Under the pieces are notes generated by a model that saw only the letters and a list, made by a program, of their open reading frames with translations, ran no database searches and was not told where the DNA came from. Both the position numbers and the translations under genes were made by a program. A stretch of 33,458 bases of DNA, taken from contig NZ_JAANNB010000017.1 in NCBI RefSeq assembly GCF_011603975.1, positions 1 to 33,458 on the forward strand, read 5' to 3'. Positions 1 through 33,458 of the stretch are shown here, piece by piece (within the stretch, counting starts at the first letter, position 1; each line of letters opens with the position of its first letter). The DNA is from Cellulomonas sp. IC4_254. GTDB taxonomy: Bacteria > Actinomycetota > Actinomycetes > Actinomycetales > Cellulomonadaceae.

Positions 1-891
1 CGCAGCCGCGGCCGCCGCGAGGGCAGCGGCTGGCCGTTCGTCATCCCGTTCGTCGTGATCGCCGTGCTGTTCCTGGTGGTCCCGACCCTGTGGGGCCTGG
101 GTCTGAGCTTCACCGAGCAGTCGCTGATGGGCAACGGCGGCTGGGTCGGGCTCGACAACTACGCCGAGGCGTTCGGCGACCCCGTCATGTGGTCCACCCT
201 GGGCAACACCGTGGCGTTCACGCTGATGAGCACGATCCCCCTGGTGGTGATCGCGCTGGCCATGGCGCTGCTGGTCTACACCGGGCTCCCGGGCCAGTGG
301 GTCTGGCGGCTGGCGTTCTTCGCGCCGTACATGCTGCCCGTCGCGGTCGTCGTGCAGATCTGGGTGTGGCTGTACCAGCCCGAGATCGGCTTCTTCAACT
401 ACTGGCTCGACCGGCTCGGGCTGGACAAGGTCGGCTGGCTGACCGACCCGAGCGTCGCCATGTGGTCGATGGCCCTGCTGACGCTCTGGTGGACCGTCGG
501 CTTCAACTTCCTGCTGTACCTGTCGGCGCTGCAGGCCATCCCGGACCAGATGTACGAGGCCGCGGCCCTCGACGGCGCGGGCGCCTGGCGCCGGCTGTGG
601 TCGATCACGCTGCCCCAGCTCCGGTCCACGACCGTGCTGATCACCGTCCTGCAGGTCCTGGCGTCGCTGAAGGTGTTCGACCAGATGTTCATCGCCTTCA
701 ACGGCGGCAGCGGGCCGGACGGCGTGACCCGGCCGATCCTGCAGTACATCTACGACACCGGGTTCACCGGGTACCGGATGGGCTACGCCTCGGCGATGTC
801 CTACATCTACTTCGCGCTCATCATCGTGGTCGCCGTCGGGTTCCAGGTGCTGACCACCGCTCGCCGGAAGGAGCAGCGCCGTGGCCGTTGA
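1..891 (+). CDS. Sugar ABC transporter permease, MalF-like (5' partial)
   Basis: Inner-membrane permease of a CUT1-type carbohydrate importer, pairing with the next gene to form the translocation channel. The reading frame is open from base 1, so the true start lies upstream of the window; 296 residues are visible. Hydrophobic segments are spread over the visible protein. The cytoplasmic EAA loop that contacts the ATPase is clear (EAAALDGAGAWRRLW, starting at visible residue 186), followed by a final pair of membrane spans and a basic tail. The stop codon overlaps the start of the second permease by 11 bases, so translation is probably coupled. The substrate cannot be read from sequence; the solute-binding protein is probably just upstream. 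Family call is firm, substrate unknown. Confidence 0.93.
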   Translation, partial: RSRGRREGSGWPFVIPFVVIAVLFLVVPTLWGLGLSFTEQSLMGNGGWVGLDNYAEAFGDPVMWSTLGNTVAFTLMSTIPLVVIALAMALLVYTGLPGQWVWRLAFFAPYMLPVAVVVQIWVWLYQPEIGFFNYWLDRLGLDKVGWLTDPSVAMWSMALLTLWWTVGFNFLLYLSALQAIPDQMYEAAALDGAGAWRRLWSITLPQLRSTTVLITVLQVLASLKVFDQMFIAFNGGSGPDGVTRPILQYIYDTGFTGYRMGYASAMSYIYFALIIVVAVGFQVLTTARRKEQRRGR

Positions 892-1807
892 CACGCTCAC
901 CGCCCCCGCGACGGGCGGGTTCCGCCGCGCCTACGCGGAGCGCCGGGAGGAGAACCGCCGCACCCGCAGCCTGGTGCTCGGCCGCAGCAGGGTCGCCACC
1001 GTGCTGTCGGTGGTCCTGCTCGTGCTGCTCGCCCTGTCCTGGCTGCTGCCGCTGCTCTGGGCCGTGGACACCTCGTTCAAGACCGAGGCGCAGGCCCAGT
1101 CGGTGCCGCTGCAGTGGTTCCCCGACGGCGGGTTCACGCTGGAGAACTACCGCACGGTGTTCGCGCGCGGCGAGGTGCCGCGCTGGATGGCGAACACCCT
1201 GCTCGTCGCCGGGTCGGTCACGGTCCTCACCGTCGCGGCGTGCGCGCTCGCCGGCTACGGGTTCGCCCGCACCCGGTTCCGCGGCAAGAACCTGCTGTTC
1301 GCCGGCACCATCGCGCTGATCGCGGTCCCCGGCCAGATCCTCATCGTGCCGCTGTTCCGGCAGATGGAGGCCCTGGGCTTCGTCGACACCTACCAGGGCG
1401 TGATCCTGCCCCAGCTGGTGGCGCCGGTGATGGTCTACATCTTCAGCAAGTTCTTCGCGGAGGTGCCGCAGGAGATCGAGGACGCCGCACGGGTCGACGG
1501 GGCGGGGCACTGGCGGACGTTCTGGTCCATCGTGCTGCCGATCTCCCGGCCCATCGTGTCGGCGGTCGCGATCTTCGTGTTCATCGGCGCGTGGAACAAC
1601 TTCCTGTGGCCGTTCATCGTCACCAACAACCCCGACCTGATGACCCTCCCGGTCGGCCTGTCCACGGTGAAGAACGCCTACGGCACGATCTACGCGCAGA
1701 CCATGGCCTCGGCCGTGATCGCCGCCCTGCCGCTGATCCTGCTGTTCATGCTGTTCCAGCGGCAGATCGTCAAGGCGGTCGCCACCACCGGCCTGGGCGG
1801 CCGGTGA
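881..1807 (+). CDS. Sugar ABC transporter permease, MalG-like
   Basis: Second inner-membrane permease (308 aa) of the CUT1 sugar importer. It starts with GTG at 881 inside the end of the first permease and has GGAAGGAG at 866-873 as ribosome binding site. The basic N-terminus (about residues 14-40) precedes the first of six predicted membrane spans. The EAA loop reads EDAARVDGAGHWRTFW near residues 200-215 and is the docking site for the ATPase, which is not in the window and in this family is often a shared MsiK-type protein encoded elsewhere. Length is normal. Gene order permease-permease-LacI regulator fits an actinobacterial oligosaccharide uptake operon. Substrate not determinable. Confidence 0.95.
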   Translation: MAVDTLTAPATGGFRRAYAERREENRRTRSLVLGRSRVATVLSVVLLVLLALSWLLPLLWAVDTSFKTEAQAQSVPLQWFPDGGFTLENYRTVFARGEVPRWMANTLLVAGSVTVLTVAACALAGYGFARTRFRGKNLLFAGTIALIAVPGQILIVPLFRQMEALGFVDTYQGVILPQLVAPVMVYIFSKFFAEVPQEIEDAARVDGAGHWRTFWSIVLPISRPIVSAVAIFVFIGAWNNFLWPFIVTNNPDLMTLPVGLSTVKNAYGTIYAQTMASAVIAALPLILLFMLFQRQIVKAVATTGLGGR

Positions 1808-1840
1808 CGCCCGGGTCCACCCCGGACGCATGACCCGCGA

Positions 1841-1876
1841 GCCGCGCCGCGCCCCTACGCTGGGGCGCGGCGCGGC
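1841..1876 (+). promoter_or_regulatory. 15-bp perfect inverted repeat whose loop is a TACGCT -10 hexamer
   Basis: Arms 1841-1855 and 1862-1876 are perfectly complementary and separated by exactly the six bases TACGCT. As RNA this would be a very stable hairpin after the permease genes, although no T-run follows. As DNA, TACGCT is the hexamer that precedes four other gene starts in this window, so this may be the -10 of the lacI-type gene, with a leader of about 57 bases carrying GAGGAGG. It may be terminator, promoter or operator, or several of these at once. Confidence 0.55.
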
Positions 1877-1924
1877 GCCGTCCGAGGGGTCGACCGTGCG
1901 CGACGTGACCGAGGAGGTGGGCCG

Positions 1925-2995
1925 GTGACCGCCAAGCGGCGCCAGGCGGGCGTGACCATGCAGGACGTCGCGGCGCTGGCCGGGGTGTCCATCAAGACGG
2001 TCTCGAACGTCATCAACGGGTACCCGTACATCCGCCCGGGCACCAAGGAGCGCGTCGAGGCCGCCATCGAGCAGCTCGGCTACCGGGTGAACCTCTCGGC
2101 CCGGAACCTGCGCCAGGGCCGGACCGGGATGATCGGGCTGGCGGTGCCCGAGCTGAGCCTGCCGTACTTCGCCGAGCTCGCGGACTCCGTCATCCGGGCC
2201 GCCGAGCGCCGCGGCGTGATCGTCCTCATCGAGCAGACGAACGCCAGCCGCGAGCGCGAGCTCGAGGTGCTGCACGGCCAGCGCCGGCACCTGACCGACG
2301 GGCTGATCTTCTCCCCGCTCGCGCTGGGCACCGAGGACCGCGCGGCGTTCGCGGTCGACTTCCCGATGGTGCTGCTCGGCGAGCGGATCTTCGGCGGCCC
2401 GGCCGACCACGTGACCATGAGCAACGTCGAGGCCGCCCGCGCCGCGACCCGGCACCTCGTCGAGACCGGCCGGCGCCGGATCGCGCTGCTCGGGTCGCAC
2501 GCGGGCGAGACCGTCGGCAGCGCCGCCCTGCGCCAGCGCGGGTACGAGCAGGCGCTCGCGGAGGCCGGCCTGCCGCTCGACCCGGCGCTGATCGGCGAGG
2601 CGGGCCGGTGGCACCGGTCGACCGGCGCCGCGGCGATGGCGCGGATGCTCGACGCCGGCACCGAGATCGACGCCGTGTTCGGCCTCAACGACGCCCTCGC
2701 GATCGGCGCGCTGCACGTGCTGCACGACCGCGGCGTCGCGGTGCCGGAGGAGGTCGCGGTCATCGGCTTCGACGACATCGAGGACGCGGCGTACGCGTCC
2801 CCGCCGCTGTCGTCGGTCGCCCCGGGGCGGGAGCAGATCGCGCAGACCGCCGTCGACCTGCTGCTCGCCCGGGTCGCCGGGACGGCGCCGCCGGAGCACG
2901 TCGAGGTCATCACGGACTTCGAGGTGGTCGCGCGGGAGTCGACGGTGGGCGCCGCGGTGCGGGCCGCGGTGCCCGCGCGCACGGTCGTCGCCTGA
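1925..2995 (+). CDS. LacI-family transcriptional regulator
   Basis: Sugar-responsive DNA-binding repressor of 356 aa. Residues 11-32 form the LacI helix-turn-helix (VTMQDVAALAGVSIKTVSNV), followed by a hinge helix near residue 58 (ARNLRQGRTGMIG) and a periplasmic-binding-protein-like effector domain to the C-terminus. GTG at 1925 is chosen because GAGGAGG lies at 1911-1917 with a 7-base spacer; ATG codons downstream would remove part of the helix-turn-helix. It follows the two permeases on the same strand after 117 bases, so it most likely controls that transporter with the imported sugar or a breakdown product as inducer. No operator of the usual LacI-family CG-centred type was recognised in the visible intergenic DNA; it is probably upstream of the window. 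Confidence 0.95.
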   Translation: MTAKRRQAGVTMQDVAALAGVSIKTVSNVINGYPYIRPGTKERVEAAIEQLGYRVNLSARNLRQGRTGMIGLAVPELSLPYFAELADSVIRAAERRGVIVLIEQTNASRERELEVLHGQRRHLTDGLIFSPLALGTEDRAAFAVDFPMVLLGERIFGGPADHVTMSNVEAARAATRHLVETGRRRIALLGSHAGETVGSAALRQRGYEQALAEAGLPLDPALIGEAGRWHRSTGAAAMARMLDAGTEIDAVFGLNDALAIGALHVLHDRGVAVPEEVAVIGFDDIEDAAYASPPLSSVAPGREQIAQTAVDLLLARVAGTAPPEHVEVITDFEVVARESTVGAAVRAAVPARTVVA

Positions 2996-3001
2996 GGGGT
3001 C

Positions 3002-3028
3002 GGGCGCTCGCGCGCCCCCGGCGCCGGG
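3002..3028 (+). terminator. Likely terminator hairpins after the lacI-type gene
   Basis: A 6-bp stem (GGGCGC 3002-3007, loop TCGC, GCGCCC 3012-3017) is followed directly by the palindrome CCCGGCGCCGGG (3017-3028). Both lie within 35 bases of the stop codon. There is no U-run, as is common in high-GC actinobacteria. Confidence 0.45.
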
Positions 3029-3046
3029 CCGGAATCCCGACGGGTA

Positions 3047-3060
3047 GTTGATTGTTCAAC
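3047..3060. promoter_or_regulatory. MarR-type operator, GTTGA-N4-TCAAC, over the LLM promoter
   Basis: GTTGA (3047-3051) and TCAAC (3056-3060) form a perfect inverted repeat with a 4-base spacer. The same half-sites with the same spacing occur at 17811-17824 between yceI and the marR-type gene. The box covers the predicted -35 element (TTGATT, 3048-3053), the position expected for a repressor site. Confidence 0.7.
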
Positions 3061-3076
3061 GGAAGCCGCGCACGAT
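3048..3076 (+). promoter_or_regulatory. Promoter of the LLM oxidoreductase operon
   Basis: TTGATT (3048-3053), a 17-base spacer and CACGAT (3071-3076) fit a housekeeping sigma promoter. Transcription would begin near 3083, giving a leader of about 26 bases with GGGAGG at 3095-3100. Confidence 0.6.
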
Positions 3077-3108
3077 GGGTGCCGACGACGACCCGGGAGG
3101 ACCCCGTC

Positions 3109-4149
3109 ATGACCGCCCTGCAGCTCGGCCTGGACACCTTCGGCGACCTGCCGACCGACGACGCCACCGGGCGCCTGCTCACGCACCCCGAGGCGATCCG
3201 CCGCGTGGTGGACGAGGCCGTGCTCGCCGACCAGGTCGGCCTGGACGTCATCGCGCTCGGCGAGCACCACCGCCCGGACTTCGCGCTGTCCTCGCCCGAG
3301 ACCGTGCTCGCGGGCATCGCCACCCGCACCGAGCGGATCCGGCTCGCGTCCGGCGTCACCGTGCTCAGCTCCGACGACCCGGTGCGCGTCTTCCAGCGGT
3401 TCGCGACCCTCGACGCGCTGTCCGGCGGCCGCGCGCAGGTGATGCTGGGCCGCGGGTCGTTCACCGAGTCGTTCCCGCTGTTCGGGTTCGACCTGCAGGA
3501 CTACGAGGTCCTGTTCGAGGAGAAGATCGAGCTGTTCTCCCAGCTGCTCCGCGAGCAGCCGGTCACCTGGTCGGGCAGCACCCGCGCCCCGCTGACGGAC
3601 GCCGACGTCTACCCGAAGACCGCCGGCGCCCTGGAGACCTGGGTCGGCGTCGGCGGCTCGCCGCAGTCCGTGGTCCGCGCCGCGCACTACGGGCTGCCGC
3701 TCATGCTCGCGATCATCGGCGGCGAGCCGGACCGGTTCCGCCCGTACGTCGACCTGTACCGGCGGGCGACCGCCCAGCTCGGCACTCCCGAGGGCCGGGT
3801 CGGGGTGCACTCGCACGGCCTGGTCGCCGAGACCGACGAGGCCGCGCTCGAGGCGTACTACGGCCCGTACAAGCAGATGCGCGACGCGATCGGCGCGGAC
3901 CGCGGCTGGCCGCCGCTGCGCCGCGCGGAGTTCGACGCGGAGGTCCAGCACGGCTCGTTGTACGTCGGCTCGCCGGAGACGGTCGCGCGCAAGATCGCCC
4001 GCACCGTGCGCGGCCTGGACGTCAGCCGGTTCGACCTGGTCTACACCGGCGGGCCGCTGAAGGTGAGCGACCGGCTGCGCGCGGTCGAGCTGTTCGGCAG
4101 CCGGGTCGCCCCGATGGTGCGCGACCTGCTGGCGGGGGACGTCGCGTGA
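3109..4149 (+). CDS. LLM-class flavin-dependent oxidoreductase
   Basis: Luciferase-like TIM-barrel oxidoreductase of 346 aa, predicted cytosolic and using reduced FMN (or possibly F420). Recognisable blocks are GEHHRPDF at residues 51-58, [19 protein letters not shown] near 85-103, and the glycine-rich [17 protein letters not shown] after it. These resemble the LLM subfamily typified by the Agrobacterium Atu2307 structure (recalled, not searched). ATG 3109 is chosen over an in-frame upstream ATG because GGGAGG sits 8 bases before it and because the upstream codons fall inside the predicted promoter. Its stop overlaps the next start by four bases (GTGA), so the two products are probably made together. 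The MarR-type box over its promoter suggests induction by a small aromatic or oxidant ligand. Substrate unknown. Confidence 0.9.
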
Positions 4150-4865
4150 CGAGCCGGGGGACGGTCGGCATCCTCGGGGCCGGCAAGGTCGGCACCGTGC
4201 TCGCGCGCCTCGCGGTCGCCGCCGGGTATGACGTGGCGGTCGCCGGCTCCGGTGACCCGGAGCGGATCCGGCTGATCGTCGAGGTCCTGGTGCCCGGCGC
4301 CCGGGCCGTGGACGCGGCGGAGGCGGCGCGGGCGGACCTCGTGGTGCTCGCGCTGCCGCTCGGCCGGCTCGGCGAGGTGGCCGAGCGGGTCGGGGACGTG
4401 CTGGCCGGCCGGCTGGTGGTCGACGCCATGAACTACTGGTGGGAGACCGACGGCGAGCGCCCCGACCTCGCCGACCCCGCGGTGGCGACGAGCGTCCTGG
4501 TGGCCGAGGCCCTGCCGGGAGCGCGGCTGGTCAAGGCGTTCAACCACATGGGGTACCACGACCTCGACGAGGGGCCGCTCCCCGCGGGGACGCCGGGCCG
4601 GCGGGCGATCGCGGTCGCGGCGGACGACCCCGCGGCCGCGGCCGAGGTGGCGGTGTTCGTGGACGCGCTCGGCTTCGACCCGGTGCCCGCGGGCTCGCTC
4701 GCGGACAGCGTGGCGCTGCAGCCGCACGCCGAGGCCTTCGGTGCGAACGAGGACGCCGGGACGCTCGCCGCGGTGCTGGCCCGGTTCCCGACCACGGAGC
4801 GCGGCGAGGTCGTGGCGGCGGCACGGGCGGCCCGCACGGCCGCGGCGGTGGACGCCGCGGGCTGA
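4146..4865 (+). CDS. NAD(P)-binding Rossmann protein, F420:NADPH oxidoreductase-like
   Basis: A 239-aa Rossmann-fold protein with the dinucleotide motif G-A-G-x-x-G at residues 11-16 and a conserved middle block ([21 protein letters not shown]) typical of proteins annotated as NADPH-dependent F420 reductases or coenzyme F420 oxidoreductase-like. The second strand ends in AGSGDPERI and lacks an obvious Ser-Arg pair for the NADPH 2'-phosphate, so cofactor preference is uncertain. Translation starts at GTG 4146, overlapping the LLM gene by four bases. Plausibly it supplies reduced cofactor to the LLM enzyme or acts on its product; this is inference from coupling. Confidence 0.82.
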
Positions 4866-4875
4866 CGACGTCCGG

Positions 4876-4925
4876 GTGGAGCGTTCTGCCCGACACGCCC
4901 CGGCGTGTTCGGCAGAACGCTCCAC
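4876..4925. terminator. Long 22-bp-arm hairpin at a convergent gene end
   Basis: Arms 4876-4897 and 4904-4925 pair over 22 positions with two adjacent mismatches around a 6-base loop. It lies between the stops of the converging F420-reductase-like and glycosyltransferase genes, so it can act as a bidirectional terminator. Neither side has a T-run, and the arm length is unusual for a simple terminator. Confidence 0.75.
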
Positions 4926-4949
4926 TCCTGCCCACCGCGGCCGGGCGGG

Positions 4950-6251
4950 TCACCAGCCGCCGAGGTAGGCCTCCAGGTCCGGCTCCTCGGTAAGCGGGTC
5001 GAGGCCGTCGGCCGGGGTCGTCGCGCGCGGGAACAGGTCGTCGCGGCCCCACCGGCGCTCGCGGGCCCGGGCCCGGCGGGACACCACCCGGAGCAGCGGC
5101 GCGCCGTCCGGCCCGAGCAGGGCGAGCTCGCCCAGCCCGTCCGCGGCGACCCGCTCGACGGCGGCGGTGAGGGCGTCCGGCGTGGTCGCGCGCAGTGGGC
5201 GGTCCAGGACGACGTCCAGGCGGACGCGGTCGTACCGGTCGCCGCCGCCCGGGCCCGCGGGCTCGCCCGGCGCCGGCTCGGCGCCCGGCAGCGCCGCCAG
5301 CACCGAGTCGACGGACACGAACCGCTGCGCCGCCGACACCTCGTCCGGCGGGTGCACCAGCACGTCGACCCGGCCGGACGGCAGCCCGCGCGGCCGGGAC
5401 CCGGGCACGGGCACCAGGTCCGCGAGCCGCAGCGCCTCGGCGTTCTTCGCCGCCCGGGACGCCTCGTCGCGGCCGGACCAGTCCGGCCCGTCGTGCCAGG
5501 CGACCGCGTCCGGGACGTGCGCGAGCACCGCACCGGCCAGCCAGGCGCGGTAGGCCCACTCCCAGTCCTCGCCGCCGTAGGCCGAGAACCCCTCGTCGAA
5601 CCCGCCGACGGCGGCGAACAGCGTCCGGCTGCACGCCGCGACGGCGCCGATCACGTACCGGTACGACCGGTCGTCGGCGTCCAGCAGGTCCCGGCTGCGC
5701 CGGTAGGCGTCGGCGAGCCAGGCGGGCTCCGGCAGCTCCCGCTCCGGGCCGAGCCGCTCGACCGGCGCGTCCGCGGGCGCCCCGGCGAGGTCGGCGTGCC
5801 GCCGACGGCCGACGGCGACGCAGTCCGGCGCCAGCGCGGGCAGCCGCGCGATCGCCCGCAGGTACCCGGGCTCCGGAGCGGTGTCCGCGTCGAGGAACAC
5901 GAGCACGTCCCCGGTCGCGGCGGCGGCCCCGGCGTTGCGCGCGGCGGCGACCCGGAAGCCCCGGTCCTCCTGCCGCAGCAGCCGGACGCCGCAGGGCACC
6001 CGCGGCGGCACGGGCGAGCCGTCGTCCACCACGACGACCTCGGTCCGGTCGGCCGGGTGGTCCTGCCGGGCGAGGGCCGCCAGCGTCCGGTCGAGCTCGG
6101 CCTGCTGGTCGTAGTGCACGACGACGACCGAGACCACCGGCGGCACCTCGGGGACCACGCCGTCGAGCAGGTCCCACCGGTTGCCGGGCAGCGGCCGCCC
6201 CGCCGGGTGCGGCGCGCCGGGCGGGTGCGGGGCGTCGGGCGGCGGGGTCAC
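4950..6251 (-). CDS. Family 2 glycosyltransferase with galactosyltransferase-type C-terminal motif
   Basis: GT-A fold glycosyltransferase, 433 aa, no membrane segment. A Pro-rich N-terminus (1-40) leads into SVVVVHYDQQ, then DDGS at 76-79, the metal-binding DAD at 121-123 (VFLDADT) and the GGED motif at 226-229 (FDEGFSAYGGEDWEW), the signature of the Glyco_transf_7C domain. Residues after about 265 form an additional domain without recognised family. GTG at 6251 overlaps the stop of the preceding gene by four bases, so it is the second gene of a two-gene operon. Donor and acceptor unknown. It shares its core architecture with the gene at 10726 on the other arm of the cluster. Confidence 0.9.
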   Translation of the reverse strand: MTPPPDAPHPPGAPHPAGRPLPGNRWDLLDGVVPEVPPVVSVVVVHYDQQAELDRTLAALARQDHPADRTEVVVVDDGSPVPPRVPCGVRLLRQEDRGFRVAAARNAGAAAATGDVLVFLDADTAPEPGYLRAIARLPALAPDCVAVGRRRHADLAGAPADAPVERLGPERELPEPAWLADAYRRSRDLLDADDRSYRYVIGAVAACSRTLFAAVGGFDEGFSAYGGEDWEWAYRAWLAGAVLAHVPDAVAWHDGPDWSGRDEASRAAKNAEALRLADLVPVPGSRPRGLPSGRVDVLVHPPDEVSAAQRFVSVDSVLAALPGAEPAPGEPAGPGGGDRYDRVRLDVVLDRPLRATTPDALTAAVERVAADGLGELALLGPDGAPLLRVVSRRARARERRWGRDDLFPRATTPADGLDPLTEEPDLEAYLGGW

Positions 6252-7330
6252 GCGGCGGCCCCGTCGGTCGCGCCGGCGTCCTCGGCCCACCACGCGAGGT
6301 AGGCCGCGGCGGCGTCCGCCAGCGTCGGCGCGAGGGACGTCCCCGCAGGGAGCTGCGTCGCCCCGGGGTCGGCCCAGACCCGGGCGAGGTGCGCGGGCAG
6401 GTCCGCGGGCGGGTAGAGCGTCAGCGTGCCCGGGCGCAGCGCGGCCATCTCGCGGGCGTACCGGGAGTCGACGACCAGCGGCCGGCGACCCGCCTCGCCC
6501 CAGTCGAGCAGCGTGCGCGACGCCGACAGGTGCCGGTGCGCCGCGACCGGGACCCCGGGCCCGCGCAGCGCCGCGTGGAACGCGTCGTCGGCCAGGCCGC
6601 CCGTCACCCGCAGCGCCACGCCGCGGGACCCGGCCTCGGCGCGCAGCCGGTCGACCTCGTCCTCGTGACCGGGCGACGGCCCGCCGACCGCCACGACCGC
6701 GACCTCGCCGGGCGGGGTGCCGGCGGCGCGGAGCAGGTCGGCCGCGTCGGCGACAGCCCGGACGACGTCGTCGTGGCCCTTGCCGGGGTAGAGGAAGCCG
6801 GCGACGAGGGCGACCAGCGGCGCCCCGGCGGGGTCGGGGGCGGCCGCAGCGGCGGCCTCGGCGTCCGGGTCCGTGACGGCCGACCCCAGCGGCACCACCC
6901 GCGCGTGGCCGGCCGCCAGCACGCCGTGCTCCGCCAGCAGCAACGCCTCGTGCCGGCTGTTCACCGCGACCCCGGCCGCCGCCGCGGCGACCCGCGCGTA
7001 CGCGGCCGTGCGCCGGGGCAGGTTCCGCGGGCCGTCCGACTCCTGCGGGACGTCGTGCAGCGTGACCGTCAGGCGGCAGGCCGCCGCGAGCCGTTCCACC
7101 AGGTCGGCGGCGGCGTCGGGGGAGGACCCGAGCAGGCGGTCGGTGACGTGCAGGTGCGCGCGGTCCAGCCCCTCCGCCACGGCCGGCAGGTCGGCGGGGT
7201 CGTCGACGCGCAGCACCCGGGCGCCCGCGTCCAGGTCGCGGACGTGCGCCGCGAGGTCCCCGGCGTACCGGACGACCCCGTGCCGCGGCGGGCCGGTGAG
7301 GAGGAGCGCGGGGGTGTCGGACCTGGTCAT
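6248..7330 (-). CDS. GT-B fold glycosyltransferase (GT4-like, atypical catalytic motif)
   Basis: Predicted soluble glycosyltransferase of 360 aa. The N-terminal half contains TGPPRHGVVRYAGDLAAHV and VTLHDVPQE; the C-terminal half contains VNSRHEALLLAEHG and ALVAGFLYPGKGHDDVVRAV, as in group 1/GT4 enzymes. The canonical E-x7-E near the C-terminus is not evident: the region reads SASRTLLDWGEAGRRPLV, so the catalytic arrangement may differ or the protein may bind sugar without transferring it. Start ATG 7330 has no Shine-Dalgarno sequence but a good promoter ends 7 bases upstream (TTGCCG-17-CACGAT), indicating a leaderless mRNA. It diverges from the plus-strand glycosyltransferase operon across 116 bases. 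Confidence 0.83.
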   Translation of the reverse strand: MTRSDTPALLLTGPPRHGVVRYAGDLAAHVRDLDAGARVLRVDDPADLPAVAEGLDRAHLHVTDRLLGSSPDAAADLVERLAAACRLTVTLHDVPQESDGPRNLPRRTAAYARVAAAAAGVAVNSRHEALLLAEHGVLAAGHARVVPLGSAVTDPDAEAAAAAAPDPAGAPLVALVAGFLYPGKGHDDVVRAVADAADLLRAAGTPPGEVAVVAVGGPSPGHEDEVDRLRAEAGSRGVALRVTGGLADDAFHAALRGPGVPVAAHRHLSASRTLLDWGEAGRRPLVVDSRYAREMAALRPGTLTLYPPADLPAHLARVWADPGATQLPAGTSLAPTLADAAAAYLAWWAEDAGATDGAAA

Positions 7331-7337
7331 CGCGGCA

Positions 7338-7366
7338 ATCGTGGTCGAGTCGCGGGAAGGCGGCAA
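7338..7366 (-). promoter_or_regulatory. Leaderless promoter of the minus-strand glycosyltransferase operon
   Basis: Reading the minus strand: TTGCCG (7366-7361), a 17-base spacer, CACGAT (7343-7338), then 7 bases to ATG 7330. Spacing to the start leaves essentially no 5' leader. Confidence 0.6.
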
Positions 7367-7446
7367 CCGCGCGACACTCTGGGCACCACCGCGACGCAGC
7401 GCTGCTCGGGGACCGGGCGGCGCGCCCGTGACGACGAGAGGACCGC

Positions 7447-8595
7447 ATGTCGCAGCTCCTGGCACCGACCGCCGCCGCCGCGTCACGGTCCACGAGCCGC
7501 ACGGTCCGGGTCGCGGCCGTGCCCGCCGGCCACCCCTACGTCGCGCGCGTCACCGCGGCGGACGGGCTCCAGGTGCTGCCCGACCCGACCCCGCCGGGCG
7601 CGGAGCCGGGGCGGTGGTGGCCGCCCGTCGTGCTCGACCCCGCGTGGGTCCGCGCGCACGCCGCCGAGGCCGACCTGCTGCACGTGCATTTCGGCACCGA
7701 GTCGTTCGCCCCCGAGCACCTCGCCCGCACCCTGGCCGCGGCGCACGAGGCCGGCTGGCCGGTGGTCCTCACCGTGCACGACCTCGAGCACCCGCAGCTG
7801 ACCGACCAGGCGGGGTACCGCGCGCAGCTCGACGTCCTGGTGCCCGGTGCCGACGCCCTGGTCACGCTGACCCCCGGCGCGGCGGCGGAGATCCGGGCGC
7901 GCTGGAGCCGGGACGCCCTGGTGGTGCCGCACCCGCGGCTGCTCGGCGACCTGCCGCCCGCCGCCGACGCGGTGGCCCCCGCCCCCGGTGACGAGCGCGT
8001 CGTCGGCCTGCACCTCAAGGACCTCCGCCCGAACGTCGACGCCCCGTCCGCCGCCCGGGCCCTGCTCGCCGCCGTCGCGGACCTGCGTGCGTCCGGCCTG
8101 CCGGTCCGCGCGGAGGTGCGGCTGCACCGGCACGTCCGGGACGAGGCGGCGCGCGCCGAGGTCCGCGCCCTGTGCGCCGCGGCGGACCCGGCGGTGGTCC
8201 GGCTCGTCGAGCACGACCGGCTGGACGACGCCGCCCTCGCCGCCGCGCTCGCCGGGCTCGACGCGTGCGTGCTGCCCTACGCGCACGGCACGCACTCCGG
8301 CTGGCTCGAGCTGTGCTGGGACCTGGGCGTCCCCGTCGCCGCGCCGGCCGTGGGCTACTACGACCAGCAGCACCCCGACGGCTCGGTCGCGACGTCCGGG
8401 CCCGTCGGGGACGGCGCGGGCCTCGCGGGGGCGCTGCGCGACCTGCTGCGGTCGCCGGCGGCGACCCGCCCCGGGACCCCGGCGCGCGCGGCGCTGGTCC
8501 GCGACCGCCGCGACCGCCGGCTCGCCGAGGACCACGTCGCCGCCGAGCGGCACGCCGCGCTGTACCGCTCGCTGCTCGCCGGGGAGGCCCGGTGA
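7447..8595 (+). CDS. GT-B fold glycosyltransferase
   Basis: Predicted cytosolic glycosyltransferase, 382 aa, first gene of a four-gene plus-strand operon. Visible motifs are LLHVHFGTESF and VVLTVHDLEHP in the N-terminal Rossmann half and VGLHLKDLRPN, VVRLVEHDRLDD and HGTHSGWLELCWDLGVPV in the C-terminal half. The last segment aligns in position with the donor-sugar site of GT4 enzymes but the first glutamate of E-x7-E is replaced. ATG 7447 is supported by GAGAGG at 7436-7441. The stop overlaps the next start by four bases (GTGA). Similar in layout to the divergent gene at 7330. Donor and acceptor unknown. Confidence 0.85.
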   Translation: MSQLLAPTAAAASRSTSRTVRVAAVPAGHPYVARVTAADGLQVLPDPTPPGAEPGRWWPPVVLDPAWVRAHAAEADLLHVHFGTESFAPEHLARTLAAAHEAGWPVVLTVHDLEHPQLTDQAGYRAQLDVLVPGADALVTLTPGAAAEIRARWSRDALVVPHPRLLGDLPPAADAVAPAPGDERVVGLHLKDLRPNVDAPSAARALLAAVADLRASGLPVRAEVRLHRHVRDEAARAEVRALCAAADPAVVRLVEHDRLDDAALAAALAGLDACVLPYAHGTHSGWLELCWDLGVPVAAPAVGYYDQQHPDGSVATSGPVGDGAGLAGALRDLLRSPAATRPGTPARAALVRDRRDRRLAEDHVAAERHAALYRSLLAGEAR

Positions 8596-9710
8596 CCCGT
8601 CCGCCCCTGCGCGTGGTCGTCGTCGCGCCCCTCCGCTTCCCGATCCGGCAGCCGCACGCCGGCGGTCTGGAGTCGGCCGTCTGGAACGAGGTCCGCACGC
8701 TGCGCGCCCGCGGGCACGAGGTGTCGCTGATCGCGGTGCGCGGCTCCGACTTCCTGGACGGCGGCCCGGCCGAGTTCGCGCTGCCGACCCTCGACTGGCC
8801 CGAGGGCGCCCGCGCCACGGACTCGCACTACCCCGACGCCTACCTCGAGCGGTCCGTGCCGGCGCTCGACCGCGCGCTCGACGTGATCGCCCGCGACCCC
8901 GCGCGGTACGACGTCATCTCCAACCACTGCCTGCACGGTCTGCCGCTGCGGCGGGCCGCCGGCCTCGGCGTGCCGATGGTCTCGACCCTGCACACGCCGC
9001 TGGAGCCCGAGCTGGTCGACGCCGCCGCGCACGCCCGGGGCACCCGGTTCCTCGCGGTCAGCGCGCACACCCGGCGCGAGTGGGCCCCGGTCGTCGACGC
9101 GACCGTGCTGCCCAACGGGATCGACGCGGCGGACTGGCCGTTCGGGCCCGGCGGCGACGGCCTGGTCTGGTCCGGGCGGCTGGTCCCGGAGAAGGCGCCG
9201 CACCTGGCGATCGAGGCGGCCCGGATGCTGGGGCGCGAGCTGACGATCGCGGGCCGCGTCGGCGACCGGGAGTACGCCGAGCAGCACGTGCTGCCGCACG
9301 TCGGGGACGGCGTCCGGTACGTCGGCCTGCTCGACCAGCCGGCCCTCGCGCGCCTCATCGGCCGCAGCGCGTGCGCCCTGGGGACGCCCGCCTGGGAGGA
9401 GCCGTTCGGCCTCGTCGGCCCGGAGGCGCTGATGTGCGGCACCCCCGTCGCGGCGTTCGGCGCCGGCGGCATCCGGGAGATCGCGCGCACGGCGACCGGC
9501 ATGTCGGCCGTGCCGCGCGGGGACGTGGCGGCGCTCGCGGAGGCCGCGGAGCGGCTGGCCACCCGCGGGGCGGCGGAGCCGGGCTTCCGGGTCCGGGTGC
9601 GCGCGTCGGCGCGCCGGCACTACGGCCTGGACACCCGGGTCGACGCCCTCGAGCGGGTGTTCCGCTCGCTGGTCGCCCAGCGCGACGCCGGCGCGGAGCT
9701 GATCGCGTGA
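8592..9710 (+). CDS. Family 4 glycosyltransferase
   Basis: Retaining GT-B glycosyltransferase of 372 aa. It opens with VVVVAPLRFPIRQPHAGGLE, the acceptor-side glycine loop of GT4 enzymes, has LPNGID in the linker, and carries a complete E-x7-E donor motif, E270 to E278 (EPFGLVGPE), followed by GTPVAAFGAGGIREI. No membrane segment, although such enzymes often sit on the inner membrane surface. GTG 8592 overlaps the previous gene by four bases; the stop overlaps the next start likewise. This is the most conventional enzyme of the cluster and likely uses a nucleotide hexose. Confidence 0.93.
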   Translation: MTRPPLRVVVVAPLRFPIRQPHAGGLESAVWNEVRTLRARGHEVSLIAVRGSDFLDGGPAEFALPTLDWPEGARATDSHYPDAYLERSVPALDRALDVIARDPARYDVISNHCLHGLPLRRAAGLGVPMVSTLHTPLEPELVDAAAHARGTRFLAVSAHTRREWAPVVDATVLPNGIDAADWPFGPGGDGLVWSGRLVPEKAPHLAIEAARMLGRELTIAGRVGDREYAEQHVLPHVGDGVRYVGLLDQPALARLIGRSACALGTPAWEEPFGLVGPEALMCGTPVAAFGAGGIREIARTATGMSAVPRGDVAALAEAAERLATRGAAEPGFRVRVRASARRHYGLDTRVDALERVFRSLVAQRDAGAELIA

Positions 9711-10729
9711 GCCGCCCGACCGTGGCCTGGTACGTGCACCACCACGGGTCGGGGCACCTCGGCCGGCTGCGCGCCGTCGCCCCGCACCTGGACGCGGACG
9801 TCGTCGCGCTGAGCTCGCTGCCCGCGCCGCCGGACCTGCCCCCGCACGTCGACTGGGTGCGGCTCGACCGCGACGACGAGCCCGACCCCCGCACCGGGCG
9901 GCGCCCCGCCGAGGCCGACCCCGCCGCCGGCGGCCTGCTGCACTGGGCGCCGCTGCTGCACCCCGGCCACCGCGGCCGGTTCACGCGGATCGCCCGGGAG
10001 CTCGACGCGCGCGGCGCGGCGGCCGTCGTGGTGGACGTGTCCGTCGAGGTCACCGTCCTCGCGCGGCTGCTCGGCGTCCCGCCGGTGCTGGTCGCCCAGC
10101 CCGGGGTGCGGGACGACGAGCCGCACGCCCTCGGCCTGCGCGCCGCCGCCCGGGTGCTGGCGCCGTGGCCCGCCGACGTCGTGCCCGCCCCGCACCTGGA
10201 GCCGGTCCGGGACCGCGTCGTGTTCACCGGCGGGATCAGCCGGTTCGACGGGCGCGAGGTCGCCGACGGGGACCGCGAGGGCGTGCTCGTGCTCGGCGGC
10301 CGGGGCGGCTCGGGCGTGACCGCCGAGCACGTCGACGCCGCCGCGCGCGCCACGCCCGGGCACCGGTGGACGTCCCTCGGCGCCGGCGGGACCTGGTCGG
10401 ACGACCCGTGGCGCGAGCTCGCCGCCGCGGGCACCGTCGTGTCGTTCGCCGGCCAGAACTCCGTGGCGGACCTCGCGGTCGCCGGCGCGCGGGCCGTGGT
10501 CGTCCCGCAGGACCGGCCGTTCGACGAGCAGGCCGTCACCGCCCGCGCCCTCGGCCGGGCCGGGCTCGCGGTCGTCGAGCCCGCGTGGCCGGAGCCCGGG
10601 CGCTGGCCCGAGGTGCTGGCCCGCGCCGAGGCGCTCGACCCGGACTGGTCGGTGTGGGAGACGGCGGGCGCCGCCGCGCGCGCCGCCGAGGCGATCGCCG
10701 ACGTGGCCCGGGGCCGGGGTGCGTGGTGA
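9707..10729 (+). CDS. MurG-like (GT28/GT1) glycosyltransferase
   Basis: A 340-aa GT-B protein. The N-terminus YVHHHGSGHLGRLRAV resembles the acceptor-binding glycine loop of MurG/MGDG synthase-type enzymes, and the C-terminal VVSFAGQNSVADLAVAGARAVVVPQ with DEQAVTARAL matches the UDP-sugar-binding half of family 28, with Asp in place of the usual Glu after the GQxSV motif. Proteins of this class transfer GlcNAc, galactose or glucose to lipid acceptors, so it hints that the cluster's product is lipid-linked. Coupled by GTGA overlaps at both ends. Confidence 0.85.
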   Translation: MSRPTVAWYVHHHGSGHLGRLRAVAPHLDADVVALSSLPAPPDLPPHVDWVRLDRDDEPDPRTGRRPAEADPAAGGLLHWAPLLHPGHRGRFTRIARELDARGAAAVVVDVSVEVTVLARLLGVPPVLVAQPGVRDDEPHALGLRAAARVLAPWPADVVPAPHLEPVRDRVVFTGGISRFDGREVADGDREGVLVLGGRGGSGVTAEHVDAAARATPGHRWTSLGAGGTWSDDPWRELAAAGTVVSFAGQNSVADLAVAGARAVVVPQDRPFDEQAVTARALGRAGLAVVEPAWPEPGRWPEVLARAEALDPDWSVWETAGAAARAAEAIADVARGRGAW

Positions 10730-11532
10730 CCGGCCGCCCGGCGGTCGTGACGCTGTGCTCGGCGCCGCGGGTCGACCACCTGCGCCGCCAGCTCGCCGCG
10801 GTCCGCCGCCACCCCGGGGTGCTCGTCGTCGTGGTGTGGGTCGGCGACGACGAGCCGCCGGCCCTCGACGCCGACGCGGTGCTCCGGGTGCCGCCCGGGC
10901 CGGACGGCCTGCGGCTGGCCGCGGCGCGGAACGCGGGCGCGGATCGCGCCGTCGCCCTCGGGGCCGACCTGCTGGTGCTGCTCGACGCCGACTGCGTGCC
11001 CGGGGCCGACCTGCTCGACCGGTACGCCGCCGCGGCCGCCGCGCACCCCGACGCCGTGCTCTGCGGGCCGGTCACCTACCTGCCGCCCGGCGCGGTCGTC
11101 GACGACCCCGCGGCGCTCGCGGCCGCCACCGACCCGCACCCGGCACGGCCGGCACCGGCCTCGGGCGAGGTGCTGGTCGCCGCCGACGACGAGTACGACC
11201 TGTTCTGGTCGCTGTCGTTCGCGCTCACCGCGGCGCGCTGGGCCGACGGACCCCGGTTCGACGAGGGCTACCAGGGCTACGGCGGCGAGGACACCGACTT
11301 CGGCTACGCCCTGCGCGCGGCCGGGGTGCCGCTGGCCTGGGTCGGCGGGGCGCACGCGTACCACCAGCACCACCCCACGAGCAGCCCCCCGTGGCAGCAC
11401 CTCGACGACGTGCTGCGCAACGGCGCCCGGTTCGCGCGCCGGTGGGGACGGTGGCCGATGGAGGGCTGGCTGCGGGCGTTCGCCGAGGCGGGCGCGGTCC
11501 GCTGGGACGGCACCACCTGGCACCGCGCCTGA
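10726..11532 (+). CDS. Family 2 glycosyltransferase, compact, with GGED motif
   Basis: GT-A glycosyltransferase of 268 aa and last gene of the four-gene operon. It lacks the usual N-terminal DDGS but has RLAAARNAGADRA, the metal-binding DAD at 87-89 (VLLDADC) and GGED at 186-189 (FDEGYQGYGGEDTDF), the Glyco_transf_7C signature. The core parallels the 433-aa enzyme at 4950-6251, suggesting related reactions on both arms of the cluster. Start GTG 10726 overlaps the previous stop by four bases. A His-rich stretch (AYHQHHPTSS) follows the catalytic block. Confidence 0.9.
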   Translation: MTGRPAVVTLCSAPRVDHLRRQLAAVRRHPGVLVVVVWVGDDEPPALDADAVLRVPPGPDGLRLAAARNAGADRAVALGADLLVLLDADCVPGADLLDRYAAAAAAHPDAVLCGPVTYLPPGAVVDDPAALAAATDPHPARPAPASGEVLVAADDEYDLFWSLSFALTAARWADGPRFDEGYQGYGGEDTDFGYALRAAGVPLAWVGGAHAYHQHHPTSSPPWQHLDDVLRNGARFARRWGRWPMEGWLRAFAEAGAVRWDGTTWHRA

Positions 11533-11557
11533 CCCGCGCCTCTACCCGCCCGCCCGT

Positions 11558-11611
11558 CGGCTCGCGCCCGGCCGCCGGCTCGCGACCGCCCTCCGGCTCA
11601 CGAGTGCCCAT
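11558..11611. repeat. Three imperfect 18-bp tandem units
   Basis: Units begin with CGGCTC at 11558, 11576 and 11594. The first two differ at about 3 of 18 positions and the third has diverged further. They lie directly before the 11610-11660 hairpin in the noncoding gap between converging glycosyltransferase genes. Confidence 0.5.
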
Positions 11612-11660
11612 GAGACACGTCGAGTGCCTATCCCGCGGATAGGCACTCGACGTGTCTCGT
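11610..11660. terminator. Perfect 22-bp-arm hairpin at a convergent gene end
   Basis: Arms 11612-11633 and 11637-11658 are perfectly complementary around a 3-base loop, extended outward by one U-G and one A-T pair. It separates the converging genes ending at 11532 and 11680. No T-run. A ten-base block GAGTGCC-Y-AT recurs just outside and inside the left arm (11602 and 11622). Confidence 0.8.
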
Positions 11661-11679
11661 CGACCCTCGCCAGGCGGCG

Positions 11680-12933
11680 TCAGCCGCGCGGGGGGCCGAG
11701 GAGGGCGTCCGCGGCGTCGAGCAGGTCGGCGGCGACGGGGTCGGCCGTCCACCGGTCGGCGCCCGCCGCGGCGCGCGCCCCGAGCGTGGCCGCCAGCACC
11801 GGGTCGGTGAGCAGGCGCAGCACCGCCTCCGCCAGCGCGGGCGGGTCGGCCGGCGGCACCATGAGGCTGTCCTCGCCGTCGGTGCAGAAGTCGTCGTAGC
11901 CGCTGCCGGTCGTGACCACGACGGCGCCGCCGACCGCCTTGGCCTCCAGCGCGGCGTTGCCGAACCCCTCCCACCGGGACGGGCAGGTGGTGACCGCGGC
12001 CTCGCGGATCGCCCGGTACAGGGTGTCGTCGTCCACGTGCCCGAGCCAGGTGACCCGGTCCCGGGCCTCCGGGGGCAGCGCGGCGAGCAGCGCCGGCCGG
12101 TCGGGCTCGAACCGCCGGTCCCCGCTCGCCCCGGCGAGCACCAGGCGCGCCGTCGGGTGCCGGCGGGCGACCTCGGCGAACGCCGCGAACGCGTCGGTGA
12201 CGCCCTTGCGCCGCTCCAGCCGGCCGAGGAACAGCACCACCGGCGCCCCGTCGTCAGGCCAGCCGGCCGGCAGCCCCGCCGACCCGGCCGCGTGCCGCAC
12301 GTGCGCGACGTCGATGCAGTTGCGGACCACCCGCGCGGGCGGCAGGCCCCGGAACGCCGCCTCGGTCCAGCGCTGCATGGCCCGGGAGATCGGCACCAGC
12401 CCGGCCGAGCGCCGCACCTGCCGGTCCTCGAGCCGGCTCTGCGCCGCGACCACCGCGCCGCCGCGCAGCCCGAACGACCGGGGCGTGAAGCCGGCGACCT
12501 CGTTGGCCAGGCGGGTGCTGGTCGCCAGGTTGGTCAGCAGCGGCGCGCCGGCCGGCAGCCCGACCCCGAGCGCGGCCCACTCCGGCAGGAACACCCGGTC
12601 GTAGGCACCCTCGCGGTACGCCCGGCGCACGGCGGCGGCGCGGGCGAGCAGGGCGGGCACCCGCGGGCGCGGCGGGCGGACGTGCCCGACGAGCCGGACC
12701 CCGCCCAGGTCGGCGTCGGGCAGCAGGGGGCCGTCGGCGAGCACCAGCAGGTCGACCGCCGCACCCCGGCGCACGAGCGCGGGCAGCAGCGAGGCGTAGT
12801 GCCGGCCGATGCCGCCGGTGTACGGGGTGAGCCCGGCGTACTCGGTGGTGGCCACCAGCCACCGCCCGCGGGTCGGGCGCGCGCCGGGCGCGGCGGGGCT
12901 CGCGGGGGTGCTGGCGTGCAGGTCGGAGGCCAC
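11680..12933 (-). CDS. Family 4 glycosyltransferase
   Basis: Retaining GT-B glycosyltransferase, 417 aa. After about 24 low-complexity residues come WLVATTEYAGLTPYTGGIG (acceptor glycine loop), LVPISRAMQRW, VLFLGRLERRKG in the linker, and a complete E-x7-E from E322 to E330 (EGFGNAALE). No membrane segment. GTG 12933 is the first in-frame start with no in-frame ATG nearby; an internal GTG at the LVATT segment is an alternative that would drop the low-complexity lead. It is transcribed toward the four-gene glycosyltransferase operon and may act in the same pathway. Confidence 0.9.
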   Translation of the reverse strand: MASDLHASTPASPAAPGARPTRGRWLVATTEYAGLTPYTGGIGRHYASLLPALVRRGAAVDLLVLADGPLLPDADLGGVRLVGHVRPPRPRVPALLARAAAVRRAYREGAYDRVFLPEWAALGVGLPAGAPLLTNLATSTRLANEVAGFTPRSFGLRGGAVVAAQSRLEDRQVRRSAGLVPISRAMQRWTEAAFRGLPPARVVRNCIDVAHVRHAAGSAGLPAGWPDDGAPVVLFLGRLERRKGVTDAFAAFAEVARRHPTARLVLAGASGDRRFEPDRPALLAALPPEARDRVTWLGHVDDDTLYRAIREAAVTTCPSRWEGFGNAALEAKAVGGAVVVTTGSGYDDFCTDGEDSLMVPPADPPALAEAVLRLLTDPVLAATLGARAAAGADRWTADPVAADLLDAADALLGPPRG

Positions 12934-13009
12934 GCCCCATGCTCGCCGACGGCGCGACGGCCCGCCCGTCGACGGCGTCGGACCCGGTACGGCGGGCGCG
13001 GCGCGGCGG

Positions 13010-13039
13010 TTGACGCGCTCCGGCGTCGGCGGGCACGAT
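13010..13039 (+). promoter_or_regulatory. Promoter of the arabinofuranosidase gene
   Basis: TTGACG (13010-13015), an 18-base spacer and CACGAT (13034-13039) form a good housekeeping promoter. The transcript would start about 40 bases before ATG 13085. No clear LacI-type palindrome is seen around it. Confidence 0.6.
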
Positions 13040-13084
13040 CGCCGTACAACGATGGAGGACGTCAGCGAAGGAGCTGCGCACGCC

Positions 13085-14593
13085 ATGACCACGGTCACCC
13101 TCACCCTCGACCCGGCGTTCCGCGTCGGGCCGGTCCGCCGCCGCACGTTCGGTGCCTTCGTGGAGCACCTCGGCCGCTGCGTCTACAGCGGCATCCACGA
13201 CCCGGAGCACCCGAGCGCCGACGCCGACGGGTTCCGCGGCGACGTCATCGACCTGACCCGGGAGCTCGGCGTCTCGACCGTCCGCTACCCGGGCGGCAAC
13301 TTCGTGTCCGGCTACCGGTGGGAGGACGGCGTCGGCCCGCGCGACCAGCGGCCCCGCCGGCTCGACCTGGCCTGGCACTCCACCGAGCCGAACCTCGTCG
13401 GCGTCGACGAGTTCATGCGCTGGACCCAGGCGTCCGGCACCGAGGCGATGATGGCCGTCAACCTCGGCACCCGCGGGGTCCAGGAGGCCCTGGACCTGCT
13501 GGAGTACTGCAACGTCAAGGGCGGCACCGCGCTGTCCGACCAGCGGCGCGCCAACGGCGCCGCCGAGCCGTACGACATCAGGCTCTGGTGCCTCGGCAAC
13601 GAGATGGACGGCCCCTGGCAGATCGGGCACAAGACCGCGCACGAGTACGGCCGGCTCGCCGCCGAGACCGCCCGCGCCATGCGGATGATCCAGCCCGACC
13701 TGGAGCTCGTCGCCTGCGGCTCCTCCGGCGTGCCGATGCCGACGTTCGGGCAGTGGGAGCAGACCGTGCTCTCCGAGACCTACGAGCACGTCGACATGAT
13801 CTCGGCGCACGCGTACTACGCCGAGGAGGACGGCGACCTCGGGTCGTTCCTGGCGTCGGCCGTCGACATGGACCACTTCATCGACTCGGTCACTGCGATC
13901 GCCGACGGCGTGCGGGCGCACAAGAAGGTCGCCAAGCGGATCCACATCTCGTTCGACGAGTGGAACGTCTGGTACCAGCAGCGCGCCGAGTCGGTGCCGC
14001 CGTCGGGCGACGACTGGCCGGTCGCACCCGTGCTGCTGGAGGACAAGTACAACGTCGCCGACGCCGTCGTGGTGGGCAACCTGCTCATCTCGCTGCTCCG
14101 GCACACCGACCGCGTGCACTCGGCGTCGCTCGCCCAGCTGGTCAACGTGATCGCGCCGATCATGACCGAGCCCGGCGGCCGCATCTGGCGGCAGACGACG
14201 TTCCACCCGTTCGCGCAGGCGTCGCGGTACGCCGTCGGCGAGGTCCTCCAGGTCGCGATCGACGCGCCGACCTACGAGACCGCCAAGTTCGGCGACGCCC
14301 CGCTGGTCGACGCCGTGGCGACCCGCGACCCCGAGTCCGGTGCCGTCGCGCTGTTCGCGGTCAACCGCTCGACCACGGAGACGGTGACGCTCGAGGTCGA
14401 CACCCGCTCGATCCCCGGGCTCCGGGTGCTCGGCGCCACCAGCCTGTCGAACCCGGACCACACCTGGGTCGCCACCGCCGACGACGACACCGCGGTGCTG
14501 CCGCGGGACAACGACACCGCGACCGTCGACGGCGGTCGGCTCACCGTCCAGGTGCCGCCGGTGTCGTGGAACGTGGTCCGGCTCGGCGCCTGA
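13085..14593 (+). CDS. Intracellular alpha-L-arabinofuranosidase, GH51
   Basis: Hydrolyses terminal alpha-L-arabinofuranosyl residues from arabino-oligosaccharides in the cytosol. 502 aa, the usual GH51 length, with no signal peptide. The N-terminal FGAFVEHLGRCVYSGI, the general acid/base E173 in WCLGNEMDGPWQ and the nucleophile E292 in SFDEWNVWY are all present, within a TIM barrel followed by a beta-sandwich C-terminal domain (ending VPPVSWNVVRLG). ATG 13085 is preceded by GAAGGAG at 13067-13073 with an 11-base spacer. It is a single-gene unit; together with the sugar ABC genes at the left it fits a plant-biomass degrader. Retaining mechanism is known for the family. Confidence 0.97.
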   Translation: MTTVTLTLDPAFRVGPVRRRTFGAFVEHLGRCVYSGIHDPEHPSADADGFRGDVIDLTRELGVSTVRYPGGNFVSGYRWEDGVGPRDQRPRRLDLAWHSTEPNLVGVDEFMRWTQASGTEAMMAVNLGTRGVQEALDLLEYCNVKGGTALSDQRRANGAAEPYDIRLWCLGNEMDGPWQIGHKTAHEYGRLAAETARAMRMIQPDLELVACGSSGVPMPTFGQWEQTVLSETYEHVDMISAHAYYAEEDGDLGSFLASAVDMDHFIDSVTAIADGVRAHKKVAKRIHISFDEWNVWYQQRAESVPPSGDDWPVAPVLLEDKYNVADAVVVGNLLISLLRHTDRVHSASLAQLVNVIAPIMTEPGGRIWRQTTFHPFAQASRYAVGEVLQVAIDAPTYETAKFGDAPLVDAVATRDPESGAVALFAVNRSTTETVTLEVDTRSIPGLRVLGATSLSNPDHTWVATADDDTAVLPRDNDTATVDGGRLTVQVPPVSWNVVRLGA

Positions 14594-14611
14594 GGGCGAC
14601 GCCCGCCGTCT

Positions 14612-14642
14612 CCGCCGCCGCGGCTCCTGGTCGCGGCGGCGG
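14612..14642. terminator. Bidirectional terminator hairpin
   Basis: An 11-bp perfect stem (14612-14622 with 14632-14642) and 9-base loop lies between the converging arabinofuranosidase and GNAT genes. GC-rich, no U-run. Confidence 0.6.
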
Positions 14643-14668
14643 GGGCCGGCGCGGACACCCGGGCGCCG

Positions 14669-15220
14669 TCAGAGCGCCTGGTGCAGGACCAGGTCGTGGT
14701 GCCGCTGGTCGCCGACCTGGAACGTGCGCTCGCCGACGACCTCGAAGCCGGACCGCCGGTAGAACGCCTGCGCGCGCAGGTTCTCGCCGTTGACGCCGAG
14801 CCACACCCCGGCGGCGTCCCGGGCGCGCGCGGCGTCCAGGCTGGCGGCCATCAGGGCGCCGGCCACGCCGCCGCCGTGCCGGCCGGGCAGCACGTAGCAC
14901 TTGCTGAGCTCGACGGTCGGGCGCAGCGGGACGACGGCGGCCACCTCGGCGGCGTACGGCTCGCCGGCGACCAGCATCGTGTAGCCGACCAGCTCGCCGT
15001 CGGCGTCGGCCACGAGCAGGTCGCGCGTCGGGTCGGCGAGGTAGGCGGTGAAGTGCTCCGGCGTGAGGTGCGCGGCGATGAACGCGGCGTGGTCCTCGGG
15101 GGTCGACGACGGCGGGCACGCCAGCGGGAACGTGGCGGCGGCCAGGTCGGCCAGCGGGCCGGCCTCGTCGGCGCGGGCCGGGCGGACCACCGGAGCGGTG
15201 GGGGCGTCGGCGGCGGTCAC
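14669..15220 (-). CDS. GNAT-family N-acetyltransferase
   Basis: Acetyl-CoA-dependent acetyltransferase of 183 aa. The pyrophosphate-binding loop of motif A is RHGGGVAGAL at 114-123, preceded by the strand LSKCYVLP, and motif B is GVNGENLRAQAFYRRSGFEV at about 142-161. Substrate (protein, small molecule or antibiotic) cannot be assigned. GTG 15220 overlaps the stop of the HAD phosphatase by four bases, so the two are co-translated. No signal or membrane segment. Confidence 0.9.
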   Translation of the reverse strand: MTAADAPTAPVVRPARADEAGPLADLAAATFPLACPPSSTPEDHAAFIAAHLTPEHFTAYLADPTRDLLVADADGELVGYTMLVAGEPYAAEVAAVVPLRPTVELSKCYVLPGRHGGGVAGALMAASLDAARARDAAGVWLGVNGENLRAQAFYRRSGFEVVGERTFQVGDQRHHDLVLHQAL

Positions 15221-16053
15221 CGGCCGCCCCAGCGGGCCCGGATCGCTCGCCGTGCCGTCCGCACGACCAGCCCGAGCACCCACACCGAGCCGGCGACGGT
15301 GGCCGCGTCCACCCCGCGCCGGGTGGCGTTGCGGCGGCCGCGGAACTCGCGCATCGGCCAGCCGACCTCGGCGGCGTGCTTGCGGAGCCGGCCGTCCGGG
15401 TTGATCGCGCACGGGAAGCCGACCTCGGACAGGATCGGCACGTCGTTGGTGGAGTCGCCGTAGGCGAACGACCGCTCCAGGTCCAGGCCCTCGCGCTCGG
15501 CCAGCGCCCGGACCGCCTCGGCCTTCGCGCGGCCGTGCAGCAGGTCCCCGACCAGGCGGCCCGTGTAGAAGCCGTCCTTGTGCTCGGCGATCGTGCCGAG
15601 GGCGCCGGTGGCGCCGAGCCGCCGGGCGATGATGTCGGCGATCTCGACCGGCGTGGCCGTCACCAGCCAGACCTCGTGCCCGGCGCGCAGGTGCTGGTCG
15701 AGCAGGCGCTGCGTGCCGGGGAAGATCCGCAGGGACAGGACCTCGTCGTAGATGTCCTCGGCGATCGCGACGACCTCGGCGACCGAGCGCCCGTGCATGA
15801 TCTCGAGCGCGCGCTGGCGGACCTCGTCGATCTGCTGCCGGTTCTCGCCGAACGTCAGGTAGCGGATCTGGTGCACCGCGAACCGGACGATGTCCGAGCG
15901 CTTGAAGAAGTCCCGGCGGTACAGGCCGACCGCGAGGTGGAACGAGCTCGCGCCGCGGATGATCGTGTTGTCCACGTCGAAGAACGCGGCCACGCGCCCC
16001 GTCGGCGCCGTGGGCACGGGCGCGCCGGTCGGGGGCTCGGTGGGCTCGGGCAC
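15217..16053 (-). CDS. HAD-IB family phosphatase (SerB-like)
   Basis: HAD superfamily hydrolase of 278 aa. Motif I is FFDVDNT with the nucleophile D26 and acid/base D28; motif II is VTATP (T132); the motif III lysine is K177 (GRAKAEA); motif IV is AYGDSTND with D200 and D204 for Mg2+. A helical cap lies between motifs I and II as in subfamily IB, related to phosphoserine phosphatase. A weakly hydrophobic stretch near residues 252-265 is followed by a basic C-terminus. GTG 16053 has no Shine-Dalgarno sequence but a TACAGT hexamer ends 6 bases upstream, so the mRNA is probably leaderless. Substrate unknown. Confidence 0.9.
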   Translation of the reverse strand: MPEPTEPPTGAPVPTAPTGRVAAFFDVDNTIIRGASSFHLAVGLYRRDFFKRSDIVRFAVHQIRYLTFGENRQQIDEVRQRALEIMHGRSVAEVVAIAEDIYDEVLSLRIFPGTQRLLDQHLRAGHEVWLVTATPVEIADIIARRLGATGALGTIAEHKDGFYTGRLVGDLLHGRAKAEAVRALAEREGLDLERSFAYGDSTNDVPILSEVGFPCAINPDGRLRKHAAEVGWPMREFRGRRNATRRGVDAATVAGSVWVLGLVVRTARRAIRARWGGR

Positions 16054-16059
16054 GCCGCC

Positions 16060-16065
16060 ACTGTA
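16060..16065 (-). promoter_or_regulatory. -10 hexamer of the HAD phosphatase gene (leaderless)
   Basis: TACAGT on the minus strand, six bases before GTG 16053. It lies only ten bases from the opposing -10 of the glutaredoxin gene. Confidence 0.6.
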
Positions 16066-16075
16066 GTCATCGACC

Positions 16076-16081
16076 TACGCT
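16076..16081 (+). promoter_or_regulatory. -10 hexamer of the glutaredoxin-like gene (leaderless)
   Basis: TACGCT, six bases before GTG 16088. No Shine-Dalgarno sequence is possible in the six intervening bases. Confidence 0.65.
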
Positions 16082-16087
16082 CGTGCC

Positions 16088-16378
16088 GTGCCGACCCCGC
16101 CAGCCGAGACCCCGCCCCGCGTCGTCCTCTACTCCCGCGCGGGCTGCCACCTGTGCGACGCCGCGCGCGACCTGGTCGCGTCCGTCGCCGCCGAGCACGG
16201 CGAGCGCTGGGTCGAGGTGGACGTCGACGCCGACGGCACGGCGCGCGACGGGCGGTCGCTCGCGGCGGCGTACGGCGAGCTGCTCCCCGTCGTGGAGGTG
16301 GACGGCGTGCGCGTCGGCTACTGGCAGATCGACCCCTACCGGCTCGTCGACGCCCTGAGGGGGGCCCCGCAGGCCTAG
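16088..16378 (+). CDS. Glutaredoxin-like thiol-disulfide protein
   Basis: Small thioredoxin-fold protein of 96 aa with the active-site C20-H-L-C23 after the first beta strand (VVLYSRAGCHLC), and ELLPVVEVDG providing the cis-proline loop. This is the DUF836/glutaredoxin-like type often encoded beside rex in actinobacteria. Likely reduces disulfides in the cytosol. GTG 16088 is preceded six bases upstream by TACGCT, so the message is probably leaderless. The stop codon TAG forms the first three bases of the predicted -10 of rex. Confidence 0.9.
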   Translation: MPTPPAETPPRVVLYSRAGCHLCDAARDLVASVAAEHGERWVEVDVDADGTARDGRSLAAAYGELLPVVEVDGVRVGYWQIDPYRLVDALRGAPQA

Positions 16379-16381
16379 GCT
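16376..16381 (+). promoter_or_regulatory. -10 hexamer of rex (leaderless), overlapping the upstream stop codon
   Basis: TAGGCT ends six bases before GTG 16388. Its TAG is also the stop codon of the glutaredoxin-like gene. Confidence 0.55.
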
Positions 16382-16387
16382 GTCGCC

Positions 16388-17086
16388 GTGCGAGCCCTGC
16401 CGCCGACCACCGTCGCCCGCCTGCCGGGATACCTGCGCTCCCTCGGCGGTCTCGCCTCGGAGGGCGTGACCACCACGTCGTCCGACCAGCTCGCCGAGCT
16501 CGTCGGCGCGTCCCCCGCGCAGCTGCGCAAGGACCTGTCGTACCTGGGCGCGGGCGGCCGGCGCGGCGTCGGGTACGAGGTGGACCACCTGCGGCGGCAG
16601 ATCGCCCAGGCCCTCGGCATGACCGAGGAGCGCCGGGTCGTCATCGTCGGCATCGGCAACCTCGGGCACGCCCTCGCCACCTACTCGGGGTTCGCGGACC
16701 GCGGGTTCGTGCTCGTGGGCCTGTTCGACACCGACCCCGCCCTGGTCGGCACCGAGGTCGGCGGGCACGTCGTGCAGCACGTCGACGGCCTCGAGCGCGT
16801 GGTCGAGCAGCAGGAGGCCAGCGTGGCGATCGTCGCGACGCCGGCGTCCGCCGCGCAGCCCACCACCGACCGGCTCGTCGCGGCGGGCGTGACCGGGGTG
16901 CTGAACTTCGCGCCCCGCACGGTCCGGGTGCCCGACGGTGTGGACGTCCGCGAGGTCGACCTCGGGTCCGAGCTGCAGATCCTGGGCTTCCACGCGCGCC
17001 AGCGCTCGGGGGCGGCGGCCGAGCCGACCCCGGCGCGGACCCCGGAGCCCGAGCCGCAGCCCGAGCCGGTCCCCGCCGCCGACTGA
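16388..17086 (+). CDS. rex: Redox-sensing transcriptional repressor Rex
   Basis: NADH/NAD+-sensing repressor of respiratory genes, 232 aa. Residues 8-60 form the winged helix (LPGYLRSLGG; LVGASPAQLRKDLSYLG), then the Rossmann domain with VGIGNLGHAL at 87-96 and FDTDP at 113-117, and the C-terminal swapped helix. The last 30 or so residues are an extra Glu-Pro-rich tail not needed for the fold. GTG 16388 follows a TAGGCT hexamer by six bases. In many actinobacteria rex is followed by hemA and other heme genes; here it is followed by a terminator and a converging yceI, while the cytochrome c maturation operon lies about 1.5 kb on. No TTGTG-N8-CACAA Rex site was seen in the intergenic regions. 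Confidence 0.95.
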   Translation: MRALPPTTVARLPGYLRSLGGLASEGVTTTSSDQLAELVGASPAQLRKDLSYLGAGGRRGVGYEVDHLRRQIAQALGMTEERRVVIVGIGNLGHALATYSGFADRGFVLVGLFDTDPALVGTEVGGHVVQHVDGLERVVEQQEASVAIVATPASAAQPTTDRLVAAGVTGVLNFAPRTVRVPDGVDVREVDLGSELQILGFHARQRSGAAAEPTPARTPEPEPQPEPVPAAD

Positions 17087-17112
17087 CCCGCCCCGCGGCG
17101 GCTGGCCCCGGA

Positions 17113-17174
17113 CGCACGAGAGGGCCCGGTCGACCGCGGCAGGGGGTGCGCGGTCGACCGGGCCCTCACGTGCG
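17113..17174. terminator. Long bidirectional terminator between rex and yceI
   Basis: A perfect 19-bp stem (17120-17138 with 17149-17167) is extended outward, past one A-A mismatch, by six more pairs (17113-17118 with 17169-17174). The loop has 10 bases. It lies between converging stops. Confidence 0.8.
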
Positions 17175-17230
17175 CCGCCCCCGGCGTGCGCGGCAGGCGC
17201 GCGCCGGGGGCGGCGGGGTCGTGCGGAGGC

Positions 17231-17788
17231 TCAGGCCTGCTTGATGGCCGAGACCTCGAGGTTGATGACGACCTTGTCGGACACCAGGACGCCGCCGGCC
17301 TCGAGGGCCGCGTTCCAGGTGATGCCGAACTCCTTGCGGGAGATGGTCACCGAGGCGGAGAAGCCCGCGCGCTGGTTGCCGAACGGGTCGGTGGCCGCGC
17401 CGCCGAACTCGGTGGCGAGCTCGACCGTCTTGGTCACGCCGTTGATGGTGAGCTCGCCGGTCACGACGTAGTCCTCGCCGTCCGCGGCGACCGAGGTCGA
17501 GGCGAAGGTCCACTCGCCGAACTTCTCCAGGTCGAAGAAGTCGGTCGAGCCCTTGAGGTGGCCGTCGCGGTTCGCGTCGCCGGTGGCGATGGTCGACGGG
17601 TCGAGCGAGGCGGTCACGCCGGAGAGCGTGAGGTCCTCGGCGACGGTGATGGTGCCGGAGGTCACCGCGACGGTGCCGCGGACCTTGGAGATGCCCGCGT
17701 GGCGGACGGTGAAGGACGCCTCGGTGTGCGAGGGGTCGATCGCCCAGGTGCCGGCGGTGAGGGCGGTGGGGAGCGTCGTGGTCGACAT
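17231..17788 (-). CDS. YceI family protein
   Basis: Lipocalin-like beta-barrel of 185 aa that in this family binds a polyisoprenoid or similar amphipathic ligand. Visible motifs include GTWAIDPSHTEASFTVRHAG at 13-32, FFDLEKFGEWTF in the middle and ELTINGVTKTVEL before the last strands. There is no signal peptide, so it is probably cytosolic, unlike the periplasmic E. coli YceI. ATG 17788 has GGAGG six bases upstream. It diverges from a marR-type gene, with two overlapping GTTGA/TCAAC operators between them, so it is likely repressed by that regulator. Confidence 0.95.
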   Translation of the reverse strand: MSTTTLPTALTAGTWAIDPSHTEASFTVRHAGISKVRGTVAVTSGTITVAEDLTLSGVTASLDPSTIATGDANRDGHLKGSTDFFDLEKFGEWTFASTSVAADGEDYVVTGELTINGVTKTVELATEFGGAATDPFGNQRAGFSASVTISRKEFGITWNAALEAGGVLVSDKVVINLEVSAIKQA

Positions 17789-17810
17789 GGGTGCCTCCTG
17801 CGAAGTATTG

Positions 17811-17837
17811 GTTGAAGCATCAACTGCGGTTAGTTGA
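17811..17837. promoter_or_regulatory. Double MarR-type operator between yceI and marR
   Basis: Three alternating half-sites: GTTGA (17811-17815), TCAAC (17820-17824) and GTTGA (17833-17837). The first pair has a 4-base spacer as at 3047-3060; the second pair forms TCAACT-N6-AGTTGA (17820-17837). The array sits upstream of both divergent starts in an unusually AT-rich patch. Confidence 0.75.
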
Positions 17838-17846
17838 GATTTCTAC

Positions 17847-17852
17847 TACAGT
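17847..17852 (+). promoter_or_regulatory. -10 hexamer of the marR-type gene
   Basis: TACAGT lies 10 bases right of the operator array, so the array would cover the -35 region. The leader would be about 66 bases with GGAGGAGG before ATG 17925. The -35 itself is weak. Confidence 0.5.
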
Positions 17853-17924
17853 GGGGCTCGCTGCGCAAGGGCTGTGGGACGATCGGGCGGCGACGTCACG
17901 CAGGGGCGCGGGAGGAGGACGGCG

Positions 17925-18470
17925 ATGAGCACCACGACCACCGGCACGACCAGGGCGGATGCACCGCGGTCGCACGACGACGTCCGCTGGCTCACGGCGG
18001 ACGAGCAGCGCGCCTGGCGCGCCTACCGCGACGGCACGGCCCGGCTGCTCGACGTGCTCGCCCACGAGCTCGAGCAGGACTCCGGGCTGTCCCTCGGCGA
18101 GTACGAGGTGCTGGTCCGGCTGTCCGAGGCCCCGCAGCGCACGCTCCGGATGTCGGAGCTCGCCGGGGAGCTCGCGCACTCCCGCAGCCGCCTCACGCAC
18201 ACCGTCCGCCGCATGGAGGCCGCCGGCCTGGTCGAGCGCGCGCCCTGCCTCGAGGACGCCCGCGGTGTGAACTGCACCATGACGGAGACCGGCTGGCGTC
18301 GCCTGGTCGACGCCGCGCCCGCGCACGTCGAGTCCGTGCGCGCGCACCTCGTCGACGTGCTCTCGCCGGTCCAGATGCAGGCCCTGGGCGACGCTATGGC
18401 CGCCGTCGGCGCCGCGCTGCAGGCCGGCTGCGCCCAGGTCGAGGCCGACGCGGCGGCCGCCGGGGGCTGA
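17925..18470 (+). CDS. MarR-family transcriptional regulator
   Basis: Winged-helix repressor of 181 aa. The DNA-binding domain covers about residues 55-120: LSLGEYEVLVRL, RMSELAGELAHSRSRLTHTV (recognition helix) and a wing containing EDARG. Flanking helices dimerise. Two cysteines, C108 and C117, flank the wing, and a third lies near the C-terminus, so redox sensing is possible but unproven. ATG 17925 is chosen for GGAGGAGG at 17911-17918; an in-frame ATG at 17874 lacks such a site. It probably represses itself, yceI and, from the matching box, the LLM operon at 3109. Confidence 0.93.
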   Translation: MSTTTTGTTRADAPRSHDDVRWLTADEQRAWRAYRDGTARLLDVLAHELEQDSGLSLGEYEVLVRLSEAPQRTLRMSELAGELAHSRSRLTHTVRRMEAAGLVERAPCLEDARGVNCTMTETGWRRLVDAAPAHVESVRAHLVDVLSPVQMQALGDAMAAVGAALQAGCAQVEADAAAAGG

Positions 18471-18472
18471 TC

Positions 18473-18502
18473 CGGACCCGCCCCGCGCCCCCGCGCGGTC
18501 CG
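18473..18502 (+). terminator. Possible terminator after marR
   Basis: CGGACC (18473-18478) pairs with GGTCCG (18497-18502) around a GC-rich 18-base loop that can itself pair partly. Weak; no U-run. Confidence 0.3.
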
Positions 18503-18533
18503 ACCACCCAGCCGGGTTTGCGAGACTGACCCC

Positions 18534-19190
18534 ATGGTCGCCACCACCATCCACCTCATGCGGCACGGCGAGGTGCACAACCCCGAGGGCGTGCTCTACG
18601 GACGGCTCGACGGGTACCACCTGTCCGAGCGGGGCCGGGAGATGGCCGAACGCGTCGCCGCGCACCTCGCCGGACGCCTCGACGGGCCGCGCCGCGACGT
18701 CACCGCGCTGTTCGCGTCGCCGCTGACGCGCGCGCAGGAGACCGTCGCCCCGATCGCCGCGGCACTGGACCTGCCCGTCACCACCGACGAGCGGCTGCTC
18801 GAGGCCGAGAACCGGTTCCAGGGCCTGACGTTCGGCGTCGGCGACGGCTCGCTGCGGCACCCGCGGCACTGGCCGCTGCTGGTGAACCCGTTCCGGCCGT
18901 CCTGGGGCGAGCCGTACCGGCAGCAGGCCGGGCGGATGCTCGCGGTCGTCGACGCCGCGCGCGAGGCCGCCCGCGGGCACGAGGCCGTGCTGGTCAGCCA
19001 CCAGCTGCCCATCTGGGTCACCCGGCTCGCGCTGGAGGACCGCCGGCTGTGGCACGACCCGCGCCGCCGGCAGTGCTCGCTCGCGTCGCTGACCTCCCTG
19101 ACCTACGAGGACGACCGCCTGGTGCGCATCGGCTACACCGAGCCCGCGGCCGACCTGCTGCCCGGCGCCTCGGCCGTGGCGGGCGCGTGA
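18534..19190 (+). CDS. Histidine phosphatase (phosphoglycerate mutase-like)
   Basis: Phosphohistidine-forming phosphatase or mutase of 218 aa. The catalytic motif is LMRHGE with R10 and H11; R66 (SPLTRAQET), the acidic E90/E92 region and the second histidine H156 (VLVSHQLPIW) complete the active site. It is the first gene of the cytochrome c maturation operon, a placement seen in other actinobacteria, but a direct role there is not known. ATG 18534 has no Shine-Dalgarno sequence; GAGACT ends six bases upstream, a weaker leaderless candidate. Its stop overlaps the next start by four bases. Confidence 0.92.
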   Translation: MVATTIHLMRHGEVHNPEGVLYGRLDGYHLSERGREMAERVAAHLAGRLDGPRRDVTALFASPLTRAQETVAPIAAALDLPVTTDERLLEAENRFQGLTFGVGDGSLRHPRHWPLLVNPFRPSWGEPYRQQAGRMLAVVDAAREAARGHEAVLVSHQLPIWVTRLALEDRRLWHDPRRRQCSLASLTSLTYEDDRLVRIGYTEPAADLLPGASAVAGA

Positions 19191-19813
19191 CCACCCGGGG
19201 CGGCGCCCGGTCGCGGGCCCGGCGCGCCGCGGCGGCCGCCGTCGCGCTCGGCGCCGCGCTCGCGCTCGCCGCGTGCTCCTCCGGCGGCGGCTCCGGCTCG
19301 GACACCGACGTCGCCGACCAGGGCTACGTGTCCGGTGACGGCTCGTTCACGCAGTGGGCGGTCGCGGACCGGCAGGGCCCGGTCGAGGTGGCCGGCTCCG
19401 ACTACGCCGGGGACGCCGTCGACATCGCCGACTGGCGCGGCGACGTCGTCGTGCTGAACACCTGGTACGCGGCGTGCCCGCCGTGCCGGGAGGAGGCGCC
19501 GGACCTCGTCGACATCGCGAACGAGTACGCGGACGCCGGCGTGCACCTGCTCGGCATCAACGGCGTCGACGACGCCGGGGCGGCCGAGCCGTTCCAGACG
19601 ACCTTCGACGTGCCGTACCCGAGCATCGACGACCGCGACAAGCAGGCCATCGCCGCGCTGCAGGGCATCGTGCCGATCCAGGCGACCCCGACGACGGTCG
19701 TGCTCGACCGGGACGGCAAGGTCGCCGCGCGGATCGTCGGGCTCGCCGAGGGCTCCACGCTGCGCGCGCTGATCGACGAGGTGCTCGCCGAGGACGGCGG
19801 GGGCTCCGCGTGA
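19187..19813 (+). CDS. resA: TlpA/ResA-type thiol-disulfide lipoprotein
   Basis: Membrane-anchored extracytoplasmic thioredoxin of 208 aa that reduces the haem-binding CxxCH cysteines of apocytochrome c. Arg-rich N-terminus, hydrophobic segment and lipobox L-A-A-C30 followed by a Ser/Gly linker mark a lipoprotein. The AhpC/TSA-like domain carries C97-P-P-C100 in TWYAACPPCREEAP and the cis-proline region IQATPTTVVLDRDG. GTG 19187 overlaps the preceding stop. It receives electrons from CcdA, the next gene, whose ATG overlaps this stop by one base. Confidence 0.94.
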   Translation: MTTRGGARSRARRAAAAAVALGAALALAACSSGGGSGSDTDVADQGYVSGDGSFTQWAVADRQGPVEVAGSDYAGDAVDIADWRGDVVVLNTWYAACPPCREEAPDLVDIANEYADAGVHLLGINGVDDAGAAEPFQTTFDVPYPSIDDRDKQAIAALQGIVPIQATPTTVVLDRDGKVAARIVGLAEGSTLRALIDEVLAEDGGGSA

Positions 19814-20718
19814 TGCTCGCCGACGTCGGGGACTCGTTCGCTCACGCGGCCGCGTCGGGCTCGCTGCTCGCGGCCGTCCCGGTGGCGCTGCTCGCCGGGC
19901 TGGTGTCGTTCGCGTCGCCGTGCGTGCTGCCGCTCGTCCCCGCCTACGTCGGCTACCTCGGCGGCATGTCCGCCGCCACCGCGCCGGGGAACGCCCGCGC
20001 GCCGCGGGTGCGGGCCGCCGCGACGGGCGGGACGACGCTCGACCTCGCCGGCGCGCTCCCCGCCCAGCCCGCGCTGACCCGGCCCGCCGCGGCGGACGAC
20101 GCCCAGGGCGCCCCGGCCCCCGCGGCGCCGTCCCGCGGGCGGCTCGTGCTCGGCGTCCTGCTGTTCGTCGCCGGGTTCACCGCGGTGTTCCTGGCGTACG
20201 GCTCCCTCGCCGGGTCGCTCGGGTCCTTCCTGCTGCGCTGGCAGGACCCCGTGTCGCGCGTGCTCGGCCTCGGCGTGATCGTCATGGGCCTCGCGTTCCT
20301 CGGGCTCGTCCCGTTCCTCGAGCGGGACAACCGGCGGGTCCTCGCGCCGCGTGCCGGCCTCTGGGGCGCGCCCGTGCTCGGCGTGACCTTCGGCATCGGC
20401 TGGACGCCGTGCATCGGCCCGACCCTCGCGGCGATCCTCCTGCTGTCCCTCGACGGCGGCTCGGCTGGCCGCGGCGCGCTGCTCGCCCTCGCGTTCTGCG
20501 TCGGCCTCGGCCTGCCGTTCGTGCTCGTCGCCCTCGGTCTCCAGCGCAGCCGGCGGGCCCTCGACTGGCTCGCGGCGCACCGGCTCGCGGTCATGCGCGT
20601 CGGCGGCGGCCTCCTGCTCCTGCTCGGTGTCGCGCTGGTCACCGGCCTCTGGTCCGCGTGGGCGGGCTGGCTCCAGGGCCTGCTCACCGGCGCCGAGCCC
20701 TTCGTCCCGGCGGTGTGA
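19813..20718 (+). CDS. ccdA: CcdA-type cytochrome c biogenesis transmembrane protein
   Basis: Polytopic membrane protein of 301 aa that carries electrons from cytosolic thioredoxin to ResA. The two redox cysteines are C37 in SFASPCVLPLVPAY and C200 in GIGWTPCIGPTLAAIL, at the expected positions of the two homologous halves. An Ala/Pro-rich hydrophilic insert of about 50 residues (55-107) separates the first and second membrane spans and is longer than in Bacillus CcdA. ATG 19813 overlaps the upstream stop by one base; a GTG immediately before is an alternative. Confidence 0.95.
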   Translation: MLADVGDSFAHAAASGSLLAAVPVALLAGLVSFASPCVLPLVPAYVGYLGGMSAATAPGNARAPRVRAAATGGTTLDLAGALPAQPALTRPAAADDAQGAPAPAAPSRGRLVLGVLLFVAGFTAVFLAYGSLAGSLGSFLLRWQDPVSRVLGLGVIVMGLAFLGLVPFLERDNRRVLAPRAGLWGAPVLGVTFGIGWTPCIGPTLAAILLLSLDGGSAGRGALLALAFCVGLGLPFVLVALGLQRSRRALDWLAAHRLAVMRVGGGLLLLLGVALVTGLWSAWAGWLQGLLTGAEPFVPAV

Positions 20719-20719
20719 G

Positions 20720-22435
20720 ATGACGCGCGACCCCCAGACCACCGAGCCCTCGCCCCGCGGGTACACCCCCGAGGGGCTCGAGGACGCGTTCAGCGCCGGG
20801 CAGCAGCCCCCCGCAGGCGGCTCCGGCACCCCCGGGAGCGCCGGCGGCGCACCCCAGCTGCCGTCGCTCGGCGTCGTCGGCTGGCTGCGCTGGGCGTGGC
20901 GGCAGCTCACCTCCATGCGCGTCGCCCTGCTGCTGCTCATGCTGCTCGCCGTCGCGGCCGTCCCCGGCACGGTGTTCCCGCAGCGCGCGCAGGACCCCGA
21001 CAAGGTCGCCACGTACCTGTCCGACCACCCCGACCTCGGGCCGCTGCTCGACCGGCTCGGGTTCTTCGGCGTGTACTCGTCCGTCTGGTTCTCGGCGATC
21101 TACCTGCTGCTGTTCGTGTCGCTCGTGGGCTGCATCCTGCCGCGCAGCCGCACCCACCTGCGAGCCATGCGCGGGCGCCCGCCGCGCGCCCCGCGCCGGT
21201 TCGACCGGTTCCCGGCCCAGGCGTCCGCCGAGCTCGACGGCACCCCCGAGGAGGTCGCCGAGCGCGCCGCCGCCGCCCTGGGCGGGCCGCGCTGGTGGCG
21301 CCGGTTCCGGGTCGACGTCCGCGACGAGGGCGGCGGCGTCCGGAGCGTCGCCGCCGAGCGCGGCTACCTGCGCGAGACCGGCAACCTCGTGTTCCACCTG
21401 GCGCTCGTCGGCCTGCTCGTGTCCGTCGCGACCGGCCAGCTGCTGCACTACCGCGGCCAGGCGATCATCGTCGAGGGCCGCGCGTTCGCGAACACCCAGA
21501 GCGACTACGACACCTTCGAGGCCGGCTCCGGGTTCAGCGCGTCGTCGCTGGAGCCGTTCTCGATGCGGCTCGACTCCTTCGACTCGTCCTTCGACCCCGA
21601 CACCCTGCAGTCCCGCGACTTCACCGCGCACGTGACGATCACCGAGCCGGGGTCCGAGGGCGTCCAGGAGCGGATCAAGGTCAACCACCCGCTCGACGTC
21701 GCCGGCGCCAAGGTCTACCTGCAGGGCAACGGCTACGCCCCCCAGGTCACCGTCCGCGACCCCGAGGGCACCGTGACGTACTCGGGTGCGGTGCCGTTCC
21801 TGCCGCAGGACACCGTCTACACCTCGCAGGGCGTCATCAAGGTGCCCGACGTCACCTCCGGCCCGCAGATCGGCCTGCAGGGCGTGCTGCTGCCGACCGC
21901 CCAGCAGGTCGCCGACGGCATCTACCGGTCCGTGGACCCGCAGCCCACCGACCCGCTGCTCGCCCTCGCGGTGTGGACCGGCGACCTCGGCCTGGACGAC
22001 GGCATCCCGCAGAACGTCTACCAGCTCGACGAGACCGGCCTCACCCAGGCGGTCGACGACGACGGGCTGCCCGTCACGCTCTACCTGCGCCCCGGCGAGA
22101 CCGTGGACCTGCCGGACGGGCTCGGCACGCTGACCTTCGACGCGCTGCCGCGGTTCGTCGCCCTGGACCTGCGGCACGACCCGTCGCTGGCGTGGGTGCT
22201 GACGTTCGCGCTGCTGGCGTTCGCGGGCCTGGCGACGTCGCTGTTCGTGCCGCGCCGGCGGGTGTGGCTGCGCCTGCGCCCGGGGGACGAAGGTCCCGGG
22301 TCAGGCCGTACAGTGGTCACCGCCGCCGCGCTGGCGCGCGGCGACGACGTGGGCCTGCAGGCGGAGCTCGACCGGGCGATGGACCGGCTCCGCGGAGCGG
22401 ACGTCGACGGGCCCACCGGCCGGACCGGAAGGTAG
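20720..22435 (+). CDS. resB: ResB-type System II cytochrome c synthetase subunit
   Basis: Membrane protein of 571 aa that with CcsB forms the haem-delivering cytochrome c synthetase. A 55-residue Pro/Gly-rich cytosolic N-terminus leads to WAWRQLTSMRVALLLLMLLA (first span) and PGTVFPQR; further spans lie near residues 120-135, 225-240 and 490-510. The large loop between the third and fourth spans is extracytoplasmic. ATG 20720 follows the ccdA stop after one base. The last 60 residues are a polar cytosolic tail. A TACAGT hexamer inside this tail (22309-22314) may be an internal promoter for ccsB. Confidence 0.95.
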   Translation: MTRDPQTTEPSPRGYTPEGLEDAFSAGQQPPAGGSGTPGSAGGAPQLPSLGVVGWLRWAWRQLTSMRVALLLLMLLAVAAVPGTVFPQRAQDPDKVATYLSDHPDLGPLLDRLGFFGVYSSVWFSAIYLLLFVSLVGCILPRSRTHLRAMRGRPPRAPRRFDRFPAQASAELDGTPEEVAERAAAALGGPRWWRRFRVDVRDEGGGVRSVAAERGYLRETGNLVFHLALVGLLVSVATGQLLHYRGQAIIVEGRAFANTQSDYDTFEAGSGFSASSLEPFSMRLDSFDSSFDPDTLQSRDFTAHVTITEPGSEGVQERIKVNHPLDVAGAKVYLQGNGYAPQVTVRDPEGTVTYSGAVPFLPQDTVYTSQGVIKVPDVTSGPQIGLQGVLLPTAQQVADGIYRSVDPQPTDPLLALAVWTGDLGLDDGIPQNVYQLDETGLTQAVDDDGLPVTLYLRPGETVDLPDGLGTLTFDALPRFVALDLRHDPSLAWVLTFALLAFAGLATSLFVPRRRVWLRLRPGDEGPGSGRTVVTAAALARGDDVGLQAELDRAMDRLRGADVDGPTGRTGR

Positions 22436-22440
22436 ACGAC

Positions 22441-23550
22441 ATGGCAATCGGCGACATCAGCACCCTCCTCGTGTGGGGGGCGGCGACCGCGTTCACGATC
22501 GCCCTGATCGCCTACACGTCCGCCCTGGCCCGGCTGGCCGAGGCCTCCTCGGCCGAGCACCGCGCCGAGCGCGCGGCCAAGGTCGCCGCCGCCAAGCAGG
22601 CCCGCGCCGCGGCGCGCGAGACCGTCGGCGCCGGCGGCCCCTCCGGCCTGGTGGTCCCGGCCGACGCGGTCGACGACGCCGCCCCGCGGTCCGGCCGCAT
22701 CGACGACGCCGAGCCCGAGCGCCCCATGACCGCGCCGTCGGCCACCACCGGCATCGCGCGCACCACCACCTACCTCGGCATCCTGCTGCTGGGCGTCGGC
22801 ATCGTGCTGCGCGGCGTCGCGGCCGGCCGCTGGCCCACCGCGAACATGTACGAGTTCACGCTCGTCGGCACGTTCGTCGCCGCCGTCGTGCTGGCCGTCG
22901 TGCAGCGGAAGCGGGTCGTCCCGTTCCTCGGCGTGGTCGTCATGGGCATCGGCGTGCTCGCCCTGGCTCTCGGGCTGCTGGTCTTCTACGTCCAGGCCGA
23001 CGCCGTGCAGCCCGCGCTGCAGAGCTACTGGCTGATCATCCATGTGGGCGTCGCCATCGCCGCCACCGGCATCTTCACCGTCGCGTTCGCCACCTCCGTG
23101 CTCCAGGTCCTGCAGGACGGCCGCGAGACCGGCCGCTCGCACCTCGACCACCCGTGGCGCTCCGCCGACGGCCTGCGCCGCTCGCTGGCCCGCTGGCGGG
23201 TCACCGGGCCCGCCTGGTCCTGGCTGCGCACCGTGCCGTCCGCCCGCCGCCTGGAGGCGCTGTCCTTCCGGCTCAACGCCATCGGCTTCGTGCTGTGGAC
23301 GTTCACGCTCATCGGCGGCGCCATCTGGGCCGAGCACGCCTGGGGCCGGTACTGGGGCTGGGACCCCAAGGAGGTCGGCACCTTCGTCGCCTGGGTCGTG
23401 TACGCCGCGTACCTGCACGCCCGCACGACCCGCGGCTGGGCCGGCCGGAAGGCGGCGTACTTCGTCTACGTCGGCTACGCCGTGGTGCTGGCGAACTTCA
23501 CCGTCGTGAACCTGTTCGTCACCGGCAAGCACTCGTACTCCGGCATCTGA
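22441..23550 (+). CDS. ccsB: CcsB/ResC cytochrome c synthetase subunit
   Basis: Haem-handling membrane protein of 369 aa, partner of ResB. The tryptophan-rich haem-binding WWD-type motif reads WGRYWGWDPKEVGTF with W305-G-W-D308; conserved histidines flank it (IIHVGVA; AEHAWG; TGKHSYSGI). The first span (about 8-30) is followed by a cytosolic Ala-rich, probably helical linker of roughly 70 residues before the remaining spans. ATG 22441 follows GGAAGG by 8 bases and lies 5 bases after the resB stop. Last gene of the operon. Confidence 0.96.
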   Translation: MAIGDISTLLVWGAATAFTIALIAYTSALARLAEASSAEHRAERAAKVAAAKQARAAARETVGAGGPSGLVVPADAVDDAAPRSGRIDDAEPERPMTAPSATTGIARTTTYLGILLLGVGIVLRGVAAGRWPTANMYEFTLVGTFVAAVVLAVVQRKRVVPFLGVVVMGIGVLALALGLLVFYVQADAVQPALQSYWLIIHVGVAIAATGIFTVAFATSVLQVLQDGRETGRSHLDHPWRSADGLRRSLARWRVTGPAWSWLRTVPSARRLEALSFRLNAIGFVLWTFTLIGGAIWAEHAWGRYWGWDPKEVGTFVAWVVYAAYLHARTTRGWAGRKAAYFVYVGYAVVLANFTVVNLFVTGKHSYSGI

Positions 23551-23572
23551 CCCCGCCGGCGCCGCTGCGAGG

Positions 23573-23620
23573 CGCGCGGCCGGTGTCGCCACGAGTCGCG
23601 CGGCCGGTGTCGCCACGAGT
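23573..23620. repeat. Perfect 24-bp tandem duplication
   Basis: Positions 23573-23596 and 23597-23620 are identical, directly after the ccsB stop in noncoding DNA. Each unit starts CGCGCGGCC and ends GCCACGAGT. Confidence 0.85.
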
Positions 23621-23686
23621 GGCCCGTCCCGCGTGCCCGGTGTGAGGCCTGCCCTGATCCCCACCCGGAAGTCGCGCGCCCACCCG

Positions 23687-23716
23687 GACGATCGGTGCGC
23701 GGCGCGACGATCGGTG
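23687..23716. repeat. 11-bp direct repeat
   Basis: GACGATCGGTG occurs at 23687-23697 and again at 23706-23716, a 19-base period, in the same noncoding gap. Confidence 0.6.
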
Positions 23717-23752
23717 GGGGACGAGCGGGCGCGTCAGACGTGACGGTTCCGC

Positions 23753-23784
23753 GTCGGCCGGTCGGCCGGTCGGCCGGTCGGCCG
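23753..23784. repeat. Four tandem copies of GTCGGCCG
   Basis: An 8-bp unit is repeated exactly four times (23753-23784). The unit contains the palindrome CGGCCG, so single strands can fold. The whole gap 23551-23824 otherwise shows no gene or clear terminator. Confidence 0.85.
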
Positions 23785-23824
23785 GCGTGGCGGCCTGGCG
23801 GTCGGGCGGGCCGACCCGAGGCCG

Positions 23825-24211
23825 TCAGCCGCGGGCGCCCTCGTCGGGGACGTCGCCGTTCGAGCCGTCGCCGGCGCCGTTCTCCCGCTCACGGCGGCGG
23901 CGCTCCTGGTCGAGGCGCCACAGGAACTCGGGGTCGTCGTCGGGGGCGACCGGGCCCGGACGACGGGGGCCCGAGCCGCCCGGGACGCCGGGACCGGGGT
24001 GGCGGCCCTGCGCCGAGCCGGCCCCGCCGGTGGCGGCCTGCGCCCGGCTGCTGAGGATCCACGCCAGCGGGCCCGCGATCGGGACCAGCGCGATGAGGAA
24101 CCACGCGCCCTTCGGCAGCCCGCGGCGGGCGCGCTCGTCGCTCGTGGCGATGTCGGCGAGGGCGTACACCGCCAGGCCGATGATCACGAGGAAGAACAGC
24201 GCGCGAGCCAT
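23825..24211 (-). CDS. PLDc_N (phospholipase D-nuclease N-terminal-like) membrane protein
   Basis: Small membrane protein of 128 aa. Residues 3-20 (ALFFLVIIGLAVYALADI) and 36-53 (AWFLIALVPIAGPLAWIL) are two membrane spans in the arrangement of the PLDc_N domain; the remainder is a Gly/Pro-rich cytosolic tail ending in a charged helix (FLWRLDQERRRRER). There is no phospholipase domain, so the function is unknown; such stand-alone proteins are frequent in actinobacteria. ATG 24211 is preceded five bases upstream by TAGGGT; the five bases include GGAG, so it may be leaderless or carry a very close ribosome site. Confidence 0.85.
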   Translation of the reverse strand: MARALFFLVIIGLAVYALADIATSDERARRGLPKGAWFLIALVPIAGPLAWILSSRAQAATGGAGSAQGRHPGPGVPGGSGPRRPGPVAPDDDPEFLWRLDQERRRRERENGAGDGSNGDVPDEGARG

Positions 24212-24216
24212 GCTCC

Positions 24217-24222
24217 ACCCTA
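24217..24222 (-). promoter_or_regulatory. -10 hexamer of the PLDc_N gene
   Basis: TAGGGT on the minus strand, five bases before ATG 24211. Confidence 0.5.
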
Positions 24223-24338
24223 ACCAGCGCGCGCACACCGACCCCGCCCCGGGCCGGGTGATCGCGGGAACCCCCACGAGGTCGTCACATCCGGCCGCGC
24301 TCCGCCGGGCCCGGGTCGGACCGTCCCCGGGATCGGCC

Positions 24339-24344
24339 TACCCT
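24339..24344 (+). promoter_or_regulatory. -10 hexamer of the DUF4229 gene (leaderless)
   Basis: TACCCT, six bases before GTG 24351; the intervening bases cannot hold a ribosome site. Confidence 0.55.
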
Positions 24345-24350
24345 GGACCC

Positions 24351-24659
24351 GTGCCCGTCGTGACCTACTCGCTGCTCCGTCTCGCCCTGCTCGTCGTGTG
24401 CCTGGTCGGCCTCGTGCTGGCCGGCACGGGCTGGCTGCTGGGCGTCGTCGGCGCGGCGCTGCTCGCGGCGCTGCTGTCCTACGTGCTGCTCCGCGGCCCG
24501 CGCGACCGGGCGGCGCTGTGGCTCCAGGCGCGCTCCGAGGCCCGGGGCGACCGCCCCCGGCTGTCCCGCACCGCCACCGCGGACGCCGCCGAGGAGGACG
24601 CCGCGGTCGAGGCCGCCGAGCGCGAGTCCCGCACCGACGGCTCCCGCGCCGAGGGCTGA
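24351..24659 (+). CDS. DUF4229 small membrane protein
   Basis: Unknown-function protein of 102 aa. Two closely spaced hydrophobic segments (about 6-27 and 29-47: LLVVCLVGLVLAGTGWLLG, then VGAALLAALLSYVLLRG) precede a charged cytosolic helix (PRDRAALWLQARSEARGDRP) and an acidic Ala/Glu-rich end. This layout matches DUF4229 proteins, which usually lie next to menA in actinobacteria. It converges on menA with 12 bases between stops. GTG 24351 follows TACCCT by six bases. Confidence 0.85.
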   Translation: MPVVTYSLLRLALLVVCLVGLVLAGTGWLLGVVGAALLAALLSYVLLRGPRDRAALWLQARSEARGDRPRLSRTATADAAEEDAAVEAAERESRTDGSRAEG

Positions 24660-24671
24660 CGCCCCCGCGCG

Positions 24672-25541
24672 CTAGAGCGCCAGGCCCAGGCCCAGCAGCA
24701 CGCCGAACGCCAGCTCGTACATCCCGGTCCCCGCGAGGACCGGGACGAGCGCGATGCCGCGCGCGCCGACCAGCACCGTGAACGCCAGCACCCCGGCGGG
24801 CAGCGCGAGCAGGATGACGATGAGCGCCCACGGGTTCGCCAGGGCGCACAGGACGCCGAGCAGCACGGGCAGCACCACCATGACGGCGTACGCGCGGCGG
24901 GCCCGGTGCTCGCCGAGCCGCACCGCGAGCGTCCGCTTGCCGACGAGGGCGTCCGTCGGGATGTCCCGCAGGTTGTTGACCATGAGCAGCGCGCAGGCGA
25001 TCAGCCCGACCGCCACGGCGCCCACCCACGCGGGCCAGGTCAGGGTGCCGGACTGGGTGTAGGTGGTGCCGAGGACGGCGACCAGCCCGAAGAACACGAA
25101 CACGCCGACCTCGCCGAGGCCCAGGTAGCCGTAGGGCCGCCGGCCGCCCGTGTAGAACCAGGCCGCCGCGACGCACAGGGCGCCGATCGCCAGCAGCCAC
25201 CACTGGCCGCTCAGGGCGACGAGCCCCAGGCCGAGCAGGCCGGCGACGCCGAACGCCGTGAACGCCGCGGCCTTGACCTGCCTCGGGAACGCCGCGCCGC
25301 TGGCGGTGAGCCGCATCGGGCCGACCCGCTCGGTGTCGGTGCCGCGGATGCCGTCGGAGTAGTCGTTGGCGTAGTTGACGCCCACCTGGAGCGCGAGGGC
25401 CACGCCCAGGGCGAGCAGCGCGCGGCCGAGGTGCGCCGCCTCGATCTGCGCCGCGGCGCCGGTGCCGACCAGCACGGGAGCGGCGGCGGCGGGCAGGGTG
25501 CGCGGGCGTGCTCCGGCGACCCACTCGGCGGCGGTGGCCAT
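24672..25541 (-). CDS. menA: 1,4-dihydroxy-2-naphthoate polyprenyltransferase MenA
   Basis: Integral membrane UbiA-family prenyltransferase, 289 aa, that attaches the polyprenyl chain to DHNA to give demethylmenaquinone. The first Asp-rich motif is in NYANDYSDGIRGTD (56-69; D60, D63), and the second region is NNLRDIPTDALVGKRTLAVR. About eight or nine hydrophobic spans follow. ATG 25541 has AGGAG four bases upstream. A TACCGT -10 with a roughly 50-base leader containing a 7-bp hairpin precedes it. It lies downstream of menE on the same strand. Confidence 0.96.
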   Translation of the reverse strand: MATAAEWVAGARPRTLPAAAAPVLVGTGAAAQIEAAHLGRALLALGVALALQVGVNYANDYSDGIRGTDTERVGPMRLTASGAAFPRQVKAAAFTAFGVAGLLGLGLVALSGQWWLLAIGALCVAAAWFYTGGRRPYGYLGLGEVGVFVFFGLVAVLGTTYTQSGTLTWPAWVGAVAVGLIACALLMVNNLRDIPTDALVGKRTLAVRLGEHRARRAYAVMVVLPVLLGVLCALANPWALIVILLALPAGVLAFTVLVGARGIALVPVLAGTGMYELAFGVLLGLGLAL

Positions 25542-25559
25542 GGTGCTCCTGTCGTGGGG

Positions 25560-25577
25560 CCGCGGCGCGTGCCGCGG
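25560..25577 (-). promoter_or_regulatory. Hairpin in the menA 5' leader
   Basis: CCGCGGC (25560-25566) and GCCGCGG (25571-25577) form a 7-bp stem with a 4-base loop about 20 bases before the menA start. Possible effect on translation or mRNA stability; no known riboswitch is recognised. Confidence 0.4.
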
Positions 25578-25598
25578 CGGGTGGTTCGGCGTGCAGCG

Positions 25599-25619
25599 AC
25601 GGTAACCCGGAACGCCGGG
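25599..25619 (-). promoter_or_regulatory. menA -10 (TACCGT) and adjoining short hairpin after menE
   Basis: TACCGT on the minus strand at 25604-25599; just upstream of it CCCGG-AACG-CCGGG (25606-25619) could end menE transcription. Suggests menA has its own promoter. Confidence 0.45.
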
Positions 25620-25638
25620 CGCGCACGCACGACGCGGG

Positions 25639-26847
25639 TCAGGACCGGGGCGTGGCGTCCCGCACGGCGGCCGGGAGGCCGAGCTCGCGGGCGGCCAGGT
25701 CGGCGGCGCCCCGCCGGTCGGGCTTGCCGGGGCCGCGCAGCGGCAGCGCGGCCAGGGTGACGAGGTGCCGCGGCGCGGCCGGCCCGCCGAGGGCCGCGGT
25801 GGCCGCGTCCCGCAGGTCCGCGAGGGCGGGCGCGGGGGCACCGGCGGCGGGCACGACGACCGCGACCACGGCCTGCCCCCACTCGGGGTCGGGCACGCCG
25901 ACGACGAGCACCTCGCCGACCCCGGGCAGCCCGGCGAGCACCCGCTCCACGGCGGCGGGCGGCACCTTGACCCCGCCGGTGACCAGGACGTCGTCGGCGC
26001 GGCCGAGCACCTCCAGCCGGCCGTCGTCGCCCCACCGACCCAGGTCGCTGGTGCGCAGCCACCGGGTGCCGTCCCGGACCTCGAACAGGTCGGCGTCCAG
26101 GTCGGGCCGCCCGCGGTAGCCCGCGGCGAGCACCGGCCCGGCGATCCGGACCCGCCCGTCCTCGGGGTCCAGGTCGACGGTCACCCCGTCCAGCGGGACG
26201 CCGTCGTAGACGCAGCCGCCGCAGGTCTCGGACATCCCGTAGGTGGTGACGACGCGGGCGCCCGCCGCCCGGGCCGCGTCCAGCAGCCCCGGCGGGGTGG
26301 CGGCGCCACCGAGCAGCACCGCGTCGAAGGAGGCCAGCGCGTCCCGCCCTTCGGCCGAGTCCAGCAGCCGGTGCACCTGCGTCGGGACGAGCGAGGTGTA
26401 CCGCGGGCCGTCGCCGTCCGGCATGCGGCCGACCGCGGCGGCGAAGGCGTCGGCGCGGAACGGCCCGGACAGCACGGCCGGCTCGGTGCCGGCGAGGATC
26501 GACCGGACCAGGACCTGCAGGCCCGCGACGTGGGCGGGCGGGAGCGGCAGCAGCCACCGGCCGGGGCCGGCGAGCCGGGCCTCGGTCGCGGCGCCGGACG
26601 CGCGCAGGGCGGCGGCCGTGAGCAGGACCTCGCGGGGCGCGCCGGTCGACCCGGAGGTGCGGACCAGCAGCGCCACGTCGTCGGGCACCTCGCCGGCGAG
26701 GTCGTCGGCGGGCGCCGGGCCCCCCGCGTCGGGCGCCTCGACCGGCAGCACCGCGGGTCCGGTGCCGTCGAGGGCGGCGGCCAGGGCGGCGGTGAGCGTC
26801 GGCACCGTGGCGGAGGAGGCGGGGACCACGCGGACGGGACGGCTCAC
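25639..26847 (-). CDS. menE: o-Succinylbenzoate-CoA ligase MenE
   Basis: Acyl-adenylate-forming ligase that activates OSB to OSB-CoA in menaquinone synthesis. 402 aa, short for the superfamily but typical of actinobacterial MenE. The P-loop is TSGSTGAPRE at 64-73 with Arg where Lys is usual; TTYGMSET is motif A5, TSDLGRWG the hinge aspartate region, and the catalytic lysine is in GPGKPDRRG near the C-terminus. GTG 26847 is chosen because TACGCT ends six bases upstream and no Shine-Dalgarno sequence is present; longer in-frame extensions run through the promoter. Confidence 0.94.
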   Translation of the reverse strand: MSRPVRVVPASSATVPTLTAALAAALDGTGPAVLPVEAPDAGGPAPADDLAGEVPDDVALLVRTSGSTGAPREVLLTAAALRASGAATEARLAGPGRWLLPLPPAHVAGLQVLVRSILAGTEPAVLSGPFRADAFAAAVGRMPDGDGPRYTSLVPTQVHRLLDSAEGRDALASFDAVLLGGAATPPGLLDAARAAGARVVTTYGMSETCGGCVYDGVPLDGVTVDLDPEDGRVRIAGPVLAAGYRGRPDLDADLFEVRDGTRWLRTSDLGRWGDDGRLEVLGRADDVLVTGGVKVPPAAVERVLAGLPGVGEVLVVGVPDPEWGQAVVAVVVPAAGAPAPALADLRDAATAALGGPAAPRHLVTLAALPLRGPGKPDRRGAADLAARELGLPAAVRDATPRS

Positions 26848-26853
26848 CCGGCC

Positions 26854-26859
26854 AGCGTA
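26854..26859 (-). promoter_or_regulatory. -10 hexamer of menE (leaderless)
   Basis: TACGCT on the minus strand, six bases before GTG 26847. Confidence 0.65.
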
Positions 26860-26869
26860 GGTCCGCCCG

Positions 26870-26875
26870 TAGAGT
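26870..26875 (+). promoter_or_regulatory. -10 hexamer of the DUF3048 gene
   Basis: TAGAGT, divergent from and 10 bases away from the menE -10. It gives a leader of about 51 bases that carries GGAAGGG before ATG 26933. Confidence 0.5.
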
Positions 26876-26932
26876 GGCGCGGGACGCGCGGCGCCGAGCC
26901 GCCGGGCACGCACGCGGCACGGAAGGGTCGAG

Positions 26933-27994
26933 ATGGTTCACAGCACGAGGCGGGGTCTGCGGCGTGCCGCCGCGGCCGCGGTCGCCACGGCCCTCCTGGT
27001 CGCCGGCTGCTCGCAGGGCCAGGGCCCGGCCCCGGAGGCCGCCACCGTCGCGCCCACCCTCGAGCCGCAGAAGGCCGCGGCCCCGGAGCCCGTCGTCGCG
27101 CCCACCTGGCCGCTGACCGGGGTGGCGGGCGACGTCGTGAACCGGCCGGCGCTCGCGGTGAAGATCGAGAACACCGCCACCGCGCGGCCGCAGTCCGGGC
27201 TGGAGCAGGCGGACGTCGTGTGGGAGACGATCGTCGAGTTCGAGGTCTCCCGGTTCGTCGCCGTGTGGCAGTCGCAGGTGCCCGAGGAGCTCGGCCCGGT
27301 CCGCTCGGTCCGCCCGATGGACCCGGACATCGTGTCGCCGATGCACGGCCTGCTGACGTTCTCGGGCGGTCAGCCCGGCATCCTCGACCTGGTCGCGGCG
27401 AGCCCCGTCCAGGTGATCAGCCACGACGCCGGCGCCGCCGGCCTGTACCGGATCTCGTCCCGGTCGGCCCCGCACAACGTCTACGCGGACCCCGCCGCGC
27501 TGTGGGCGCAGGCCGACGCCGACCACCAGAGCAGCCCCGGCGAGCAGTTCGCGTTCGCCCGGACCGCCGAGCGCGCGACCGCGGTCGTCGCGGGCACCCC
27601 GGCGACGACCCTGGCGTTCGACCTGTCGAGCCAGTCGAAGCCGTCGTGGACCTGGAACGGCACCGTGTGGGAGCGCTCGGAGGGCTCGAAGCCCGCGGTG
27701 GCCGCCTCGGGCGCGCGGCTGTCGGCGACCAACGTGGTGTCCATCGTCGCCGAGCACCCGAACACGCAGTTCGGTGCGCAGAACGGCGCCCCGGTGCCGA
27801 CCTACACGCTGGTCGGCTCGGGCGAGGGCACGCTGGCGACCGGCGGGAAGACCGTCGCGGTGCGCTGGCAGAAGGACTCCCGGGACGCCCCGATGCAGCT
27901 GTTCACCGCCGACGGCGCGCCCGCGACGCTCGCGCCGGGCAACACGTGGGTCGAGCTGGTGCCCGCCGGGACGGGCTCGCTGACGGTCTCCTGA
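26933..27994 (+). CDS. DUF3048 (YerB-like) lipoprotein
   Basis: Secreted lipoprotein of 353 aa and unknown function. Basic start, hydrophobic core and lipobox L-V-A-G-C26 are followed by a Pro/Ala linker. The DUF3048 N-terminal domain is evident in RPALAVKIENTATARPQSG, VVWETIVEFEVSRFVAVW and GPVRSVRPMD; a C-terminal domain ends with VAVRWQKDSRDAPMQLF and GNTWVELVP. ATG 26933 has GGAAGGG at 26921-26927. It sits between menE and menB in opposite orientation; whether it relates to quinone or envelope function is unknown. Confidence 0.93.
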   Translation: MVHSTRRGLRRAAAAAVATALLVAGCSQGQGPAPEAATVAPTLEPQKAAAPEPVVAPTWPLTGVAGDVVNRPALAVKIENTATARPQSGLEQADVVWETIVEFEVSRFVAVWQSQVPEELGPVRSVRPMDPDIVSPMHGLLTFSGGQPGILDLVAASPVQVISHDAGAAGLYRISSRSAPHNVYADPAALWAQADADHQSSPGEQFAFARTAERATAVVAGTPATTLAFDLSSQSKPSWTWNGTVWERSEGSKPAVAASGARLSATNVVSIVAEHPNTQFGAQNGAPVPTYTLVGSGEGTLATGGKTVAVRWQKDSRDAPMQLFTADGAPATLAPGNTWVELVPAGTGSLTVS

Positions 27995-27995
27995 C

Positions 27996-28018
27996 CGCCG
28001 GGGCCCGCCGCCCCGGCG
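27996..28018. terminator. Terminator hairpin between the DUF3048 gene and menB
   Basis: CGCCGGGG (27996-28003) pairs with CCCCGGCG (28011-28018), loop 7. It lies between converging stops. Confidence 0.6.
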
Positions 28019-28024
28019 TGCCCG

Positions 28025-28996
28025 TCAGAACGCGTACGGGAACCGGCTCCAGTCCGGGTCGCGGCGCTCGAGGAACGCGTCCCGGCCCTCGACGGCCTCG
28101 TCCGTCATGTACGCCAGCCGGGTCGCCTCGCCCGCGAACACCTGCTGCCCGGCGAGCCCGTCGTCCGCCAGGTTGAACGCGAACTTGAGCATCCGGATCG
28201 CCTGGGGCGACTTGGTGGCGATGATCCGCGCGTACTCCAGCGCGGCGTCCTCCAGCTCGGCGTGGTCGACGACGTCGTTGACCGCGCCCCAGGCGTAGGC
28301 CTGCTCGGCCGAGTACTCCCGCGCCAGGAAGAAGATCTCCCGCGCCCGCTTCTGACCGGTCTGCCGGGCGAGCAGCGCCGAGCCGTACCCGCCGTCGAAC
28401 GAGCCCACGTTGGCGTCGGTCTGCATGAACCGCGCGTGCTCGCGGGAGGCGATGGTGAGGTCCGCGACCACGTGCAGCGAGTGCCCGCCGCCGGCGGCCC
28501 AGCCGTTCACGACCGCGACGACGACCTTCGGCATCGTCCGGATGAGGCGCTGGACCTCGAGGATGTGCAGCCGGCCGGCGCGCGCCGGGTCGATGGCGTC
28601 CGCGGTCTCGGCCTCGGTGGACCCGGTGTACCGGTAGCCGTCCCGCCCGCGGATGCGCTGGTCGCCGCCGGAGCAGAACGCGTAGCCGCCGTCCTTGGGG
28701 CTGGGCCCGTTGCCGGTGAGCAGCACGGTGCCGACGTCGGAGGTCATCCGGGCGTGGTCGAGCACGCGGTACAGCTCGTCGACCGTGTGCGGCCGGAACG
28801 CGTTGCGCACCTCGGGCCGGTCGAACGCCACCCGGACCACGGGCAGGTCCCGCACGCCACCGTCCGCCGACCGGGCGACGCCCCGGTGGTAGGTGAGGTC
28901 GGTGAGGTCCTCGAAGCCGGTGACCGTGCGCCAGCGGCTCGGGTCGAAGGTGTCGGAGACGCGCGGGGGCAGCGGGGCGGCGGCGGGGTCGGTCAC
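28025..28996 (-). CDS. menB: 1,4-Dihydroxy-2-naphthoyl-CoA synthase MenB
   Basis: Crotonase-fold enzyme that cyclises OSB-CoA to DHNA-CoA. 323 aa, with the oxyanion-hole segment AFCSGGDQ (107-113), NGWAAGGGHSLH and QTDANVGSFDGGYGS (192-206). The Asp at 194 is the feature of the bicarbonate-independent type II enzymes such as that of Mycobacterium tuberculosis, where E. coli-type enzymes have Gly. The N-terminal 30 residues are an actinobacterial extension. GTG 28996 is preceded seven bases upstream by TACGCT, without a Shine-Dalgarno sequence. Divergent from the guanidinium exporter gene. Confidence 0.97.
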   Translation of the reverse strand: MTDPAAAPLPPRVSDTFDPSRWRTVTGFEDLTDLTYHRGVARSADGGVRDLPVVRVAFDRPEVRNAFRPHTVDELYRVLDHARMTSDVGTVLLTGNGPSPKDGGYAFCSGGDQRIRGRDGYRYTGSTEAETADAIDPARAGRLHILEVQRLIRTMPKVVVAVVNGWAAGGGHSLHVVADLTIASREHARFMQTDANVGSFDGGYGSALLARQTGQKRAREIFFLAREYSAEQAYAWGAVNDVVDHAELEDAALEYARIIATKSPQAIRMLKFAFNLADDGLAGQQVFAGEATRLAYMTDEAVEGRDAFLERRDPDWSRFPYAF

Positions 28997-29003
28997 GGGC
29001 CCC

Positions 29004-29009
29004 AGCGTA
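29004..29009 (-). promoter_or_regulatory. -10 hexamer of menB (leaderless)
   Basis: TACGCT on the minus strand, seven bases before GTG 28996. Its -35 zone (about 29027-29032) touches the palindrome at 29031-29052. Confidence 0.65.
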
Positions 29010-29030
29010 GGACGGCACGCCCGCCGAGAA

Positions 29031-29052
29031 TTCTGGTACGGTCGTACCAGAA
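29031..29052. promoter_or_regulatory. 22-bp perfect palindromic operator, probably for the TetR regulator
   Basis: TTCTGGTACG (29031-29040), centre GT, CGTACCAGAA (29043-29052). It contains TACGGT (29037-29042), the likely -10 of the exporter gene, so binding would block transcription. Length and symmetry fit a TetR dimer pair; the regulator is the second gene of the operon it would control. Confidence 0.82.
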
Positions 29053-29113
29053 ACGGGCGCGGGACGGCGGAGACTGCCACCCGGCGCGTCCGGTCCCGGG
29101 GGAGGGATCACCC

Positions 29114-29437
29114 ATGGCGTGGGTCGTGCTCATCGTGTCCGGACTGCTCGAGGCCGGCTGGGCGCTCAGCCTCAAGGCGTCGGACGGCTTCACGAAGCTG
29201 TGGCCGAGCGTGTCGTTCGGGGTGCTGGCCATCCTGTCGTTCGCCGGCCTGAGCTGGGCGCTGCGGTCGCTGCCGGTCGGCGTCGCGTACGGCGTCTGGG
29301 TCGGCATCGGGGCGTCGGCGACGGCGGTCCTCGCGATCGTGCTGTTCGGCGAGTCGGTGTCGGTGCTGAAGATCGTGTCGCTCGTCCTGATCGTCGCGGG
29401 CGTGGTGGGGCTGAACCTCTCGGGCGGCGGCCACTGA
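29114..29437 (+). CDS. gdx: SMR-family transporter, guanidinium exporter Gdx/SugE type
   Basis: Four-span small multidrug resistance protein of 107 aa, working as a dual-topology dimer that exchanges substrate for protons. The start MAWVVLIVSGLLEAGWALSL with the proton/substrate-binding E13, plus LPVGVAYGVWVGIG in the third span, match the Gdx (formerly SugE) subtype known to export guanidinium rather than the EmrE multidrug type. ATG 29114 has a GGAGGG ribosome site. It overlaps the tetR-type gene by one base (TGATG). The roughly 65-base leader shows no guanidine riboswitch; a palindromic operator covers its promoter instead. Confidence 0.93.
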   Translation: MAWVVLIVSGLLEAGWALSLKASDGFTKLWPSVSFGVLAILSFAGLSWALRSLPVGVAYGVWVGIGASATAVLAIVLFGESVSVLKIVSLVLIVAGVVGLNLSGGGH

Positions 29438-30066
29438 TGACCGGCGGCGGCCCGGGCGGCCCGGGCGGTCCCGCGGGCGCCGGCGGCACCGCCAAGGGCG
29501 TCCGGCGGCGCGCCGAGCTCGCCCGCGCCGCCGCCGACCTGGTCCGCGAGGAGGGCCCGGCGGCGCTGAGCCACCGGGCCGTCGCGGCCCGCGCCGGGCT
29601 GTCGCTGTCGGCGACGACGTACTACTACGCGGGCCTGGACGACCTGGCCGCGGCGGCGGGCGCGACCCTGGTCGACGACTGGGTGGCGCACGCGGACGCC
29701 GTCCTGGCGCGGGTGCGGTCCGGGCGTGCCGCCGGCGGCCCGCCGGTCGACCAGGACCCGGCGGACGTCGTGGTCGGGGCGGTCCTGCCGCCGGGCGACG
29801 ACGCCGCGGTGCGGGCGCACTACGAGCAGCTGCTCGCGGCCGGCCGGGTGCCCGCCCTCGCGGCCGCGCTCGGCGGCGGCCGGGCCCGGCTCGACGCGGT
29901 CCTCGCGGCGCTGCTGGCCGAGCTCCGGCTGCCCGTCCCCGCGGCCGTCGCGCTCGCGGTGGTCGACGGGGCGGTCGTCGCCGCCGTCAGCGAGGGCCGG
30001 CCCGTCCGCGGCACCGCCCGCGACCTGCTGCTCGCCGTGCTCGGCGGCGCGGAACCTCTACGCTGA
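29437..30066 (+). CDS. TetR-family transcriptional regulator
   Basis: Repressor of 209 aa. After a Gly/Pro-rich start the TetR helix-turn-helix occupies about residues 24-70 (RRRAELARAAADLVREEG; SHRAVAARAGLSLSATTYYY); the rest is the helical ligand-binding domain. Its ATG overlaps the exporter stop, so the two are one operon. It most likely binds the palindrome at 29031-29052 and is released by a substrate of the exporter, possibly guanidinium or another cation. The end of this gene contains the -10 hexamer of menC. Confidence 0.92.
   Translation: MTGGGPGGPGGPAGAGGTAKGVRRRAELARAAADLVREEGPAALSHRAVAARAGLSLSATTYYYAGLDDLAAAAGATLVDDWVAHADAVLARVRSGRAAGGPPVDQDPADVVVGAVLPPGDDAAVRAHYEQLLAAGRVPALAAALGGGRARLDAVLAALLAELRLPVPAAVALAVVDGAVVAAVSEGRPVRGTARDLLLAVLGGAEPLR
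30059..30064 (+). promoter_or_regulatory. -10 hexamer of menC (leaderless), overlapping the tetR stop
   Basis: TACGCT, seven bases before GTG 30072. Its final T is the first base of the preceding TGA stop codon. Confidence 0.6.
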
Positions 30067-30071
30067 GCCGC

Positions 30072-31022
30072 GTGCACGTCTACGCGATCCCCCTGCGGAC
30101 GCGCTTCCGCCGGATCACGGTGCGCGAGGGCGTGCTGGTGCGCGGCGAGGCCGGCTGGGGCGAGTTCAGCCCGTTCTGGGACTACGACGCCGCGGAGTCG
30201 GCCGCCTGGTGGCGCGCGACCCGCGAGGCGGCGGACGAGGGGTTCCCGGAGCCCGTGCGCGACCGCGTGCCGGTGAACGTGACCGTCCCCGCCGTCGGCC
30301 CCGACGCCGCGCGCCGGATCGTGCTGGCCTCCGGCGGCTGCACCACCGCCAAGGTGAAGGTCGCCGAGCCCGGCCAGGGTGCCGCGGAGGAGGCCGACCG
30401 GCTGGCCGCCGTCCGCGAGGCCCTCGGCCCCGGTGGCGCCATCCGCGTGGACGCGAACGCCGCGTGGGACGTCGACACCGCCGTGGAGCGGCTCCGGGTG
30501 CTGGACCGCGCCGCGCGCGGGCTCGAGTACGCCGAGCAGCCGGTGGCCTCGGTGCGCGACCTCGCGCGGGTGCGCCGGTCGACCCACGTCCCGATCGCCG
30601 CCGACGAGTCGATCCGCCGTGCCGAGGACCCGATGGCCGTGGTGCGGGCCGAGGCCGCGGACGTCGTCGTGCTCAAGGTGCAGCCGCTCGGCGGCGTGCG
30701 CGCCTGCCTGGACCTGGCCGAGCAGGTGGGGCTGCCGGTCGTGGTGTCCTCCGCGCTGGAGTCCTCCGTGGGCCTCGCGGCCGGCGTGGCGCTCGCGGCG
30801 GCGCTGCCCGAGCTGCCGTACGCCTGCGGGCTCGCGACGGCTCAGCTGCTCACCGACGACGTCGCCGACCCGCCCCTGCTGCCCGTGGACGGCGCGCTGC
30901 CGGTCGCGGCCGCGCGGGCGGTCGTGCCCACCGACGAGCGGCTCGCGGCGACCGCGGCCGACGAGGCGACCGCGGCCCGGTGGGCGGAGCGGCTGGCCGC
31001 GGTCCGGGCGGTGTCCCGGTGA
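30072..31022 (+). CDS. menC: o-Succinylbenzoate synthase MenC
   Basis: Enolase-superfamily dehydratase converting SHCHC to OSB. 316 aa, with the catalytic lysines K94/K96 (TTAKVKV) and K202 (VLKVQPLGG), and the Mg2+ ligands D127 (RVDANAAW), E155 (YAEQPV) and D178 (AADES). The capping N-terminal domain is compact, as in actinobacterial MenC. GTG 30072 follows TACGCT by seven bases without a Shine-Dalgarno sequence. The stop overlaps the menD start by four bases. Confidence 0.96.
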   Translation: MHVYAIPLRTRFRRITVREGVLVRGEAGWGEFSPFWDYDAAESAAWWRATREAADEGFPEPVRDRVPVNVTVPAVGPDAARRIVLASGGCTTAKVKVAEPGQGAAEEADRLAAVREALGPGGAIRVDANAAWDVDTAVERLRVLDRAARGLEYAEQPVASVRDLARVRRSTHVPIAADESIRRAEDPMAVVRAEAADVVVLKVQPLGGVRACLDLAEQVGLPVVVSSALESSVGLAAGVALAAALPELPYACGLATAQLLTDDVADPPLLPVDGALPVAAARAVVPTDERLAATAADEATAARWAERLAAVRAVSR

Positions 31023-32854
31023 CGGCCCCGACCCCGGCGGCGGGCGGCGGGCCGCGCGGTCCCGTGCGCGGCGCGCCCGCGGCCCGGGCGGCGCGGGTGC
31101 TGGTCCAGGAGCTCGCGGCGCACGGCGTCCGGGACGTCGTGCTGGCCCCCGGCTCGCGCAGCGCCCCCCTGGCGTACGCGCTCGCCGAGGCCGCCCTGCC
31201 CGACGACGAGCGCCCGGCCGGCGCACCGGCGGTCCGGCTGCACGTCCGGGTGGACGAGCGGGATGCGGCGTTCCTCGCCCTCGGCCTCGCCCGGGCCGCC
31301 GCCGCCGAGGGCGCCCCGCGGGCCGTCGCGGTCGTCACCACGTCCGGCACGGCGGTCGCCAACCTGCACCCGGCGGTGCTCGAGGCGCACCACGCGGGCG
31401 CCCCGCTGCTGCTGCTCACCGCCGACCGCCCGCACGAGCTCCGGGGCACCGGCGCCAACCAGACGACCGTGCAGCCCGGCATCTTCGGCGCCGCGACCCG
31501 GCTCGAGGCCGACGTGCCCGCGCCGTCCGGCCGGACGGGGGAGGACCGCGACCTGCGGCACCTGCTGTCCCGGGCGGTCGCCGCGGCCCTCGGCGCCCGC
31601 ACGGGCGACCCCGGACCCGTGCACCTGGACCTCGCCTACCGCGAGCCGCTGGTGCCGGGCCCGGAGCCGTGGCCGGCGGACGGCGCGGCGGGGCGGGTGG
31701 CCGTCCTGCCCCGGCCCGCCGCCGCTCCGGTCGTCGCGGACCCCGGCGTGCCCGCCCGGGCCGACCTGCCCGGCCCGGTCGTGGTCGTCGCGGGCGACGG
31801 CGCGGGCCCGGACGCCCGCCGGCTCGCCGAGGTCGCGGGCTGGCCGCTGCTCGCCGAGCCGTCCTCCGGCGCGCGGGGCGGCCCGAACGCGCCCGCGACC
31901 TACCGGGTGCTGCTGGGGGACCCCGACCTGGGCGGCCGCGTCCGCTCCGTCGTGCTGCTCGGGCGCCCGACGCTCACCCGGCCGGTGTCGGCGCTGCTCG
32001 CCCGGGACGACATCGACCTGACCGTCGTCGCCCCCGCGGGCTCGGGCTGGCCGGACGCCGGCCGCGCCGCCGACCGGGTGCTCACCGGCGTGCCCGCCGC
32101 CTGGTTCGACGACCCCGCCGACGACCCGGCGTGGCTCGGCGCCTGGCAGCGTGCCGACGCGGCCGCGGGTGCCGTGGTCGACGCCGCGCTCGACGACGAC
32201 CCGGCCGCGCCGCCGACCCGCGCCACCCCGCCGCTCACCGGCCCGCGCGCCGTCCGGGCCGTCGCGGAGGCGTCGTTGCCCGCCGACGTGCTGGTGGTCG
32301 GCTCGTCCAACCCGGTGCGTGACCTGGACCTGGTCGCCCGGTGGGCGGAGCCGCCGCTGGTGCTCGCCAACCGCGGGCTGGCCGGCATCGACGGGATGCT
32401 GTCCACCGCCGCGGGCGTCGCGCTCGGCCTGCCCCGGCACCGGACGCGTGTCCTGGTCGGCGACCTGACCTTCCTGCACGACGTCGGCGGCCTGCTGCGG
32501 CTGACCACCGAGCCCGAGGTGGACCTCCAGGTCGTCGTGCTCAACGACGCGGGCGGGTCGATCTTCGCGACGCTCGAGCACGGGGCGCCCGAGCGCGCCC
32601 GGACGTTCGAGCGGGTGTTCGGCACCCCGCACGCCGTCGACGTCGCCGCCCTGTGCGCGGGCTACGGGGTGCGGCACGTGCGCGTCTCGGACGAGGCGGC
32701 CCTGGCCGCGGCGCTCGCGGCCCCGGGGCGCGGCACGTCCGTGGTCGAGGTGCGGGTCGACCGCACCGACCGGCGGGCGCTCGGCGAGCGGCTGACCGCG
32801 GCGGCGCGGGACGCCGCCCGGGGGGCGCTCGGCGGCGGGGTCGCCGCGGGCTGA
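31019..32854 (+). CDS. menD: SEPHCHC synthase MenD
   Basis: Thiamine diphosphate enzyme that adds the succinic semialdehyde unit from 2-oxoglutarate to isochorismate, the first committed menaquinone step. 611 aa. The cofactor-activating glutamate is E80 in HVRVDERDAAF; APGSRSAPLAYAL marks the N-terminal domain; GDLTFLHDVGGLL (481-493) to NDAGGSIF (509-516) is the ThDP-Mg2+ motif. GTG 31019 overlaps the menC stop by four bases. The first 15-20 residues are a Pro/Gly-rich extension. A Pro-rich inter-domain segment lies near residues 210-245. Confidence 0.96.
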   Translation: MTAPTPAAGGGPRGPVRGAPAARAARVLVQELAAHGVRDVVLAPGSRSAPLAYALAEAALPDDERPAGAPAVRLHVRVDERDAAFLALGLARAAAAEGAPRAVAVVTTSGTAVANLHPAVLEAHHAGAPLLLLTADRPHELRGTGANQTTVQPGIFGAATRLEADVPAPSGRTGEDRDLRHLLSRAVAAALGARTGDPGPVHLDLAYREPLVPGPEPWPADGAAGRVAVLPRPAAAPVVADPGVPARADLPGPVVVVAGDGAGPDARRLAEVAGWPLLAEPSSGARGGPNAPATYRVLLGDPDLGGRVRSVVLLGRPTLTRPVSALLARDDIDLTVVAPAGSGWPDAGRAADRVLTGVPAAWFDDPADDPAWLGAWQRADAAAGAVVDAALDDDPAAPPTRATPPLTGPRAVRAVAEASLPADVLVVGSSNPVRDLDLVARWAEPPLVLANRGLAGIDGMLSTAAGVALGLPRHRTRVLVGDLTFLHDVGGLLRLTTEPEVDLQVVVLNDAGGSIFATLEHGAPERARTFERVFGTPHAVDVAALCAGYGVRHVRVSDEAALAAALAAPGRGTSVVEVRVDRTDRRALGERLTAAARDAARGALGGGVAAG

Positions 32855-32944
32855 CGGGATGCGGGTCCGGCGTACCCACGGTCATCGTGGATTCGCAGCG
32901 GACTCCCAGGTTCTGCCGAGCGTGGCTCCAGTCGCGGGGGGTCT

Positions 32945-32965
32945 CATAGTGGGCGAGAAGGAGGT
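32945..32965 (+). promoter_or_regulatory. -10 (CATAGT) and strong Shine-Dalgarno for the Pro/Gln-rich gene
   Basis: CATAGT (32945-32950) is followed by GAAGGAGGT (32957-32965), the best ribosome site in the window, 7 bases before ATG 32973. The -10 is so close that the ribosome site would sit at the very 5' end of the mRNA; another upstream start is possible. Confidence 0.5.
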
Positions 32966-32972
32966 ACACCCC

Positions 32973-33458
32973 ATGAGCAGCAGCACCCCCGAGGGTCCGC
33001 GGGACGCCCAGGGCGCGGCGGAGCCGCAGCGCACCGAGGACGCCACCGCTGCGACCGAGGCCGTCCCCGCCGCGCCGGCCGCCGACGCGACGCCGTCCGC
33101 CGACGAGACGCAGCGCATCGCCCCGGCGCCCACCCAGCAGCTCCCGCAGACGCCCGCCGAGCCCGCGACCCCCGCGGCGCAGGCCGCGCCGGCCGCGCCG
33201 CAGCAGCCGTACCAGCACGCCGCGCCGCAGCAGCCGGGCGCGCAGCCGCACCACCCCGGTGCCCCGGCGCCGCAGCAGCCGCGCTACGGCCAGTACGCGC
33301 CGCAGCAGCACCCCGCGCACCAGCAGCCCGCCGCGCACCAGCAGCCGGCGGCGCAGCAGCCGCAGCAGCCGGTCGGGCACGCGCCGCAGCAGCAGCCGCA
33401 GCAGGGCCACGACCCGCTCGCCGCGTTCCGCGCCCCGGCCGCTCCCGGCGCCCCGCAG
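32973..33458 (+). CDS. Pro/Gln/Ala-rich N-terminus of a truncated protein, possibly an HtrA-like (S1C) protease
   Basis: The frame from ATG 32973 stays open for 162 codons to the window end. It begins MSSSTPEGPRDAQGAAEPQR, continues as acidic Ala/Thr-rich sequence and then as repeated Q-Q-P, H-Q-Q-P and A-P-Q-Q units with scattered Tyr, ending GHDPLAAFRAPAAPGAP. It is cytosolic-looking and disordered, with no membrane span yet. In actinobacteria such tails often precede the membrane anchor of S1C serine proteases, and such genes are found near menD, but no protease residue is visible here, so that name is a guess. The coding call rests on the strong ribosome site and open frame. Confidence 0.8.
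   Translation, partial: MSSSTPEGPRDAQGAAEPQRTEDATAATEAVPAAPAADATPSADETQRIAPAPTQQLPQTPAEPATPAAQAAPAAPQQPYQHAAPQQPGAQPHHPGAPAPQQPRYGQYAPQQHPAHQQPAAHQQPAAQQPQQPVGHAPQQQPQQGHDPLAAFRAPAAPGAPQ

Follow-up and report, generated by a model that had tools for sequence, protein, structure and literature searches.

Seven clustered glycosyltransferase genes of Cellulomonas belong to a conserved gene system that may build a decorated cytosolic oligosaccharide

MGLP and MMP are intracellular glycans of mycobacteria, which are made by soluble glycosyltransferases and decorated with methyl and acyl groups. The locus described here lies in a 33,458-nucleotide stretch of Cellulomonas sp. IC4_254 (the window, taken at its full length) and codes for seven proteins, A to G. 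The MMP mannosyltransferase 7qsg was found among the structure matches of B and C, but the set of glycosyltransferases in the window differs, and GpgS or ManT with O-methyltransferases, by which MGLP and MMP pathways are recognised, has no corresponding family among A–G. A gene for glucosyl-3-phosphoglycerate synthase was noticed close to D, E and F in two related loci, L150 and L167. HepE (Alr3699), a glycosyltransferase of the heterocyst glycan, is the closest solved match of B by profile as well as by fold; however, the two share 16% identity in structural alignment and a hep-like locus is absent here. Capsule and teichoic acid loci differ from the present one in their initiating transferase, flippase, polymerase and ligase, which are absent from A–G. 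In Thermosynechococcus the gene of glucosylsucrose synthase (TeGSS, tll1591) is located near tll1590, coding for the sucrose-phosphate synthase (SPS) Tll1590 (excerpt of PMC9909042), and the D gene of proteobacterial plasmids similarly lies near an SPS-like gene. D differs from TeGSS in the absence of Trp10/Tyr18, in being accompanied by further glycosyltransferases and in having no convincing SPS in the order of the window. WcbI (PF18588) is a polysaccharide biosynthesis protein reported in capsule synthesis (excerpt of PMC4104973); in its usual form the present locus includes a WcbI-family gene, but the genome of the window is unmatched.

Codon-usage gene calling placed exactly seven genes between positions 4950 and 12933 (Table 1). 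The order is A-B on the minus strand, C-D-E-F on the plus strand and G on the minus strand, and these calls agree with the two diverging operons and one convergent gene described in the initial annotation. All seven products are glycosyltransferase-like, on the basis of Pfam for A, D, G and E (A, D, G and, barely, E pass Pfam's own cut-offs), of AlphaFold models and their fold matches in PDB for B and C, and of profile matches for F. The highest 19-residue hydropathy means were 1.18 to 1.85 across the seven proteins and a clear membrane helix was absent, in keeping with their earlier description as soluble-looking. A scan with Pfam and NCBIfam revealed no initiating transferase, carrier, flippase, polymerase, ligase or sugar-nucleotide gene among A–G. 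The gene calls and family scans thus bear out the claim of a seven-glycosyltransferase cluster without carrier, flippase, polymerase and sugar-nucleotide genes.

Table 1. Positions and assignments of the locus features within the window
Feature	Positions	Strand	Basis
Long inverted repeat, between F420-reductase-like gene and A	4878..4925	.	read from sequence
A: GT2 glycosyltransferase, conserved C-terminal extension	4950..6251	-	PF00535 4.6e-19; 17-row alignment
B: GT4-type glycosyltransferase	6248..7330	-	AlphaFold and Foldseek; 4-base overlap with A
Divergent intergenic region, A-B versus C-D-E-F operons	7331..7446	.	gene calls
C: GT4-type glycosyltransferase	7447..8595	+	PF13439 27.3 bits, below cut-off 28.5
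D: GT4 glycosyltransferase, core gene	8613..9710	+	PF00534, PF13439
E: MurG/GT28-like glycosyltransferase, core gene	9707..10729	+	PF04101 22.3 bits, cut-off 22; 33-row alignment
F: GT2 'galactosyltransferase-related' glycosyltransferase, core gene	10723..11532	+	PF00535 21.2 bits, cut-off 23.3; 34-row alignment
Long inverted repeat, between convergent F and G	11609..11659	.	read from sequence
G: GT4 glycosyltransferase, convergent; marks the subtype without WcbI	11680..12933	-	PF13692 4.1e-31

The GGED motifs that had been noticed in two GT2 proteins are YGGEDW in A and YGGEDT in F, and the other five divide, as proposed, into one MurG-like protein (E) and four of the GT4 type (B, C, D and G). 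The nearest solved relative of A is the chondroitin synthase K4CP (profile E 4e-42); with TIGR03965, the MftF family of mycofactocin glycosylation, A scored 88.3 bits against a cut-off of 280. B has no Pfam match and a profile match to Alr3699/HepE (1.6e-5). Its AlphaFold model (mean pLDDT 91.5) gave HepE as the best Foldseek match (5e-10), and that of C (mean pLDDT 92.2) matched MshA and BshA at about 5e-11, both predicted folds being GT-B with GT4 enzymes in PDB as matches. Profile matches of E were EspG2, YjiC, MurG and CalG2 at E values of about 1e-9 to 1e-8, and those of F were chondroitin synthase (1.7e-15) and beta-1,4-galactosyltransferases; the family scan of F was made with Pfam. The alignments omit rows L042 and L069 for A, L046 for B, L042, L061 and L064 for C, L049 and L064 for D, L064, L066 and L069 for E, and L064 for F. 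A match of F in genome G104 (1.4e-11, 35% identity) is probably a paralog.

Among solved structures, glucosylsucrose synthase is the nearest to D (profile match to 7fg9, 6.4e-66; BH4 glucosyltransferase 5zer, 4.1e-57), and in a single-sequence match TeGSS, at E about 1e-25, is tied with the BH4 glucosyltransferase. D is homologous to TeGSS over its full length, as looked for in glucosylsucrose synthesis. When mapped by eye, the nucleotide-side residues Arg179 and Lys184 of TeGSS correspond to R189 and K194 of D, and these are present in 100 of 100 non-plasmid and 14 of 14 plasmid rows. The sucrose contacts are missing: the position of Trp10 (8 in D) has R in 85 and W in 1 of 100 rows, that of Tyr18 (16 in D) has A in 79 and Y in 1 of 100, and neither W nor Y occurs at these places in the 14 plasmid rows. 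D as a plain sucrose glucosyltransferase was rejected for want of these contact residues. SPS was not recognised in any of 149 genomes of the order by TIGR02472 at its cut-off of 576 bits, which 1 of 14 controls exceeded; the best score was 121 bits, and the best in genome G000 was 106 bits (E 1.6e-30). An SPP-domain query, run without a positive control, matched 0 of the 149. SPS/SPP as the starter was thus rejected for this order, and the sucrose link is unsupported for the lineage of the window.

The genes A–G belong to one conserved system that recurs in many actinobacteria. In the 149 genomes of the order F was found in 34 of 34 genomes with E, E in 25 of 26 with B, and B in 24 of 24 with a WcbI-like gene; Fisher p values for such co-occurrence overstate independence because the loci are related to each other. 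Loci were taken from 31 of the 33 other E-bearing genomes (G040 and G051 were left out), and the counts of D, E and F in these are not independent since the loci were selected by the E match. Cellulomonas rhizosphaerae has the identical seven genes in the identical layout, and Microbacterium testaceum also carries the locus. The A–F genes of the window all fall in conserved locus families, with an identical layout in L099; the 80 named loci were the best-matching among at least 565 relatives, so that close relatives are favoured. A-B-C was present but apart from D-E-F in five genomes (L086–L090), and WcbI was separate from the locus in seven, thus co-occurrence is not explained by linkage alone. 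Co-occurrence and synteny exclude a chance grouping of the seven, and on co-occurrence the alternative of scattered orthologs fails. Adjacent same-strand pairs among C, D, E and F overlap in 234 of 269 cases; calls in the relatives are simple codon-usage calls, some of which join genes or cut them short, and the starts chosen may exaggerate the overlaps. The gene set is spread over more than 20 genera of two phyla and is sometimes plasmid-borne; a clean empty insertion site was sought in relatives and none was obtained. No description of the set was found in the open-licence PubMed Central literature, a result to which strict term combinations may contribute, and the system could not, as had been supposed, be matched to a described locus. 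The set of seven proved to be conserved but is itself one variant: the core is D-E-F, A-B-C can form a separate module, and G replaces WcbI.

The usual form of the locus is A-B-WcbI / C-D-E-F, whereas the window has G and is without WcbI. A WcbI-family gene is present in 62 of 78 loci with A and B, the Pfam assignment of this family resting on one member. G and WcbI occur together in 0 of 117 loci, and orthologs of G are found in seven named loci, none of which has WcbI. This exclusion was judged within the locus; among the G-type cases the genome-wide search for WcbI covered the genome of the window, with zero matches at E 1e-8. G was also considered as a sucrose-phosphate synthase and rejected: its best solved match, Tll1590 (1.1e-21), covers the C-terminal half only, and TIGR02472 gave just 18.6 bits. 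The search for co-occurring modifying genes, proposed in the initial annotation, yielded WcbI-like, FkbM-like and PIG-L/NodS genes. The exchange of WcbI and G, along with other exchanges of tailoring genes, provides a natural series for dissecting each step.

Proteobacterial plasmids carry D-E-F as well, as a core of three genes. In 15 plasmid records, hand-picked from those matched by E (17) and F (39), SPS-like genes adjoin E and F on 10; D is present in nine of these 10 and a sucrose-phosphatase domain in eight. The SPS-like genes score 241–436 bits with TIGR02472, which is below the 576-bit cut-off. Orthology is clear in L198 (D 348, E 192 and F 264 bits), where the SPS-like gene gives 49 bits with the D profile. 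Such SPS-linked operons, as in the Sulfitobacter type with its SPS-like, E, F and D genes, are a simple four-gene version suited to in vitro study.

It could be possible that A–F constitute one pathway, to which G would be an alternative accessory, for a decorated cytosolic oligosaccharide on a small soluble acceptor, probably related to stress, and we give this reading slightly less than an even chance. Soluble enzymes would add sugars successively onto the acceptor; D (GT4), E (MurG-like) and F (galactosyltransferase-like) would form the core, which C, A and B would lengthen or branch. Decoration would then be lineage-specific, by the WcbI-like protein, G, an FkbM-like methyltransferase, a PIG-L/NodS/acyl-CoA-dehydrogenase-like set, a sulfotransferase or a pyruvyltransferase. 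If the product stays cytosolic and nucleotide sugars come from general metabolism, then carrier, flippase, polymerase and sugar-nucleotide genes would be unneeded. The initial annotation had suggested an oligosaccharide assembled on a lipid or protein made elsewhere. The oligosaccharide is kept in our reading and the lipid or protein carrier is held less probable, as the SPS-like plasmid neighbours and the action of the best solved relatives of D on small soluble molecules suggest a soluble acceptor; against this, the relatives of E include MurG, whose acceptor is lipid-linked. A wider and more tentative proposal is that actinobacteria and proteobacteria have in common a widespread, undescribed family of cytosolic stress oligosaccharides with D-E-F as its core, starting from sucrose or another small molecule and bearing exchangeable decoration modules (acyl, sulfate, pyruvate, deacetylated N-methylated amino sugar), with the window as the subtype in which G replaces WcbI. 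The tight co-occurrence and the plasmid and stress-gene contexts make the system a concrete target, and its product may turn out to represent a novel class of bacterial glycans.

Pyruvate and sulfate decorations are frequent on surface glycans, and the cluster could instead be assembling, on a lipid carrier, the sugar moiety of a glycolipid or else a surface glycan, with genes for the carrier, flipping and precursors elsewhere in the genome. The relation of E to MurG and of A and F to polysaccharide synthases such as K4CP, the resemblance of B to HepE, and the capsule role reported for WcbI (excerpt of PMC4104973) are in line with this. We consider it unlikely, since inspection by eye of the 14 most widespread neighbour families in 92 loci revealed no flippase, polymerase or initiating transferase; the groupings of ABC ATPase (17 loci) and of MFS and APC permeases (six loci each) lie at scattered gene distances, under strict search settings the ABC ATPase matched its own locus only, and both the proteobacterial SPS-like neighbours and the small-molecule enzymes closest to D argue against it.

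Tailoring of an amino sugar by the PIG-L/NodS/acyl-CoA-dehydrogenase-like set of one variant would fit an exported specialised glycoside, for instance an aminoglycoside- or orthosomycin-like metabolite, as would the lineage-dependent decorations and the matches of E to the natural-product glycosyltransferases CalG2 and oleandomycin GT. Such a product is rather improbable: the same 14 families in 92 loci include no transporter, resistance or regulator gene at a fixed place, the distribution is broad with SPS-linked forms included, and a PIG-L-NodS query had zero matches in the genome of the window at E 1e-30. Still less probable is a glycosylated cofactor or small redox molecule, comparable to mycofactocin, mycothiol or glycosylated pterins. 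The 88-bit MftF match of A, the relation of D to BH4 glucosyltransferase, the MshA/BshA-like fold of C, a pterin-binding (DHPS-like) gene five genes from F in L150 and catalase neighbours suggestive of oxidative stress point towards it, but the score of A is well under the cut-off, and none of the same 14 neighbour families could be recognised as belonging to pterins, mycofactocin or thiols.

The stress link in the preferred reading, a cytosolic oligosaccharide on a soluble acceptor, is suggested by the neighbours of related clusters. In the window itself, 35 gene calls were scanned (all but the incomplete last one), and no catalase, SigF-type, CsbD or Hsp20 domain was found in them. A SigF-like promoter pattern precedes 8 of 188 core operons versus 38 of 891 other genes (p = 1.0), and general control of the core operons by SigF-type promoters was rejected for want of enrichment. 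A large catalase gene is located near 11 of 126 clusters and in none of the other loci compared; catalase neighbours are thus a minority of the cluster neighbourhoods. Genes of SigB/F/G-type sigma factors were found in 5 of 92 loci, two of which, L144 and L157, were scanned. Three loci, L144 of Mycolicibacterium and L157 and L166 of Gordonia, contain a SigF-type gene and have the pattern GGTTT-N-GGGTA 95–110 bases upstream of the operon; L144 in addition has a CsbD-like gene, and L170 has Hsp20.

Gene calls based on codon usage reproduced the seven glycosyltransferase (GT) genes of the interval (A to G) in the arrangement that the initial annotation had described. No clear membrane helix was present in any of the seven proteins. 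Pfam cut-offs were passed by A, D and G, and barely by E; C and F scored slightly under them, and B gave no Pfam match. The AlphaFold models of B (pLDDT 91.5) and C (pLDDT 92.2) match GT-B enzymes including HepE, MshA and BshA in structure searches, and a profile of F has hits to chondroitin synthase and beta-1,4-galactosyltransferases.

The A to G genes form one system. Of 149 genomes in the window's order, 34 carry E (spread over 20 of 64 genera), 36 carry F, 26 carry B, and 24 have a WcbI-like gene, the usual neighbour of A-B. F was found in all 34 genomes with E and B in all 24 with WcbI; only the window's genome and G121 have B without WcbI. The E threshold was passed in 25 of the 26 B genomes, and the exception, G029, carries F, WcbI and genes labelled A, C, E and D at one locus (L091), where the E gene scored under the threshold of the E search. 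The 31 neighbourhoods fetched were picked by E, while B, F and WcbI were searched independently as well; with the window included (n = 32), D and F occur in every one, E in 31, C in 24, A in 19 and B in 17. A-B-C lies distant from D-E-F in five genomes (G065, G066, G107, G121 and G135), WcbI occupies a third site in all of these except G121, and it is also apart in G006, G034 and G136; thus, the set stays together in genomes even if unlinked. At the phylum level the E profile (E 1e-30) matches 19 of 396 genomes.

When named genomes were searched with the F alignment, at least 565 relatives turned up; the best 80 of them, those used, include Microbacterium, Frigoribacterium, Cellulomonas, Actinoplanes, Corynebacterium, Rhodococcus, Gordonia, Nocardioides and Solirubrobacter. 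The most frequent layout is -A -B -WcbI +C +D +E +F; Cellulomonas rhizosphaerae (L099) has that of the window, G included. In 117 loci checked, A+B+WcbI occurs in 62, A+B+G in 7, A+B alone in 9 (three of which, L041, L044 and L061, have WcbI at another genome site), A alone in 7, WcbI alone in 1 and none of A, B, WcbI and G in 31; G and WcbI never share a locus. Counting the window, G is present in 8 loci, all missing WcbI, an exclusion with p = 9e-7 among A-B loci, uncorrected for relatedness (6 of the 8 are Microbacteriaceae). An FkbM-type methyltransferase gene occurs in 8 of 32 loci.

The observation of a GT cluster is thus right, with more support than the sequence alone had offered. The best account, held tentatively, is a modular cytosolic oligosaccharide pathway. 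A product linked to a lipid or protein made elsewhere, as originally proposed, is possible but not favoured. The closest solved relatives of D, Thermosynechococcus glucosylsucrose synthase (TeGSS) and tetrahydrobiopterin glucosyltransferase, both glycosylate small soluble molecules. Parts of PMC9909042 describe the TeGSS gene as lying near a sucrose-phosphate synthase (SPS) gene, and glucosylsucroses as increasing with salt and heat stress. Together with the SPS-linked operons described below, this suggests a small soluble molecule as acceptor, to which sugars would be added in the cytosol; it would account for the absent carrier and export genes. D retains Arg179 and Lys184 of TeGSS. However, its sucrose contacts Trp10 and Tyr18 are not kept, and the best SPS match in the 149 order genomes reaches at most 121 bits; both count against the soluble acceptor.

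By tblastn against plasmids, E was found in 17 records and F in 39, mostly from alphaproteobacteria and Rhodococcus. Of 15 plasmid records examined, 10 have an SPS-like gene near E and F (L073, L074, L075, L198-L203, L206), with D also near in all except L202 and a sucrose-phosphatase domain in 8. HMMs from actinobacterial rows (a Rhodococcus plasmid included) tell plasmid D, E and F from SPS-like genes. The latter score 241-436 bits, under the TIGR02472 cut-off of 576; therefore they may use another sugar phosphate or donor. In these operons an enzyme other than D may be acting on sucrose. The annotations also show sulfotransferase genes near L199, L202 and L206 and, in L200, a pyruvyltransferase.

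Another set, acyl-CoA-dehydrogenase-like, PIG-L deacetylase and NodS-like methyltransferase (separate or fused), replaces or adds to the SPS-like variant in the Sphingomonadaceae plasmids L071 and L072, the Jiella plasmid L074, L150, L178 and seven order loci. PIG-L-NodS occurs in 35 of 149 genomes and is associated with E (18 of 34 E genomes vs 17 of 115 others). A single stretch of L074 combines both proteobacterial variants. The module with GT2 is seen in order genomes and in L150, L178 and L061, and catalase, Zn-alcohol dehydrogenase and SDR genes adjoin it in several loci.

A link of the gene set to stress is suggestive only. Of 126 cluster neighbourhoods, 11 contain large catalase genes (L042, L048, L053, L057, L061, L071, L072, L104, L150, L177, L178); these genes are absent from the other loci compared, a small control. 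SigB/F/G-type sigma genes were found in 5 of 92 loci (L144, L155, L157, L166 and L169, with an NCBIfam check for L144 and L157); L144 also has a CsbD-like gene, and Hsp20 occurs in L170. A SigF-like promoter pattern showed no overall enrichment before the operons. GGTTT-N-GGGTA, which resembles the SigF promoter consensus, lies 95-110 bases 5' of the operon in Mycolicibacterium L144 and, upstream of C, in Gordonia L157 and L166; SigF-type genes are present in all three loci.

Coordinates of features in the window and in related loci
Feature	Sequence	Positions	Remark
ABC permeases and LacI regulator	window	55-2995	one side of cluster
Long, nearly perfect inverted repeats	window	4878-4925 and 11609-11659	intergenic; may act as terminators or be repeat elements
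GT genes A to G	window	4950-12933	
Arabinofuranosidase ArfA	window	13085-14593	other side of cluster
Glutaredoxin, Rex, cytochrome c biogenesis and menaquinone-type genes	window	16088-32854	beyond cluster
SPS-like, PIG-L deacetylase, methyltransferase, acyl-CoA-dehydrogenase-like, D, E and F homologs	L074 (Jiella pelagia plasmid)	3637-13589	
GGTTT-N-GGGTA	L144	about 7798-7823	
Glucosyl-3-phosphoglycerate synthase (GpgS) gene, then pterin-binding (DHPS-like) gene	L150	12978-14815	close to D-E-F variant

In the relatives L211, L212 and L213 the LacI, permease and ArfA genes are together in one locus, so an arabinoside locus may have received the GT cluster and an LLM/F420-reductase pair by insertion; a clean empty insertion site was not obtained from the relatives. 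Beyond the cluster, Grx-Rex-YceI-MarR-PGM-AhpC-CcdA-ResB-CcsB is syntenic with G088 (L212). GpgS was found in L167 as well as in L150.
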